Shown here one piece after another: positions 1-64,000 of a DNA stretch of 64,000 nt. Below the pieces are notes generated by a model. That model made no database searches. It saw nothing but the letters and a program-made list of their open reading frames with translations, and was not told the DNA's origin. The position numbers and the translations under genes are program-made. Where the stretch lies: contig NZ_AP023257.1 of NCBI RefSeq assembly GCF_016756595.1, positions 6,464,001 to 6,528,000 on the forward strand, in the 5' to 3' direction. The DNA comes from Mesorhizobium sp. L-2-11. Its GTDB lineage: Bacteria; Pseudomonadota; Alphaproteobacteria; Rhizobiales; Rhizobiaceae. Positions within the stretch are counted from its first letter, which is position 1, and each line of letters starts with the position of its first letter.

Positions 1-1256
1 CCGAAGCGTTCGCCGGCCTCCTCGATGGCGTCGTAGAGCCCGTCGAGCTCGCCGCCGGTGATGCAATAGGGCGGCAGGAGATAGAGGACATTGCCGAGCG
101 GGCGCACGAGCAGTCCGCGCCCGAGGAAGAAAGCGCGCAGCTCCGGCCCGATCTCGGCCAGATAGCCGGCGGAGCCGGTGCGCAGATCGAGGGCTGCGAT
201 CGTGCCGGTTGTCCGGATGTCGGCGAAGGCCGGATTGTCGCCAAAGCGCCGAAGCCCGGCGGCCAGTCTCGCGCTCAGGGCCGCGATACGCTCGGCCACC
301 GGTTCGTCACGCCAGATCTCGACATTGGCGAGTGCCGCCGCACAGGCAATCGGATTGGCGGTGTAGGAACTCGAGTGGAAGAAGGTCTTCCTCCGGTCTT
401 CGGCATAGTGGGCCTGGAAGATGGCGTCGGTGGCAAGCGTGGCGGCCAACGGGATCACGCCGCCGGTCAGGCCCTTCGAGGTGCACAGGATGTCCGGAGA
501 GATCGCTGCCTGCTCGCAGGCGAACATGGTCCCGGTGCGGCCCCAGCCGGTCATAACCTCGTCGGCGATCAGCAGCGTGCCGGAGGCCTCTGCGATCTTC
601 TTCAACTCGGCCAGAACCCAGGCCGGATACATCAGCATGCCGCCCGCGCCAAGCACCAGCGGCTCGACGATCAGCGCGGCCGCGCGCCGGTCGCGGGAGA
701 CTGCCTCGAACCGGTCCAGCGTCTCCTGCTCGCGCCCAGCGGCCGGGAAGGGGATGGTGTCGACCTCGAACAGCAGCGGCTCGTAGGCAGCGTTGAACAC
801 ACCGCGGGCTCCGACGCTCATCGTGCCGATCGTGTCGCCATGATAGCTGTGCTCCATGACGACGATGCGCGAACGCGGCGCGCCGATGTTGCGGAAATAG
901 CCAAGCGCCATCTTCAGCGCGACTTCGACGGAGGTCGAACCACTGTCGGAATAGAACACCCAGTCGAGGCCAGACGGAGCGAGGCCGACAAGTGCGCTCG
1001 CCAGGCGTTCGGCCGGCTCGTGGGTGAAGCCAGCGAAGATGATCTGGTCGAGGCTCGCCGCGGTCGTCTCGATGGCCTTGATGATGCCGGGATGGCGGTG
1101 GCCGTGGGTGACGACCCACCAGGACGAAATGGCATCCAGGATGCGCGTGCCGTCGGCCTTGTGGAGGTAGGCGCCTTCCGTCCGGACGATTTCAGGGATG
1201 GCGGGCTCGAGCGCGTGCTGGGTGAAGGGATGCCAGACTTGAGACTGCGACATCAT
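1..1256 (-). CDS. bioA: Adenosylmethionine-8-amino-7-oxononanoate aminotransferase (3' end outside window)
   Basis: PLP enzyme that converts KAPA to DAPA with SAM as amino donor, the step before BioD in biotin synthesis. The reading frame opens with two tandem ATGs (1256 and 1253), reads [12 protein letters not shown], and stays open to base 1. About 418 codons are present against a family length near 420-430, so only the last few residues are missing. The PLP lysine lies in TSKGLTGG (about residue 261), and [11 protein letters not shown] and the C-terminal LLPPYCIT are also seen. The start overlaps the bioD stop (GAATGATG), so translation is probably coupled. In related M. loti islands a bioZ gene follows; it would lie off the left edge. 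Confidence 0.95.
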
Positions 1257-1888
1257 TCGCCCCCGGCGATCGCTGTGAGGTCGAAGCCGGCAACCATCGC
1301 TTCCCGCAGCGTCTCACTCGTCAGCGGATCGATGTGCGGCAGCCTGCCAAGTTGGCGCACGCCGCTGAATTCCACGATTGTTCTCTGCGTATCGGCCACC
1401 TCATCGCCGATGAAGGCAATGCCGATGAGCGGGATAGAACGGGCTCTGAGCGCCTCGATCGACAAGAGGGTGTGGTTGATCGTGCCGAGCTTGGTACGGG
1501 CGCATAGGATGACCGGCACCCGCCACTGAGCGAATATGTCGATGAACTTTTTCTGCCGGTTGAGCGGCACCATCAGTCCCCCGGCACCTTCGATGACGAT
1601 CGGACCCGGCAAGTCCGGAAGCGAGAGCTTTGCCACGTCTATCGCGACGCCGTCGAGTTCGGCTGAACGATGCGGCGAAAGCGGCTCCTTCAGGCGATAC
1701 ACTTCGGGCAGCACGCGCCCTGTCGGCAGGCCGGCTAGCCGTTCCACAACCTCGCTGTCGGTTTCGCCGTCGAGGCCCGATTGCACCGGCTTCCAGTAGA
1801 AACCGTTGAGCAGGCCGGCCAGCCCCGCCGAAAACACCGTCTTGCCGATGCCGGTATCCGTTCCGGTGATGACGATGCGCTTGGTCAT
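1253..1888 (-). CDS. bioD: Dethiobiotin synthetase
   Basis: Carboxylates DAPA to dethiobiotin using ATP and CO2 in the cytosol. The 211-residue protein has the P-loop GTDTGIGKT at residues 8-16, the substrate segment WKPVQSG near residue 32 and the conserved [11 protein letters not shown] near residue 97. It starts at an ATG that overlaps the bioF stop and its own stop overlaps the bioA start. This tight packing with 4-base overlaps indicates one bioBFDA transcript. Confidence 0.97.
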
Positions 1889-3024
1889 GCCGAGGCCAAC
1901 ACTTCGACGAGCGCCTCGACCATGGCCGAAATGTCGGCCTCGCTGACGTTGAGTGTCAGCGAGATGCGCAGCCGCGACGTGCCCTCCGGCACGGTCGGCG
2001 GACGAATGCCGCGTATGTCGAAACCGCGCGCCTGCAGCGCCGCCGCCACCGCCATGGTGCGCCTGTTATCACCGATGACAAAGGGCTGGATCTGCGAGCC
2101 GCTGGGTGTCACGCCGCAGCGGTCGGCCAGTTGGCGGCCCGCGAAGGCAACGCGCTCCTGCAACTGGACGCGGCGTTGAGGCTCATCGGACAGCATGGCA
2201 ATCGCCTCGCGCACTGCCACTGCCATCAGCGGCGACGGCGCGGTTGCGTAGATGAATGGCCGGCAGCGGTTGACGAGATAGTCGCACAGCAGCCCCGGCC
2301 CGGTGACCAGCGCGCCGGACGCGCCGAGCGCCTTGCCGCATGTGTGGAGCGCGACGATGTTGTCGCGGCCCTCGAAGGCAGCGGCGAGGCCGCGTCCGTC
2401 CGATCCCCAGACGCCGGTGGCATGCGCCTCGTCGACGACGAGGAATGCCTCGTGCCGATCGGCAAGCGCGACCAGGCCCTCCATCGGCGCGCGGTCGCCA
2501 TCCATGCTGTAGAGGCTTTCGACCACGATCCAGACGCGCCCCATGCCGCCTCCGGCGCGCCAGCGCGTGATCGCGTCCTCGACAGCATCGACGTCGTTAT
2601 GCGCGGCCAGCACGAACTCGGCGCGCCCGGCCTGCGCCCCCTCATGCATGCTGGCATGAGCAAGGTCGTCGAGGATCAAGAGGTCGCCCTTTTGCGGCAG
2701 CGTCGTCAGCAGAGCGAAGTTGGCGATATAGCCGCTGCCGAAGAACAGCGCGCGTTCGGCGCCGAAGAACGCCGCGGCGTCTGCCTCCAGGGCCTCGTGC
2801 TCCGGTGAGTTGCCCCTTAACAACCGCGATCCGGTCGCGCCGACCGGCGTCCCCCGCGCAATCGCCGCCGCGACCGCTTCGCCAAGTCTTTTGGAGGCGG
2901 CAAGCCCGAGATAGTCGTTCGACGAGAAGTCGAGCCCGGCGCGCGGTGCAAGTGTGCGCAGCCGGTCCTTGCGCGCCAGTCCGCGCAAGGACGCGTCATA
3001 CCGGGCAAGAAGTGCCTCGTTCAT
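1885..3024 (-). CDS. bioF: 8-amino-7-oxononanoate synthase
   Basis: Condenses pimeloyl thioester with L-alanine to give KAPA (PLP-dependent, cytosolic). The frame is open further upstream to 3153, but the ATG at 3024 ([11 protein letters not shown]) is chosen because it overlaps the bioB stop at 3021 and gives 379 residues, the normal size. Family marks are the N-terminal SSNDYLGLA, the [11 protein letters not shown] segment and the PLP lysine in [13 protein letters not shown] (about residue 235). It lies between bioB and bioD in the operon. Confidence 0.97.
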
Positions 3025-4016
3025 TGCGTGCCGATTTCCATCGGCTCGATGCCGAGACGCTGGAACAGCAGAGTATCCTTGTCTTCGCCGGGATTGTCCG
3101 CCGTCAGCAGTGTGTCGCCGACGAAGATCGAGTTGGCGCCGGCAAAAAAGCACAGCGCCTGCATTTCATCGGTCATGGCGGTGCGGCCGGCGGAAAGACG
3201 CACGTGCGACTTCGGCATCATGATGCGGGCCAGCGCGATCACGCGCACGAATTCGATCGGCTCGATGGGTTTGGCCTCGGCCAGCGGGGTGCCCTCGATC
3301 GGGATCAGCATGTTGATCGGAACGCTTTCGGGATGCTCCGGCAGGTTGGCCAGCGTCACCAGCATGTCGATCCGGTCCACCGGCTCTTCGCCCATGCCGA
3401 CAATGCCGCCGCAACAGACCTTAATGCCGCTGTCGCGGACATTGGCGAGCGTATCCAGCCGGTCGGCAAACGTGCGGGTCGAGATGATCTCTGAGTAATA
3501 GCGCTCGGAGGTGTCGATGTTGTGGTTGTAGTAGTCGAGACCGGCCTGTTTCAGACGAGCGGCCTGCTCAAGATCGAGCATGCCGAGCGTCATGCAGGTC
3601 TCCATGCCGAGTGCCTTGACACCCTCGACCATCGCCACCACCGCGTCCATGTCGCGCGCCTTCGGGTTTCGCCAGGCCGCGCCCATGCAATAGCGGGTGG
3701 CGCCGGCATCGCGTGCCTTGGTCGCCTCGGCGATGACGCGCCGGACCTCCATCAGCTTTGACGCCTTCAACCCGCTTTCGTGATGTGCCGATTGGCTGCA
3801 ATAGCCGCAATCCTCCGGGCATCCGCCGGTCTTGATGCTGAGAAGCCGGCTCAGCTGGACCTTGTTGGGATCGAAGTTCTGCCGGTGAACGGTCTGCGCC
3901 TGAAACAAAAGGTCGTTGAATGGCGCGTCGTGGAGCGCTTGGGCTTCCGCTCGCGTCCAAGGGGGAAGCGCCCAACCGATTGGATCCGAGGTCAGGTCTG
4001 GGCTGAGTTCGTTCAT
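3021..4016 (-). CDS. bioB: Biotin synthase
   Basis: Radical SAM enzyme that inserts sulfur into dethiobiotin. The 331-residue protein carries the radical SAM cluster motif CPEDCGYC near residues 66-73, followed by QSAHHESG. It is the first gene of the compact bioBFDA block. An AGGAGAACA-type ribosome site precedes the ATG (the minus strand reads GGAGAACAAGACCTT then ATG). About 145 bases separate it from the small gene downstream of nadC, so it may be read through from nadABC or have its own promoter. I found no clear BioR-type operator there. Confidence 0.97.
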
Positions 4017-4161
4017 AAGGTCTTGTTCTCCATAATCTTCCGTCCTTGACCTGGAGCGTTGCAGTGGATGCTGAAGACAAGGCGCATGCCAGCGGGAAGT
4101 CTTCTATCGAAACGCGACTGGTGGCGCTCTTGAGCGGACTCTCCAACTGCTGCCCGCAGGC

Positions 4162-4509
4162 TCAACTCACGTCATCCGTGGGGATTACGGTTTCCGTTAT
4201 TTTACTCTGAGCACAGGAATGCTCCTTTCTGATCGCGTCGCAGGATTCGGTGAAGGCGACGTCCAGGAGATAACTCAGAAGTTCCAGCCCGTGAGAGGCC
4301 GCCAACTGGCGCATCTCGTCGAGTCGGCAGATGATGACGCCAAGGACTGCGACGCGGCTTTCTGTGCCTTGCTGGTCCGTCCCTCCCGCCTCCGTTGTTG
4401 AAGCGTGTCGCCTGGCGCCGAGAAGGCTTGCGTCGGCTGTTGGTGGAACCGGGGACGTGCTGACGCAGGTTAGCCTGCGACCAAAGGAGTTCCTGCGATC
4501 CCGGTTCAT
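4162..4509 (-). CDS. Small hypothetical protein, last gene of the nad block
   Basis: A 115-codon frame starting 10 bases after the nadC stop, with GGAGAGG just before its ATG, so it looks co-transcribed with nadABC. The N-terminal half is basic and low-complexity. The C-terminal half (RLDEMRQLAASHGLELLSYLLDVAF then ESCDAIR, in part) is a leucine-rich amphipathic helix resembling short unnamed rhizobial proteins. The true start could be internal. No function can be assigned. Confidence 0.5.
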   Translation of the reverse strand: MNRDRRNSFGRRLTCVSTSPVPPTADASLLGARRHASTTEAGGTDQQGTESRVAVLGVIICRLDEMRQLAASHGLELLSYLLDVAFTESCDAIRKEHSCAQSKITETVIPTDDVS

Positions 4510-4519
4510 GTCCTCTCCA

Positions 4520-5401
4520 TCAGTTCAGATGCCTGTTGCAATTTCGGTCGGCCGGCATGTCGAGACCAATGTCGAGAATGGGCGCGCTGTGGGTAAGCCA
4601 GCCGACCGATATGAGGTCGACGCCGGTCGCCGCAATTGCCGGGGCGCTCGCCCGCGTCACCCGGCCCGAAGCCTCGGTGATCGCGCGGCCACCGACCATA
4701 GCCACAGCCTGCGCAAGGTCCTCGACCGACATGTTGTCGAGGAGCACGGCGTCGACGCCCGCTGTAAGCGCGATCTCCAACTGGTCCAGCCTGTCGACCT
4801 CGACCTCGATCTTGACCATGTGACCGATGGCGCGGCGCGCCCGCTCGATTGCGGTGCGGATATCGCCGGCAATGGCGATGTGGTTGTCCTTGATCAGCAC
4901 GGCGTCGTCGAGCGCGAAGCGGTGATTGGCACCGCCGCCCGCTCGTACCGCATACTTTTCCAGGACACGCAGGCCGGGCGTCGTTTTGCGTGTGCACACG
5001 ATTTTTGCGTTATGGCCCCTCACCGCGTTTACGAGCGTAGCCGTTGCCGTCGCGATGCCGCTGAGTTTGCATAAGAAATTGAGCGCCGTCCGCTCCGCCG
5101 TCAGCAGGCTGCGCGCCGGCCCGTTTACGATCGCGATGGTCTGGCCGGCCGAAACCTTGCCGCCCTCAGGACACCGCAGCTGGATGCTGATCCCGGGATC
5201 GACCAGCAGGAAGGCAAACATGACCAAGTCGAGCCCGGCAACAACGCCTGCCTGCCGGGCATTCAACGCCAGCGTCGCTTTGCAATCGGCGGGGATGATC
5301 GCATCGCTCGTGATGTCGCCGGCTCTGCCCAGGTCTTCAAGCAGGGCAGAACGCACGATGGGCTCCATGATGATCTGGGGAAGTGGTGCAAGTGAAGTCA
5401 T
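4520..5401 (-). CDS. nadC: Nicotinate-nucleotide pyrophosphorylase (quinolinate phosphoribosyltransferase)
   Basis: Converts quinolinate and PRPP to nicotinate mononucleotide, the last of the three de novo NAD steps encoded here. The ATG at 5401 (MTSLAPLPQ) is chosen because it follows the nadB stop by one base and gives 293 residues; the frame is open upstream within nadB. Seen: EDLGRAGDITSDA near the N terminus, the CTRKTTPGLR segment, GGGANHRFALDDAVLIKDNH and the C-terminal ISVGWLTHSAP. Third gene of nadABC. Confidence 0.96.
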   Translation of the reverse strand: MTSLAPLPQIIMEPIVRSALLEDLGRAGDITSDAIIPADCKATLALNARQAGVVAGLDLVMFAFLLVDPGISIQLRCPEGGKVSAGQTIAIVNGPARSLLTAERTALNFLCKLSGIATATATLVNAVRGHNAKIVCTRKTTPGLRVLEKYAVRAGGGANHRFALDDAVLIKDNHIAIAGDIRTAIERARRAIGHMVKIEVEVDRLDQLEIALTAGVDAVLLDNMSVEDLAQAVAMVGGRAITEASGRVTRASAPAIAATGVDLISVGWLTHSAPILDIGLDMPADRNCNRHLN

Positions 5402-5402
5402 G

Positions 5403-6944
5403 TCAACGGCTCCGTTCGGATGCTTGCCATCTGAGCGTGACGGCATTCTCAAAAGCTGTGCAGAGCGTCAATCGTGAGGGGAGGGCGGCGGCATCGCGCC
5501 CGGGGAAATCGGATCGAAAGTGGGAGCCGCGGCTCTCCTCGCGCCGAAGGGCGGCGATCGCCATCAACAATGCCACCAGGGCCGGATCGGCCGCGGCCGT
5601 CTCGCAAACAGAGATCGGCAGCAGTGTCGCGACCGTGTCGCACAATGATTTCCCATTCCGAACAATGCCAAGCGCATTGGACACAATCGGGCGAATAGGT
5701 GAAGGGTCGGGCCGGATGGGAACAGTTGCCGGAAGCCTAGGCCACTGCCCACCCGCAGAGGTAGCTGCGACGCTTTCAGCCACCCAGGCGGCGGTTGCAA
5801 CCGCTTCGGTCAGCGAGTTGCTGGCAAGCCGGTTGGCGCCATGCAGTCCTGTGCATGCGACTTCGCCACAGGCCCACAGGCCGCTAACGGAAGTTCGCCC
5901 CTCGGCGTCAACGGCCACGCCGCCCATGTGATAGTGAGCAGCGGGCCGCACGGGAATGGGTTCCACCGCCGGATCGATGCCGGCATGCTTGCAAATAGCG
6001 TCGATTGCCGGAAAGCGTCTTGCGAATTTCTGCCCGAGACAATGTCGGGCATCGAGATAGACGCCATGCCCGGCTGCGAGCTGATCGGAGATCGCCCGCG
6101 CGACCACATCGCGCGATGCGAGTTCTGCCCCGGGCGTGTCTGCCAGGAAGCGATGGCCGTGCTCATCGATCAGCACCGCGCCTTCGCCACGCACTGCTTC
6201 GCTGACAAGCGGCATTGGCCGGCGCGCAATGTCGAGGGCCGTCGGGTGGAATTGCACGAATTCGAGATCGGCTAGTTCCGCTCCAGCACAGGCTGCCAGC
6301 GCCAGGCCGTGCCCGAATGAGGAGAGCGGATTGGTTGTATCGCAAAACAGGCCGCCTATCCCACCGGTCGCCAGCACCACGCGGCGTGTGGGCAATGCGA
6401 ACACGGCGCCATGCAGGACAGTCAGCAAGCCAACAATGCTGCCCTCCGCGACAACCAAGCGAAGCGCTGTCATGCCTTCCATGATCGTGATCGAACGGGT
6501 TCGCCGCGCCACGCCGAGTAGCGCCCGAAACAACTCGCGGCCAGTTGCGTCGCCGGCGGCGTGCACGATGCGGCGACGCGAATGCGCCGCTTCCAGGCCC
6601 AGCTGCAGCCTCCCGTCTAGCGAGCGGTCGAAAGGAGTACCAAGACGAATGAGATTCTCGACGGCTTGAGGTGCGGCCTCTACCACCCGCCTGGCCATTT
6701 GTTCGTCGCAAAGCCCATCGCCGGCAGCAAGCGTATCGGCGAGGTGCAGGTCGGGGCTGTCGTCCTCCCCCAGACTCGCTGCGAGCCCGCCCTGGGCTAG
6801 AATGCTCGAGCCTTCGGTTCCGAGCGAGGTCCTTGACAGAAGGACGACTGGTTGCGGCGCCAAGTGTAGCGCCGTCATGAGCCCGGCGATACCAGCGCCG
6901 ATGATGACCGGCGCTCCGCCAATGTGATGGATGTCCGCCGTCAT
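5403..6944 (-). CDS. nadB: L-aspartate oxidase
   Basis: FAD flavoprotein that oxidises L-aspartate to iminoaspartate, the substrate of NadA. The 513-residue protein has an N-terminal dinucleotide fold ([16 protein letters not shown], about residues 14-29), LAQGGLAA, an FAD/active-site block with FVQFHPTA, the catalytic-region R-AAHYHMGG and a C-terminal [11 protein letters not shown] segment. The start overlaps the nadA stop by 4 bases. Length is normal for the family (about 510-540). Confidence 0.97.
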
Positions 6945-7915
6945 ACAAAGAGCATGCGTTCCACAGCCCAGCGGGCCCGTTCAGCGACATGAGGATCGAT
7001 CGTGACGACGTGGCGGTTCTCCTCGAGCGCGGTCCGGATGTTGGCGAGCGTGATGCGCTTCATATGCGGGCACAGATTGCATGGGCGCACGAAATCTACT
7101 TCCGGATGCTCGACCGCGACGTTGTCGCTCATGGAACATTCCGTCATCAGCACCACACGCGCCGGCCTATGCCGCGCGACATAGTCGGACATCGCCGCCG
7201 TCGAGCCGGCGAAGTCGGCTTCCGCGACCACTTCAGGCGGACATTCGGGATGGGCAAGTACACTGATGCCGGGATGGGCCTCACGCAGCTCGCGGATGTC
7301 GGCCGCGGTGAAGCGTTCGTGCACCTCGCAGCGCCCCTTCCAGGCAATGATCTCGACCTTGGTCTGCGCCGCGATGTTCTTCGCCAGATATTCATCGGGC
7401 AGCATGATCACACGCGGCGCGCCGAGCGATTTCACCACCGCGAGCGCATTGCCCGAGGTGCAGCAGATGTCGGATTCAGCCTTCACCGCGGCGGAGGTGT
7501 TGACGTAGGTCACCACTGGAACGCTCGGATAACGCTGCCGCATCAGGCGCACGTCTTCGGCGGTGATCGACTCGGCCAGCGAACAGCCGGCGCCGAGATC
7601 CGGGATGAGCACGGTCTTGTCCGGATTGAGGAGCTTGGCGGTCTCAGCCATAAAATGCACGCCCGCGAGCACGATGATTTCGGCATCGACTGTCATCGCC
7701 TTGCGGGCCAGCGCCAGGCTGTCGCCGACGATGTCAGCCACGCAGTGAAAAATCTCCGGCGTCTGGTAGTTATGCGCCAGGATGACCGCATTGCGCTGTC
7801 GCTTCAGATTCAGGATTGCGTCGATATCCTCGACGAAGACCGACCACTCGATCGGTGGGATAACGCGCCGAACGCGGTCGTACAGTGAGGCGCTCGAAGG
7901 CAGGACGGCACTCAT
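6941..7915 (-). CDS. nadA: Quinolinate synthase
   Basis: Condenses iminoaspartate with dihydroxyacetone phosphate to give quinolinate. It is a [4Fe-4S] enzyme. The ATG at 7915 ([10 protein letters not shown]) gives 324 residues; the longer open frame upstream runs through the regulatory region and is rejected. Seen: [23 protein letters not shown], the cluster cysteines in [15 protein letters not shown] and CNLCPHMK. It is the first gene of nadABC and lies directly downstream of a nested palindrome at 7927-7973. Confidence 0.97.
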
Positions 7916-7926
7916 CGAGCCTCCGG

Positions 7927-7973
7927 TTATAGTCCATCTGATTATAAGATATATATAATCGTTGTGACTATAA
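7927..7973. promoter_or_regulatory. Nested inverted repeats before nadA, likely NadQ operator
   Basis: An outer perfect 8-base pair of arms (TTATAGTC at 7927-7934 and GACTATAA at 7966-7973) encloses an inner 7-base pair (GATTATA at 7940-7946 and TATAATC at 7954-7960). It is AT-rich in an otherwise GC-rich area and sits 12 bases before the nadA ATG, just after the stop of the NadQ-type regulator. This is the expected place for a repressor site controlling nadABC; binding by NadQ is inferred. Confidence 0.6.
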
Positions 7974-7979
7974 GGGGTG

Positions 7980-8939
7980 TCAAGCCCGTGCGAGCGGTAA
8001 TTTTGTGCCGGCCACAGGCCTCTCGTCGAGAATAGTATGATGGAAGCGGTAGAGCTGCGCAGGCCGGCCGCCGGTCTCGGCGGTCGTCGCCCCGGTCTTC
8101 TCAACCAGTTCCTGCTGCTCTATGAGCCGGCGAAAGTTCGGCTTGTTGATGAGCCTGCCGGAGAGCGCCTCCACAGTTCGCTGTAGCTGCAAAAGCGTGA
8201 AGAGCGGCGGCATCAGTTCGAACACAACAGGCCGGTATTTAATTTTGGAGCGCAGTCGTGCAATAGCCGTTGCCAGAATGCGGCGGTGATCGGCGATCAT
8301 CGATCTGCCCGGCACCGAAGGGAGGATGGCCGAAACTCCGCCGCGCTTTGCTTCCTCCACCAGGGCGGCTTCGTAGAGCAGCTCGTAGCGCTGCAGCGCG
8401 AGTTCTTCGTTCCATGCCCGGCCGTCCAAGGCAAAGGCAACCGCCGCTCGCCGTCGGCGATCGAAGCGCGTCGCGCCGTCGTCCGCGCCGTCCGCCCATT
8501 CGATAAGGCGCGGCCGCAATTCTTCCAGCACTATCGGGGGCCTGCCGGACCGATGATCCTCCCACGGGAAATAGTCGTACCAGCTGGCCCAACTGCGCCT
8601 GCCCGAGGCGCCCGCATCTTCTTCGCGGGTGAGTGCGAGATAGCTGATCGAGATCACGCGCTGGTTGGCGCCGACCCGATCGCGATCGGCAAAGGTGTAG
8701 AGCTGCTCGATATAACCGAGAGGCTGACCGGTCTGCAGTTCCACCCATGCCCTAAGCCCCGACTGGAGCGAACGATGAGCGAGCTCAAACGGGCCCGAGG
8801 GAAGAGCGGCCCCCTGTTCGATGGTCAGAACACATGGTCCAGCGTCGTTCACGGCGACCACGACTGCGATCAGGTCGGCGTTGACATTGTTGGTCTTGCC
8901 TATGGTTCTGCCTTTCCTTGGTCCTTTGGCCTGATCCAT
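7980..8939 (-). CDS. nadQ: NadQ-type (NUDIX-like/winged-helix) regulator of NAD synthesis
   Basis: A 319-residue protein with an N-terminal NUDIX-like fold ([25 protein letters not shown], then [11 protein letters not shown], roughly residues 20-105) and a C-terminal winged-helix part ([32 protein letters not shown], about residues 235-305). This is the architecture of the alphaproteobacterial NadQ group, which represses nadABC. The gene lies immediately upstream of nadA on the same strand with the operator between them. The NUDIX catalytic box is not evident, in keeping with a sensor role. The start ATG at 8939 follows AGGAACC. Confidence 0.85.
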
Positions 8940-9515
8940 GGTTCCTGAGCCACTTGGGTTAGACCTCCGTGCGAACTGTCTAAACCGATTTAGTTCTGTT
9001 CTTTATCATACCAATCGTCGCGTCAACACCACGCGCTGTGGCGACTTTACCTCTTCGAACCTGCACAAAAATATGCCAAACGCGACACTCGCCGTGGGTG
9101 ACGCTGGGTGAGGAGAGACGTCGATTGAGCGTCGGAGGTATCGTAAAAGGCGATCACGCCGCCGGATATGCGTGCGCGAAAGGCAGCACGGCGCTTATCT
9201 GCCTGACGACCTACACCACTCCGGTAAGGTTGGTTGACGGCGCACTGTTCTCCGTTTCAATGGCGAGACATCCGGCACGGGGCCGGCGGAGCGACATGGC
9301 CATCGGACCGACCATGACGGCGCTGCGTTTGCGCCAACTTGACTGGGATACCAAGCGCCGTGCGGTCGAGCGGGCCGTGGATTGCGGCCGGCGCCAACAG
9401 GAGGGCTGCAACGCCTCACCGACGGAGGTCCGAGCCGTACCAATCAACGCTAATTTGTCCCAGCTATTCGCCTCGCGCGCTATCTCGTGGCCCCGCTTGA
9501 AATCCGACAGCAGGT
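8940..9515. other. Intergenic region without convincing gene
   Basis: This 576-base stretch lies between the nadQ start and the nifA2 stop. It contains open frames on both strands of up to about 160 codons, for example 9038-9529 on the plus strand, but none has a recognisable protein signature or good ribosome site. It should include the nadQ promoter (AT-rich patch around 8985-9015). I see no clear terminator for nifA2. Confidence 0.4.
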
Positions 9516-11258
<1,743 letters not shown>

Positions 11259-11374
11259 TTTTGGAAGCGATATGCAGCGTGACGAGATCTGCCTGGCACT
11301 TTGCTCGCAGTTGCGAGTATCGTGTTGCATGTGATCATCATCTCGCGCCATGAAATCGATGCCCGAGGCAAGTG

Positions 11375-11706
11375 CGCCTACCCTCCAGCGCGTGGATGTC
11401 CTTGGCGAATCGCATTCGTCGGCGTCTTCGCTCCGCAGGCCGCTGCACAATCGACGAGTTTGCTCGCCTCGCCCTTGCACGCGGCGATTCATTGAAGCAC
11501 GTAAAGGCGTTGATGAAGATAGTCGTGACGATTGATCCGTCGGCAAGACGGACGTCTGCAGCCGGCTTTTCGCGCGCAATGAAATTGCCATCGAGATGAT
11601 AGCTAATGTCGATGCCAGTCAGGCCCGGGCCGCGAGCAAGTGCGGCCCTGGCAAGATGGGGCGGCGTCATGCGGTCGATCGCAAAGCGGAGCGATGCTTG
11701 ACGCAT
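11375..11706 (-). pseudogene. Remnant of an inosose isomerase (IolI/TIM-barrel) gene
   Basis: The frame from ATG 11706, preceded by GAGAGAGGAAA, begins MRQASLRFAIDRMTPP and continues with [13 protein letters not shown] and [11 protein letters not shown]. This tracks the N-terminal quarter of sugar isomerases of the IolI type (SLRFAINRMTAP..., INALQRFNE). After FNE homology moves to another frame ([16 protein letters not shown]), so there is a frameshift, and the rest of the barrel is missing. It sits between fixV and nifA2, downstream of a palindrome. An ancestral inositol-catabolism neighbourhood for fixV is inferred. Confidence 0.6.
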
Positions 11707-11835
11707 GGCTTTCCTCTCTCTTCATGAAGTGCGGGTCGTCGTTCTCGGCTGACTGGCTTCCGCCGCGCAGCAATCATTCGTTGTTAAACGAGACCGGAAT
11801 GAGGCAGGTGAGTCAATCAAACTCCCGCTGCTTTT

Positions 11836-11851
11836 CTTTCATGAATGAAAG
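11836..11851. promoter_or_regulatory. Perfect palindrome upstream of the iolI remnant/nifA2, candidate FixV operator
   Basis: CTTTCATGAATGAAAG has perfect 7-base arms around a 2-base centre, of the size and even symmetry used by LacI/GalR regulators. It lies 37 bases beyond the fixV stop and 130 bases before the ATG of the iolI remnant, in the only gap from which nifA2 could be transcribed separately. Binding by FixV is inferred. Confidence 0.5.
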
Positions 11852-11887
11852 GAAATTAGGCTCTCATGATAGTATTTTATCAGTTTT

Positions 11888-12919
11888 TCAGATGTTTTCC
11901 GGCAGATAGATCTCAAACGGCAGAAAAGTCTGCCCAAGCGTCTCCGAAGTGCCGACCTTGATGGCCTGGGCCATCAGCGTCATCAGTTCCTGGCAAAGCA
12001 GGCGCTGGGGCGTGGCGACCGACATCGTGATCATGCCATCTGCGAGTGCAGCCCGTGACTCCGGCGTGATCTCGTTAACGATCGCGACGAGACCCCGGCT
12101 TTCGCCTTCTTCACGGAGCGCGGAGATCGCTCCCTCCATACCTCCGCCGGCCACATAGAAGCCGGTGAGTTCGGGTTCCCGTTGCATGAGATCCAGCGTG
12201 GCCTCGTAGGTGATCTGCCGTGCCTCAAGGTTCACGAGCGGATCGAGCAGCTCGAATGCCGGTGCATTCTCACGGAAATAGGAGCGAAAGCCGACCTCCC
12301 GCAGCTCCTGCCCCTGAAAACGGTGGCTGCCGACAAAAACCGCCACCTTGCCCGGCCGTCTTGCGACCTTTGAAAGCATCCACGCTGTCGTCCGCCCGAC
12401 CTTGCGGTTGTCGAGGCCGATATAACCCTCACGAACACCTTCGGCGAAATCGGAAAGCAGCGAGAAAACGGGGATGCCTTTTGCCTTGAGTTCTTGGACG
12501 GCTGCCGTGATCGCCGGATGGTCCGGCGCCACCATGGCGATCGCGTGGCAGCGCGCTCCGAATTCCTTGAGCAATGGAATAAGGTCGCATGGCATGTGCG
12601 ACGGCGCGAATTCGATGAGCGAAGTGCCATGGAAGCACTTCGCCGCGTTGACCGCCGCTTCGACCTCACGCGCGAAGCCCTGGTAGAAGTGGTGAGTCGG
12701 TTTTCTCAAGATGAAGCCAAGCCGATATTGCGGCAGGTCCGGCTGCAGGCGCTGCTTGATAAGACCTGCGGCGTGATATCCGATGGCCTGTGCCGCCGCT
12801 AAGACCCGCTGCGCAGTCTCCTTCCGCACCGGATGACGGGCATTCAGAACTCGGTCAACGGTGGCAACACTAACCCCGGCTTCCCGGGCGATATCAGCAA
12901 TTATGGGTCGCTTCGCCAT
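11888..12919 (-). CDS. fixV: LacI/GalR-family regulator, FixV-like activator of nifA2
   Basis: A 343-residue regulator with an N-terminal LacI helix-turn-helix (IADIAREAGVSVATVDRVLN, residues about 6-25) and a periplasmic-binding-protein-like sensor domain (LGFILRKPTHHFYQGF onward, to about 335). The start MAKRPIIAD at 12919 is chosen because LacI proteins begin just before the HTH; an ATG at 12943 is possible. It stands directly upstream of nifA2 on the same strand. M. loti R7A FixV is a LacI/GalR protein upstream of nifA2, proposed to respond to an inositol derivative and to switch on nifA2. The iolI-like remnant in between supports an inositol-type ligand. Confidence 0.85.
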   Translation of the reverse strand: MAKRPIIADIAREAGVSVATVDRVLNARHPVRKETAQRVLAAAQAIGYHAAGLIKQRLQPDLPQYRLGFILRKPTHHFYQGFAREVEAAVNAAKCFHGTSLIEFAPSHMPCDLIPLLKEFGARCHAIAMVAPDHPAITAAVQELKAKGIPVFSLLSDFAEGVREGYIGLDNRKVGRTTAWMLSKVARRPGKVAVFVGSHRFQGQELREVGFRSYFRENAPAFELLDPLVNLEARQITYEATLDLMQREPELTGFYVAGGGMEGAISALREEGESRGLVAIVNEITPESRAALADGMITMSVATPQRLLCQELMTLMAQAIKVGTSETLGQTFLPFEIYLPENI

Positions 12920-13237
12920 TGTTCGAGTCTGATTAAACGACATCAAGAAGAAATCCGGCAAAGGTCGATTCAGTAAAATCTGTCATTCCTGCATTGATCC
13001 TGTTCGCTACCGAATTCTGGTCGTGGCATGGTGCGAGGTAGAAGCCGAAATGTAGAGCCTGGGCGAATTGTTCAGCCGTGCCGACGGCTCCGACCCAGCT
13101 CCGCGCCCGGTTCCACGAACCGTCGCAAACTTCGGAGGCATTAAGCGCATCATCGAGGGCTTGTGTGTCGTGACCGGTGCAAGACCTTCGCAAGGCGCAG
13201 ATGATTTTGCACCCACTGCATTTCGGGATTGTTGATT
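12920..13237. other. Region upstream of fixV
   Basis: These 318 bases between the fixV start and the dctA stop should hold the fixV promoter. A minus-strand open frame of about 100 codons covers most of it, but its neighbouring frames look equally gene-like in short patches, as in a decayed gene. I recognise no family and no clear operator. Confidence 0.35.
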
Positions 13238-14671
13238 TCATCGGCCCGCGAGAGTTTGTTTGGAACCCGCGGCCCGATCGTCCGGCGTTTGGGACCAGCC
13301 AGGCGGTTCAACCGGCAGCGATGCTGCCGAGTTGCTCGGCGCGGGCGTTATCAGTGGCTGGCCGGTTGATGTCTCGGCAGGCTGGTGGCCGCAGAATGCA
13401 GCTTTCAATTGCGCCTGATCCAGTTCGGCTTCCCAGCGGGCGACGACGAGCGATGCCACCGCGTTACCGACCAAATTCGTCAGTGCCCTGCATTCCGACA
13501 TGAAGCGATCGACGCCAAGGATCAGCGCCATTCCAGCAACGGGAACTGCCGGCACTACGGAGAGCGTAGCGGCCAACGTGACGAAGCCGGCACCTGTGAC
13601 ACCTGCTGCACCCTTGGAGGAAAGCATCGCGACGAGCAGCAGCAGGACCTGATCGCCAACTGACAAATCCGTATTCGTCGCCTGCGCGATGAAAAGGGCC
13701 GCGAGGGTCATGTAGATATTGGTGCCATCCAGATTGAAGGAATATCCGGTCGGGATAACCAGGCCCACGACCGAGCGCTTGGCGCCGGCCTTTTCCATTT
13801 TCGCCATGAGAGAGGGCAGCGCAGCCTCGGAGGAGGACGTTCCGAGGACCAGCAGCAGCTCTTCCTTTATGTAGCGGATAAGAGAAAAGATCGAGAAGCC
13901 GTTGTAGCGACAGACTGCACCGAGAACCCCGAATACGAAGAGGAAGGCCGTGAGATAGAAGGTCCCGACCAGCATCGCAAGGTGGGCTACCGAACCGATG
14001 CCATATTTGCCAATCGTGAAGGCCATTGCTCCGAAAGCACCGATCGGCGCGGCTTTCATCAGGATGCCGACCAATTTGAAAACGGGTGCAGTGAGGTCCT
14101 GAAGGAAGGAAAGAACCGATTTGCCCGATTCTCCGACCATCGCCAGCGCGATGCCGAAGAGGACGGAGAAGAACAACACCTGTAGAATGTCGCCTTCCAC
14201 AAAGGCGCCGACAATCGTGGTCGGGATCATGTTCATGAGGAAGCCGGTCACGGACTGCTCATGGGCCTTTGAGGCATAGCCATTGACGGCTTGGACGTCG
14301 AGCGAGGTCAGATCGATGTTGAGGCCGGCGCCAGGCTGAATGACATTGCCGACGATGAGGCCGACGATAAGCGCGAGCGTCGAGAAGGTGAAGAAATAGA
14401 CCATCGCCTTGCCGGCAACACGGCCGACCTTCTGAAGATCGCTCATGCCGGCAATTCCAGTCGACACGGTCAGAAAGATAACGGGCGCGATGATCATCTT
14501 GACGAGCTTGATGAAGGCATCGCCGAGCGGCTTCAGGTTTTCTCCGATTTGCGGATAAAAATGGCCAACCGCGACTCCGAGCAGGATTGCGACAAGCACC
14601 TGCACGTAAGGCTTGGCAAAAAGGGTCTTGCGGGGTGCGCGCTTTACGCTTGGAGCCAGTGGGGTCAACAT
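13238..14671 (-). CDS. dctA: C4-dicarboxylate:proton/sodium symporter
   Basis: Inner-membrane carrier of the glutamate/dicarboxylate symporter family that imports malate, succinate and fumarate, the plant carbon source of bacteroids. The ATG at 14671 ([13 protein letters not shown]) follows GGGAGAG and gives 477 residues; the frame is open upstream. About eight hydrophobic segments are visible. Substrate-site motifs seen: [10 protein letters not shown] (re-entrant loop 1 region), [11 protein letters not shown] and [13 protein letters not shown], then the C-terminal [13 protein letters not shown]. The C-terminal 40 residues are Pro/Ser-rich and longer than usual. It is divergent from dctBD, with a sigma-54 promoter and two DctD sites between. 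Confidence 0.96.
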
Positions 14672-14767
14672 GTAAGTTTTCTCTCCCTGACCGGTTTGGG
14701 GCGGGCTGTTCCTCCCCGCGGCTTCTCCCATCGCGGCGCCCCGGTCGAACGCTGCTGCGTTGTTGAC

Positions 14768-14783
14768 TGCAATAGCCGTGCCA
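14768..14783 (-). promoter_or_regulatory. Sigma-54 promoter of dctA
   Basis: On the minus strand the sequence reads TGGCACGGCTATTGCA, a perfect -24/-12 element. It ends about 97 bases before the dctA ATG and points toward it. Two DctD-type sites lie upstream at 14847-14862 and 14879-14894. Confidence 0.9.
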
Positions 14784-14846
14784 AGCCAAGAGAGCGCGGA
14801 AATCGCCGGAGCCTCAGGTATCTTCAACAAATCGCGCAGCAAGATT

Positions 14847-14894
14847 GTGCGGTTTTCCGCACGGATCGCCTTCCCTTCTGGCGGAACCCCGCAC
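14847..14894. promoter_or_regulatory. Tandem DctD-binding sites (dctA enhancer)
   Basis: Two inverted repeats 32 bases apart, three helical turns: GTGCGG-N4-CCGCAC (14847-14862, perfect) and TGGCGG-N4-CCGCAC (14879-14894, one mismatch). They lie 64-126 bases upstream of the sigma-54 element, the usual enhancer spacing for DctD, and also just before dctB. Confidence 0.85.
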
Positions 14895-14906
14895 TATGGT
14901 TCGTCA

Positions 14907-16799
14907 ATGATCGGTTTTAAGAATACGATGGCAGAAGAAGAAGACATGGGTAATGGCGCCTTCCAGCGCGCCCCATTGGTCTTCCCTGGTAGATCCGGCG
15001 GTCGATCTCTCTGGCTTGTGGTTTTGCTTGCAATTCTTGGTGCGGCGCTCTGTTTCGTCGTCTTTGCAACGGGACGCATCGCCGGCACCAGAGCAGAGTA
15101 TGCCCTACGCGACCGTGCTCTTGCCGCGTTCCCGCTTGCAGCCGACAGTTTGAAAGGAGAGATCGAGAAGCAGCGAATGATTCCGCTGGTTCTGGCACGC
15201 GACGGTGCCGTTCAGGAGATGCTTCGCAGTCCGAGCACTGCCAACGAAGCCGCGCTTGATGAGAAGCTTCGCGCCATCGCGCGCGACGCCGGCTCTTCTA
15301 TACTCTACATCATTAATCCTGAGGGCGTAGCGGTCGCTGCGAGCAACGCCGGCGAGCCGACCAGTTTCGTCGGCAGCGATTACCGCTTTCGCCACTACTT
15401 CACCGAGGCGATGGCGGATGGCGCGGCTATGCAATATGCGCTCGGCACGGTTAGCGCGCGCCCTGGTCTCTATCTGTCGAGCCGGGTCGATGGGCCGGAG
15501 GGGCCGCTCGGTGTGGTTGTGGTGAAGGTGGAGCTCGACCGCGTCGAGTCGCGTTGGCTGGAGAGCGGCTTCGTGGTCTTCACGACCGATGAGCGAGGCG
15601 TGGTTCTTGCCACGAGCGTGCCCCAATGGCGTTTTGGCGCTCTCTCACCGCTTTCCGCAAAGGAGAAGCAAACCGCTCGCGATCGTCTGCAGCTACCGGG
15701 CGTGACTTTCGAGCCGGTGCCGCTTTCCCGCCGCGGCGACAACCTGGTCACCGCAACTCCTGAGAGTCGATCAGCCGGTTTCGTTGCGGTTTCGCAGGAT
15801 CTCGGCAAAGCAGTTCCGGGCTGGCGCATGTCGTTGCTCATCCCCGCCGACACCGAGATCTCCTCGGCGGTCATGACAGCCCGCGTGACAACGCTGCTTG
15901 CCCTCGTTCTCGTTGGATTCGTCATTTTCATCATTGTTCGACGGCGGCGGGCGGCCCGGCAGCGGCAAGAAGTGCTTGTGTTGCTGAATGCGGAACTGGA
16001 GCATCGCGTCGAACTGCGCACGGCGGAGCTCCAAAGCTCGAACGCAGCGCTCGCCGGTGAGATCGCCGAGCGAGAGAACGCTGAAGCAAGAGTGCGTCGC
16101 CTGCGCGACGAACTCGCCCAGGCGAACCGCTTGTCAATCCTGGGACAGATAACGGCCGGGGTCGCCCACGAGATCAACCAGCCGGTCGCCGCAATCCGCA
16201 CCTATGCTGAAAATGCCGCGCGTCTTCTAGGGATCGGCCGGTCGCAAGAAACCGCCGAGAATCTGACCTCGATCGTCGCCATGACCGGCAGGATCGGCAC
16301 GATCACTGAAACGCTAAGGTCCTTTTCCCGCCGCGCCAGCGGATCGATAGGACCGATACTGGCGGACGACGCGATCGACGGCGCTCTGTCGCTTCTTTCA
16401 GGCCGAATTCGCGATTCCGGGGTGACGATTGAACGGAAGCGGATCGATCCGTCTCCAATTGTCATGGCAAGCCGCATGCGACTGGAGCAGATACTCGTCA
16501 ACCTTCTCCAGAACGCGCTTGACGCTCTGAAGGATCAACCGGAGCCCCGCGTCGAGATAGCGCTCGCCGAAAACGGGGAAATGGTCGCTATTTCCCTTCG
16601 GGACAACGGCCCCGGCCTTGCCCCCGACATTCGCAGGAGCCTCTTCATGCCGTTCGTTACCAACAAGGAAAAGGGTCTCGGTCTTGGCCTGGTCATTTCG
16701 CAAGAGATCGCACGTGAGCTCGGCGGCTCGTTGCGGCATGATGATGCCGGCCACGGGAGAGGGACTTCCTTCACGGTCGAGCTGAGGCGAGCGGCATGA
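14907..16799 (+). CDS. dctB: C4-dicarboxylate sensor histidine kinase
   Basis: Membrane sensor of the DctB/DctD pair that controls dctA. Order: a first membrane segment ([20 protein letters not shown]), a periplasmic double-PAS/dCache region, a second membrane segment near residue 335-350, a coiled coil ([19 protein letters not shown]), the phosphorylated histidine in [14 protein letters not shown], and the kinase ATP site with [16 protein letters not shown] and GLGLGLVIS. Candidate ATGs are at 14907, 14928 and 14946; 14907 gives 630 residues. It overlaps dctD by 4 bases. Confidence 0.94.
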
Positions 16800-18163
16800 G
16801 TGCTGAATCAGGACCGGTCATTTTTATCGACGATGACGAGGATGTGCTTCGCGCAGCCACGCAGATGCTGAAGCTTGCCTCGTTCTCACCGAGCGTGTTC
16901 GGTTCGGCTGAGGCCGCACTCGCCAGAATCGACGGGAACTTCGATGGCCCTGTCGTGAGTGACATCCGTATGCCCGGGCTGAACGGACTTCAGCTCTTCG
17001 AGCGAGTGAAGGCGATCGACCCGGAAATTCCGGTTGTCCTGATCACCGGGCATGCCGACGTCGAGCTGGCCGTTGCCGCCATCAAGGATGGCGCCTACGA
17101 TTTCATCTCGAAGCCATATGCGAACGACCGGCTTCTCGTGACGCTGCATCGCGCTTCGGAAAAACGGCGCCTGGTCCTGGAAAACAGACGTCTTAGGGAT
17201 GCGGTTGTCCGATCTGCGGGCGATATCCCGCTGATCGGGGAGGCACCGACCATGATTCGATTGCGCGAAACTCTCCGCCAGATCGCCGATACCGATGTGG
17301 ATGTCCTTGTGGAAGGCGAGACGGGCACGGGCAAGGAGGTGGTCGCGGATCTGCTTCACCGCTGGAGCAGACGACGCACGAAGCCCTTCGTTGCCCTGAA
17401 TTGTGGAGCGCTGCCCGAAAGCGTCATCGATAGCGAACTTTTCGGGCACGAGGCAGGCGCCTTTACTGGCGCGCAGAGGCGCAGGACCGGTCGCATCGAG
17501 CATTCGAACGGAGGGACGCTCTTCCTCGACGAAATCGAGTCGATGCCGCCAGCACTCCAGGTGAAGCTTCTGAGGGTGCTTGAGACCCGGCAGATCACGC
17601 CGCTTGGCACGAACGAAACCCGCAGCATCGACCTTCGTGTCGTGTCGGCTACCAAGGCCGATCTCGGCGATCCGGCCGCCCGCGGAGATTTCCGGGAAGA
17701 CCTTTATTTCCGGCTGAATGTGGTGACGCTCCGCATCCCGCCGCTTCGCGAAAGGCGCGAAGACATCCCGATGCTCTTTGGGCATTTCCTGGAACGCGCC
17801 TCCAAACGCTTCAGCAGGCCAGTTCCGGACATCAGCGCTGGCGTGCGCGATCGCCTCGTGAGCCACAATTGGCCCGGCAATGTCCGTGAACTCGTGCATT
17901 TCGCCGATCGCGTTGCATTGGGACTTGAAAGGCTAGGCACGCCCATTGCATCAGGTCGAAAGGAACAAGCGGTATCAAGCCTCCACTTGTCCGAGAAGGT
18001 CAGCCTTTATGAGGCGACTGTCATCCGCGATGCCTTGCAGGAATGCGGCGGCGACGTGAGGCGAACGATCGAAGTCCTGGGAGTTCCCCGCAAGACCTTC
18101 TACGACAAGCTGAAACGACATGGGATAGACACGGCCGATTATCGAAAAACCGCCATTGGCTGA
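16796..18163 (+). CDS. dctD: C4-dicarboxylate response regulator, sigma-54 activator
   Basis: A 455-residue NtrC-type activator of dctA. Order: receiver domain (acidic pocket IDDDED, phospho-aspartate in VVSDIRMPG near residue 56, lysine in FISKPY), AAA+ domain with GETGTGKE, the sigma-54 loop GAFTGA and [12 protein letters not shown], and a C-terminal Fis-type helix-turn-helix ([19 protein letters not shown]). Its likely DNA sites are the two inverted repeats before dctA. The start ATG overlaps the dctB stop. Confidence 0.95.
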
Positions 18164-18224
18164 AGCCTTCTTGCTTGCATGTCGCGGAAAAGAAATTTCG
18201 CCATTCTCGTCCGACTCAAAGGAT

Positions 18225-18760
18225 GCACTATGGGCTAGGTGAAGCGAGCCTGAGGTCGCTTTCGGAGCGCTATGGCATCAACCCCAAGACGGTCGCGAAG
18301 TGGAGAAGCGGAATTCGACCGCGATCTGTCCACCGGCTCCAGGGAGTCGACAGTTCTGTCTGTCGAGGAAAACCGTTGTTGTGGCCTTCCGCCGCAACAA
18401 GGCTGCTGCCGCTCGACGATTGCCTCTACGCGTTGCAGCCGACGTCACGCATCTGACGCGCTCCCACCGCTGCCTGCAGGCAAGCATCGGCCGATTGCCA
18501 GATGTCGACGGCGACAGGCCGGCGAGAAGAGTCAAGAGAATGAACCGGACCATCAAGACGCAACCGTCAAGCGCTTCCACTACGACGATCGCGACCAACT
18601 GCGTCGGCATCTTGCCGACTTCGTCGCGGCCTACAATTTCGGCCGCAAGCTGAAGACCCTCAAGGGCCTCACGCCCTGCGAGTTCATCTGGAAGGCATGG
18701 GCTTCCCAGCCCGAGCGTTCACTTTCAATCCGCTCCAGCAAATGCCGGGACTAAACATTT
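18225..18760 (+). pseudogene. Internally deleted IS481-family transposase remnant (copy A)
   Basis: The N-terminal helix-turn-helix part (SLRSLSERYGINPKTVAKW) is followed, through frameshifts, by VVVAFRRNK, LPLDDCLYAL and LPDVDGDRPARR, then jumps directly to RMNRTIK and the transposase C-terminal RRHLADFVAAYNFGRKLKTL. The central catalytic DDE part is missing and several frameshifts are present. A second remnant of the same element lies at about 20840-21185 on the other strand. Confidence 0.75.
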
Positions 18761-19276
18761 AGCAAATGGCGGATGAGGTGCACGATGCAAGTTAGCACGT
18801 CGCCTGGGGAAAGGTGCGCCGATCGCCTCCCTCTTGGCCAACCAGTTCGAGCTTGCCGTCTTACCAGGCCCCCGCCAATCTCGTTGCGTTGTTGTTTAGC
18901 GTTGCAACAGATCCTTCAAAGAAATTCATGGAATCGTTGCGAGCGCAAATCGCTGTCAATGGTACGCTCATCACAACTTTCGAGATCAGTGGCGGCAGAA
19001 ATCTGGTGTCGTTTTATGTTCCGCCGCCAAACAGCATTTGCGAAGAGCGCGAAATGACAAAGCCAGCAGGACGAGGGTACCAGCCATGCGCACATCGATT
19101 ACACCCAAGTCGCCCGCGATACGATACTCGATATTGGCTACGACGATGCCATCGGCTTTGATGGTCGAAATTGCGCCGTCGTTCTGGCTCTCACCGGGCA
19201 GTCGCCCGACACCAGCCAGGGCGTTGATGAAGGACGATGGCAGGATCTCGAGCAAGGGCGGGATCAGGGCTCATGT
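18761..19276. other. Decayed region with no assignable gene
   Basis: Open frames exist on both strands, for example 18986-19255 minus ([19 protein letters not shown]...) with a protein-like composition, but I do not recognise them. The flanks are an IS481 remnant and a metK fragment, so this is probably a scar of several insertions and deletions. Confidence 0.35.
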
Positions 19277-19459
19277 TTGGATTCGCATGTTTTCGATCTC
19301 CGACCGAAAGGCATCATCAAGATGCTTGATCTCGTACGCCCGATATACCGCAACACGGCGACATACGGACACTTCGGCCGTGAAGAGCCTGAGTTCACCT
19401 GGGAGAAGACGGACAGAGCCGACGACTTGCCGCGTGGGGCAGGACCGGCAGCTGCGTGA
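19277..19459 (+). pseudogene. C-terminal fragment of S-adenosylmethionine synthetase (metK)
   Basis: The translation reads [20 protein letters not shown], then [19 protein letters not shown] and KTDRADDL. This is the conserved C-terminal end of MetK (family pattern F-RP-GI-ML-L-RPIY, YGHFGRE-P-F-WE-TD-A). The rest of the roughly 390-residue enzyme, including the ATP site, is absent, so the fragment is not functional alone. Confidence 0.75.
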
Positions 19460-19552
19460 GCGCCGCTGGATCAAGCGCATGCGGCAACCCTTTTCAACTC
19501 GCTAGGCCCGCGCCCGCCGCGGCAGGCGCTTCGACATCATGCTGACGGCTGT

Positions 19553-20758
19553 GTGATCGACACGGGCGGTTACCGGAAAGGCGACAAAAAAGTGCGTTAC
19601 GACATCGTTATCATCGGAGGAGCCATCGTCGGCTCTTCGATCGCCTACTATCTGCGCGAGGAAGGGTTTTCCGGCTCGATCGCGCTGATCGAGCGCGATC
19701 CGCAGTTCGCGCACGCGGCAACGACGTTGTCCTGCGCCTCCATTCGCCAGCAATTCTCGATCCCGCAGAACATCCGCCTGTCGCAGTTCACCATGAAACT
19801 GTTCCGGCGGCTGAAGGAAGAATTCGGCACGGATGCCGATATCGGGTTCCGCGAGAGCGGCTATCTGATCCTCGCCGGAGAAGCCGGGCTACCGATCCTC
19901 AAGGCCAATCACGAGGCGCAGATCGCCGAGGGCGCCGACATCGTGCTCGAGGATGCCGAGCAGTTGACGCAGCGCTTCGCCTGGCTGTCGACCGAAGGCA
20001 TTTCTGCCGGCGCCTATGGTCGGACCGGCGAAGGCTGGTTCGACGCGCATGCGATGCTGACGCTGTTCCGCAAGGCGCTGCGCGGCAAGAACGTGGACTT
20101 TATGACCGCCTCGGTCATCGGCATCGAGCGGCAGGGCCACCGTGTCACCGGCGTCAGGCTCGACAATGGCGAGACGATCGAAGCCGGCACCGTCCTCAAT
20201 GCCGCCGGGCCGAATGCCGGCAAGGTCGCCGCTCTCGCCGGGCTGGCGCTGCCGGTCGAGCCGCGCAAGCGCAATGTCTTCGTCTTCGAGGCGCGCGAAA
20301 AATATGCCGACATGCCGCTGCTGGTCGATCCCTCCGGCATCTATGTCAGGCCGGAAGGCCCGGTCTATCTCACCGGCGGCGCCGAGCCGGAAGAGGGCGA
20401 CGGCCCGGCCGATCCCCAGGATTTCGAGGTCGACTGGCCGCTGTTCGAAGAGGTGATTTGGCCGGTGCTGGCGACCCGCATTCCAGCCTTCGAGGCCATC
20501 AAGCCTACCCGCGCCTGGGCCGGGCACTACGATTACAACACGCTCGACCAGAACGCGGTGATCGGGCCGCACCCCAAGGTGAAAAATTTCCTCTTCGCCA
20601 ACGGATTTTCAGGCCACGGTCTGCAGCAGGCCCCGGCGGTCGGCAAGGCGCTGGCCGAGCTTCTCGTGCATGGCGGCTACCGCACGGTCGATTGCTCCGC
20701 GTTTGGGTACATCCGTGTCGCCGAAGGGCGGGCGTTTAGGGAATTGAATGTGATCTAG
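19553..20758 (+). CDS. FAD-dependent oxidoreductase of the D-amino-acid oxidase (DadA/sarcosine oxidase) family
   Basis: A 401-residue flavoprotein with an N-terminal dinucleotide fold (YDIVIIGGAIVGSSIAYYL, about 16-34), ESGYLILA, the second FAD segment (VLNAAGPNAGKVAAL, about 219) and the C-terminal ANGFSGHGLQQAPAVGKALAEL. It probably oxidises the C-N bond of an amino acid or N-methyl compound; the substrate cannot be told. The start may be later, at the GTG before RYDIVIIGG. It is intact, alone, and bracketed by two inverted IS481 remnants, which suggests arrival as a mobile passenger. Confidence 0.8.
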   Translation: MIDTGGYRKGDKKVRYDIVIIGGAIVGSSIAYYLREEGFSGSIALIERDPQFAHAATTLSCASIRQQFSIPQNIRLSQFTMKLFRRLKEEFGTDADIGFRESGYLILAGEAGLPILKANHEAQIAEGADIVLEDAEQLTQRFAWLSTEGISAGAYGRTGEGWFDAHAMLTLFRKALRGKNVDFMTASVIGIERQGHRVTGVRLDNGETIEAGTVLNAAGPNAGKVAALAGLALPVEPRKRNVFVFEAREKYADMPLLVDPSGIYVRPEGPVYLTGGAEPEEGDGPADPQDFEVDWPLFEEVIWPVLATRIPAFEAIKPTRAWAGHYDYNTLDQNAVIGPHPKVKNFLFANGFSGHGLQQAPAVGKALAELLVHGGYRTVDCSAFGYIRVAEGRAFRELNVI

Positions 20759-20839
20759 CAACAACGGCGCCGCGACGGTCTCCTTTGGTGCCGGCGGGAC
20801 AGAGGGGCGCGAAGGTTCGCGACAGGCGGTGCCGCGGTA

Positions 20840-21185
20840 CAAAGGCCTTGATGTTTAGCTTGCCCTGTTCGGTTGGGATCTCCGCAATATCAATGTGGAA
20901 GAAGCCGATGCTTGCGCTGCAGACATCGGTGCAATGAAGAGCGCGTCAGATGCGGGATCGTCGGCTGCAAGGCCGTAGAGGCAATCGTCCAGCGGCAGCA
21001 GTGTGTTGCGGCGGAAGGCCACAACAACGGTCCTCTTCTACGGCAGACAGCACCTTCGATCTCGGCTCCCTGGGGCCGGTGGGCAGATCGGCGGTCGAAC
21101 TCCGCTCCTCCACTTCGCGACCGTCTTGGGGTTGATGGCATAGCGCTTCGAAAGCGAGCTCAGGCTCGCTTACAGCTCGACCCAT
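20840..21185 (-). pseudogene. IS481-family transposase remnant (copy B), inverted relative to copy A
   Basis: On the minus strand the sequence encodes the same N-terminal stretch as copy A (SLSSLSKRYAINPKTVAKWRS), then through frameshifts VVVAFRRNTLLPLDDCLYGL and FFHIDIAEIP. The catalytic C-terminal half is missing. Nucleotide identity to 18230-18500 is high over about 250 bases. Confidence 0.7.
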
Positions 21186-21376
21186 CGCCTCTTTCTTTGT
21201 GGCGCTCCCATGCAGAACCTGGCCCAGTCGAAGCTTCGTGGCCGCGGCCCGCGCTCATGGCCGGCTTACTTAGGTCGATGCTGCGTGCTGTCACCGTGAG
21301 GTTCCGCTGGGGTTAGCGGTGCGTCGAGCACAGCGAGCGGGTTCACAACCAACGCTCTGGAACCCATGTCGCTAGC

Positions 21377-21425
21377 CATCCATGGCGTGGATGCGTTTCA
21401 TCGAAACAGACGATTTTACCGATGT
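21377..21425 (+). promoter_or_regulatory. nod box (NodD-dependent promoter) for nodZ-noeL-nolK
   Basis: The element begins CATCCAT, continues with GTGGATG, then ATCGAAACA and ends CGATTTTACCGATG. This matches the nod box consensus in order and spacing, with the ATC-GAAACA and GATTTTACC-AT halves nearly perfect. It points toward nodZ, 265 bases downstream. Flavonoid-activated NodD control of the fucosylation genes is inferred from it. Confidence 0.85.
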
Positions 21426-21482
21426 TACGGCACGATGCATAGAAAGAATTCAAGAATGTAGCAGCCTTAAGGAAAGTGGTTG

Positions 21483-21689
21483 ATGTTTGCGTTGGCTCCG
21501 AAGAGCATTTTCTGGTCTGCGCGGAAGACCAGCCCAGGCGCGCGTCCATCGCGGCCAGGCACTTCCGCGACAGACGCAAGCTACATCGCATTGGCACAGC
21601 ACGACAATCTTCCCCGAATTGCGCAGGCGCTTGCCTCAAACGCAGCAGCAAAGCTGAGGCTTGTGGTGTTCTGGAGAGAGGCAATTTAG
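21483..21689 (+). CDS. Small open reading frame between nod box and nodZ
   Basis: A 68-codon frame with a good ribosome site (AAGGAAAG before the ATG). Its TAG stop is immediately followed by the nodZ ATG in the same frame. The product (MFALAPKSIFWSARKT...) has no recognised domain. It could be a leader that couples to nodZ translation or only a chance frame. The adjacent stop excludes it as the N terminus of NodZ unless there is readthrough. Confidence 0.35.
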   Translation: MFALAPKSIFWSARKTSPGARPSRPGTSATDASYIALAQHDNLPRIAQALASNAAAKLRLVVFWREAI

Positions 21690-22679
21690 ATGCTTGTTGA
21701 TCGCTCAAGGAACGATCGGTTCGTTGTTTCTCGACGGCGCACGGGTCTCGGTGATTGCCTGTGGTCTCTCGCGTCGGCTTGGGACTACGCACATCGGACG
21801 GGACGAGCTTTAGCAATAGATTGGCGCGGCTCTTGTTACCTTGACAACCCGTTTGCGAATGCCTTTCCAGCTTTCTTCAAGCCAATTGAGGATATCGGTG
21901 GTGTACGGGTCATTTGCGATGACCAGATCAACCACGTCTCATTCCCTGGTCCCTTCTTCCCGTCGTGGTGGAACAAGCCATCCATCGACTGCGTGTACCG
22001 TCCGGATGAACAGATTTTCCAAGAACGTGACGAGCTTAACGATCTTTTCCAGGCCCAAGATGATTGTGAAGCCAACACGGTAGTGTGTGATGCTTGCTTG
22101 ATGTGGCGCTGCGATGAAAAGGCCGAGCGAACCATATTTAGGAGCATCACACCGAGGGTCGAAATTGAGGATCGCATTGAAGCGCTCTACCAGGAACATT
22201 TTGACGGGCACAGCATAATTGGAGTCCATGTCCGCCACGGCAACGGCGAAGATATTATGGATCACGCACCTTACTGGGCTGATCCGAAGGTTGCCTTAGA
22301 GCAGGTATGCACTGCCATTCGTATGGCCAAGGCGCAACCGCATTCAAGACCTGTAAGGGTGTTCTTGTGTACAGACAGCGCCAAGGTTGTTGATCACCTG
22401 TCGGGCGTATTTCCCGAACTTTTCACCGTCCCAAAACGCTTCCAGGCGGATCAGGCCGGCCCCTTACACAGTGCAGCACTGGGCACCGACGGGGGGTTTT
22501 CCGCGCTCGTTGAGATGTATCTCCTCGGTCGATGCGACACTGTTATTCGCTTTCCTCCGACTAGCGCCTTCACCCGCTACGCCCGCCTCTTCGTGCCACG
22601 AATTGTCGAATTCGATTTGAATGACCCGCGTCGTTTGATCTTGATCGACAACACTTTCGAACGTTCCCCGGCTCCATGA
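21690..22679 (+). CDS. nodZ: Nod factor alpha-1,6-fucosyltransferase
   Basis: Transfers fucose from GDP-fucose to the reducing-end GlcNAc of Nod factor (GT23 family, cytoplasmic). The 329 residues are close to the 324 of Bradyrhizobium NodZ. Seen: N-terminal [29 protein letters not shown], the nucleotide-sugar segment [12 protein letters not shown] (about residues 177-188), FLCTDS and [20 protein letters not shown] precedes the ATG. It is followed by noeL and nolK, which make its donor. Confidence 0.97.
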
Positions 22680-22821
22680 AAGGCTGGCATCCCGATCGAA
22701 CTCTCCCTTGCCTTCGCGCAGAGGCCCCCGTTCGCCCTGCCCAATACGCCCCTTTCTCGCCACGCAATCCCGCCGCAGGCGAGCGTTTTCATGGGCGCGT
22801 CAAAATCAAAAGGATTCAAGC

Positions 22822-23922
22822 TTGTCAAAGAGAAAAGTAGCTTTAATCACCGGGGTTACGGGACAAGACGGTTCCTACCTCGCAGAATTGCTTTTAGAAA
22901 AGGGCTATTCTGTGCATGGGATAAAGAGACGATCGTCTCTTTTTAATACTGGCCGTATAGACCATCTCTATCATGACCCTCATGAAAGTGGCGTTGATCT
23001 TACACTTCACCACGGGGACTTGACAGACTCGTCGAGCCTTACGCGCGTCATCCAACTGGTTCAGCCGGACGAAATTTACAATTTGGCAGCTCAGAGCCAC
23101 GTTGCAGTCTCCTTTGAAGAACCAGAATACACCGCGAACTCCGATGCCTTGGGTGCGCTGCGTATCCTCGAGGCAATTCGGATCCTGGGGCTCGTCAAGC
23201 ATACGCGCTACTACCAAGCCTCGACGTCTGAGCTCTACGGGCTGGTGCGGGAAACGCCACAGACCGAGACGACACCGTTCTACCCCCGGTCCCCCTACGC
23301 TGTTGCCAAATTGTATGCTCACTGGATCACCGTAAATTATCGAGAATCTTACAATTTGTATGCATGTAACGGCATTTTATTTAATCATGAGTCACCTGCG
23401 CGCGGAGAAACATTTGTAACTCGCAAAATCACGCGCGCCTTGACTCGGATTAAGCTTGGAATGCAACGCACTCTATTCCTCGGCAACCTTAATGCGCGTC
23501 GCGATTGGGGGCACGCTCGAGACTACGTCCAGATGCAGTGGTTGATGCTGCAGCAGCAGCAACCTGAAGACTTTGTGATCGCTAGCGGTGAGCAACATTC
23601 GGTGCGCGAATTCGTCACCGTCGCGGCCGCTGAACTCGGCATCGATGTTCGTTGGGTGGGGGAAGGGGTCGACGAAGAGGGGTACGATGCAAAGACGGGA
23701 GCTCTGATCGTAAAAGTAGATCCCCGCTATTTTCGTCCTGCAGAAGTCGAGACACTTCTCGGCGATGCCCGCAAGGCGAAAGAAAAACTTGGGTGGGAGC
23801 CCAAAATCTCCTTCATCGAATTGGTTAGGGAGATGGTTCGGGAAGATTTGCGCATGGCGGAGCGTGAAGCAGTGCTGATGAATCAGGGTTATTATTCACA
23901 CAGTCCACGAGAGTTATGCTGA
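22822..23922 (+). CDS. noeL: GDP-mannose 4,6-dehydratase
   Basis: Short-chain dehydratase converting GDP-mannose to GDP-4-keto-6-deoxymannose, the first step to GDP-fucose. The start is set at TTG 22822, because AAGG lies 8 bases upstream and the protein then begins [19 protein letters not shown] at the usual distance from the Rossmann motif; no ATG is available nearby. Seen: [21 protein letters not shown] and the catalytic YAVAK, then [11 protein letters not shown]. The 366 residues match the family. It lies 142 bases downstream of nodZ and upstream of nolK. Confidence 0.95.
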
Positions 23923-23994
23923 CAACGGCGGCGCCATGCGGGGTTGTTGTCAGTGCTATGGTGGCCTTCTTAAGGAGCGCCCAGAGCGTTAACA

Positions 23995-24963
23995 ATGGAA
24001 AACAAAAAGATGAAGAAAGTCTATGTGGCAGGCCATCGCGGCCTTGTTGGATCGGCCACGATGAGAGCCCTCGAGGCGTTAGGATCCTATGAGATAATAA
24101 CACGTACTCACGACGAACTGGATCTATTTGACCGGAGCGAGACGCGCAGGTTCTTCATGTCGCAGCGGCCAGATTACGTCGTTATGTGCGCCGCGAAGGT
24201 TGGTGGTATACTGGCGAACGCCAGCTCCCCTGTCGATTTCCTTCATAACAACCTCGCGATTCAAGTCAGTGTTTTTGATGCCGCTTACGCTTCCGGCGTC
24301 GAACGGATGATTTTTCTTGGCTCCTCGTGTATCTATCCACGCGACTGTCCGCAGCCGATACGGGAGGAATACCTTCTCACCGGTCCGCTTGAAGCGACGA
24401 ATCGTCCCTACGCTTTGGCAAAAATCGCAGGTGTCGAATCGTGCTGGTCTTTCAACCGGCAGTACAAGGCGCGCTATCTCGCGTTGATGCCGACCAATTT
24501 ATATGGTCCCGGCGATAATTATCACCCCGAAAATTGTCACGTTCTGCCTGCTCTGATACGCCGCTTTCATCAAGCTAAAATGAACGGCGACTCCTCTGTG
24601 GGGGTCTGGGGATCCGGAAATCCTCGGCGAGAGTTTATGTATTCGTCGGATGTAGGCGATGCCATTGCGTTCCTGCTTGGCCTGCCAGATTCGGATTTTG
24701 ACGCCTTGACAGCCCCCGACACTGCGCCCCTGATTAATGTTGGCGTTGGTGAGGACGTCACAATTCGCGAGGTGGCGGAACTCGTCAAGGCGGCGGTCTG
24801 CTGGGAGGGCAATTTGGTGTTCGACACGACGAAGCCAGACGGTACTCCGCGCAAGCTACTGGACGTAACGCGCTTGCGTAACCTTGGCTGGAAAGCCAAA
24901 ACGTCCCTTGGTGCCGGGTTGCAAGCGACGTATGAGGATTTTCTTCGCCTTCATGCGGCTTGA
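23995..24963 (+). CDS. nolK: GDP-L-fucose synthase
   Basis: NADPH-dependent epimerase/reductase that completes GDP-fucose synthesis for NodZ. The 322-residue SDR protein has GHRGLVGSA near residue 13, the [14 protein letters not shown] segment, the catalytic YALAK near residue 139, and [19 protein letters not shown], which is typical of fucose synthases. AGGAG precedes the ATG at 23995; a second ATG at 24010 is possible. Confidence 0.96.
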
Positions 24964-26018
24964 TGTGGAAGCGCGCATCCAGGTTGGACTGCATGTCCGA
25001 CCGGGTGCAAGCTCGCCCAGTCCGGCCAAACAGATGAGAGGGACGCATACATCTCGAGGCGGCCGCAATAGTGGCCTGTGCTGACTTTGCAGACCGGACC
25101 TCTCTGCGACCGGCGATGCAGAGGATCACCCAGAAGCTTGCCCAAGCCAAATGGGAAGGGGAAGGCCGCATAACTGGCCGCACCTGGAACGGCTGTGCGT
25201 GAGCGCCGTCAACTCAAGCCGCCAGTTAGAACTGCTCGACCTCGCGGGAGCCGCTGCTTACGAAGCTGGCATCGACAGGAAAGCCAACCAGGCCCGCATC
25301 ATGCCTCGAGGCAGGCCTTATCCAAGGCGGTGCATGCGGAAATGGCGGGCGTCGACGTATGCTTTTCAACTCGCGCTTAGCCGCAGGCGGGATCGTGTCC
25401 CCTGCGTGGTGGAGCTGGCGGCATTGGTCGCCGTGCTCTCCGGCATGGGCCGGGCTGATCGGATTGGTTCAGTCTGCGTTGTTAGCGCCGAACTCACTCG
25501 CCTCAAGGTCATGGCGCCACAAGCGCGGATTCGCGGCGCCGTGGTGCGGGCGTTACAACTCATGCAGCAGCGGGTCTCGTTGATGGCGAAGCGGGCTGCC
25601 CTGAACCAATCGCTCGCGTCTGCGGCGCGCCAAGCTGTCGCGCAACGCGATCATCCTGACGCTCTGGGATGGCAGTGGCAGGTGACCGCCTATGCGGTGA
25701 GCACGCTTGGCCTTAGCTCGATTGGCATCGACCCCAACCGGCCCTGGTCATCGCGCCGTGCCACAGCTTTTACCGCCAAGTGAAGCCGATCAGCTGCGAC
25801 CGCTCGCCGCGACAACCCTGGCGCCAGACTATGCTCTGCTCGGCTGGTTCGAGCCCGTCGCCGCTGTGTTCATCCGCAGCATCGAATGCCATATCCGCTG
25901 CAGCCTCGAATGCAATAACCGTCGTAGCTTTTCAGAGTGCCTCTCGGAGTTGTTGAAAAACCCGGAAGTCAATTGCCCGTTTTACCTTTTCGGCAATGTT
26001 GAGGTGTCTGAGAATGGC
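24964..26018. other. Decayed intergenic region without recognisable gene
   Basis: About one kilobase between nolK and the SIR2-like gene. Open frames such as 25151-25783 (plus) have arginine- and alanine-rich products, and short protein-like patches change frame often, as expected of old pseudogenes. I cannot name the source family and see no tRNA or attachment site. Confidence 0.4.
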
Positions 26019-26930
26019 TCAAACGATACCCCGTTTGGCTTCATGCAATGTCTCGCCCAGTCCGACGAGACGGGCTGCGGCCTGACCCGTCGGCATGTCA
26101 ATGACCGTGATTGCGCTTGCCGCAAGGAAACGACGCTCGTTCTTGGTCAGCGTCGCTGTATCGATTGCCGCAAAATGTGGGCCATTGGAGCGCTTCATGA
26201 TCTGCCGGGCATAGGTGCGCAGCATCTGATCGTTGAAGCGGCAGCCGATGAAGAAAAGACCACGACTAGCTCGCCGTTCCTTCACCAGGTCAGGGATCGG
26301 CGTCTGGATGTCGATTTCGCTCAGCACTTCAACGTAGTCGGAATCTGCGACGAGGAAGTTTGCGGCCGGCCTGGCACCGCCGTGAGGGGCGTAGAGAACC
26401 GTCTTCGCCGCTGGTGCGGATTCGAGTAATATCCCGGACAAATCGTAGGCTTTCGTCCAAATGTCACCGATCTCGTGCGCCCGTGTTACGCCCTGTATTT
26501 CGACGACGTCCGTTCGGCGGGTCTGTATTAGAGCCGCGCGCATGGCACCGTCGTACCAGCTGTCGACGATCACGGAGAGCGGCAGCGTTGCAAGCCAGGC
26601 ATGCAAGATGGTCGGCACCACCGGGGCCGCGAATATTTCGGCCATCCAAACTTGAAGCGTCCGGCGGTGCCGGCGCTGTTCGATATACTGCGCTACCGAC
26701 CACATGTTGGTGCGAATCTTCGAAGGGGCTGGCGCGCGCTTGTTGAGCGCTGCGGCAACGGCTTCGGGGGTATGCGGTACGGGCGGTCCCGCGGAGCGGA
26801 TCTCAAGCAGACCCGGGCCGAGATAGGGAATGACCTGATCGGCCGCGAGCCCTTTCTTCAAAAGGTCAAGCTGCCTTTCGGCAAAACTGTCCCGAATGAC
26901 GACGAGATGGCCCGAGGTCATTGTGTTCAT
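26019..26930 (-). CDS. SIR2-like domain protein in the nif operon
   Basis: A 303-residue protein starting MNTMTSGHLVV at 26930 (the ATG at 26921 is also possible). Features typical of the SIR2_2 group: VIPYLGPGLLE in place of the NAD-binding LGAG motif (about residue 36), PLSVIVDSWYDGAMRAAL corresponding to the TTNYD segment, YAPHGG corresponding to the LHG segment, a following SDYVEVLSE, and LFFIGCRFNDQMLRTYARQI corresponding to the FIGYS-D motif. It lies 41 bases downstream of nifT, same strand, so it is probably the last gene of nifB-fdxN-nifZ-nifT. SIR2_2 proteins elsewhere are NAD-consuming or regulatory, often in defence; its role here is unknown. Confidence 0.75.
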   Translation of the reverse strand: MNTMTSGHLVVIRDSFAERQLDLLKKGLAADQVIPYLGPGLLEIRSAGPPVPHTPEAVAAALNKRAPAPSKIRTNMWSVAQYIEQRRHRRTLQVWMAEIFAAPVVPTILHAWLATLPLSVIVDSWYDGAMRAALIQTRRTDVVEIQGVTRAHEIGDIWTKAYDLSGILLESAPAAKTVLYAPHGGARPAANFLVADSDYVEVLSEIDIQTPIPDLVKERRASRGLFFIGCRFNDQMLRTYARQIMKRSNGPHFAAIDTATLTKNERRFLAASAITVIDMPTGQAAARLVGLGETLHEAKRGIV

Positions 26931-26971
26931 GCTCGTATCCCTTTGCCGCTCTCTTTGTGTCAACCCGAAGG

Positions 26972-27184
26972 TCAGTCCTCGTCGGAAATCTTCCTTGCTT
27001 CCACGGTAATCGGCAAAGGCGTATCGCGCGGAAGGTCGGGCAGGACTAGCCGCCAGCCGTTCTTCAGCGTCACGGCGCCACCCCATAAGTGTTCGTTGTC
27101 GACCTTGATGATCGGCTCTTCGAGATCCTTTTTGGGAATATATGCCGACAAGCCAGCACGGGTCCTGCGGATCATTACCCTCAT
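26972..27184 (-). CDS. nifT: NifT/FixU protein
   Basis: A 70-residue protein with the NifT pattern: MRVMIRRTRAGLSAYIPKKD at the N terminus, then EPII, LWGGAVTLKNGW and LPRDTPLPITVEA. Biochemical role is not settled. In M. loti fixU (nifT) is NifA-regulated and needed for full symbiotic effectiveness. Its start overlaps the nifZ stop by 4 bases. Confidence 0.93.
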   Translation of the reverse strand: MRVMIRRTRAGLSAYIPKKDLEEPIIKVDNEHLWGGAVTLKNGWRLVLPDLPRDTPLPITVEARKISDED

Positions 27185-27507
27185 CGGGCCGTTCCTTCGT
27201 CAAACCCAGCACCGATTTCGGCACTGGAAGGAGTCCGGGCCGTCTCAAGGCTCATGAGTTCACGCGCACGCATGCCGACGACGGTGCCGCGATCGACCCA
27301 TTCGACCGCATAGATGTAGAACTGCTGGAGAAAGGTGCCGATGTCGCGCACATAGCCCTCGTCGCCTTTGCGCACCAGATTTTCACCGATCTCCTTGCCC
27401 GGATAGGTGCCGTCATTTTTTATGTGGCGTGTGGCGCGGACCCGCTCACCCGGCATGAATCGCGGGGGTGTACGGATTTCGATGTCCTGTTCGCGTCCGA
27501 GGCTCAT
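27181..27507 (-). CDS. nifZ: NifZ, nitrogenase MoFe protein maturation factor
   Basis: Helps form the second P-cluster of MoFe protein in other diazotrophs. The ATG at 27507 (MSLGREQDIEIRTPPRF) follows AAGGAA and gives 108 residues. Core: MPGERVRATRHIKNDGTYPG, LVRKGDEGYVRDIGTFLQ, YAVEWVDRGTVVGMRA, the usual NifZ domain. Between fdxN and this gene lies a GC-rich palindrome (GAGGCGCCTC, 27562-27571). Confidence 0.94.
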   Translation of the reverse strand: MSLGREQDIEIRTPPRFMPGERVRATRHIKNDGTYPGKEIGENLVRKGDEGYVRDIGTFLQQFYIYAVEWVDRGTVVGMRARELMSLETARTPSSAEIGAGFDEGTAR

Positions 27508-27597
27508 GGCCGTTCCTTTCTCTCGGCTGCAGCTTTCCAACAGGAGGTCGATGGTCCTGCGGAGGCGCCTCGACCGTGTCAGTAGCCGAAATGGAGG

Positions 27598-27792
27598 TCA
27601 GGCAGGGACGCAAGTCTTCGACACCGGACATACCGAGGCGCATTGCTGCGTTTCGAAGGTCCCCTCGCATTCGGTGCACTTTTTCGGATCGATCACGTAG
27701 GTCTCGCCCTTGAACTTAATCGCGCCCGAAGGGCATTCAAACTCACAGGCACCGCACTGGGTGCATTGGGAAGCGATGATCTTAAAGGCCAT
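27598..27792 (-). CDS. fdxN: Ferredoxin FdxN (2[4Fe-4S])
   Basis: Small electron carrier typically downstream of nifB, needed for NifB activity or electron supply to nitrogenase. The 64 residues hold [12 protein letters not shown] and [18 protein letters not shown]; the second cluster loop is longer than in clostridial ferredoxins, as usual for this type. The ATG at 27792 follows GGAG. It starts 32 bases after the nifB stop. Confidence 0.95.
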
Positions 27793-27824
27793 TTTCAACT
27801 CCGGTTCGGTTAGAATGAGGCGGC

Positions 27825-29306
27825 TCAGGCCGTCGCAGCCAGTGGCTCACTCCCAAACTCGGCGGCGTAAAGCGCGCCGATCGCGGTCTCGATGTAGTCA
27901 TACCCGTAAGCCTCCGTTGCTCGGATCCCACCTTCCTTGAGACGATCCTCGGGGCAATTTCCAATTCTCGCGCACAGCACGATGTCTACGCCTTCGAGCG
28001 TAGAGATGACGCCGTCGAGGCTCTTGTCCTCGGCCCGGCCGCCGAGGCAATACTGTTCGACCTTGCGATGACCGACGAAACTGATCCCTTTCGGAGAGGC
28101 CTCATAAACCTGGAATTCCTTCGCATGGCCGAAATGCTCGTTGATGCGGCCGCCACCCTTGGTCGCCACCGCTACCAGAAGCGATTTGCCGGAGCCTGCG
28201 GTCTTGACCATCCCGAGCGCCTCGCTCTTGGCCGCCAGGCGATCGCCCCGCTCGCGCGCGACCACTGCCCGATATGTCTCGCGCTTGCTGGCGTCGTACG
28301 TGACCTTGTCGGGAAGCCGGTCGAGCGTGAATTCCTGGCCACGATCCTCGCCGAGCAGGCCGACAGCATCGGCCCGGCACTGCCGGCAGTGGCGCATCAA
28401 CTTGGCGCCGCCTTCGAGACGATCCTGAAGGGCCTTCAGCTCCATTGCCTTGGGGCCGCGCTGCCCACTCAGGCCGTAATGCGTACCGTGCGCCGGGTCG
28501 GAAATCAGCGGCATGACATTGTGCAGGAACGCGCCGCGCTCCTTGACCCATTTATTCACCTCGATCAGGTGCTCATCGTTTACGCCGGGGATCATTACCG
28601 AATTGATCTTGGTGAGGATGCCGCGCGCCGTCAGCATCTCCAGCCCCGACATCTGTCGTTCGTGCAGGATCGTGGCGGCCTCAACGCCGGTATAACGGCG
28701 GTTGCCATAGAAGATCCACGGATAGATCTTGGCACCGATCCGCGGGTCGACCATGTTGATGGTGATCGTCACGTGATCGACATTCATTTCGGCAAGCTCG
28801 GCGACGCGGTCTGGCAGCGCGAGCCCGTTGGTTGAGATGCACAGCTTGATGTCGCCGATTTCCTTGGCGACCCGTTGGAATGTCGCCTTTGTGTTCTTCC
28901 AGTCGTAACAGGCATCGCCCGGTCCGGCGATGCCAAGCACGGAAAGCTGCGGCACTTCGTTGGCAACCCCGATCACCTTGCGCAGCGCCTGGTCGGGCGT
29001 CAGCCTTTCCGAAACGACCCCAGGCCGGCTTTCGTTGGCGCAGTCATATTTGCGATTGCAGTAGTTGCATTGAATATTGCAGGCTGGGGCGACCGCCACA
29101 TGCATGCGCGCGAAATAGTGGTGCGCTTCCTCTGAAAAGCAGGGATGATCCTTGATCTTCTCCCAGACGGCCGAGTCCATCTCGTGCGGCTTCGCGGAGG
29201 AGCCGCAGGATGAAGATGCGCAGCCACCGGATTTCGCTCTCGCCGGCGACTGATCGAAGACTGTCGTGCCGGAAAGGCCCTGTAGCGAAATCATCGGTGC
29301 GGACAT
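27825..29306 (-). CDS. nifB: FeMo-cofactor biosynthesis protein NifB
   Basis: Radical SAM enzyme making NifB-co, the carbide-containing precursor of FeMo-co. The start ATG at 29306 ([10 protein letters not shown]) follows GGAG and gives 493 residues. Order: cysteine pair in [10 protein letters not shown], the radical SAM motif [14 protein letters not shown] (about residues 75-88), [31 protein letters not shown], then a C-terminal NifX-like domain ([18 protein letters not shown] to [13 protein letters not shown]). A sigma-54 promoter and NifA site precede it. Confidence 0.97.
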
Positions 29307-29347
29307 GGAGCGGCTCCGTGCGTGGTGTGAACATCGCACTTCAGAGC

Positions 29348-29362
29348 GCAAGAGATATGCCA
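29348..29362 (-). promoter_or_regulatory. Sigma-54 promoter of nifB
   Basis: Minus strand reads TGGCATATCTCTTGC: GG and GC with the required 10-base spacing. It lies about 42 bases from the nifB ATG. A NifA upstream site is 85-114 bases further up. Confidence 0.85.
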
Positions 29363-29446
29363 ACCCCAAAAGCGGTCTTATCCGTCATGTTGGCTTTTAC
29401 GTCGGCCTTTTGTGTCCAATTGTGTCCGTTTCCTGCGACACGGTTT

Positions 29447-29462
29447 TGTCAGGTCGCCGACA
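29447..29462 (-). promoter_or_regulatory. NifA upstream activator sequence of nifB
   Basis: TGT-CAGGTCGCCG-ACA fits TGT-N10-ACA exactly. It is about 90 bases upstream of the sigma-54 promoter of nifB, between the nifA1 stop and nifB. Confidence 0.8.
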
Positions 29463-29556
29463 ACGGTCAAAAGCAACGCGAAAAGTGACGTCTTGTCTCA
29501 GTTACGCCCGGTGCGGGCAGCAACCGCGCCCCCACGTTTGATGTCATCAGGGACGT

Positions 29557-31317
29557 TTAGAACTTCTTCACTTCGATATGATGCCGGCGCAGAGCATAGC
29601 CGACCTGCCGCGGCGTGAGACCGAGGAAACGAGCCGCCTTGGCCTGAACCCAGCCGGCTTTCTCCATCGCATCGATCAGTCGGTCGCGTTCCGTCAGACG
29701 CTGGTTGATTGCTGGGCAAGCTGGATGGTTGGGGTCGCAGGTCTCGCCGGGCGATGCCTCATTCTGGGAGGGGCCGACTCGCATGGCAGGCAGCGGCGAT
29801 CCAACCGGCATCATATTGCCACGTGCGAACTCGTCGACGGCATAGGCGCCGTGCGAACGGCCGACTCCTTTCCACAGAAGCGAAGAAAGGCACTGGCTGT
29901 TCTGGCAGGCGAAATCCGACGGAGTTATTGTCATTGATCGCGCAAGTGTGGCCGTCCGTCGCACACAATTCTCCAACTCACGCACGTTGCCAGGGAAATA
30001 GCATTGCGAGATCAGGTCAAGCGCCGACGGCGTGAAGGCAAGATCGCGATGGTTCTCCTTGTTGAATCTATCGAGGAGAGCTTTGGCAAGGCGTGGAATA
30101 TCGCCCGGCCGCTCTCTGAGGGGAGGCAAGACTATTGGCACCACATTGATGCGGTAATAAAGGTCGGCCCTGAACTCTCCATTCCGGACAGCCATCTCGA
30201 GGTCCTTGTTGGTGGCGCATATGAGCCGCACGTCAACCTTTAGGGTCCTGGTGCCGCCCACTCGCTCAAGTTCTCCTTCCTGCAAGACGCGCAACAGCTT
30301 GGCTTGAAAGGCAGGCGAAATCTCGCCGATTTCATCAAGCAGCAGGGTTCCGCCATTCGCCAATTCGAACCGGCCGGCGCGCTGCAGGATAGCCCCGGTG
30401 AAGGCGCCCTTCTCGTGGCCAAAGAGCTCCGATTCCAAGACGCTTTCGGGCAATGCGGCGCAGTTCAATTTGACGAAGGATTTCTCCCTCCGATGCGAAA
30501 GCTTATGGATGGCCTGTGCAAAGAACTCCTTGCCGGTACCGCTTTCGCCTCGCAGAAGCACGGTAGAATTGGTCCTGGCCACGACCGAGACGATCTCCAG
30601 CACTTGCTTGAGTGCGGGACTTTCTCCGATGATTCCGTCGATCTTGACATGCGGATGTCGGGCCGGATGGGTCCTGTCCTCGTCGAGCGATTGCTCTGGT
30701 CTCGGTTGCTTCTCGATAAGTCGCTGACCAGCCGTGCTCAAAGTGCGATGCAGGCGGATGGTCCGGCCGACCAGATTGGCGACCATGGCCAGGAAACGTA
30801 AGTCCTCCTCGTAACGGAACTTGGTGGTACCGTTCCTGACCCGGTCGATCGACAGCGTCCCGAAGATCTTTTCCTCAGCCTTTAGCGGGACACCGATAAA
30901 CGCAGTTGCGATCGTGCCGCTGGTCGATTGAGGATCGGCCTGAAACAGCTCCGACGTGCTTGTGTCTTGTATGACGATCGGCACTCCAGTAGCGACGATT
31001 TTGTCTATTACGGCCTGGGGTATGACACTGCCGATGGCTGACTGAGGCACAGCGCCGCCGGTAGTTGCGCTAATCTGCGGCTCTCCTTCAGCGTCCAGGA
31101 CGACAATTGCGCCATGACGCATTTGCACAAACGAGGAGAGGATATTCGCGACATTGGCAAGCGTAATCTCCAGCCGGGTCGGGGCAGTCAGAATCTTCGA
31201 TATCTCGTAGATTCCCCCGAGCAAGCTGTCCGCATTGCGCGCCGCTTCGACCGCAGGTTCAGGCGGGGTGTTCCGAGATACAATTTCACCGACCTGATCT
31301 GGAAGCATGTGAGCCAT
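29557..31317 (-). CDS. nifA1: Nitrogen-fixation sigma-54 activator NifA, copy downstream of fixABCX
   Basis: A 586-residue NifA. Order: GAF domain (about 35-195), AAA+ domain with GESGTGKE, the sigma-54 loop GAFTGA (canonical, unlike the other copy) and DEIGEIS, the cysteine pattern C-X11-C-X19-C-X4-C of oxygen-sensitive rhizobial NifA, a variable linker with another cysteine pair, and the helix-turn-helix RQVGYALRRHHIE. It follows fixX and precedes nifB, the classic fixABCX-nifA-nifB order. In M. loti R7A the nifA without adjacent fixV is nifA1, which is dispensable; the number is assigned by that context. Confidence 0.93.
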   Translation of the reverse strand: MAHMLPDQVGEIVSRNTPPEPAVEAARNADSLLGGIYEISKILTAPTRLEITLANVANILSSFVQMRHGAIVVLDAEGEPQISATTGGAVPQSAIGSVIPQAVIDKIVATGVPIVIQDTSTSELFQADPQSTSGTIATAFIGVPLKAEEKIFGTLSIDRVRNGTTKFRYEEDLRFLAMVANLVGRTIRLHRTLSTAGQRLIEKQPRPEQSLDEDRTHPARHPHVKIDGIIGESPALKQVLEIVSVVARTNSTVLLRGESGTGKEFFAQAIHKLSHRREKSFVKLNCAALPESVLESELFGHEKGAFTGAILQRAGRFELANGGTLLLDEIGEISPAFQAKLLRVLQEGELERVGGTRTLKVDVRLICATNKDLEMAVRNGEFRADLYYRINVVPIVLPPLRERPGDIPRLAKALLDRFNKENHRDLAFTPSALDLISQCYFPGNVRELENCVRRTATLARSMTITPSDFACQNSQCLSSLLWKGVGRSHGAYAVDEFARGNMMPVGSPLPAMRVGPSQNEASPGETCDPNHPACPAINQRLTERDRLIDAMEKAGWVQAKAARFLGLTPRQVGYALRRHHIEVKKF

Positions 31318-31408
31318 GCAAACACCTCAAGGGTTGTCCAAGGTGCTCCTCCCAGGCCCTTTTTTGTATTTTGAGTTCCAGAAACATAGTATTTTCAGCC
31401 TTTCGGCA

Positions 31409-31438
31409 ATTGTGAACAATATTGGCGGTCTTGACCGC
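31409..31438. promoter_or_regulatory. Two small palindromes between fixX and nifA1
   Basis: ATTGT-GA-ACAAT (31409-31420) and GCGGTC-TT-GACCGC (31425-31438) lie side by side in the 156-base gap. They could be a regulator site for nifA1 or RNA hairpins after fixX. No sigma-54 element or NifA site is visible in the gap. Confidence 0.35.
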
Positions 31439-31473
31439 ATTCCGAGCCTCTCGTTTCCCGCTCTTTGCGCCAG

Positions 31474-31773
31474 TCATCCGAACTTGAAGAGAACGCCGAA
31501 GCCGCCGCGCGGGTAATTCCACACGATCTCACCGCTGGCCTCGCACAGCACGCGACAGGTGCCGCATTCCATGCAGCCGTCGGAAGTGGTCTCCACCTGT
31601 CCCTTGTCGTTCAACTCATAGCATTTGGCCGGGCAGATGTGTGTCAGCGCGAGCAGGTTCGCGCTCGGCCTCTCGTGCGGTCGCACTTTGATATGCGGGC
31701 GGCCCGGATCGACCAGATAGCGGTTCTGATAAAGCTTCTCCTCGACACGTAACTTCGTCACGGCCATCGTCAT
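31474..31773 (-). CDS. fixX: Ferredoxin-like protein FixX
   Basis: Iron-sulfur subunit of the FixABCX electron-bifurcating complex feeding low-potential electrons to nitrogenase. 99 residues: [19 protein letters not shown] and the cluster motif [12 protein letters not shown], ending [14 protein letters not shown], the usual FixX/FixC-interacting tail. AGGAG lies 7 bases before ATG 31773. It is 12 bases after fixC. Confidence 0.96.
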
Positions 31774-31785
31774 CCTGTTTCTCCT

Positions 31786-33093
31786 TCAGCGCCAGGCGAG
31801 TGCCAGGCGGACCACATCGCTGATCAGCCCCCAGCGCGAACGCGCCTTGATGAAGGCAGCAGTGGTCGCCTTTTCCTTCTCGATTTTCGGGGTTCCGTCG
31901 ACCCGCATGAAGTTCTGCGCGGCCTGCGACATCAACTGCGGGTAAGTCATGAAGAAATTGCGGGAATTGGTGTGTATCAGGGCCGGCATGTCCTTATATT
32001 TCATCAGGTCTTTGACTACGAAGGACTTGTCCAGCATGGTCTTGTAGAGGGCGAGGTTCCTCCTGATCATCGGCTGGTTGCGGCCCTTGATCTCAATGAT
32101 TGCCTCGCCCGCGATGCGACCGGAAGTCATGGCAAGGTTCGAACCCTCGCGGTGAATAGCGTTGTTCAGTTGGGCGGCATCACCGACCGCCACCCAACCG
32201 TCGCCGAAGAGCTGCGGAATTGCCTTGTAGCCACCTTCGGGAATGAGATGCGCGGAATACTCCTTGACTTCCGAGCCCGCGATCAGCGGCCGGATCGAAG
32301 GATGGTTTTTGAAGTTGTCGAGGAGGACGTAAGGGCTCTCCATTGTCTGGGCGAAATCGGAGACGAGGCAGCCAATGCCGAGAGAGATCGACTCCTTGTT
32401 GGTGTAGAGGAAGGCCAGTCCGGCCATGCTGCGGGAAATCGTGCCCGCCGCTTCGATCACGCAGCCTTCGTCGCCCTGGAGGCCGAACCGCTGCTCAATG
32501 ACCTCATCGGGTAGGAAATGCATTTCCTTGACAGCGAGCGCCACGCTTTCTGGCTTCGGCATCTTGCGCAGGCCGGCCCGTGTACCGAGCAGTCCGTTGA
32601 CACCTTCTGCGAGCACGACGACGTCCGCGTAGATCGGCCCGCCAGCCCGGTCGGTGCGCACGCCGATCACCTTGCCGCTGGCATTGCGGACAAGTTCGGT
32701 CACCGTCGTCTCGCACAGCACCGTCGCGCCGGCCTGGCGCACCTTGCGCGAAAACCACTTGTCGAATTGGGCGCGGATGATCGTGTAGCGATTGGGCTTC
32801 GCCTCGTTGAAATCGTCCGATCGATACTGCATCCCGGTGTGGGAGGTGTCGTCCATCACCCAGAATCGCTGCTCGACCAGATGCCGCTCGAGAGGCGCAT
32901 CATCCCGGAAATCCGGAATGATTTGCTCCAACATGTCGGCGTACATGATGGCGCCCTGGACATTCTTGGAGCCCGGATACTCGCCGCGCTCCAACTGCAG
33001 CACCGTCAGGCCCTGGCTTGCCATGGTGTAGGCGGCCGCGTTTCCGGACATACCGGCCCCGACGACGATGGCGTCGAATTCTTCCTCGATCAT
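31786..33093 (-). CDS. fixC: FixC, flavoprotein quinone oxidoreductase of FixABCX
   Basis: Membrane-associated FAD subunit related to ETF-quinone oxidoreductase. 435 residues with the N-terminal FAAD fold [18 protein letters not shown] (about 8-25), [36 protein letters not shown] near residue 305 and the C-terminal [13 protein letters not shown]. Starts 11 bases after the fixB stop. Confidence 0.96.
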
Positions 33094-33104
33094 GGCCCTC
33101 TCCC

Positions 33105-34211
33105 TTAGCTCGCAAGCTTGTCGTGGCTGTGCGGCGACAGCCGCCGGGTGAAAGCTTCCGTCAATGCCGGCAGGAAACGGATTGCGTCGGTGACGATGCC
33201 GAGATGGGCAAATTCGAAGATCGGGGCGTTCGGGTCGGTGTTGATGGCTACGATCAAATCAGCCCCCTCCACGCCAACCCGATGCTGAATGGCGCCGGAA
33301 ATCCCGGCCGCTATGTAAAGCTTTGGCCGGATGGTCTTGCCCGTTTGGCCAACCTGCCGATCGGCAGGCATCCAGCCCTTCTGGACCAACGGGCGCGAAC
33401 AGCCATATTCGGCGCCGATTGCCCGCGCTAGATTCTTCACAAGCTGCAAATTCTCCGCTGAGCCGAGACCGAGGCCTCCGGCAACCACGATGTCGGCGTA
33501 GGCGAGATTTGCCTTTGCCGATTGGCGATCGAGGTTGAAGCCAAGGACTTTGGTGATGATCTCTTCCTCGGTCATTGACAGCTTGTGCCGGATGACACGC
33601 CCGACCGGCTTGTCCGTCCGCGGTGGCATGGCCATAACCCTCGGTCGTACCGTGGCCATCTGCGGCCGGTAGTTGAGCGTATAGATCGTGCACAGCAAGG
33701 AACCCCCGAAAGTCGGACGGGTCGCGGCGAGCGAACCGTCGACATCTACATCGAGTTCGGTACAGTCGGCAGTGAGCCCTGTCAGCAAGGTCGTCGCTAC
33801 TGAGCCAGCGAGATCCCTGCCGAGCGTGGTCGCACCGAGAAGCAGGATTTCCGGCTTGTGGGTATTGACCAGATCCGTCATCGCCTTAGTGAAAGGCTCG
33901 TTGCGATAGTCGGCAAGCAACGGTGCCTCGACGAGGTAGACAAGGTCGGCGCCGTAAGCGAAGGCCTCGGCAACGGCATGCTGCGTCGCGTCACCCGGCG
34001 GTCCAAGCACGATCCCCGCAAGCTGGATGCCTAGCTTGTCGGCGAGCTTGCGGCCTTCGCCAAGCAGTTCGAAGGACACGGGATGGACCTCGCTGCGTTC
34101 CAGTTCGATGAAAACCCAGACGTGCCGATAGTCCCTAAAGTGCTCAGGCAATTCCCTCTTGATGCCGGCACGGCCGGCGGAAGGAGGGGCTTCGCGGTTC
34201 GCGTTCGACAT
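33105..34211 (-). CDS. fixB: FixB, electron transfer flavoprotein alpha subunit
   Basis: Pairs with FixA to bifurcate electrons from NADH. The ATG at 34211 ([10 protein letters not shown]; tandem ATG at 34214) follows AAGGAG and gives 368 residues. Seen: [31 protein letters not shown], and the FAD-binding C-terminal block [50 protein letters not shown]. Confidence 0.96.
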
Positions 34212-34231
34212 CATCTCTCCTTGCCGTCCCG

Positions 34232-35083
34232 TCACTGGCCGCCGTCGAAGGCGAGTTCGTGTTCCAGCGCTGGCTGGCGGGTAAAGATTGAGGCGATCAG
34301 TTCGTCAGCGAGGTCGTGCTGCGTCTTGTCGGTCATGTCGATCTGCGTCGCCTTTTCCGCCCGCGTGGTAGGGGCGAAAACGCGCTTGACGACCGTCGGC
34401 GAGCCGCGCAGGCCGCATTTGTTGAGGTCCTCAATGCCAGCTTCGGCCGCGCTCCATTTCACGATCTGGCTGCGCGCGGCGCGCATGGCGTCCTCGAGCG
34501 AGCCTCTGCGGATTTCGTTGGTGCCTTCCAGCATTGTGATGAGGCAAGGCAGCCTGCTTTTCAGCATCTGCGTACCGCCTTCCGAACGGCGCTTGACGGT
34601 GATCTCGCGAGCATCGACATCGATAGAGTCGATCTTCGCCACATAGGTGAACTGCAGGAGGCCGAGGCGCTTGGCGATGCCGGGCCCGACCTGGGCGGTA
34701 TCGCCGTCAATCGTCTGCTTGCCGGCGAAGACGATGTCCGGCGCGCCGAAGGTCTCGCCAATTCTCACGATTGCCCGAGAAAGCGCGAAGGAGGTCGCCA
34801 GCGTGTCGGAGCCGGCAAAACAGCGGTCGGTCAAGAGTACCGCGCGGTCGGCGCCATAGGTGAGCGCCTTGCGCAGCGCATCTTCTGCCATCGGCGGACC
34901 CATCGTAAGCACGGTGACCTCGCCGCCATGGGCGTCGCGCAATCTCAGTGCCTCTTCGAGGGCGAACAGGTCGTAAGGGTTGATGATGGTCGGCACGCCC
35001 TGGCGCATGATCGTGTTCGTCACCGGGTGGACACGTATCTGCGCGGAGTCCGGCACCTGCTTGATACAGATTACAATGTGCAT
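34232..35083 (-). CDS. fixA: FixA, electron transfer flavoprotein beta subunit
   Basis: Partner of FixB and first gene of fixABCX. The ATG at 35083 ([17 protein letters not shown]) gives 283 residues. Seen: [51 protein letters not shown], the signature segment of beta-ETF proteins. A sigma-54 promoter and a NifA site lie upstream. Confidence 0.96.
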
Positions 35084-35137
35084 TGCGTCTTTCTCGGCTC
35101 CAATCCGCAAGCGGCCCTGGCGTTCATCTCCTTCGCA

Positions 35138-35152
35138 GCATCATTCGTGCCA
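35138..35152 (-). promoter_or_regulatory. Sigma-54 promoter of fixA
   Basis: Minus strand reads TGGCACGAATGATGC, GG-N10-GC with a perfect TGGCAC -24 half. It is about 55 bases before the fixA ATG. Confidence 0.85.
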
Positions 35153-35228
35153 ACCGCTTTGCGTTGCTCTGTTTCCTTTTGACATGGGGTTGTTTTCTTC
35201 CGAACGGTACCGTCGTGATGACCGAGTT

Positions 35229-35244
35229 TGTCGGCTTTTCGACA
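35229..35244 (-). promoter_or_regulatory. NifA upstream activator sequence of fixABCX
   Basis: TGT-CGGCTTTTCG-ACA, an exact TGT-N10-ACA, about 80 bases upstream of the fixA sigma-54 promoter and just downstream of the nifW stop. Confidence 0.8.
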
Positions 35245-35269
35245 TTGTCGCGTCGCACTCGTGTCGCGT

Positions 35270-35650
35270 TCATTCTGTCCCGAACCGCCTCAGGATCGAC
35301 TCGAACGGGACAAAGGTGTGGTCCCGAGTGGCCGGTTTGTCGGGATCGTGCTCTTTGAGCACCTTGAAGACCCGGTGGGTGAGTGGCGAGGATGTCGCGA
35401 AATCCTCATAGGCGCGTTCCAACGTCGCACGCGCCCGCGCGGCGATCACCCCGTCGGGAAGACCGGCGAAATCCTCTTCAGCGAGATATTGGCCCATGCG
35501 CTTCAGGATATGCAGCCGTGAGACATTGAGCACCTTCGGATCATAAGAGATGCCAAGGACTGCGAAGAACTCCTCCGCAGCCGACAGGCTCTTCAGCCGG
35601 GCGAGGATGTCGGTGACAACGGCGCGGCTTTCAGCGAAACAACTGCGCAT
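35270..35650 (-). CDS. nifW: NifW, nitrogenase-stabilising/protective protein
   Basis: Protein of 126 residues associated with MoFe protein protection or assembly. The ATG at 35650 (MRSCFAESRAVV) overlaps the end of nifS by 20 bases. Family marks: LKSLSAAEEFFAVLGISYDP, VNVSRLHILKRMGQYL-type segment, and RVFKVLKEHD. Co-transcribed with nifS. Confidence 0.93.
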   Translation of the reverse strand: MRSCFAESRAVVTDILARLKSLSAAEEFFAVLGISYDPKVLNVSRLHILKRMGQYLAEEDFAGLPDGVIAARARATLERAYEDFATSSPLTHRVFKVLKEHDPDKPATRDHTFVPFESILRRFGTE

Positions 35651-36887
35651 TGCATTCTCCTGGGCCGGAAACGGTTGTCGGGTTTGCCTTGTCGCCCAGG
35701 CCTGGAGTTGATTGAAGTTCTCTCGCCTGGCTGGCAGATGGGGAAAGCTCACGCAGCTTCTTCACGATCCCGGGCATGACCTCGAGCACCCGGTCGACGT
35801 CCTCCTCGCCGTTGTTGCGCGAAAAGGAGAAACGGATTGCGCCGTGTGCCGCGTTATTGGGGATATTCATCGCCACCAAGACGTGGCTCGGCTCCAGCGA
35901 GCCGCAGGCGCAAGCAGAGCCGGAGGAGCAGGCAATGCCCTCGCGATTGAGGAAATGCAGTATGCCCTCACCTTCGATATCTCCAAAGGCGATGTTTGCG
36001 GTATTCGGCAACCGCTTTAGCAAATCGCCGGCGACGAAGGCGTCTGGGATGCTTTGGAGAAGTTCCTTCTCCAGGCGGTCGCGCAACGCCTTTACCCGTG
36101 TGTTCGCGTCGTCCATGAAGTTCAAGGCAAGATCGGCTGCCACGCCGAGGCCGACGATGCCTGGCGTATTCTCCGTGCCGGCGCGGCGGTTGCCCTCCTG
36201 GCCTCCCCCCTTGATCAGCGGACAGAAGCGCACGCCGCGCTTTATATAAAGTGCGCCGATCCCTTTCGGTCCGTGTAATTTGTGACCGGAGAGAGACAGC
36301 ATATCGATTGCCGTCGATTTCAGGTCGATCGCAAGCTTGCCGACCGCTTGCACCGCGTCGGTATGGAAAAGGGCGCCGACTTCTTTGGCCAACTCAGCAA
36401 GCTCGACCACCGGGAAGATCGTTCCGGTCTCGTTGTTCGCCGACATGATCGAGACGATCGCCACGCGCGGGGTGAGAGCGGCCTTATAAGTGTCGAGGTC
36501 GAGCCGGCCGTGGCGATCCACCGGGATCCTATGCACCTTGATGGCGCGCGTCTTCTCCAGGTGGGCGCAAAGCGTCAGCACGGCCGAATGCTCGACTGCG
36601 GAAGTCACGATCTCTGTGCGCTCAGGCATCACCTCGAGCGCTGAAAGGATCGCCGCGTTGTCGCTTTCCGTCCCGCCCGAGGTGAAGGTGATCTCGTCGT
36701 CGAACTCCGCGCCGATGAGCGTTTGCACCTGCAGGCGCGTCTTTCTCACCGCCGCCCCGGCGGAAGCGCCAAAATCGTGGCTCGACGAAGGGTTGCCGAA
36801 ATGGTCGGTAAAAAACGGCAGCATCGCTTGAACGACTTCCGGATCGACCCGTGTCGTTGCGTTGTTGTCCAGATAAACAGGTCTCAT
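35631..36887 (-). CDS. nifS: Cysteine desulfurase NifS
   Basis: PLP enzyme releasing sulfur from cysteine for nitrogenase Fe-S clusters. The ATG at 36887 (MRPVYLDNNATTRVDPE) gives 418 residues. Seen: TSGGTESDNAAI, SANNETGTIFPV, DAVQAVGK, the PLP lysine in LSGHKLHGPKG (about residue 203) and the active cysteine loop SSGSACACGSLEPSHVL (about residue 325). The C terminus is about 20 residues longer than usual because it runs into nifW. No nifU is present next to it. Confidence 0.96.
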   Translation of the reverse strand: MRPVYLDNNATTRVDPEVVQAMLPFFTDHFGNPSSSHDFGASAGAAVRKTRLQVQTLIGAEFDDEITFTSGGTESDNAAILSALEVMPERTEIVTSAVEHSAVLTLCAHLEKTRAIKVHRIPVDRHGRLDLDTYKAALTPRVAIVSIMSANNETGTIFPVVELAELAKEVGALFHTDAVQAVGKLAIDLKSTAIDMLSLSGHKLHGPKGIGALYIKRGVRFCPLIKGGGQEGNRRAGTENTPGIVGLGVAADLALNFMDDANTRVKALRDRLEKELLQSIPDAFVAGDLLKRLPNTANIAFGDIEGEGILHFLNREGIACSSGSACACGSLEPSHVLVAMNIPNNAAHGAIRFSFSRNNGEEDVDRVLEVMPGIVKKLRELSPSASQARELQSTPGLGDKANPTTVSGPGECNAQLFR

Positions 36888-36956
36888 GGATGTGATCCTT
36901 CTCCTGAGCGCAATCACACAAGGCGCACGCCCGGTCTGTCATGATGATGATGATGG

Positions 36957-37110
36957 TCAGCCGAAGGAGTTGCCGCCGCCACATTCGGCCTGCGCGCTTC
37001 TTGGCGCCGGCGCGGCAACCCGCCTCGACCTTGGTGCGCCAGCGTTGCGCCGGCTCGGCCCCCGGCAAGCGCGGTCTTTAGGTCACGGCGTTTTCGGTGC
37101 GCTTGATCAT
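36957..37110 (-). pseudogene. Remnant of an iscN/IscA-like (HesB) gene upstream of nifS
   Basis: From ATG 37110, after AAGGAGAG, the frame reads MIKRTENAVT then stops. About 100 bases later another frame ends ECGGGNSFG followed by a stop. These match the two ends of A-type Fe-S carriers (M-I-LTENAV at the start, C-GCG-SFG at the end). The middle, including the first conserved cysteine region, is gone. The nifS sigma-54 promoter precedes it, so the nifS transcript begins with this relic. Confidence 0.6.
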
Positions 37111-37153
37111 GGACTGTCTCTCCTTCAGGCCGGACGCGTTCGCGAACAGCTAC

Positions 37154-37168
37154 GCATGGACCGTGCCA
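37154..37168 (-). promoter_or_regulatory. Sigma-54 promoter of the nifS-nifW transcript
   Basis: Minus strand reads TGGCACGGTCCATGC, GG-N10-GC with perfect TGGCAC. It lies upstream of the iscN remnant and about 267 bases before the nifS ATG. Confidence 0.85.
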
Positions 37169-37214
37169 AAGAAGGGAATCATTTCAAAACAACATGATGG
37201 CTCTAACACTGCTA

Positions 37215-37230
37215 TGTCGCATTTCCGACA
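37215..37230 (-). promoter_or_regulatory. NifA upstream activator sequence of nifS
   Basis: TGT-CGCATTTCCG-ACA, exact TGT-N10-ACA, with CG flanks giving an extended dyad. It is about 50-75 bases upstream of the nifS promoter, in the divergent gap shared with the ABC exporter. Confidence 0.75.
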
Positions 37231-37353
37231 TCGGCGGGAATTGTTCAACGCGGAACGCCGTTGAATCGGGCGTAGATTCCGCTTCGCGTGAGGAGTAATC
37301 CTGTCGGGCCGTTCGCCAAGGATGCCCGCGCGACCGAGGCGTCCTGTCGGGTT

Positions 37354-37369
37354 TGTCGAGTGCGCGACA
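37354..37369 (+). promoter_or_regulatory. NifA upstream activator sequence of the ABC exporter (cassette 1)
   Basis: TGT-CGAGTGCGCG-ACA, exact TGT-N10-ACA, 90 bases upstream of the sigma-54 element at 37459-37474. The surrounding block recurs near 39.5 and 44.1 kb. Confidence 0.75.
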
Positions 37370-37458
37370 CGCCACTGTTACGCCCCCGTTGCCCTGCTGA
37401 GATCTCGTTTGTCATTGTAGAATATGCAGAAAATTCTTCTGAGCTTCTTTCTGAGCCT

Positions 37459-37474
37459 TTGGCGCGGCTTTTGC
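37459..37474 (+). promoter_or_regulatory. Sigma-54 promoter of the ABC exporter (cassette 1)
   Basis: TTGGCGCGGCTTTTGC: GG-N10-GC with the -12 TTGC intact and one change in the -24 half (TGGCGC). It is about 90 bases before the exporter ATG. Confidence 0.75.
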
Positions 37475-37565
37475 GGTTCTCTCCTCGTAGGGCAGCGCGT
37501 GCCCGCGGCCGATATTCATCTCGCGGGTGACATCGCGATCGATGGAACGAAGGAAAGAAACCAAC

Positions 37566-39497
37566 ATGTCAGCTCCAGATCAGCCACCCGCATTCCGAGC
37601 GATGTTTTCGTCCTCACGCAGACCTTCCATTTCGGGTTTCTTGAGACCGAGCGGCCTGCTGCGCTCGCACAAAGCCAAGCGTCGTTTTCACATCGATCTG
37701 CGCGGCGCCGCCTTTCGCGACGTTTTCGCCTTCACCATGCGCCACTGGAGCAGGCAGCCGGTCCGGCTCGCGATCATTATGATCGCGGTGCTTGTCGCAA
37801 CGCTCCTTGACGTTCTGACGCCGCTCTATTCCGGACGGCTCGTAGACGCGGTCGCCCAAGGAGCGGCAGCCGACGCCGTCGTGTGGGATGCGGCTCTTGC
37901 GGCCTTTTCAATGTTGATTGCGCTCACACTCGGCGCCGTCGTCATGCGCAACGTCGCCTTCATTGCCATCAATGACTTCATTCTGAAGATGATGTCGGAC
38001 ATCGCCAGCGACGCGTTCCATCGCGTCCAGCGCTTTTCGACCGATTGGCATGCGAAAACCTTCGCCGGCTCGACGGTGCGCAAGATCACGCGCGGGATGT
38101 GGGCGCTCTGCCTCCTCAACGACACGATCCTTTTCGCGTTGTTCCCCTCGCTCATCATGCTCGTGGGGTCGAGCGTCCTGCTCGGCTGGTATTGGCCGAT
38201 GATGGGGCTAATCATCGCTTGCGGCTCGGTTGGCTATGTGGCGCTGATCATTATCCTGTCGCTCGGCTATGTGGCGCCAGCGGCAAGCCTCGCCAACAAC
38301 TGGGATACGAGGCTTGGCGGCTCGCTTGCGGACGCGATCAGCTGTAACGCGGTGGTCAAAGGCTTCGGCGCCGAAGCGCGGGAAGATTATCGCCTCGCGA
38401 AAGTCATCTCCAAGTGGCGGCACCGCACCCGCCGGACCTGGGTGCGCGGGACGGTCAGTGCTGCTTTCCAGGGGATCATGCTTCTTGCGATGAGAGCGGC
38501 TTTGATCGGCTATGCCTTATTTATGTGGTCGCGCGGCCAGGCGACCCCAGGTGACATCGCCTTGGTGCTCGCGTCTTTCACCGTCCTGTATGGCTACTTG
38601 CGTGATGTTTCCATGCACGTGCGCACCATCCAGCGCTCTGTAAATGAGATGGAGGAACTGGTCAAAACCTACAGCCAGCCGCCCGACGTGGCCGATGTTC
38701 CGGGCGCCAAGCCGATCCGGATCACGAAGGGTCACATCGATTTTGAGAGCGTCCATTTCCACTACGGCAATCATTGGTCGCCATTCTACAGCGACTTGTC
38801 GATTTCGATTGAGGCCGGCGCACGGGTCGGTCTGGTCGGCCCCTCTGGCTCCGGCAAGACCACTTTCGTCAAGCTCATCCAGCGGCTTTACGACCTGGAT
38901 GCTGGACGAATCTTGATCGATGGGCAGGACATCTCGCGGGTGACGCAGGCCTCGCTGCGCTCGCAGATCGCGATCGTACAGCAGGAGCCCCTCCTGTTCC
39001 ACCGCTCGCTGGCCGAGAACATAGCCTATGGGCGGCCGGGTGCTTCTCGATCCGACATTGAGCAGGCGGCGCGGCTCGCCAGCGCGCATGACTTCATTGC
39101 GCGCCTGCCGAACGGCTATGGTACGCTGGTCGGCGAACGCGGCGTGAAGCTTTCAGGCGGCGAGCGCCAGCGTGTGGCGATAGCGCGCGCCTTCCTCGCC
39201 GATGCCCCGATCCTGATTCTGGACGAGGCGACATCGAGCCTCGACTCGGAATCGGAGGTGCTGATCCAGAAGGCGATGGAGCGGCTCATGGTCGGGCGCA
39301 CCACGCTCGTCATTGCGCACCGGCTCTCGACGGTGCGCGAACTCGACCGGCTGCTTGTCTTCGACCGTGGTTGCATCACCGAGCAGGGCGACCATGCCGC
39401 GCTGATCCGTCGCGACGGCATCTACCGCCGCCTGTTCGAGCGGCAGGCCTTGGAGCTGACAAGGGGGTGGGATGAGACCAATGTGCAACGCGGTTGA
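37566..39497 (+). CDS. ABC exporter (membrane domain fused to ATPase), NifA-type promoter
   Basis: A 643-residue half-transporter, probably a homodimeric inner-membrane exporter. The ATG at 37566 (MSAPDQPPAF) follows AAGGAAAG. Order: about 60-residue basic cytosolic N terminus, membrane domain with six hydrophobic segments (about residues 75-340; e.g. LAIIMIAVLVATLLDVLTPL), and the ATPase with Walker A GPSGSGKTT (about 427), signature LSGGERQRVAIARA and Walker B ILILDEATSS, H-loop VIAHRLST. Substrate unknown; it resembles lipid, peptide or polysaccharide exporters. It stands between nifS (divergent) and the fdxB-nifQ genes. Confidence 0.9.
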   Translation: MSAPDQPPAFRAMFSSSRRPSISGFLRPSGLLRSHKAKRRFHIDLRGAAFRDVFAFTMRHWSRQPVRLAIIMIAVLVATLLDVLTPLYSGRLVDAVAQGAAADAVVWDAALAAFSMLIALTLGAVVMRNVAFIAINDFILKMMSDIASDAFHRVQRFSTDWHAKTFAGSTVRKITRGMWALCLLNDTILFALFPSLIMLVGSSVLLGWYWPMMGLIIACGSVGYVALIIILSLGYVAPAASLANNWDTRLGGSLADAISCNAVVKGFGAEAREDYRLAKVISKWRHRTRRTWVRGTVSAAFQGIMLLAMRAALIGYALFMWSRGQATPGDIALVLASFTVLYGYLRDVSMHVRTIQRSVNEMEELVKTYSQPPDVADVPGAKPIRITKGHIDFESVHFHYGNHWSPFYSDLSISIEAGARVGLVGPSGSGKTTFVKLIQRLYDLDAGRILIDGQDISRVTQASLRSQIAIVQQEPLLFHRSLAENIAYGRPGASRSDIEQAARLASAHDFIARLPNGYGTLVGERGVKLSGGERQRVAIARAFLADAPILILDEATSSLDSESEVLIQKAMERLMVGRTTLVIAHRLSTVRELDRLLVFDRGCITEQGDHAALIRRDGIYRRLFERQALELTRGWDETNVQRG

Positions 39498-39578
39498 ACG
39501 CGGCGTGAATTCAGCTTGCCTCCCCAGCAATCCTGTCGGACCGGTCCTGAAAAGGCGGCCGCAACCTGTCGTCGGGCT

Positions 39579-39700
39579 TGTCCAATCCACGACACGCCTG
39601 GTGCCGGCCTGTCTTCCTGCCGCGCTCTTGAGCAAACCCATGAATGGGATGAAGACAACTTTTTATGAGCTGCGTCCTGCGTTCCCGGCACGGCGCTTGA
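39579..39700 (+). promoter_or_regulatory. NifA-type promoter cassette 2, -12 element damaged
   Basis: A TGT-N10-ACA site (39579-39594) is followed at about 92 bases by CGGCACGGCGCTTGA (39686-39700), which aligns with the cassette 1 promoter but has TTGA instead of TTGC at -12. The flanks match cassette 1 over most of 39484-39790. It precedes the fdxB-nifQ genes; in M. loti R7A nifQ was reported as not NifA-regulated, which would fit a dead promoter. Confidence 0.55.
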
Positions 39701-40115
39701 GGCTTCCTCCTGAGGCGGCAGCCGCCTCGCGATTATTTAGATCCTGGTTGATGCGATCAATGGAGCGAAGGAAAGCAACGCGCCGGATCCACGCGAGATC
39801 CGCCTTCTTTGGCATAGGGGCGTCGCCAAATCGACACCCTCACAATATGCGCTCACCGCCCGCGTCGACGTCGGGAACAAGATCTTGATTGTCGTCTGCG
39901 CTCAACCGCTCTTATGCCGAACTCGAAGGATACGGACCTTCGTCTCGCCGCGCGGGATTGCATAAGCTGGCTGCAGCGTCCATCGGCATCACCGGTTCGG
40001 CTTCGAGACGTTCCGGAAACCCGCCGAGGCCGGCGCGCCGGCGATGCGCTCGTGGCCATCGAAGCGCGTCCCGACATGGCGCGGGCGTAACGACCGGCTT
40101 GCGAGGAAGGGGATC
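39701..40115 (+). other. Leader region before the DUF683-fdxB-nifQ genes
   Basis: About 400 bases. Its first 90 bases still align with the leader of cassette 1. A 58-codon frame at 39914-40090 (MPNSKDTDLRLAARDC...) has no ribosome site and no recognised family; it may be a fragment. No working promoter for fdxB is evident apart from cassette 2. Confidence 0.35.
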
Positions 40116-40319
40116 ATGTCAGACCTTGCGCTGTTACAGAAGAAGGTCCGCAAGCTGCAGTCGCGCGCGGGAGCCGCCAAGATGGAATTGCACGACCTTG
40201 CCGAGGACCTTCCGGTCAACTGGACCGAGATCGAGGCGGTCGCCTGGAAAGCCTTCGAGGTTTTTGCCGAGTTGGATGCGGCAAAGGAAGAACTCGCAGC
40301 GTTGGAGAATTCACAATGA
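40116..40319 (+). CDS. Small nif-associated helical protein (DUF683/CCE_0567 type)
   Basis: A 67-residue, charged, mostly helical protein (MSDLALLQKKVRKLQSRAGA, then MELHDLAEDLP and AFEVFAELDAAKEELAAL). It matches the short DUF683 proteins found next to fdxB and nifX in nif clusters; some bind heme or metal. GAGGAAGGGG precedes the ATG. Its stop overlaps the fdxB start. Role in nitrogenase maturation unclear. Confidence 0.88.
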   Translation: MSDLALLQKKVRKLQSRAGAAKMELHDLAEDLPVNWTEIEAVAWKAFEVFAELDAAKEELAALENSQ

Positions 40320-40633
40320 CGGGCGCTTTCGTCACCCGCGACGGCTCTCCCTGGACGCCGCACTATCTGACGGCGATCGATGGCGCGACCTGCATCGGCT
40401 GCGGCCGCTGCTTCAAGGTCTGCTCGCGCGAGGTCATGCACCTTCATGGCGTCGATGACGCAGGCGAAATCCTCGGCATCTGCGCGGGCGAGGACGACGA
40501 CTTCGACGGCGAGCTCAACCGCATGGTCATGATCGTCGACCATGCCGGCCGCTGCATCGGCTGCGGCGCCTGCGGCCGCGTCTGCCCGAAGAACTGCCAG
40601 ACCCACCTTGCGGCCGACCAGCTTGCTGCATGA
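40316..40633 (+). CDS. fdxB: Ferredoxin III, nif-specific
   Basis: A 105-residue ferredoxin with CIGCGRCFKVCSRE near residue 26 and CIGCGACGRVCPKNC near residue 81; the spacer between the two clusters is long, as in FdxB. It probably carries electrons in nitrogenase cofactor assembly or reduction. Overlaps nifQ by 4 bases. Confidence 0.94.
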   Translation: MTGAFVTRDGSPWTPHYLTAIDGATCIGCGRCFKVCSREVMHLHGVDDAGEILGICAGEDDDFDGELNRMVMIVDHAGRCIGCGACGRVCPKNCQTHLAADQLAA

Positions 40634-41277
40634 GCTGGGAACAAGACCAGCAGAACGGCGCCACATTCGCCCATCACCGTGGCTGTTTCAGCACCAGCCA
40701 ATGGCCGCCGACAGACCAGGCGGCGGCGTTCGACCGGCATGTGCTTGCCTGTGTTTTCTACCTCGCGTTCGAGGAGGTCGAGGCCGGCAAGGCGACCGCG
40801 ACCGAAGCAACCGGCCTTTCGCGTGCCGACCTGCGAGATGTCATGACACGCTATTTCCCGGCTGTTCCCGTCAACGCCTTCGCGCTGGAAAAGCTGACCG
40901 ATCCCGAGCCGGATATGGAGGAAGGGCTTCTGCGCGGCTTGCTTATTGGGCATGCCAGGCCAGGCGATCCGGCGAGCACCCTCTTCGCCAAGATCATCGC
41001 CAGGCGCAGTTTGCGCAATGACCATCTGTGGCAGGACCTTGGCCTTTTCAATCGGGCCGAACTCAGCCGCTTAATGGCCAGGCATTTCCCGGCGCTGGCG
41101 GCCGGCAACACCAAAAACATGAAATGGAAGAAGTATTTCTATCGTAAGCTCTGCGAGGCTGAAGGCTTTTCGCTATGCACCGCGCCCAGTTGTCAGGAAT
41201 GCGGCGATTTCGAAAGCTGTTTTGGCCCGGAGGAAGGCGAAAGCCACTTGGCACGGATCAAGAACGGGCTCGCTTAA
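40630..41277 (+). CDS. nifQ: NifQ, molybdenum donor for FeMo-co
   Basis: Mo-Fe-S protein supplying molybdenum to NifEN/NifH. 215 residues; the metal-binding pattern C-X4-C-X2-C-X5-C is seen as CTAPSCQECGDFESC near the C terminus, preceded by MKWKKYFYRKLCE. Q-W-P-P near residue 23 starts the helical core. Its TAA stop overlaps the stop of the convergent rpoN2 (shared CTTAAG). A decayed second copy of its 5' part lies near 44.5 kb. Confidence 0.94.
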   Translation: MSWEQDQQNGATFAHHRGCFSTSQWPPTDQAAAFDRHVLACVFYLAFEEVEAGKATATEATGLSRADLRDVMTRYFPAVPVNAFALEKLTDPEPDMEEGLLRGLLIGHARPGDPASTLFAKIIARRSLRNDHLWQDLGLFNRAELSRLMARHFPALAAGNTKNMKWKKYFYRKLCEAEGFSLCTAPSCQECGDFESCFGPEEGESHLARIKNGLA

Positions 41278-42728
41278 GAGCCGCTTTCGTCGCCGCCGCC
41301 GACCGGGCTTGATTGGCATCGAAGACGCACGCGCTTTTCCCGGCGACGTCGCGCGGAGGACGGGATGTTCAGCGCCTCACGATATTTCGCAACGGTGCGG
41401 CGAGCAATGTCGATCCCGGTTTCCTTGAGCCGGGTGGCAATGTCGTCGTCTGAAAGCACTTCGTTGGGCGATTCCACGGCAACCATCGCCTTGATTTGAT
41501 GGCGAACAGCTTCGGCGGAGTACGCGTCGCCGCCTTCGGAGGAGCCGATCGCGACAGTGAAAAAATACTTCAGTTCGAACACGCCGCGCGGGGTCAGCAT
41601 GTACTTGTTCGACGTTACCCGGCTTACCGTCGACTGGTGCACGTTGATCGCATCCGCGACAGTTCTGAGATTGAGAGGCCGCAGGTGGGCGACCCCATGT
41701 TCAAAAAAGGCGTCCTGCTGGCGGATGATTTCAGCCGCTACCTTGAGGATCGTCTTGGCGCGCTGATCAAGGCTGCGGATTAGCCAGTTCGCGTTTTGGA
41801 GGCATTCGTTGAGAAATGACTGATCTTTCGAATTTTGAGCGCTTAGGCGGGAGACCTGGGCAAAATAGTTTTGGTTCATCAGCAGCCTAGGCAGCGTGTC
41901 TGGATTGAGTTCGATTTGCCACCCACCTCCGGGAGAGGGCTGGACCAAGACGTCGGGAATGATCGATTCAGGCCCTCCGGATTGGAATCGGTTTCCGGGC
42001 TTGGGATCGAGCGCGCGGATTTCGTGCAACATTTCGAGAAGGTCGTCTTCATCGACACCGCAATGGCGCTTCAATGTTTGAAAATCGCGTCGCGCCAGCG
42101 CTTCAAGATTGGCGACCAGCGCTGCCATTGCCGGGTCGAACCTGTCTAGCTGCCGCAATTGTATCTCAAGGCATTCGCTGAGAGTTCGCGCAAAAATACC
42201 CGGTGGATCGAACTGCTGCAAGGTTCCGAGAACCCGTTCCACAACAGCCTCCCGGACATTCAGGCTGCGGGCCAGTTCCGAAAGGTTCACCGGAAGGTAT
42301 CCGGTGTCTTCCAGATGACCGGCAAGCTCGCCAGCTATTCGCCGCTCCAGCGGCGCGAATGCGCTGAGAGCGATCTGACGAGCGACATGGTCGTGCAATG
42401 TTTCGATGGACGTCCAGGAATCTTCGAACGCATGGTTTCCCCCCGGTTGGACATTGTTTTTGCCGCGGATTGATTTCCACTGCGAGGCCCGATCCGATAT
42501 TCCGCCCGTGGTCGGCCCGATGCGCGGGTTCCCGGCCGAAATCGACGGAATGTCCTTCGGCGCCCGGTTTGAGGCCCGTTCCAGAAAGGGGTTCTTCTCG
42601 ATTTCCTGCTCGACGAACTGATGCAGTTCGGGATGCGCCAGTTGCAACAGGCGAATGGATTCCATCATTTGCGGCGTCAAAACCAACGATTGCTTCTGAC
42701 GCTGAAGCAGGCTTGCTGAGGACTCCAT
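41274..42728 (-). CDS. rpoN2: RNA polymerase sigma-54 factor, symbiotic copy
   Basis: Sigma factor recognising -24/-12 promoters, required with NifA. 484 residues: N-terminal activator-contact region (LLQRQKQSLVLTPQMMESIRLLQLAHPELHQFVEQEI), an acidic/variable region II, core-binding part, and the C-terminal DNA-binding region with the RpoN box (ARRTVAKYRE, near residue 455). It follows prxS on the same strand with a 74-base gap. M. loti R7A carries an island rpoN2 essential for fixation in addition to a chromosomal rpoN1. Confidence 0.96.
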   Translation of the reverse strand: MESSASLLQRQKQSLVLTPQMMESIRLLQLAHPELHQFVEQEIEKNPFLERASNRAPKDIPSISAGNPRIGPTTGGISDRASQWKSIRGKNNVQPGGNHAFEDSWTSIETLHDHVARQIALSAFAPLERRIAGELAGHLEDTGYLPVNLSELARSLNVREAVVERVLGTLQQFDPPGIFARTLSECLEIQLRQLDRFDPAMAALVANLEALARRDFQTLKRHCGVDEDDLLEMLHEIRALDPKPGNRFQSGGPESIIPDVLVQPSPGGGWQIELNPDTLPRLLMNQNYFAQVSRLSAQNSKDQSFLNECLQNANWLIRSLDQRAKTILKVAAEIIRQQDAFFEHGVAHLRPLNLRTVADAINVHQSTVSRVTSNKYMLTPRGVFELKYFFTVAIGSSEGGDAYSAEAVRHQIKAMVAVESPNEVLSDDDIATRLKETGIDIARRTVAKYREALNIPSSARRRREKRVRLRCQSSPVGGGDESGS

Positions 42729-42802
42729 GGCTAGCGTGAAACTCCTACCGAGCGACCCTTCGCCTTGTGCAAGGGGATTTTCGAGACGTTGACTCGTCTA
42801 GA

Positions 42803-43351
42803 TCATGCAGCCGTCACGGCTTTGGCGGCTCTCAACGTTTCAAGGACGTTCTGCGGCGACGATACGCCATAGGGATCGGCCTCGCAGTTGTCGCAGAAAC
42901 CGTCCTCCTCGAAGCACTGCTCCACTACGCCATTGTTGATCACGGCAGCGTAGCGCCAGGAGCGCATGCCGAAGCCGAGATTGTCCTTGGCAACCAGCAT
43001 GCCCATCTTGCGGGTGAACTCGCCCGAGCCGTCTGGGATGAGCTGGACTTTCTGCAGCCCCAGGGCCTTGCCCCAGGCATTCATGACGAAGGCATCGTTG
43101 ACGGAAACGCAGTAGATCGCGTCAATTCCCTCCTTCTCGAACTCGTCGTAGAGCATTTCGAAATCGGGCAACTGCAAGGTCGAGCAGGTCGGGGTGAAGG
43201 CACCGGGCAGCGAGAACAGGATGATGCGCTTGCCGCGGAAATAGTCGTCGGATGTCTTGTCTTCCCAGCGGTACGGGTTTGGCCCCTCGATGGAGTCATC
43301 GCGAACACGCGTGCGAAAGGTGACGAAAGGAACCTTTTTTTTGACGGTCAT
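42803..43351 (-). CDS. prxS: Atypical 2-Cys peroxiredoxin (PrxS type)
   Basis: Thiol peroxidase of the Prx5 group. ATG 43351 (MTVKKKVPFVTFRTRV) follows AGGAG and gives 182 residues; the frame is open upstream but without coding character. The peroxidatic cysteine lies in GAFTPTCSTLQLP (about residue 56); FEEDGFCDNCEADPYGVSS near the C terminus holds further cysteines. It precedes rpoN2, the prxS-rpoN2 arrangement known from Rhizobium etli, and probably protects bacteroids from peroxides. Confidence 0.92.
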   Translation of the reverse strand: MTVKKKVPFVTFRTRVRDDSIEGPNPYRWEDKTSDDYFRGKRIILFSLPGAFTPTCSTLQLPDFEMLYDEFEKEGIDAIYCVSVNDAFVMNAWGKALGLQKVQLIPDGSGEFTRKMGMLVAKDNLGFGMRSWRYAAVINNGVVEQCFEEDGFCDNCEADPYGVSSPQNVLETLRAAKAVTAA

Positions 43352-44100
43352 CAATGTGCTCCTGGAGGAAAACTGGTGCGCTGCTTTTTCGGTTGAAACT
43401 GACACGGCATCGACCTCGGCCGGCAATTCGGCCGGGCGCCGCGCGTTTTGTGTCGGCCTTGGATCAGCCATGGCAAAACCGCTCGCAAGCACGGGCGTCT
43501 GAAGAAACGAGCTCTCGATTTGCCGCGGCAACGAGAACGGTACGCGCTTGTACGGGGCGTCGCGATGTCAGCAATGGTCTTACTCCTGGCCACCTTGTGA
43601 TGGGTTCTGCCGAGTACGACGCAAGCGCCATGCCATTTGATTTTAGGCTTGGGTTCACACTGTTTTTTGCAGCGACCCTCTTTGCCTTGAGCGGCCAGAA
43701 CCATGCCTTCGCCGAGACCGAGCGCGCCCATAATCACCAGATCGTGGGCTCTGGGCGGAGGGGATCCCCTTTATGGGTATCAAGCCGCGACCCTCTTTGT
43801 CCGAAGCTGGACAAAAATGTCGGAAGTCGGACCGGAGGGTCGCCGGGTCCGGGTCGCCGGCGCGGCGAACACGTGGCTCGTATTCGAAGCGAAAATCTGG
43901 GCTCAAACTCGGAACGAGGGACAGGAGTCGATCGGGGTTAACCTGACGAGGGTCCCTATGGCCTCCGTTCTCAGGATTGAGACGGCTGACAGGCCCACGC
44001 GCTTCGCCCTATCGACGCTCGCGAGACCGCTTCGAAATCGACAACGGGTACAAAAAAGCCAGCACGTCCATTAGCAAGCTGGCCATGTGATCTTTCTGAA
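43352..44100. other. Region upstream of prxS with duplicated NifA-site element and truncated secreted frame
   Basis: No complete gene is evident. A plus-strand frame from 43631 begins MPFDFRLGFTLFFAATLFAL and AETERAH, a clear signal peptide, but degenerates within 45 codons into low-complexity sequence, so it looks truncated. At 43798-43813 TGT-CCGAAGCTGG-ACA fits a NifA site; this block (43741-43860) resembles 50400-50495 before the phosphonate operon. No matching sigma-54 element is seen next to it. I found no convincing prxS promoter. Confidence 0.45.
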
Positions 44101-44198
44101 CCGCGCTTGCGTGAGGCGGGCACGGTCCCAAGGTGATGGAAAAAGCCGCCTTGTGCTCTCGGAGCATTTTGAAGCTGCCGCGACTTTGCTGTCGGGTT

Positions 44199-44308
44199 TG
44201 TCATGTCCGGGACAGCCAGGCTTGCGGCTGCGCATTCGTTCAAGCTGTTGAATGATATGTAGAAAATCTCCTGCAGGGCTCTTTCCGCGCCGTTGGCACG
44301 ACTTTTGA
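44199..44308 (+). promoter_or_regulatory. NifA-type promoter cassette 3 before the P450 cluster
   Basis: TGT-CATGTCCGGG-ACA (44199-44214) is followed by TTGGCACGACTTTTGA (44293-44308). The -24 half is perfect but the -12 reads TTGA rather than TTGC. Flanks and the leader up to an ATG at 44392 align with cassette 1, including AAGGAA and the first codons ATGTCAG. The P450 gene begins about 490 bases downstream. Confidence 0.55.
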
Positions 44309-44391
44309 AGCTCTCATGTGAGACGGCAGGAGATACCGACTGGCGTCCATTCGTGAGTGATATCGCGCTCAATGCAATGAAGGAAGACGAC

Positions 44392-44784
44392 ATGTCAGGT
44401 CAGCGTCAGTTCAGATTCTATCCGAAACGGGCATTGCCCGCGGAATGCAATATCGACCGGCGTGACTGGCGTCACCGTCACAACCGCCCGGCACCGGCCA
44501 ATGGCCACCGATCGATCTGCAGATACGGTTCGACCAGAATGTGCTTGCTCCTGCCCTCTCGCCGGCGCTTGAGGAGACCGGCGAGCACTTCGGCGGCCAA
44601 CCGGTCTTTCGCGTGCCGCGCTGCGGATATCCTCGCAGAGATGATCGACCCCGAACCGCTGTGGAGCAAGAGCTTCATTCCGGTTCGCCGTTCGAAGCTG
44701 GAAAACGCCGGGTCTCCGACGATTTCGCTCGTCGGCTCTCTAGATGACCAAGATGCCATGGTGCGCGGCCTGGTTAGTGGTTAG
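44392..44784 (+). pseudogene. Decayed nifQ copy behind promoter cassette 3
   Basis: An open frame starts at 44392 (MSGQRQFRF). In another frame, from about 44498, the sequence reads QWPPIDLQIRFDQNVLA and ALEETGEHFGGQ, which aligns with the NifQ N-terminal segment QWPPTDQAAAFDRHVLACVF; at DNA level CACC-GCCAATGGCC and the GTGCTTGC block are shared. Homology fades after about 44650. No intact product is expected, and the metal-binding end is absent. Confidence 0.6.
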
Positions 44785-44801
44785 ACGGCAGGAGAAATGC
44801 A

Positions 44802-46019
44802 ATGGCGATCAACCCGGTCCCAGATCATGTCCCGCCCGAAATGGTGAGAGACTTCAGCCTGTTCACATCGCCAGGCATGCCACCAACGCCCAACGGGGAT
44901 CCACACGCAGCCGTCGCTTGCGCCCATGACGGGCCTCCGATCTTCTATTCCCCCTACAACACGCAAGATGGCCGGGGCACCTGGGTCATCACCCGCGCCG
45001 CAGATCAGCGTAAGGTGCTGCAGGACACTGAAACTTTTTCCAGCCATCGCAGCATCTTCTCCTCCATACTGGGCGAAACCTGGCCGACGATCCCGCTTGA
45101 GCTCGATCCACCGGCCCATGGCGCATTTCGCTCACTGCTCAGTCCGCTGCTTTCGCCCAAGCGGGTGACGGCACTGGAACCGGCTGTCCGTGAGCGAGCG
45201 ATAGCCCTGATCGACCGGATCACCGCATCGGCCACGAGCTGCGACGTCATGAAGGATTTTGCCTTTCCGTTCACTGTCAGCATCTTCCTTCGGTTTCTGG
45301 GGTTGCCGGATCAGGGACTCGATACATTTGTCGGCTGGGCGAAAGATCTGCTCCACGGCGACGATGTGGAACGACCTGTGGCTGCCCGCAAGATTGTGGC
45401 TTTCATCGATGAACTTGCAACCAATCGCCGCAAGGATCCGGTCGACGATCTCATGACCTTCATCGTGCAGGCACAGATCGAGGGCCGCCGGCTAACCGAC
45501 GGGGAGATCCGTGGCATCGGCGTGCTTGTGTTCGTCGCGGGACTTGACACTGTCGCAGCAGCTATTGGCTTTGACCTGGCTTATCTAGCGCGCAACCTCA
45601 AGGATCAGGAACTGCTGCGCAGCGAACCGGCCCGCATCCTGCTCGCAACCGAAGAGTTGCTGCGGGCCTATCCGCCCATTCAGTTGATCCGCGTGGCTAC
45701 GAAAGATATCGACTTCGAAGGCGCGCCGATCCGAAAGGGGGACTATGTTTCGTGCGCCACGATGATTGCAAATCGCGACCCGGAGGAATTCGAATCCCCC
45801 AACACGGTCGATCTGGCGCGAGATCACAACCGCCACGCCGCCTTTGGCTATGGTCCCCACCGTTGCCTTGGCTCACACCTTGCCCGGCGCGAGATTGTCA
45901 TTGGCCTGGAGGAATGGCTGGCGCGCATACCGACCTTCCGGATCAAGGAGGGTACAGCGCCCATCACCTGTGGCGGCCATGTGTTCGGGATCGAAAATCT
46001 GATCCTGGACTGGTCATGA
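44802..46019 (+). CDS. Cytochrome P450 (CYP127-like)
   Basis: Soluble bacterial P450 of 405 residues, starting at ATG 44802 after AGGAGAAA. Seen: I-helix oxygen-binding segment VFVAGLDTVAAAIG (about 244), the ExxR motif EELLR (about 284), and the heme-ligand loop FGYGPHRCLGSH with cysteine near residue 354. A dedicated ferredoxin follows 38 bases downstream. From memory the set P450-ferredoxin-SnoaL-SDR-luciferase resembles the y4v genes of NGR234 (CYP127A). The substrate is unknown. Confidence 0.93.
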   Translation: MAINPVPDHVPPEMVRDFSLFTSPGMPPTPNGDPHAAVACAHDGPPIFYSPYNTQDGRGTWVITRAADQRKVLQDTETFSSHRSIFSSILGETWPTIPLELDPPAHGAFRSLLSPLLSPKRVTALEPAVRERAIALIDRITASATSCDVMKDFAFPFTVSIFLRFLGLPDQGLDTFVGWAKDLLHGDDVERPVAARKIVAFIDELATNRRKDPVDDLMTFIVQAQIEGRRLTDGEIRGIGVLVFVAGLDTVAAAIGFDLAYLARNLKDQELLRSEPARILLATEELLRAYPPIQLIRVATKDIDFEGAPIRKGDYVSCATMIANRDPEEFESPNTVDLARDHNRHAAFGYGPHRCLGSHLARREIVIGLEEWLARIPTFRIKEGTAPITCGGHVFGIENLILDWS

Positions 46020-46057
46020 CCATCGCCGAGCCATGCCAAGACAATGGAGGCAGCGCT

Positions 46058-46303
46058 ATGCGCATTATCGTCCACAATGCCAAATGCCAGGGTCACGCGC
46101 GATGCTGGGCGCAAGCGCCGGACATCTTCAAGCTTGATGACAATGGCTACATCCTGCCCGGTGACATTCAGGTTGCGGAGGGGGAGCAACTGCTTGCGTC
46201 ACAAGGCGCGCGATCCTGCCCCGAACGTGCGCTGGAAGTCGATCGCACCTCGGCAGCGCGGTTCGAACCAGCCGCCATGCAACCAAGAACTGGGGAAGCT
46301 TAG
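46058..46303 (+). CDS. [3Fe-4S]-type ferredoxin, partner of the P450
   Basis: An 81-residue ferredoxin (MRIIVHNAKCQGHARC...) with the pattern C-X5-C (CQGHARC) and a later CP (SCPERAL), typical of the 3Fe-4S or 4Fe-4S ferredoxins that reduce bacterial P450s. The ATG at 46058 follows GGAGG. The 38-base distance from the P450 stop indicates co-transcription. Confidence 0.9.
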   Translation: MRIIVHNAKCQGHARCWAQAPDIFKLDDNGYILPGDIQVAEGEQLLASQGARSCPERALEVDRTSAARFEPAAMQPRTGEA

Positions 46304-46514
46304 GTGGAATCGACGAGACGTGGCCCCACACCGCAAAGCAAGATGTCCGGCCGCTTCCCTGCCAACCTCCTCTCCGGCATCGAGACCTCAATGACACGCA
46401 CGCGACACGTGAAGTTCGTCTCCGTTCTGGCTTCTTCAGTTGCCGATCGGTTCGACCTTGCACGCACCTAGAGGCACGAAACGCCTCTTCCAATCTCAAA
46501 TTTGCGACAGAGCG

Positions 46515-47054
46515 ATGGGCCAGGCAAAAATCACCGAACTGCGCGACCGCGAGGCGATCCGCGACTGCCTTTATCGGTACTGCCGCGGCATAGACCGCGC
46601 GGATGAGGCTGCGCTGCGCAGTGCATATTGGCCCGATGCGCATGACAATCACGGTGCCTATCGCGGCTCAGCCGAGGGCTTCTTTGAGTTTGCGCTTGGT
46701 CTCTTCAAAACCGGACCGCGCTTAATCCACCAGATCACGAACGTCTTGATCGAATTCATCGACCCGTCGGAGGCCGTGGTCGAAAGCTATTTCACCGCGC
46801 TGCAACGCGGACCAGACAATGACGGAGAAGCACGCCAGGTGCTTCTCTGCGGCCGTTACTGCGATCTTTTTCAGAAGAGGGAAGGGGCGTGGCGCATTGC
46901 CGAACGGACCGTCGTTTACGATTGGCTCGAAGAGCAGACCCCACCAGCGGTCCCCGAGGCAGAACGGTTCGGCTTGCGGCAACCGATCGGAGCAGCGCAT
47001 CCCAATGACCCGGTTTACGCGCTCAGGAAGCGCCGCAGCTCGTCATCAAAATGA
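46515..47054 (+). CDS. SnoaL/NTF2-like protein
   Basis: A 179-residue protein with the NTF2-like pattern: [86 protein letters not shown]. This is the SnoaL_4 type, seen in isomerases, dehydratases or hydroxylase-related enzymes acting on small organic molecules. It lies 211 bases after the ferredoxin, in the same direction. The role in the pathway is not known. Confidence 0.85.
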
Positions 47055-47237
47055 AAATGCCATGCATGTCACCACAATGCTTTCCAAGGCTCCCAATTGC
47101 GGAGCCGCGTCGCGGGAGCGGTCGCGGAACGCAACACGTCTACCCGGTATGGAAACTCGCCGTCACCAGGACGTCCGCGACCGGTCTTGCGGCTGACTCG
47201 CGTCGATATCTCTGACGCTGGCTGCGGAGAGGTTCAT

Positions 47238-48878
47238 ATGAAGCAGGCAGGACGGGTCGTCATCATAACGGGAGCGGCAGGCGGAATCGGCCGTGCGCTG
47301 GTCGAGATCGTTGCCGCCGATGGAGACATCGTCGTTGCGGTGGACCTTCCTGGCAGCGGCGTTCTTGAACTGGCCGGCGGTCTCGGCCATCCGCATCTGG
47401 GCCTCGAATGCGATGTCTCACGAGAAGAGGACATTGTCGCCCTATACGGCCGCATCGAAGCGCAGTTCGCGAAAATCGATGTTCTCGTCAACAACGCGGC
47501 GATAGGACCCGCCATGGCTGCGACTATCGACACCGGTTTCGAGGCCTTCCGACGCGTGCTGGCAACAAATCTGATCGGGCCTTTCATCATGGCCGGCGAA
47601 GCGGCGAGGCGCATGCAGCCCGGCGCTGCCATTGTCAACGTCGCTTCGCTGGCGGGCGTGCTCGGCAATCCCAAGCGCAACGCCTATGCCAGCTCGAAGG
47701 CAGGCTTGATCGCTCTCACGAGATCGCTTGCATGCGAGTGGGCCTCGCGCGGCATCCGCGTAACGGCGGTAGCGCCAGGATACGTGCGCACGCCGATGGT
47801 GGCGGAACTGGAACGTGCGGGCAAGATGGACCTCGCGGCCGTGCGCCGCCGCGTGCCCATGGGGCGAATGGCGCGCCCCGACGAGATCGCTCGGGCCGTG
47901 CGTTTTTTGGCCAGCGCACAGACGGGCTACATCACAGGATCGGTGCTGACGGTCGACGGCGGTTGGATGTCGTTCAACCAGCCGGGCGACGCGCACCCGC
48001 CGGTCGACGAGACGCCTCGAGCCGAACTCTTCCGGCCGGCCGAACGAACTGGCGCGCGCACAGTGGTCGTGACGGGCGGCGCGAACGGTATAGGCGCCGC
48101 CGTCGTTCGCCGCTTTGCCGCGAACTCCGACACAGTCGTGATTGCTGATAAAGATGGTGCTGGGGCGGCAGAACTCGCTGATTTGCTGGGCGGCAGGCAC
48201 GTGGCGAAATCCGTCGACTTGGCGGTCGAGAGCGACGTGGTGGCGCTGTTCGAGGAAATACGGGGGCGCTTCGGTCGCATCGAGGTCCTCGTCAACTGTG
48301 CTGCTATTGCCGATACGTTTGTGCGAGGGATCGAAATCCCGCAACAGATCGAGCGGGTGCTGGACGTCAATCTCACCGGCACCTTCACCTGCGCGCGCGA
48401 GGCGATCAAGTCGATGGACGCCGGCGGCGTAATCCTCAATCTTGGATCGATCAATAGTTTCCTGCCCTTCGTGCCGCGCCATGCCTATGGGGCGTCCAGG
48501 GCGGGTATGAACATTCTGACCCGGTGCATGGCGGCCGAACTCGGGTCGGTCGGCATCCGAACGGCCACCGTCGCTCTTGGCTATATCCGTACGCCTGACA
48601 TTGCTCAGTTGGTCGAGTCCGGCTGCATCGATTCCGTAGCGATCAAACGGCGCATCCCGATGGGGCGGATGGGAGAGCCCGAAGACGTCGCCGAGGCAGT
48701 GTTCTTTCTGGCCTCGCCTGATGCCTCATACGTAAACGGCTCGACCCTCTACGTGGACGGCGGCTTGACCTCGTTGGCTGACGCGCGAAACGCCCAGCCA
48801 ACCGATCAAGAAAATCCAACGGAATGTTCGCCGGCGACGGGTTGCGGTTCGTCGAAGCCGACGAGGTTCGAGGATTGA
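47238..48878 (+). CDS. Tandem short-chain dehydrogenase/reductase (two SDR domains fused)
   Basis: A 546-residue fusion of two classical SDR domains. Domain 1 (about 1-245): TGAAGGIGRAL, NNAAIGPA, catalytic YASSKAG. Domain 2 (about 275-530): TGGANGIGAAV, NCAAIAD, catalytic YGASRAG, where the usual lysine is replaced by arginine (YxxxR), so the second active site may be impaired or altered. Each ends with a typical GS-L-VDGGW/LT segment. The ATG at 47238 follows GGAGAGG. NGR234 y4vI has the same double layout. Confidence 0.9.
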   Translation: MKQAGRVVIITGAAGGIGRALVEIVAADGDIVVAVDLPGSGVLELAGGLGHPHLGLECDVSREEDIVALYGRIEAQFAKIDVLVNNAAIGPAMAATIDTGFEAFRRVLATNLIGPFIMAGEAARRMQPGAAIVNVASLAGVLGNPKRNAYASSKAGLIALTRSLACEWASRGIRVTAVAPGYVRTPMVAELERAGKMDLAAVRRRVPMGRMARPDEIARAVRFLASAQTGYITGSVLTVDGGWMSFNQPGDAHPPVDETPRAELFRPAERTGARTVVVTGGANGIGAAVVRRFAANSDTVVIADKDGAGAAELADLLGGRHVAKSVDLAVESDVVALFEEIRGRFGRIEVLVNCAAIADTFVRGIEIPQQIERVLDVNLTGTFTCAREAIKSMDAGGVILNLGSINSFLPFVPRHAYGASRAGMNILTRCMAAELGSVGIRTATVALGYIRTPDIAQLVESGCIDSVAIKRRIPMGRMGEPEDVAEAVFFLASPDASYVNGSTLYVDGGLTSLADARNAQPTDQENPTECSPATGCGSSKPTRFED

Positions 48879-49128
48879 GACTGCGGCTGCATGGAACGTG
48901 CCAAGCGCGGCTTGCCAAGTGATCGTCTTCATCGGTGACGGAAAACTCGTCATCAGGGTCGAATGACTAGCCAGGTTTTGGCGCTTGCCTGCGGCCGCCG
49001 AACGATAAGCGGCTTTGCGCAAGATCGTCGACTACGTCGTCGCCAGGCCGCATCGATACCGCGACCCACCCGCAATCGGCACAAGTCGAAGGCTTGATTG
49101 GCCACTTTGTGTAAACGAGGGACACGCC

Positions 49129-50172
49129 ATGGAATTCGCGACGTTCATCTTGGCGGCCCAGCGAGGCTATCATCAATCGTGCGACAGCGTCATCGGTAAC
49201 TCCATTGAACAGACAATCGCTTCGGAGCAGGCTGGCTTCAACACCGCTTGGTTCGCCGAGCACCACTTCAACAATTACAGCCTGGTTCCCTCGCCCTTGA
49301 TGATGGTGGCGCACTGTGCTGGCCTTACGAGCACCATTCGCCTTGGCACCGGTGTGTGTGTGCTGCCGCTATATCAACCGCAGCGCCTGCTCTCCGAGAT
49401 CGGCTTTGCCGAGATCGTTTCGAACGGCCGCCTCGAACTCGGCGTCGGCTCGGGATACCAGCAGTTCGAGTTCGAGCGCTTCGGCGTCGATGTCGATCAG
49501 GCGCCGGCCGTGTTTGCGGAATACCTGGATATCCTTCTCAAGGGCCTTAACCAGAAGGTCTTCGAGCACAATGGCCAGTATGAGAAGATACCTTTAACGG
49601 CGATTTCGCTGCGCACCATCCAAAGGCCAGCCCCACCGATCTGGATCGCCTGCGGGTCCGCGCGAAGCATGTGCCGGGCCTATCGTGAGGGCCACAATCT
49701 TTTCGTCACGGCGTTCCACAACGGCTTGGAAAACTTAAGAACGCTGCGTGAGACCATCGAGGCAGCAGCGGCCTCGCGGGGTAAGGATGTCACCGCCGCC
49801 AAGATAGGGCTTCTGCGCTGCTGCTATGCCAGCGACGATCAGGCGGAGATCGACAGCTATCTCGACAACGCCCGCTTCCAGCGCCGGCTATCTGAAGCAC
49901 TTCATCAGCGCCGCCAGCAGAGCCGGGACGGCTATCTGCTGCAGGAAACACCGACGCAGCAGGATCTGTCGTTCGAGACCATGCGCCAGAACCTGCCGAT
50001 CGGCAGCGTAAGTCGCGTCATCGATCGCCTGCTGGAAGAGATAAGTATCCTGAAGCCGGACCAGATCGCAATTCAGACCCAATTGGGAGATTTCGACCAA
50101 AAGACGATGCTACGCCAGATTGAGCTCTGGGGAGACAAGATCATCCCATCGATCAACAAGTCGCTTGGTTAG
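49129..50172 (+). CDS. Luciferase-like flavin monooxygenase
   Basis: Bacterial-luciferase-like monooxygenase of 347 residues (MEFATFILAAQRGYH), using reduced FMN and O2. Seen: EQAGFNTAWFAEHHFNNYS, RLGTGVCVLPLYQPQRLLSE, GRLELGVGSGYQQFEFERFGV and PPIWIACGSARSM. GAGGG precedes the ATG at 49129. It is the last gene of the P450 group; a 250-base gap separates it from the SDR. Confidence 0.9.
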   Translation: MEFATFILAAQRGYHQSCDSVIGNSIEQTIASEQAGFNTAWFAEHHFNNYSLVPSPLMMVAHCAGLTSTIRLGTGVCVLPLYQPQRLLSEIGFAEIVSNGRLELGVGSGYQQFEFERFGVDVDQAPAVFAEYLDILLKGLNQKVFEHNGQYEKIPLTAISLRTIQRPAPPIWIACGSARSMCRAYREGHNLFVTAFHNGLENLRTLRETIEAAAASRGKDVTAAKIGLLRCCYASDDQAEIDSYLDNARFQRRLSEALHQRRQQSRDGYLLQETPTQQDLSFETMRQNLPIGSVSRVIDRLLEEISILKPDQIAIQTQLGDFDQKTMLRQIELWGDKIIPSINKSLG

Positions 50173-50429
50173 GTCAAGGCTTGAAGTTCGGAACGGCCAC
50201 TGGGGGAGCTGAAATCTCGCATGCCGATGCTCGACACTTCGTCCATGAGGCATGGATAAATAATCAAGCCGACCGGCGATCACCGGGATCGAAGACCAAC
50301 GTCGTCCGTCCTTGCCTGCACGGACCGCCGGTCTTCCGCTCCCTGGCCATCTCGCTTGAGACCGTTGATCGGCAGCCTCGGAACGGCCGCCATGGCGTAG
50401 ACGAATAGCCACTCCCGCTACCCCTCTTG
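50173..50429. other. Gap between luciferase-like gene and the phosphonate promoter
   Basis: About 250 bases with only non-descript open frames on both strands. No gene, hairpin terminator or repeat is clear until the NifA-site block that starts near 50430. Confidence 0.35.
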
Positions 50430-50449
50430 TGTCCGAAGTTGGACGAGGA

Positions 50450-50545
50450 TGTCGGAAGCCCGACAAATGTCGAGAGGGGACCTGGCCCGCCGGTATGGAG
50501 AACTGGTGCGGCGCAGGTGGTTCGCCAATTCGGCACGCGCCTTGC
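50450..50545 (+). promoter_or_regulatory. NifA site and sigma-54 promoter of the phosphonate operon
   Basis: TGT-CGGAAGCCCG-ACA (50450-50465) is an exact NifA site with an added near-match just before it (TGT-N10-ACG, 50430-50445). About 66 bases on, CGGCACGCGCCTTGC (50531-50545) gives GG-N10-GC with TTGC at -12 and one mismatch in the -24 half (CGGCAC). It points to the PEP mutase gene, whose ATG is 134 bases downstream. Confidence 0.75.
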
Positions 50546-50679
50546 TTCATTGATTCTGTATGTGTGCACGACAGTGGCAGATCGCCGATCGGTGGGCAGA
50601 GCGGTTCGCCTCTGAAAGTACTTCGTCGGCAGCGATGACAGGCTTGTCGGCTGGACAGCGTCGGTGGAGGTGAGACCGC

Positions 50680-51588
50680 ATGGTGGAGAGGCAGTCTGGT
50701 GCGCAGACGCGAGAGAGCTTGCGCCCAATGATCGCGTCCAGTGAACTCGCCTTCGCAATGGAGGCTCATGACGGCCTTTCGGCGGCGATTGCCGAGCGCG
50801 CTGGCTTCAAGGCGCTCTGGGCGTCCGGCCTCTCGATTTCATCCAGTCTCGGATATCGAGATGCGAACGAAGCTTCCTGGTCCCAACTCGTCGATGTCGT
50901 TGAGCGAATTTCCGACACGGTGGACATTCCAGTCCTCGTCGACGGGGACAGCGGGTTCGGGAACTTCAACAATGCCCGTTTGGTCGCCCGCAAGCTGCGC
51001 CAACACGGCGCGAGCGGCATATGTCTCGAGGACACGGCGTTCCCGAAAATGAACTCGTTCATCGGTGATCGGCACCCGTTGGCCGATATTCCCGAGTTCT
51101 GCGGCCGGCTTAAGGCGGTGAAGGATCAAGTGCCGGATGCGGAGTTCGTTCTGGTCGCCCGGATCGAGGCGCTCATCGCCGGCCGCGGAGAGGATGAGGC
51201 GCTGGCGCGAGCACAAGCCTACGCTGAGGCCGGCGCCGATGCTATTCTGATTCATTCCCGCAAGTCCAACGCTGAGCAGATTTTCGCCTTCACGCGCGCC
51301 TGGCAGAACCGCCTTCCGGTCGTGATCGTGCCTACGAAATATTACCGCACACCGGTCTCCGCGTATCGGGCGGCCGGAATCTCCACGGTCATCTGGGCGA
51401 ACCACAACATGCGCGCGGCGATATCGGCCATGCGCCAGGTCTGCGACCGCATCCTCTGCGAAGAAAGTACCGCCGGTATCGAGGACGAGGTGGCGACGCT
51501 CGACGAACTCTTCGATCTGCTCAATTACCAGGAACTCTCAGCGGCGGAAGAGAAGTATCTGCCGCAGACGGCGACCGGCGTGCGATAG
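50680..51588 (+). CDS. pepM: Phosphoenolpyruvate mutase
   Basis: Forms the C-P bond by converting PEP to phosphonopyruvate, the entry to phosphonate synthesis. 302 residues of the isocitrate-lyase/PEP-mutase superfamily. Seen: KALWASGLSISSSLGYRDAN, the Mg site VDGDSGFGNFNNARLV, and the mutase loop EDTAFPKMNSF (E117 to F127). The canonical loop is EDK-X5-NS: here the K is T but FPK and NS, which separate mutases from lyases, remain. GGAGG lies 9 bases before the ATG. First gene behind the NifA-type promoter. No phosphonopyruvate decarboxylase gene is found in the window. Confidence 0.92.
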   Translation: MVERQSGAQTRESLRPMIASSELAFAMEAHDGLSAAIAERAGFKALWASGLSISSSLGYRDANEASWSQLVDVVERISDTVDIPVLVDGDSGFGNFNNARLVARKLRQHGASGICLEDTAFPKMNSFIGDRHPLADIPEFCGRLKAVKDQVPDAEFVLVARIEALIAGRGEDEALARAQAYAEAGADAILIHSRKSNAEQIFAFTRAWQNRLPVVIVPTKYYRTPVSAYRAAGISTVIWANHNMRAAISAMRQVCDRILCEESTAGIEDEVATLDELFDLLNYQELSAAEEKYLPQTATGVR

Positions 51589-51635
51589 CAGGCCCAGCCC
51601 GTCTTTTGAAAAGCAAAACGAAAACGGGAGCGCAC

Positions 51636-52826
51636 ATGCTTGCGCATCGGACAAACCTGTTTGGCACATCGAGTACCGCCGCGGCGCGCGCTGCCGCAAA
51701 AGCGGCGGCCGATGCTGGCAAGGAGATCATCGATCTGACCGCCGGCGAGATCTGGAGCGAGCTTCCTCCCACGATTCGCGACGGCGCGATCGATGCCATC
51801 AATAAGGGCGTCAATCGCTACACCGATACGCTTGGCATGGTGGAGCTGCGCGAGGCACTGGCGCGGAAGATCTCCCTCGATACCGGACAGATCTGGAAGG
51901 CCGAGGAAGTTGCCGTGACGTCCGGAGCGAAGCAGGCCTTGTTCAATGCCGCAATGGTGCTGCTGAACCCGGGCGACGAGGTCATCATCCCGGCGCCTTA
52001 CTGGACAACGTTTCCGGCCCAGGCGCTAATCGCCGGCGGCACACCGGTCTTCGTCGACACCAAATCCAATGGTTACGTCCCGCGCCCCGAGCACATCAAG
52101 GACGCGGTCACTGAGCGCACGCGGGCGATCGTCATCAACACGCCCAGCAATCCGGCCGGTGCGGTTTACGATGTTGAGACCATGATGGCCATCGCTCAAT
52201 TGGCGGTCAGCTGCAACCTGTGGATCATTTTCGACGAGTGCTATGGCGACTTCGTGCATGGGGATCATACCCACCATCCGATCGTCTCGGTCGCTCCCGA
52301 AATTCGAGCACGCGCGCTGATCGTCAATTCCTTCAGCAAATCACTGGCATTGACCGGCTGGCGCATCGGTTATCTGGCGGGTCCAAAAGAGGTGATCAAT
52401 GCCGTCAAGGCCCTGCAATCGCACACTACCTCGAATCCAAACGTAATTGCCCAGCACGCGGTACTCGCCCATTTGCAAAGGGGCGGCTCGGACTATGAAA
52501 GCAAGCTGCGTTCACGCCTGACAAGCGCCAGACGGGCTGGCCTCGACGTGCTTTCTTCATTGATGCGTGTACTGGTCGCCAGGGCGCAAGGGGGTTTTTA
52601 TTTCTATCTCGACCTTTCCCATCTGCTGCGACCGGGATCGGAAGACTGCGCCTCAACGACAGCCGACGATATCGTGACGGCTCTGCTTGCCGAAGCTGGC
52701 GTCGCAGCTGTGTCGGGCACCGCGTTCGGTGACCCCGCCGGCCTGCGCCTGTCCTATGGAATTCCACCTGAAAAACTCGCGACCGGCCTGGCCCGGCTCG
52801 TCGAATTCCTCAACGCCTGGAAATGA
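51636..52826 (+). CDS. Class I aminotransferase, likely for phosphonopyruvate
   Basis: PLP aspartate-aminotransferase-like enzyme of 396 residues; ATG 51636 follows GGGAG. Seen: VTSGAKQALFNAAMVLL, APYWTTFPAQ, NTPSNPAGAVY, the PLP lysine in NSFSKSLALTGWRIGYL (about residue 240). It is 47 bases after pepM. With no decarboxylase around, transamination of phosphonopyruvate to phosphonoalanine would be the simplest way to pull the unfavourable mutase equilibrium; that substrate is inferred. Confidence 0.88.
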   Translation: MLAHRTNLFGTSSTAAARAAAKAAADAGKEIIDLTAGEIWSELPPTIRDGAIDAINKGVNRYTDTLGMVELREALARKISLDTGQIWKAEEVAVTSGAKQALFNAAMVLLNPGDEVIIPAPYWTTFPAQALIAGGTPVFVDTKSNGYVPRPEHIKDAVTERTRAIVINTPSNPAGAVYDVETMMAIAQLAVSCNLWIIFDECYGDFVHGDHTHHPIVSVAPEIRARALIVNSFSKSLALTGWRIGYLAGPKEVINAVKALQSHTTSNPNVIAQHAVLAHLQRGGSDYESKLRSRLTSARRAGLDVLSSLMRVLVARAQGGFYFYLDLSHLLRPGSEDCASTTADDIVTALLAEAGVAAVSGTAFGDPAGLRLSYGIPPEKLATGLARLVEFLNAWK

Positions 52827-52856
52827 CACCGCAACAAAACGAAAGAGGTGAATGAG

Positions 52857-53675
52857 ATGCCTCCCGCTGCTCCCAGGAAAGCCGTCATTCTCGCTGCCGG
52901 CTTCGGCTCCCGCCTGCGTCCGCTGACCGATCTGTGTCCCAAGCCCCTCGTCGAAGTCAACGGCACACCGATACTTCACAATGCACTGTGGAACCTTCAG
53001 ACGGTGGGAGTTGAAGAGGTGACGATTGTTGTCGGCTATCGCAAGGATGCCATTCGCCATGCCTGTGGCGAACGCTTCGGCAGAGTTGAAATCAACTATG
53101 TCGAGTCCTCGGTCTTCGACAAGACAGGGAGCGCGTACTCGCTCTGGCTGGCACGCGACACGCTTCTTTCCGGCGACTGTTATCTCCTCGAAGGTGACGT
53201 CTTCTTCGAAGAAGATGCACTGCGCCACCTGATCAGGGTCGAGGCGCCCAATGCCGCTGCGGTCGCGCCCTTCGATCCATCCATGGAAGGATCCGCGGCC
53301 GTCCTTTCCAGCGACGGCTTCATATCCGAAGTCCGGTTGAAGCAGACGGCGGCAAATCTGGCATCAGGCACCCCGGTGCTCTTCAAGATGATGAACCTCA
53401 TCCGGTTCTCTGGCGCCGAACTCCAAACGGTGATCGTCCCGGTCCTCCACGACCTGATCGGCTCGGGCGCAATCAAAGCCTATACCGAGGAGCTGCTCGC
53501 GCATCTCATCGAGCAGCGCGGACTGCAACTCGCCGCGGCGCGATGTGACGATTTGCGATGGTACGAGATCGACAGTGAACAGGACCTGCGGGTAGCGGAA
53601 AGGATTTTCGCCTTCGAGCGACCTCACAGACATAGTGCCGACGCGCCGGCCGCCGTGGCGGGGGTAGGAGGATGA
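52857..53675 (+). CDS. Sugar/alcohol-phosphate-type nucleotidyltransferase, likely CTP:phosphonate cytidylyltransferase
   Basis: A 272-residue NTP transferase with the signature LAAGFGSRLRPLTDLCPKPLVEVNG (in part; about residues 12-36), VVGYRKDAI, metal site LLEGDVFFEEDAL and a C-terminal WYEIDSEQDL. It resembles LicC/PntC-type cytidylyltransferases that activate phosphocholine or aminoethylphosphonate as CMP derivatives. The ATG at 52857 follows AGGTG; a GTG at 52848 is possible. Overlaps the next gene, a CDP-alcohol phosphatidyltransferase, by 4 bases, so the two probably act in sequence. Confidence 0.85.
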   Translation: MPPAAPRKAVILAAGFGSRLRPLTDLCPKPLVEVNGTPILHNALWNLQTVGVEEVTIVVGYRKDAIRHACGERFGRVEINYVESSVFDKTGSAYSLWLARDTLLSGDCYLLEGDVFFEEDALRHLIRVEAPNAAAVAPFDPSMEGSAAVLSSDGFISEVRLKQTAANLASGTPVLFKMMNLIRFSGAELQTVIVPVLHDLIGSGAIKAYTEELLAHLIEQRGLQLAAARCDDLRWYEIDSEQDLRVAERIFAFERPHRHSADAPAAVAGVGG

Positions 53676-54271
53676 TCCGCTATCTGTTCGACGCTGCAAA
53701 TGCCATTACAGCCCTTGGGCTGATATTGGCCACCACGGCGATCTACTTTGCTTTGATCGGGCGCTTCGAGATTGGCATCTGTTTCGGCTTGTGGGCTCTT
53801 TTGGCAGATGATGCCGACGGCATGGTCGCGAAGAGTTCCCCGAACCGGTCCGCTTTGATGGCACAGCTGGGTGGCGCGTTGGACGGGCTGCTTGATTTGG
53901 TCTACGCAGCCGTCTTTCCAGCGGTTCTGATTTTGTCCTTCAACGCGTTCTCCGTTCTCGCATTGTTGGCTGCCAACTGCCTCATCCTGTCAGGGGCTCT
54001 GCGCCTCAGCTATTTTTCGACGTTCGGACTGGACGCTGACGGATTCGGCAGAGGATTGCCGTTGAACAATAATCTCTTCGTGTTGGCGTTCCTCTTCGTC
54101 GCCGACCATCACTTGCCGGTGCAAGGCCTTGGCAACCTATTGATCGGTGCAGGGTTTGTGCTGTCGGTCCTGCATCTTTCAAACTTCAAATTTCCAGGTA
54201 CCGGCAGTGCGTTGCGCTTGGGTAACCTTACACTCGCCGCAGCCGGATCTGTCGCCTTACTCACAAAGTGA
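53672..54271 (+). CDS. CDP-alcohol phosphatidyltransferase family membrane enzyme
   Basis: A 199-residue integral membrane protein with about five hydrophobic segments. The family signature is seen as LLADDADGMVAK then GGALDGLLDLV, i.e. D-X2-D-G-X2-A-K ... G-X3-D-X3-D; the usual arginine is lysine and the spacing between the halves is about four residues longer. Such enzymes move a phospho- (here perhaps phosphono-) group from CDP-alcohol to a lipid or polyol at the inner membrane. Coupled to the cytidylyltransferase gene. Confidence 0.85.
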   Translation: MIRYLFDAANAITALGLILATTAIYFALIGRFEIGICFGLWALLADDADGMVAKSSPNRSALMAQLGGALDGLLDLVYAAVFPAVLILSFNAFSVLALLAANCLILSGALRLSYFSTFGLDADGFGRGLPLNNNLFVLAFLFVADHHLPVQGLGNLLIGAGFVLSVLHLSNFKFPGTGSALRLGNLTLAAAGSVALLTK

Positions 54272-54301
54272 ATCAGTTTGCAGCTATAGGGAAGAGAATA
54301 C

Positions 54302-55216
54302 ATGGAAAACTCTTTCGAGGCCGAAACTCGCACCGTCTTTGATCGCTACCAGCGCCAGCAGGAGAATGACGACCACATATTCGACAGGTTGGTCTCTCTG
54401 ATCGAGGAGGAATATTTCGGCTTGCCTACCGGTAGCTTCCGCGGTCTTGATGTCCTGGACGCGGGCTGCGGCTCCAACGCGAATGCGTCCTATGCGTTTC
54501 TCGACAAGGGGGCACGAAACGTTGTTTCGCTTGAATTGAGCAATGATTGGATGGATTGCGCGCGCAAACGCCTCAGCCGATTTGGGCCGCGCTCGGAACT
54601 GGTCGCGGGCAGTGTGCTCGATCTGCCGTTTGACGACTTCAGTTTCGATTTTGTCCATTGCGCAGGGGTTTTGCCGCACACCAGCAATCCGAAAAAAGGC
54701 TTTGAAGAGCTTGCCCGTGTAACCCGCCCCGGCGGCAGCTTCTTTTTGACGATTATGGGCACCGCCAACGGCGTCATATACCGATGCATCAATCACTTGC
54801 GAGAACTCTACCAAAGCGACGAACAATTCCGCAGTTCCATTGACAATCTGGATGCATCCACCGCACGCGAAGCCATTAACTGGCTGTTGCGAATAAAGGA
54901 CGGCGAAGAGAAAGAATATATACCTGGCGAAAACGAATTCTTTCGGAGTCTTTTTGATGATGATTTGTTCGTGACGATCCGGGATCGTTTCCAGGCGCCG
55001 ACCTATCACGGGTTCGCATTCACAGAGGTGCAAATCCGAGGCTGGTATGGCGAGTGCGGCTTCGAGAAGATCCGCAGGATCTCAAGGTATACAAAAAATT
55101 TCCATAATCTTCGGCGCTTTCTCGCTCCGATGTACCGTCATTATGACCACCCGCTGGCCCGCTTCTGGTTCGGCGATGGCTGCATCCAGATGATCGGCGA
55201 CAAGCCGAGCACGTAG
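54302..55216 (+). CDS. Class I SAM-dependent methyltransferase
   Basis: A 304-residue methyltransferase: SAM motif I LDVLDAGCGSNANAS (about residues 50-64), acidic LELSNDW, motif II/III VLDLPFDDFSFDFVHCAGVLPH, and ARVTRPGGSFFLTIMG. N- or O-methylation of the phosphonate or its lipid is plausible but not shown. It is 30 bases after the phosphatidyltransferase and 32 before the next gene. Confidence 0.88.
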   Translation: MENSFEAETRTVFDRYQRQQENDDHIFDRLVSLIEEEYFGLPTGSFRGLDVLDAGCGSNANASYAFLDKGARNVVSLELSNDWMDCARKRLSRFGPRSELVAGSVLDLPFDDFSFDFVHCAGVLPHTSNPKKGFEELARVTRPGGSFFLTIMGTANGVIYRCINHLRELYQSDEQFRSSIDNLDASTAREAINWLLRIKDGEEKEYIPGENEFFRSLFDDDLFVTIRDRFQAPTYHGFAFTEVQIRGWYGECGFEKIRRISRYTKNFHNLRRFLAPMYRHYDHPLARFWFGDGCIQMIGDKPST

Positions 55217-55248
55217 TTGGCGTTATTCGTGCCAAGAGAGCGACCCCG

Positions 55249-57141
55249 ATGTGCGGAATCTTTGGGATAGTCCTCAAAAACGAGGGAACACCCGTTTGTG
55301 CTGAGGCCGTTGAGCGTTGCGCTGAGGCTCTCGCTCATCGCGGGCCTGATGCCAGCGGCCTATACATTGATCAATCGGTCGCATTCGCGCATCGACGGCT
55401 GTCGATTGTCGACGCTCATTCTCGCGCCAATCAGCCCTATCGCGATGACAATACCGGAGTGGTGGTGACGTACAACGGCGAGATATTCAACTATCGGGAA
55501 ATTAGAGCTGAATTGAGGGATATGGGTTTTTCCTTTTCGACGGTGTCCGACACCGAGGTTCTAATTCTTAGCTATATTGCTTGGGGAAAGTCATTCTTAA
55601 ACCGCCTTGACGGGATGTTTGCCTTCGCGCTTTTCGATCCCCGGAACTCGCTTGCTCTCATCGCCCGAGATCGTTTGGGGGTAAAACCCCTTTACTACAC
55701 GATCTGCGATCTTGGCCTTCTCTTTGCATCGCAGCCGAACGCTCTCATTCGCTGGCCGGGCGTGATACGCGGACCCGACATCATCGGCGCGCTCAGTTTT
55801 CTTTCCTATCGCGCGGTTGTCGGCGCCAGGACGCTGTTTGCCGGGATTTCCAAGTTAGAGCCCGGCCATCTCCTCGAAATAACAAACGGGCGACACACGT
55901 CGGAGCGTTGGTGGAATCTGTCCGAGCGCATTTCGCGATCGAAGCCGGACTATTCCGACATAAGGAGACTATTTGGAAGCGCCGTCGAACGTCAGCTGGT
56001 GTCTGACGTACCGGTCGCCGCATTGTTGTCCGGTGGACTTGACTCGAGCATCCTGGCCTATGAGGCATCCGCTCGCTCACAAATCCGTCCGATCTGCTAT
56101 ACCGGCAAGGTCGAGACCGCCGATTATGACGAGACGGCCTATGCGATGGAGGTCGCCGCTGAGTTCGGGCTCATTCACCGGGTCGTTCCAATCGGAGAAC
56201 CTTCCGACATCAACGCTGTGTCAGAGCTGGTTCGCCTGCGCGGACATCCACTTGGGATGCATAACGAAATCGCCATGTTTACGCTCGCAAAGGCGATTTC
56301 GAAGGAGCATAAGGTCGTCCTCACCGGCGAGGGTGCCGATGAGATTTTTGCTGGCTACAGCCGATTGTTCCGTACGCCGTATGATTACAATCGAAGCAAG
56401 ATCATCGCCGCATTACCACCTGCTCTTGCGCAGATCGCACGCCGACGCCTCGGACTCGGCGTCCATTGCAGTCAGCTGCAGTTCTTCCTGGAGCGCTACA
56501 GCTACTTCCCGACCGATGAAATCCGCTCGCTTGCTATCGATGGCCGGATACGAAGGGAGCACGAGATGGCTCTGTTCGATCACTTCTCGACTCAATTTGC
56601 AGAGGCCGGCGGAGATTTCTTTAGCAAGATCTCATATGTTCTCGTCTCTACGCATTTGCCCGCATTGCTGGAAATGGTTGACAACACCACAATGGCAGCT
56701 GGGCTTGAAGCTCGCGTTCCTTATACCGATCACCAGCTCGTTACCGCCGCAATGGCGATGCCCGGCTCACAGCGGTTGAGGTGGAGGTCTCCAATCGCTT
56801 CGGTCCAGGCACTGTGGCATCCGGTTGCTTCCTTCAGCGAACGTCTCGACGTCTCAAAATATCCCTTGCGAAGGGAATACCGGAGCGTCTTGCCCAGATC
56901 TGTTCTATCTCGCAAAAAGATGGGATTTCCACTGCCACTGGGTCAGTGGGCCGTTGGCGAGGGAGCAACGGAATATCGAAGGCTGCTGTTTGATAAGGAC
57001 TCTCCACTGGGAGATTTGTTCGATCCTGCTGCTTTGCGGCGTTGGTTCGAGGCCGGACGACGAAATCCTTCAGACTCGTTTGGTCGGAAGTGCTGGCTAT
57101 TGGCCAACCTTGGGATATTCTTCAAAGAGGTATTCTCATGA
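55249..57141 (+). CDS. Asparagine-synthetase-like glutamine-dependent amidotransferase
   Basis: A 630-residue AsnB-type protein. The N-terminal glutaminase begins MCGIFGIV with Cys2 as nucleophile, followed by HRGPDASG, LSIVD and YNGEIFNYREIR. The synthetase domain has the ATP loop LLSGGLDSSIL (about residue 260), GEGADEIFAGY (about 362) and the C-terminal RKKMGFPLPLGQW. In natural-product clusters such enzymes make amides on pathway intermediates, so it may amidate a phosphonate carboxylate; plain asparagine synthesis is possible too. Last gene of the run, followed by a hairpin. Confidence 0.9.
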   Translation: MCGIFGIVLKNEGTPVCAEAVERCAEALAHRGPDASGLYIDQSVAFAHRRLSIVDAHSRANQPYRDDNTGVVVTYNGEIFNYREIRAELRDMGFSFSTVSDTEVLILSYIAWGKSFLNRLDGMFAFALFDPRNSLALIARDRLGVKPLYYTICDLGLLFASQPNALIRWPGVIRGPDIIGALSFLSYRAVVGARTLFAGISKLEPGHLLEITNGRHTSERWWNLSERISRSKPDYSDIRRLFGSAVERQLVSDVPVAALLSGGLDSSILAYEASARSQIRPICYTGKVETADYDETAYAMEVAAEFGLIHRVVPIGEPSDINAVSELVRLRGHPLGMHNEIAMFTLAKAISKEHKVVLTGEGADEIFAGYSRLFRTPYDYNRSKIIAALPPALAQIARRRLGLGVHCSQLQFFLERYSYFPTDEIRSLAIDGRIRREHEMALFDHFSTQFAEAGGDFFSKISYVLVSTHLPALLEMVDNTTMAAGLEARVPYTDHQLVTAAMAMPGSQRLRWRSPIASVQALWHPVASFSERLDVSKYPLRREYRSVLPRSVLSRKKMGFPLPLGQWAVGEGATEYRRLLFDKDSPLGDLFDPAALRRWFEAGRRNPSDSFGRKCWLLANLGIFFKEVFS

Positions 57142-57152
57142 CGAATATCCGA

Positions 57153-57181
57153 GCCCGCAGGCGGTCGCTTGCGGGCATTTT
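57153..57181. terminator. Hairpin between convergent genes
   Basis: GCCCGCA (57153-57159) pairs with TGCGGGC (57170-57176) across a 10-base loop, and ATTTTA follows. It lies between the asparagine-synthetase-like gene and the convergent hydrolase gene, suiting a rho-independent terminator for the phosphonate operon. Confidence 0.6.
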
Positions 57182-58487
57182 ACAGAAGCCCCTTTGCCGA
57201 AAACGGGGCGTCGGACAATCCCAAGATCTGAGCAATGGTTGGCGTGAACTCTTCAGCGGAGCCCCAGGCAATATTGCAAGGTTCCATTCCAGGGATGCTC
57301 AACAGGCATATCCGATCGTCCTCCGCGCTGCCCGGTCGGAAACCGTGGGTGGACAAGTATCGAGGTCTGCCCGTCGGGCCAGCTTCTTGCGCGTCTCCAA
57401 CGGTCTCCTCGAAGGAGTGTCCAGGAGGTGCGACATAGGTCGCTATGCAATCGCGTTCATTTACCGGAACATGGTCGCTCGACCACGGCTCCACTTGGAA
57501 GCGCGCCAACAGTCCGTCTGCGATTCTGCGGTCATGAGCTCCGTCAACCAGGACATGGAGCGTCGCTCCTTCACTTTCCCAAAGCAAGTCAGGGATGATC
57601 GCATCCGGATAAATGGTTGTGTGGACGGCGCTATGTCCATGGTCACTTGCGACTACGATCGCGTAATCGTCTTCCCGCCCGACTCGCCTCAGTCCTTCGA
57701 TGAGAGCGCCAATCATCATGTCGGCCGCGGCGATAGACCAATGTGCCGCCTCGCTTTCGTATCCGAACTGATGCTGAATCGAATCCGTCATGTCGATCTC
57801 GGTCAAAATGAGATCAGGCGGGTTCTCCGAGCAAGCCAGCGCCCCTGCAGCCCCGATCATGAGATGATCCGCGGCCAGGCCCGCAACGAGAGGAGTGCTC
57901 GCAACGGTGTCACTACTGGACGGGAAGCCGAAGAGATCGAACACGCCGGCGGCTCGCAACCGTCCATTTGGATCTTTGATCATGCGCGAGCGAGCGATGC
58001 GGTTTTCGGGCAGGCTCTTAAATGACCGGCTTCCCTGGAGAAACCCTCGTTCCCACCAGGCCGGCACGAAGACATCGCAATCGGCTGGGTCGATCAACCC
58101 AGCGCCGATGGACGCGACATCAAGCCCGCTATTTTTGGCAAGCTTTGCAATGGTCGGAACCCGCAGATCAGACGCGTCGGCGCAGACAAACGAGCCATCT
58201 CGCACAATGTGGTTTCCGTAGATCCCGTTCGCTTGAGGCGCCGCGCCGGTTAGCATGCTTGCGCGCCCCGGCATCGACGTTCCCGGCACCGTTGAGCGCA
58301 GGCGAGTGATGGACAGACCGTCTCCTGCCAAACGAAGAAGCGTCGGCAACCGATGTTTGTGCTTTTCGAAATAGTCCGCGCTTACGCCGTCCATGAGGAT
58401 CAGAATCGCTTTCGTAGGAGCGCGCGGCTTTATCGAGGCAGGCGTCTGAAAACGAGCGGTAGGCCTGGATGGATTGGTGTAGGTCAT
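57180..58487 (-). CDS. Alkaline-phosphatase-superfamily hydrolase (phosphodiesterase/phosphonoacetate-hydrolase type)
   Basis: A 435-residue protein without an obvious signal peptide. Metal and nucleophile marks of the NPP/PhnA type: ILILMDGVSADY near residue 32, PGTSMPGRASMLTGAAPQANGIYGN (split nucleophile region, about 66-90), LTEIDMTDSIQHQFG and VASDHGHSAVH. Phosphonoacetate hydrolases share this layout. It is convergent to the phosphonate operon and divergent from the fusion gene at 58.65 kb. It may hydrolyse a phosphonate or phosphodiester linked to the product; the substrate is unknown. Confidence 0.82.
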   Translation of the reverse strand: MTYTNPSRPTARFQTPASIKPRAPTKAILILMDGVSADYFEKHKHRLPTLLRLAGDGLSITRLRSTVPGTSMPGRASMLTGAAPQANGIYGNHIVRDGSFVCADASDLRVPTIAKLAKNSGLDVASIGAGLIDPADCDVFVPAWWERGFLQGSRSFKSLPENRIARSRMIKDPNGRLRAAGVFDLFGFPSSSDTVASTPLVAGLAADHLMIGAAGALACSENPPDLILTEIDMTDSIQHQFGYESEAAHWSIAAADMMIGALIEGLRRVGREDDYAIVVASDHGHSAVHTTIYPDAIIPDLLWESEGATLHVLVDGAHDRRIADGLLARFQVEPWSSDHVPVNERDCIATYVAPPGHSFEETVGDAQEAGPTGRPRYLSTHGFRPGSAEDDRICLLSIPGMEPCNIAWGSAEEFTPTIAQILGLSDAPFSAKGLL

Positions 58488-58653
58488 GTTGCACCTGGAA
58501 GAGACCGATCGAAACCAAAGCCCCCTATAGGCTTCGGATGACGCCGGTATGAACGCATCACGGGATACTTCGAGCGCCAGTGGGTCGTTTTGATTTTGGG
58601 AATGGGCGCTTCTACGCGCTCTTTTTGTTTCCTTCAGAAGAAAGGAGTCCGAG

Positions 58654-60360
58654 GTGGCCGATACGACCCGTGCTATTTTTGTCCTCGATTTCGCAGGGCC
58701 AAAAATACATCTGTGGAGTGGCAGCTACGATGCGCCGTTGGTTCCTATCAACGGTCAGCCGCTCTTGGACCGTCTAGTCAACGCCTGTGTCGAAAACGGC
58801 ATTGAAGATGTCACTCTCGTTGAAAACTTGAGTAGCGGCACATTCGATGGGTTCCGCCTGCAGGACAGCACAAATACGCTTTCGTGGCACGACGCGCATG
58901 ACGGCGATCTCATTGAGAAGTTCCGCCAACATGATGGCGATACTCTCCTGATATGGGGAACACCGCTTTTCGACAGTGAGGTTCTTGACGGTATCAATAC
59001 CAACAAGGGTTTGCGCGGCTCCGCTTGGCGGCCCGACGCGCCGACCGGGATTTATCGATTGAGTGCTGATGTTCTACGCAATCTTCTGGCCGAAAGCCGC
59101 GCCGCGGCATCTCTGCATCAGGCCTTCAGCAGGTTAGTCGCGGGCCTGTCCCAGCTGGACGTAGCGTTGCCTGGCAATGTGCTGACTGCCGGCTCCAAGC
59201 TGCTCGATATTTGCGACGGTGTCGACGCATCCATCGCGGAATTTCGGTGTGACAAAGAGAACGTGCTGCGGCGTCTGGAAACGAGCGTCGGAGGTTATTG
59301 GCGCAAGCCAATCGCCGAGCACATGCTTCTTTGCAATACCCGCTTCCCTCCCAAGACTTTTTACGATCGGCTGGCGGCGAGGCTCGAGGGCGTGTTGACA
59401 TGCTATCCTTCTCAGCAGATCGATATCGCTTCAGTTGTTGGCACGATGACCTCGCAGCAGCCGGACTTTATTGCAGTCGGAAACGGGGTGACCGACCTCA
59501 TCCAGGCGCTCTATTCAACGCTGAACCCAACAATCGCGATTCCCGTGCCGACGTTCGCCGGCTTTCAAACACCTCTCGATGACGAACAAAAGAACAACTT
59601 CGTCCTCACCCCGCCCTATTTCGATCTCGACGTTCGAGCTTTCCTGGAATTCGTACTGGCGAGAGGCGCGGATACGGCAATCGTTGTAAATCCAAACAAT
59701 CCGACCGGTCGACTTGTTGATCATGCTGACGTGGCATGGCTGGCGGAGGCCCTAGGATCTCGAGGGCGACGGCTGATCGTGGATGAATCGTTCATTGATT
59801 TTCCCGCTGATGGCCGACCAAACAGCGTTGAGAATCTGGTTCCGTCCTGTGCCAATTTGATCGTGGTGAAGAGCCTTGGAAAGGCCTTCGGACTTGGCGG
59901 AATCCGGCTCGCCTACCTCATGGCTGGCGATCCCACCCTCGTTGCCGCCGTGCGCCGGAAACTGCCGCTGTGGAACATTAACGGCATTGCGGAATACACA
60001 CTGTTCCTGCTTCCCGAATTCGCAGAGGAATTGGAACACAGTCTAGAGATGTTGCGAGAAGATAGAGAGCTGTTCATCGAGGAGCTGCGGACGGTACCGG
60101 GCCTCGACGTCGTACCTTCGCAAACGAATTTCATCTTGTGCCGGCTGCCTGAAAATTCGGTATCCGCTGCCGAGCTCAAGCGCCGCCTCGTTCTGTTCGA
60201 ATCCGTCCTCGTAAGAGAATGCGGCTATCAAGCCATGAACGACGCAGATCGATATCTGCGCCTGACGGTTCGAAGTCGGACGGAAAACGAAAGGCTGGCA
60301 AAAACCCTGCGGCGCACCTTAAGCCGCTCAACGGCCTCTGAGAGTGACGCCCTGACGTGA
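58654..60360 (+). CDS. Nucleotidyltransferase-like domain fused to HisC/CobD-like PLP enzyme
   Basis: A 568-residue fusion starting at GTG 58654 with AAAGGAG six bases upstream. Residues 1-220 follow a nucleotidyltransferase fold (PLVPINGQPLLDRLVNACVENG) but lack the glycine-rich GXGXRL loop, so it is probably inactive or altered. Residues 230-555 are a class I/II PLP enzyme: GNGVTDLIQALY, VNPNNPTGRLVDHADV, DESFIDF and the lysine in VVKSLGKAFGLGGIRLAYL. DESFIDF recalls CobD (threonine-phosphate decarboxylase), the lysine loop recalls HisC. It faces the phosphonate genes and the fusion type recalls PntC (cytidylyltransferase-transaminase). Confidence 0.8.
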   Translation: MADTTRAIFVLDFAGPKIHLWSGSYDAPLVPINGQPLLDRLVNACVENGIEDVTLVENLSSGTFDGFRLQDSTNTLSWHDAHDGDLIEKFRQHDGDTLLIWGTPLFDSEVLDGINTNKGLRGSAWRPDAPTGIYRLSADVLRNLLAESRAAASLHQAFSRLVAGLSQLDVALPGNVLTAGSKLLDICDGVDASIAEFRCDKENVLRRLETSVGGYWRKPIAEHMLLCNTRFPPKTFYDRLAARLEGVLTCYPSQQIDIASVVGTMTSQQPDFIAVGNGVTDLIQALYSTLNPTIAIPVPTFAGFQTPLDDEQKNNFVLTPPYFDLDVRAFLEFVLARGADTAIVVNPNNPTGRLVDHADVAWLAEALGSRGRRLIVDESFIDFPADGRPNSVENLVPSCANLIVVKSLGKAFGLGGIRLAYLMAGDPTLVAAVRRKLPLWNINGIAEYTLFLLPEFAEELEHSLEMLREDRELFIEELRTVPGLDVVPSQTNFILCRLPENSVSAAELKRRLVLFESVLVRECGYQAMNDADRYLRLTVRSRTENERLAKTLRRTLSRSTASESDALT

Positions 60361-60414
60361 CATTTGCGCAGCGAACTGAATGGTCTTTTTTCGAATGCCG
60401 CGAGAGAGAGAAGC

Positions 60415-61206
60415 ATGTCGCTTAGTTACAATCGTCATAAAAGGCTCGTTGAAATCATCCAGGCGAATGGCGAAGTGCGCATCCGAGATTTGATGCAGCG
60501 GTTCAATATTTCAGAAGAGACTGCGCGGCGGGATATCAAACGGCTCGAGCAGGATGGCTTGGTCGCACGGGTCCATGGTGGCGCGGTCGCAACGCAACAG
60601 CCAAAGCTGCTGGCCATCTCATCGCGAGCTGTTTCCGAGCGCGCGGAAAAAAGCACCATCGCTGAGATCGCCCTGGGTCTTCTGAAGCCCGGTCAGAATC
60701 TCTTTTTCGGGGGCGGCAGCACCATTCTGTCGTTGGCCAGCCGCATATCGGCCCTGCCGGAAATGCGCGTCGTCACCAACATGGTTGATACTGCCATCGC
60801 CGCGGCCGAAGGCCATCGGCATCGCGTTGTCATGCTGGGGGGCGATTTCAATGTCGATTTCCGGACCGTAAGCGGATTCACCGCCTTGCGTACACTCCGC
60901 GAACAGCAGATCGACGTCGCATTTATCGGCGTCAATGCGGTGCATCCGAATGGCGTCTTCGACCATGAACAGGTCGGACAGGAGCTTGCTGCGACGCTCT
61001 GCGAGCAAGCACGGAAAATTGTCATTCTCGCCGATCACAGCAAATTCGGCTTGTCGGCGCGCTACCGCATCCTGCCCCATTCGGCGATTACCGCGATCAT
61101 CACCGACCGGAGGCCTGCATCGGACATGCTGGACAAGATCGAAGCCGCCGGTGTTGAAGTTCTATATCCGCAAAACCGTCACAACCCCGCACTGGTCTCT
61201 ACTTGA
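60415..61206 (+). CDS. DeoR-family transcriptional regulator
   Basis: A 263-residue repressor-type protein: N-terminal DeoR helix-turn-helix (HKRLVEIIQANGEVRIRDLM then NISEETARRDIKRLEQDG, about residues 6-45), GLVARVHGGAV, and a sugar-phosphate-sensor domain (FFGGGSTILSLASRI, GFTALRTLREQQIDVAFIGVNAV, ILADHSKFG). ATG 60415 follows GAGAGAG. It lies 54 bases after the fusion gene and before an ABC importer, and could control either. Confidence 0.92.
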   Translation: MSLSYNRHKRLVEIIQANGEVRIRDLMQRFNISEETARRDIKRLEQDGLVARVHGGAVATQQPKLLAISSRAVSERAEKSTIAEIALGLLKPGQNLFFGGGSTILSLASRISALPEMRVVTNMVDTAIAAAEGHRHRVVMLGGDFNVDFRTVSGFTALRTLREQQIDVAFIGVNAVHPNGVFDHEQVGQELAATLCEQARKIVILADHSKFGLSARYRILPHSAITAIITDRRPASDMLDKIEAAGVEVLYPQNRHNPALVST

Positions 61207-61339
61207 TCCTCTGCTTTCAGCCCGCACGGCTGCCCCAATTGTGAAACATTTTTTTCCTCTTGTTTTCAATAACCAACACAATCCGTCTCAAACCTGCAAA
61301 AAACCGTCACATAACTGCGCTATGTCTCAGCCCGTCTCG

Positions 61340-61360
61340 GGAGCGGATTTCATTCGCTCC
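61340..61360. promoter_or_regulatory. Inverted repeat before the ABC importer, possible DeoR operator
   Basis: GGAGCG (61340-61345) and CGCTCC (61355-61360) form a dyad around GATTTCATT, 37 bases before the substrate-binding protein ATG. It may be the site of the DeoR regulator encoded just upstream or a leader hairpin. Confidence 0.35.
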
Positions 61361-61396
61361 GATTGTCATCCCGACTGAAAGAGAGGGGATTTTGAT

Positions 61397-62959
61397 ATGC
61401 AAACGACACGTCGCAGATTTCTCGGCATGACCGCCATGGCGGCTGGCGCAATAGCATTGCCGAACACGATCATGGCGGCAACCGGCCGGCGGCCGAACCT
61501 CAATATTGCCGTTCAGGACCTGCGCACAATTCTGGAACCGGTGGACGGCTCCTCCATCGCCAACGTTTCCTGGCGGGTGCAATACAGCATTTTCGATCAG
61601 CTTTTACGGACCGACTACAACGACAATTTTCGCCTGAATTTCGCGCTCGCGACATCATTGAAGCAAATCGACGCCACGATCCATGAGATCACGTTGCGCG
61701 ACAATGTGAAGTTTCATGACGGTTCCACAATGACGGCGGATGACGTTGTCTTCTCGCTCGGGCCGGATCGACTGCGCGGCGAAAAAGCGCCGGGCGCGGC
61801 CGTGTTTGCCAACTTCCTCTCCTCGCTCGCCGATGTGCAGAAGATCAATGATCGCACTGTCCGTTTGATCACCAGGACAGAGGATCCGGTCTTCGCCCAG
61901 CGGCTCGGCGCCTGGGGCACGCAGATCATCAGCGCCAGGGCACGGGCTGGCGCCAGCAGCTACGACGCCTGGGCGGCGAAGCCGATCGGGACCGGCCCTT
62001 ACAAGATCGGCGAGGTCCGCAATGGGGACGAGATCACACTGGTGGCGCACGACGAATATTGGGGAGGCCAGCCGCCATTTGCCTCGATCCGCTTCAAGCG
62101 GCTGCCGGAAATCGCCGCGCGCATCGCCGGACTGAAGTCGGGCGATTACGATATCGTCACAGACATCACTCCGGACCACATTGCCGAAATTGAGGGAGTC
62201 AACGGCCTCTCGATTGTTGGTGGCGAAGCCATGTGGTTCCGCTTTCTCACATTTGCTCCGCTCAGGACTCCCATCCTGAAAGATGTCGATCTGCGTCGCG
62301 CGCTCGCTCTCGCTATCGATCGCGGTGCGCTGGCGGACGGCCTCTGGGACGGCCGGGCGAAAGCGCTGACCAGCTGGCAGCTACCGATCTTCAGCGAGAT
62401 CAACGACCCCGACCGCAAGGGGGTGTCCTATGATCCGGCGCAGGTCAAGGAACTGCTCGCCAAGTCATCCTACAGGGGCGAGGAAATCCCTTACCCTTCC
62501 GTCGGCACCTATTATCCGATGCAGCTCGCCGAGAACCAGGCGCTTGTCGAGATGTGGAAGGCTGCCGGGATCAACGTCAAGCTGATCATGTGTGAAAACT
62601 GGACGCAGGTCGGCGACATTGGCGGCATCAATGACACGTCCGGCGGCGCCTTCTACGCCGATCCCGTTTCCATGCTGTGGCAGATTATCGGTCCGACCAA
62701 TGACCTCCAGTCAACAGGCGGCTGGACCAATGCCGAGTTTAACGCGCTCGGTCACGAGCTTGAAACGACGACCGATCTCGCCAAGCGCCAGGCGGCCTTC
62801 AAACGGATGCAGGACATTGTCGAGATCGAGGACCCTTGCATCACGCCGCTGCACTCCATGCCCTTCATCTATGGGCAGAAGGCGGATGTCAGCTGGCAGC
62901 CCAACCCGTTGCCGCAAATGTATCTCGGTCCGAAGATGCCGCCTGAGCCGGTGGCCTGA
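61397..62959 (+). CDS. Peptide/nickel-type ABC transporter substrate-binding protein
   Basis: A 520-residue periplasmic family 5 solute-binding protein. The N terminus TTRRRFLGMTAMAAGAIALP is a twin-arginine signal peptide ending near AATG. Seen: the family segment KFHDGSTMTADDVVFSL, GTGPYKIGEV and RRALALAIDRGAL. The ligand may be a dipeptide, opine or similar small molecule. GAGAGGGGA precedes the ATG. It begins an importer operon that continues past the right edge. Confidence 0.92.
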   Translation: MQTTRRRFLGMTAMAAGAIALPNTIMAATGRRPNLNIAVQDLRTILEPVDGSSIANVSWRVQYSIFDQLLRTDYNDNFRLNFALATSLKQIDATIHEITLRDNVKFHDGSTMTADDVVFSLGPDRLRGEKAPGAAVFANFLSSLADVQKINDRTVRLITRTEDPVFAQRLGAWGTQIISARARAGASSYDAWAAKPIGTGPYKIGEVRNGDEITLVAHDEYWGGQPPFASIRFKRLPEIAARIAGLKSGDYDIVTDITPDHIAEIEGVNGLSIVGGEAMWFRFLTFAPLRTPILKDVDLRRALALAIDRGALADGLWDGRAKALTSWQLPIFSEINDPDRKGVSYDPAQVKELLAKSSYRGEEIPYPSVGTYYPMQLAENQALVEMWKAAGINVKLIMCENWTQVGDIGGINDTSGGAFYADPVSMLWQIIGPTNDLQSTGGWTNAEFNALGHELETTTDLAKRQAAFKRMQDIVEIEDPCITPLHSMPFIYGQKADVSWQPNPLPQMYLGPKMPPEPVA

Positions 62960-62964
62960 GTTCC

Positions 62965-63996
62965 ATGCTGCATAAGTCTTTCCAGGACAGCGCGGGCGCC
63001 GCGCTGTTGCCGGCCCATGACATCGGGGCTTCCGCCACCAAACCTGCCATCAGCATTGCTGGCTTGAGGGTGGCGTTCGGCGATGTGCCTGTGCTGCACG
63101 GTGTCGATCTCGCTGTGAACAAAGGCGAGGCCTTGGGTATCGTCGGCGAATCCGGCTGCGGCAAGTCCGTGACCTGGCGGGCGGTTCTTGGCCTGCTGCC
63201 GAAATCCGCCGAGATCGGAGGCGAGGCCAGGATTGGTGATCTCGATCTTGTGGGCGCACGACAATCCGTTTTGGATCGGGTGCGCGGCGGACGCATTGCC
63301 ATGATCTTCCAGGATCCGGCCAGCGCGCTGAACCCGGTGCATCGCATCGGCGCGCAGATCACCGAAGCGCTTCGCCTGCACCGGGGCCTCAGCGGTGCCG
63401 CCGCCCGAGCCGAGGCCTGCCGCCTGCTCGACCAGGTCGGCATAGCCACTGCGGCAAGCAGGCTCAACACCTACCCCCACGAACTGTCGGGCGGCCAGAA
63501 CCAGCGGGTGATGATTGCCATCGCGCTCGCCGGCCGGCCCGAACTGCTGATCGCCGACGAGCCAACGACCGCGCTCGACGCCACCGTGCAGGCGCAGATT
63601 CTGCTGCTGCTCAAAGATATTCAACGTGACACTGGCATGGCGCTGGTCATGATCAGCCATGATCTCGCCGCGGTGACGGCCGTCTGTGACCGGGTATGCG
63701 TCATGTATGCGGGCAAGATCGTCGAAACGGCGCCGAAACACACGCTTCTGACCGCGCCGGAACACCCCTATACACGCGACCTGATCGGTGCCATTCCGCC
63801 CTCGCACGGTCCGCGCATGCGGTTGACCGCCATTGCCGGCGCGCCGCCACAACGCAATCTGCCGCCGGGATGCGCCTATGCGCCACGCTGCCGGCACGCG
63901 ATCACGGCATGTGGCACGAGCCGACCGGAACCGCGGCAGGTCGCCGCGCGGCATTCGGTGCGTTGCCTTCGTTTGGACGCCGGCACGTATCAATGA
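62965..63996 (+). CDS. ABC transporter ATP-binding protein (DppD/OppD type)
   Basis: A 343-residue ATPase of the peptide/opine importer: Walker [12 protein letters not shown] (about residue 55), Q-loop [13 protein letters not shown], signature [15 protein letters not shown], Walker [14 protein letters not shown]-loop ISHDLAAV and the C-terminal oligopeptide extension with [13 protein letters not shown] and the cysteine pattern of that group. It starts 5 bases after the binding-protein stop. Its TGA overlaps an ATG at 63993, the likely start of the next transporter gene, cut by the window edge. Confidence 0.95.
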
Positions 63997-64000
63997 CCCT

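Follow-up and report, generated by a model that had tools for sequence, protein, structure and literature searches.

The rhizopine genes mos and moc of Sinorhizobium meliloti L5-30 are closely linked, and mos carries a nifH mosaic. The locus analysed here, in the symbiosis island of Mesorhizobium sp. L-2-11, resembles that system in its nodule-tied synthesis, in being dispensable for fixation in Mesorhizobium loti R7A and, in many relatives, in the linkage of catabolism-type genes on the same symbiotic element. It differs in that phosphonate enzymes stand here where inositol-derivative enzymes stand there, and in that pepM-type genes also occur in strains lacking nifH. A further difference is the phosphonopyruvate hydrolase PalA, which a TIGR02321 search did not find in the L-2-11 genome; its absence also sets this strain apart from Variovorax sp. 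Pal2, with its PalR-PalB-PalA set (PMC10574752). Many Mesorhizobium relatives share with Pal2 the grouping of LysR regulator, aminotransferase, phosphonopyruvate hydrolase and transporter, and differ in having the set close to an operon for phosphonate biosynthesis, in many cases together with a phosphodiesterase gene.

Two biosynthetic systems are also comparable. In the Streptomyces phosphonoalamide pathway, PepM (PnaD) and an AAT-family aminotransferase (PnaA) are reported to yield phosphonoalanine (PMC11867202). The present locus has the same two enzymes, and no phosphonopyruvate decarboxylase over cut-off was found in the genome (TIGR03297, best 32.9 vs 312.5 bits), nor any PhnX over cut-off. 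It differs in having no ATP-grasp peptide ligase among the scanned genes of 50680-63996, and it adds a cytidylyltransferase, a CDP-alcohol transferase and a NifA-type promoter. With the Pnt phosphonyl-tailoring clusters, described as pairing PepM with PntC (PMC6697681), it shares LicC/PntC-type nucleotidyl activation, but its cytidylyltransferase is a separate gene, unfused to PepM, and an aminotransferase takes the place of Ppd and the AEP transaminase.

The closest published genes are those of R7A, where pepM (msi327), aatA (msi326) and asnB (msi323) are reported to be strongly expressed in nodules in a NifA2-dependent manner (PMC3538637, 2013). Activities fell in the nifA2 mutant from 827 to 7.7 (pepM), 2456 to 16.2 (aatA) and 862 to 22.0 (asnB) Miller units and stayed below 20 in broth, and mutants in the three genes were fully effective on the plant with normal nitrogen fixation (PMC3538637); the product is thus dispensable for fixation under those conditions. 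That paper groups the three with metabolic genes, and its main text does not contain the word 'phosphonate'; its authors saw no NifA promoter and judged direct activation highly unlikely (PMC3538637).

Within the window (the whole stretch of 64,000 nucleotides that was analysed), six closely packed genes on one strand span 50680-57141 behind a NifA/sigma-54 pair, bearing out the arrangement given in a preliminary description of this DNA. The features are as follows.

50450..50465, + strand: NifA upstream activator-like site TGT-N10-ACA, TGTCGGAAGCCCGACA
50530..50546, + strand: sigma-54 -24/-12 site TCGGCACGCGCCTTGCT, with C at -25 where the consensus has T
50680..51588, + strand: pepM, phosphoenolpyruvate mutase, with GGAGG before the ATG at 50680
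51636..52826, + strand: aspartate-aminotransferase-family enzyme (aatA), proposed phosphonopyruvate transaminase (PF00155; PDB 1j32, 250.3 bits)
52848..53675, + strand: LicC/PntC-like cytidylyltransferase (PF00483, PF12804), signature LAAGFGSRLRPLT..PKPLV intact
53672..54271, + strand: integral-membrane CDP-alcohol phosphotransferase
54302..55216, + strand: putative SAM-dependent methyltransferase (PF08241)
55249..57141, + strand: AsnB-like glutamine amidotransferase, N-terminus MCGIFG (TIGR01536, 392.7 vs 267.1)
57180..58487, - strand: NPP/PhnA-superfamily phosphodiesterase (PF01663)
58654..60360, + strand: fusion of a degenerate nucleotidyltransferase-like N-domain and a CobD-like PLP domain (PDB 6oux, 1lc5)
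60415..61206, + strand: DeoR-family regulator (PF00455, PF08220)
61397..63996, + strand: SBP_bac_5 binding protein and first ABC ATPase

The genes of the ABC importer continue past the end of the window with another ATPase and a pair of permeases (L024, 86-2750). No RNA family reached gathering score in 44-64 kb.

We consider it probable, at roughly 0.7, that this operon encodes a phosphonate pathway and that NifA and sigma-54 turn it on in bacteroids that fix nitrogen. The pathway assignment begins with PepM, which passes the PEP-mutase equivalog cut-off of TIGR02320 (347.3 vs 319.55 bits), its best model in the superfamily, and fails those of phosphonopyruvate hydrolase, the runner-up (214.2 vs 374.4), and methylisocitrate lyase; the earlier identification as a mutase, with a lyase as the competing possibility, therefore stands. 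Its best PDB match is 1m1b (343.6 bits), the mussel PEP mutase being closest. The catalytic loop motif of PEP mutases is EDK-x5-NS. Here the loop reads EDTAFPKMNS, keeping FPK, NS and the mutase-type N, with the K of EDK replaced by T, a variant in common with locus L021, while L020 has EDK. The EDT replacement and the gene names aatA and asnB would suit ordinary aspartate/asparagine chemistry in bacteroids with a PepM that is no mutase, a reading made highly improbable by the cut-off passed, by the retained K and N of the loop, and by the cytidylyltransferase and CDP-alcohol transferase genes that most of the 80 top-ranking loci (L052-L131, out of 229 matches) have close to pepM.

The remaining enzymes bear on the product. 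The presence of PepM and an AAT-family aminotransferase with no decarboxylase over cut-off points to phosphonoalanine. Among the 47 PDB matches of the cytidylyltransferase are LicC (1jyk) and PntC (6pd1), and its relatives are annotated as a phosphocholine cytidylyltransferase family. CDP-alcohol phosphotransferases carry the signature DxxDGxxAR...GxxxDxxxD. The product of 53672..54271 has both this signature and the fold, the nearest fold in Foldseek being phosphatidylserine synthase, a lipid-making enzyme; the VIA-align rows re-examine these Foldseek matches only. A cytidylyltransferase paired with a CDP-alcohol transferase suggests that the end product is a phosphonate ester, either a lipid or a soluble compound. 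Outside the operon, the phosphodiesterase reaches just 37.5 vs 407.55 bits with the PhnA model, the CobD-like fusion falls below the TIGR01140 cut-off (168.7 vs 290.55), and the fusion's N-domain aligns with the cytidylyltransferase at hhalign probability 66 (E 5.5e-5) with its first motif lost.

The best reading of these genes is that bacteroids would make a phosphonoalanine-derived, CMP-activated phosphonate ester; the substrates, the order of steps, the product and its role (opine-like, lipid or antibiotic) we infer. Sequence, profile and fold comparisons establish the enzyme families, the order of the genes, the promoter pair, and how that pair is conserved and was repeatedly captured. PepM would convert PEP to phosphonopyruvate, and the aminotransferase would carry this to phosphonoalanine, pulling the unfavourable mutase step. 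The LicC/PntC-like enzyme may then activate the phosphonate with CTP, after which the membrane CDP-alcohol transferase would move it onto a hydroxyl to give the ester, and the methyltransferase and amidotransferase would trim the product. Decarboxylation of the amino acid part may fall to the CobD-like fusion. The preliminary description had proposed that bacteroids make a phosphonate molecule or phosphonolipid; the identity of PepM and the link to NifA are upheld, and the proposal is refined to a phosphonoalanine route ending in an ester.

A lipid or surface destination for this ester is somewhat unlikely. In that case the acceptor of the CMP-activated phosphonate in bacteroid membranes would be diacylglycerol or a glycan, as would suit a transferase that is integral to the membrane and matches phosphatidylserine synthase best in fold; surfaces are also said to account for most of the phosphonate capacity of bacteria (PMC6697681). 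A small soluble product agrees better with the linked genes, namely ABC importers that use soluble binding proteins, phosphodiesterases and PalA-like hydrolases, and the EamA transporter gene that follows asnB in some clusters also counts against a lipid.

The link to NifA rests on the published lacZ data for the R7A genes together with the promoter. Each motif half is mildly enriched in the window (activator half-motif, 12 vs 6.05 expected; -24/-12 half-motif, 4 vs 0.83 expected), and single halves were dropped as evidence; it is the spaced pair that counts. The genome (7.4 Mb) has three such pairs with a gap of 50-80 bases; its reversed control has none. The promoter has TGT-N10-ACA upstream of a GG-N10-GC element, with the T-to-C change at -25, and scores 10.4 bits, below all 16 training promoters of the matrix (17.2-25.8). 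The -24/-12 core is unchanged in 28/28 loci of the window's lineage, some of them the same strain twice, and among the 13 promoter haplotypes of that lineage, aligned and judged by eye, the activator site is exact in 6 and ends in ACC in 7. No sigma-70-like promoter was found before pepM in 46.0-58.7 kb, and no FixK box within the 64-kb window. CJ3Sym is described as carrying ICEMlSymR7A, the R7A island, and a copy of that island (L058) holds the six window genes at 95-98% identity and bears the same promoter pair, with TGT-N10-ACA exact. In this it differs from the published account of metabolic genes without a NifA promoter, and it reopens the conclusion of a purely indirect effect of NifA2 on pepM, aatA and asnB.

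That conclusion of the R7A authors (PMC3538637) is one argument for an indirect dependence on NifA, or for read-through transcription that starts at the strong NifA promoter at position 44293. The latter lies 6.2 kb upstream on the same strand, is of consensus type (25.8 bits) and heads P450-to-luciferase-like genes, and all genes recognised between 44802 and 57141 share that strand. We regard both variants as unlikely. In R7A the P450 gene behind that promoter, msi332, gave 447 units against 827 for pepM and 2456 for aatA (PMC3538637), the internal pair is seldom found in the genome and has a conserved core, and in other islands a NifA promoter stands immediately ahead of pepM while the stretch read contains none of the P450-to-luciferase-like genes.

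Judged from the sequences, pepM was brought under NifA control on more than one occasion. Promoter types A, B and C and a single D sit on separate pepM branches with four label changes, a single NifA clade for pepM is rejected (p=0.0005), and promoters A, B and C have no mutual blastn match at E 1e-5. Type B brings a captured nifH leader, with pepM fused in frame and read from the nifH ATG. Among the best 80 of 229 matches, 27 loci are from Mesorhizobium or Aminobacter; a -24/-12 element lies near pepM in 16, with an exact activator site in 10 of these, and is absent in 11, some of the loci without it coming from nifH-bearing strains (e.g., G048, G023, G056 and G004). Four of the genomes with pepM lack nifH; the stretches read in them contain both the synthesis genes and PalA but no NifA pair, so symbiosis was not the sole reason for the pairing to arise. 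No NifA pair precedes pepM in the Bradyrhizobium, Rhizobium, Sinorhizobium and Agrobacterium copies examined, nor in seven non-Mesorhizobium plasmid stretches (R. gallicum, S. meliloti, Bradyrhizobium, Agrobacterium), two of which (L164, L165) are without pepM; the NifA claim is thus limited to Mesorhizobium and Aminobacter. Tailoring genes and importers vary from island to island. Neighbourhoods were read via similarity to a fixed query set, to which genes outside the set are invisible, and the genome and locus collections overlap (L054 and L026, for instance, come from one strain), and their counts are therefore not summed.

The genes near pepM in relatives suggest what the product may be for. 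A PalA-like phosphonopyruvate hydrolase gene lies less than 25 kb from pepM (5.1-24.5 kb) in 23 of 41 Mesorhizobium pepM genomes, mostly accompanied by LysR, importer and aminotransferase genes and often by a phosphodiesterase gene. Two of five such PalA proteins score over the TIGR02321 cut-off and three below, all five higher than for the mutase. In 17 PalA-linked loci the NifA pair or core precedes pepM in 10 and the recognised catabolic or transport genes in none. Of 35 plasmid records with PalA, 14 carry pepM as well, at a distance of 6.8-33.6 kb (60 of 71 pepM records listed); the other 21 have no pepM among the matches listed, so PalA also occurs on its own. The window's pepM operon is adjoined on the catabolic side only by the phosphodiesterase, the DeoR regulator and the peptide-type importer, and a C-P lyase is encoded elsewhere in its genome. 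The pepM neighbourhood of Agrobacterium vitis CG78 was considered as an opine parallel and dropped, being a different cluster with a citrate-synthase-like gene.

The PalA-type genes near pepM in many relatives suggest a food molecule for the producer's own kin. The most likely role, held tentatively, is accordingly that of an opine-like compound, made in nodules and imported and degraded outside them by kin. As a phosphonate rhizopine, again a tentative reading, NifA would divert PEP into a C-P compound usable solely by kin with matching genes: an importer, a phosphodiesterase that would open the ester after uptake (57180..58487 in the window), and PalA or a C-P lyase, the latter being the possible last step in the window's lineage. 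The gain would be a source of phosphorus, nitrogen and carbon. The NifA switch would have been captured several times, in one lineage through a fusion of pepM to the nifH start, and the variation of tailoring genes and importers among islands would look like a diversification of specificity on both the producer and the consumer side.

Many of the phosphonate natural products studied are inhibitors, and this counts for a different role, an antimicrobial or plant-active antimetabolite, with the PalA and importers of relatives serving self-protection or recycling. Phosphonoalamides are reported to be antibacterial (PMC11867202), and the differing tailoring genes among islands would also fit. The classified window genes include no ATP-grasp peptide ligase, and PalA would destroy the first intermediate, hence its expression would be needed at another time; we consider an antimetabolite quite unlikely.

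Nodule expression and NifA2 dependence of the R7A genes were already known; the repeated capture of NifA promoters and the linked PalA are new. We found no report of phosphonate synthesis or measured phosphonate in root nodules in the open full-text literature, which leaves subscription papers mostly outside. If such synthesis is real, it would represent a new use of fixed carbon and phosphorus in the nodule, it would add a second class, chemically distinct, to the rhizopine-like mediators, and it would offer a handle on the competition between inoculant strains and soil rhizobia.

The six genes beginning with pepM are preceded in the window by an activator site (TGT-N10-ACA) at 50450, 80 bases ahead of the -24/-12 element TCGGCACGCGCCTTGCT at 50530. 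Spaced NifA pairs of this kind occur three times in the genome and not at all in a reversed control, confirming the preliminary description's placement of the cluster behind a NifA/sigma-54 promoter. The copy on the R7A symbiosis island (L058, in strain CJ3Sym, described as holding that island) has the same pair before pepM at a spacing of 81 bases. Nodule expression and NifA2 dependence, also proposed in the preliminary description, were already known from lacZ fusions in Mesorhizobium loti R7A to pepM (msi327), aatA (msi326) and asnB (msi323), which gave 827, 2456 and 862 Miller units in 14-day nodules, 7.7, 16.2 and 22.0 in a nifA2 mutant and <20 in cultures (Sullivan et al. 2013, PMC3538637); the core of that interpretation was right, and the proposed substrates and product are deduced from enzyme families. 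Mutants in all three genes were fully effective, and the R7A authors classed the genes as without a NifA promoter and judged direct activation highly unlikely (PMC3538637). That paper's main text never uses the term "phosphonate", and its passages on these genes contain no discussion of the cluster's chemistry.

The promoter may have been overlooked because its -25 position is C, unlike the 16 promoters that the R7A authors list. Counting against it are its score of 10.4, below all 16 (17.2-25.8), and an activator site that ends in ACC in 7 of 13 haplotypes of the window lineage, in an alignment read by eye; the -24/-12 core is present in all 28 loci of the lineage examined. Other NifA-type promoters stand nearby:

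37459-37475 (+): NifA-type pair TTGGCGCGGCTTTTGCG with its activator site 105 bases upstream, ahead of an ABC exporter gene (37641-39497)
39685-39701 (+): NifA-type pair CCGGCACGGCGCTTGAG with its activator site 106 bases upstream, ahead of the genes up to 41277
44293-50172: consensus NifA promoter TTGGCACGACTTTTGAA before P450, SnoaL-like, double SDR and luciferase-like genes

By position and type the exporter may be R7A exsA, a further gene reported to depend on NifA2 and to lack a NifA promoter (PMC3538637). The genes behind CCGGCACGGCGCTTGAG are fdxB-nifQ by the annotation of a near-identical plasmid, a cluster that in R7A is NifA2-dependent and said to have no NifA promoter (PMC3538637).

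In the 80 best-matching loci out of 229 named relatives, 20 carried a -24/-12 element scoring at least 9 within 700 bases of pepM, 10 of them together with an exact activator site. The same stretches reversed gave four at or over the score and none with the exact site, and 3896 tiles of these loci gave 276 and 31 with an activator site. Sixteen of the 20 positives share a position 200-270 bases before pepM, and every one of these comes from Mesorhizobium or Aminobacter (of the 27 loci from these genera among the best 80, 16 have the element and 11 do not); the other four are weak lone matches further upstream. The promoters fall into four types:

Type A: the window's promoter
Type B: TTGGCACGACTTTTGA and variants
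Type C: CTGGCATGG
Type D: a nifH-like pair at a single locus, L149, outside the blastn comparison

Types A, B and C have no mutual blastn match at E 1e-5, and on a PepM tree of 48 proteins each forms one side of a branch. The labels NifA and none need four changes on this quick tree (starred branches alone force two); a constraint placing all NifA-type rows together was rejected (p=0.0005), and one joining types A and B was not (p=0.204). The start-codon region of type B was compared with nifH leaders from five genomes, and 14 of the 15 comparisons gave a blastn match (E 4e-4 to 5e-10); type B pepM reads in frame from a nifH-like start, MSDLLR or a variant, at L021, L022, L023, L146 and L066 (L022 and L146 share an identical protein start, as do L023 and L066). 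The switch is not universal in symbiotic strains, since four genomes (G048, G023, G056 and G004) have nifH and no NifA pair before pepM. At 5.0-6.9 kb of L145 (genome G037), an opposite-strand asnB-like gene has its own NifA pair, CTGGCACGGTCCATGCA, which suggests co-regulation with pepM, as expected if asnB belongs to the pepM pathway.

A search of 146 Mesorhizobium genomes placed the window's pepM in 41 (42 matched, one through a PalA-type protein only) and a second PepM-like protein, by sequence of the phosphonopyruvate hydrolase (PalA) type, in 26. All five such proteins tested, including L050 from another family of the order, scored higher with TIGR02321 than as mutases, two above its cut-off of 374.4 (389.7, 395.2) and three below (348.9, 358.9, 367.1). 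In the three aligned (L026, L033 and L050) the loop is FPKVTS, like that of hydrolase 2dua (FPKDTS), and not FPKxNS. Twenty-four of the 26 genomes also hold pepM (Fisher p 2e-14, the linked genes not being independent), 5.1-24.5 kb from PalA in 23 of the 24.

Both halves were readable at 17 loci from 16 genomes. Sixteen of these loci had a recognisable LysR regulator and ABC ATPase, 12 a palB-type aminotransferase and 10 a phosphodiesterase belonging to either of two unrelated families; at L149 PalA stands alone. This make-up is close to Variovorax palR-palB-palA-palCDE as described (PMC10574752). At L024 (2.8-5.1 kb), just past the importer that runs on beyond the window, a UvrD-like fragment, an AbiEii-like gene and a group II intron maturase may show where the conserved block stops. 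A NifA pair or core precedes pepM at 10 of the 17 PalA loci (L028 by the core only, L029 via L021, which is from the same genome); no recognised gene for catabolism or transport at any of the 17 has one. The other pairs are a nifH promoter adjoining PalA (L028), the asnB pair already described (L145), one before unidentified genes (L149) and a weak one within the biosynthetic run (L155). Separate control of PalA and pepM makes sense, because joint expression would run a futile cycle.

Within Mesorhizobium, 37 of the 100 genomes with nifH (97 with a copy over the cut-off, three with a partial one) have pepM, against 4 of the 46 without (p 0.0003); none of these four shows a NifA pair in the regions read. 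The pattern recurs on plasmids: records with pepM number 82 (E 1e-70) and with PalA 35, and at least 14 carry both, 6.8-33.6 kb apart (among 60 of 71 pepM records at E 1e-90). Rhizobium gallicum plasmid pRGM101a has both halves placed between nifH and nifQ/nifS, with no NifA pair upstream of pepM; beside pepM the R. gallicum plasmid, like the window behind 44293, bears genes of the SnoaL-like (NTF2), SDR and luciferase-like kinds, and ferredoxin genes. In Agrobacterium tumefaciens pAt2 (L159, 14.2-19.4 kb), genes for PepM, an aminotransferase, a cytidylyltransferase and a CDP-alcohol transferase lie close to those for an ABC importer and a sugar-phosphate isomerase, and other walnut-strain plasmids have similar pepM matches. 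On Agrobacterium vitis pAvCG78a (L132, 16.2-27.3 kb), a citrate-synthase-like gene and a transporter come after pepM, and another gene of the PEP-mutase family stands ~10 kb further along, in a cluster that differs from the window's. More distant PepM proteins (L042-L049, families f41 and f45 of the order; 55-57% identity) lie in much longer open frames of 551-748 aa; four of them (L044, L046, L047 and L048) are probably PepM-PntC fusions, since they match the cytidylyltransferase query directly after the PepM part.

The cluster would convert PEP to phosphonopyruvate and, through the neighbouring aminotransferase, to phosphonoalanine, reactions that PnaD and PnaA carry out in Streptomyces, where PnaA is described as an enzyme coupled to the unfavourable mutase reaction (PMC11867202). 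No phosphonopyruvate decarboxylase exceeded its cut-off in the window's genome. Judging from enzyme families, the phosphonate would then be activated by CTP and transferred to an alcohol; either a lipid or a small ester may result. The strongest points against an opine-like compound, made in nodules and eaten by free-living kin, are the lipid-enzyme fold of the CDP-alcohol transferase, the symbiotic strains that lack the switch, the strains that have both halves but neither nifH nor a NifA pair, and the PalA gap in the window's strain. Its genome has neither PalA nor a PhnX over the cut-off and does have phnJ (490.7 bits), so this strain would need the C-P lyase route. A small molecule that is taken up again fits better with the importers, phosphodiesterases and hydrolases linked in relatives, hence the comparison with rhizopines. 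The overlooked promoter, the repeated promoter capture and the linked catabolic half are new and testable.
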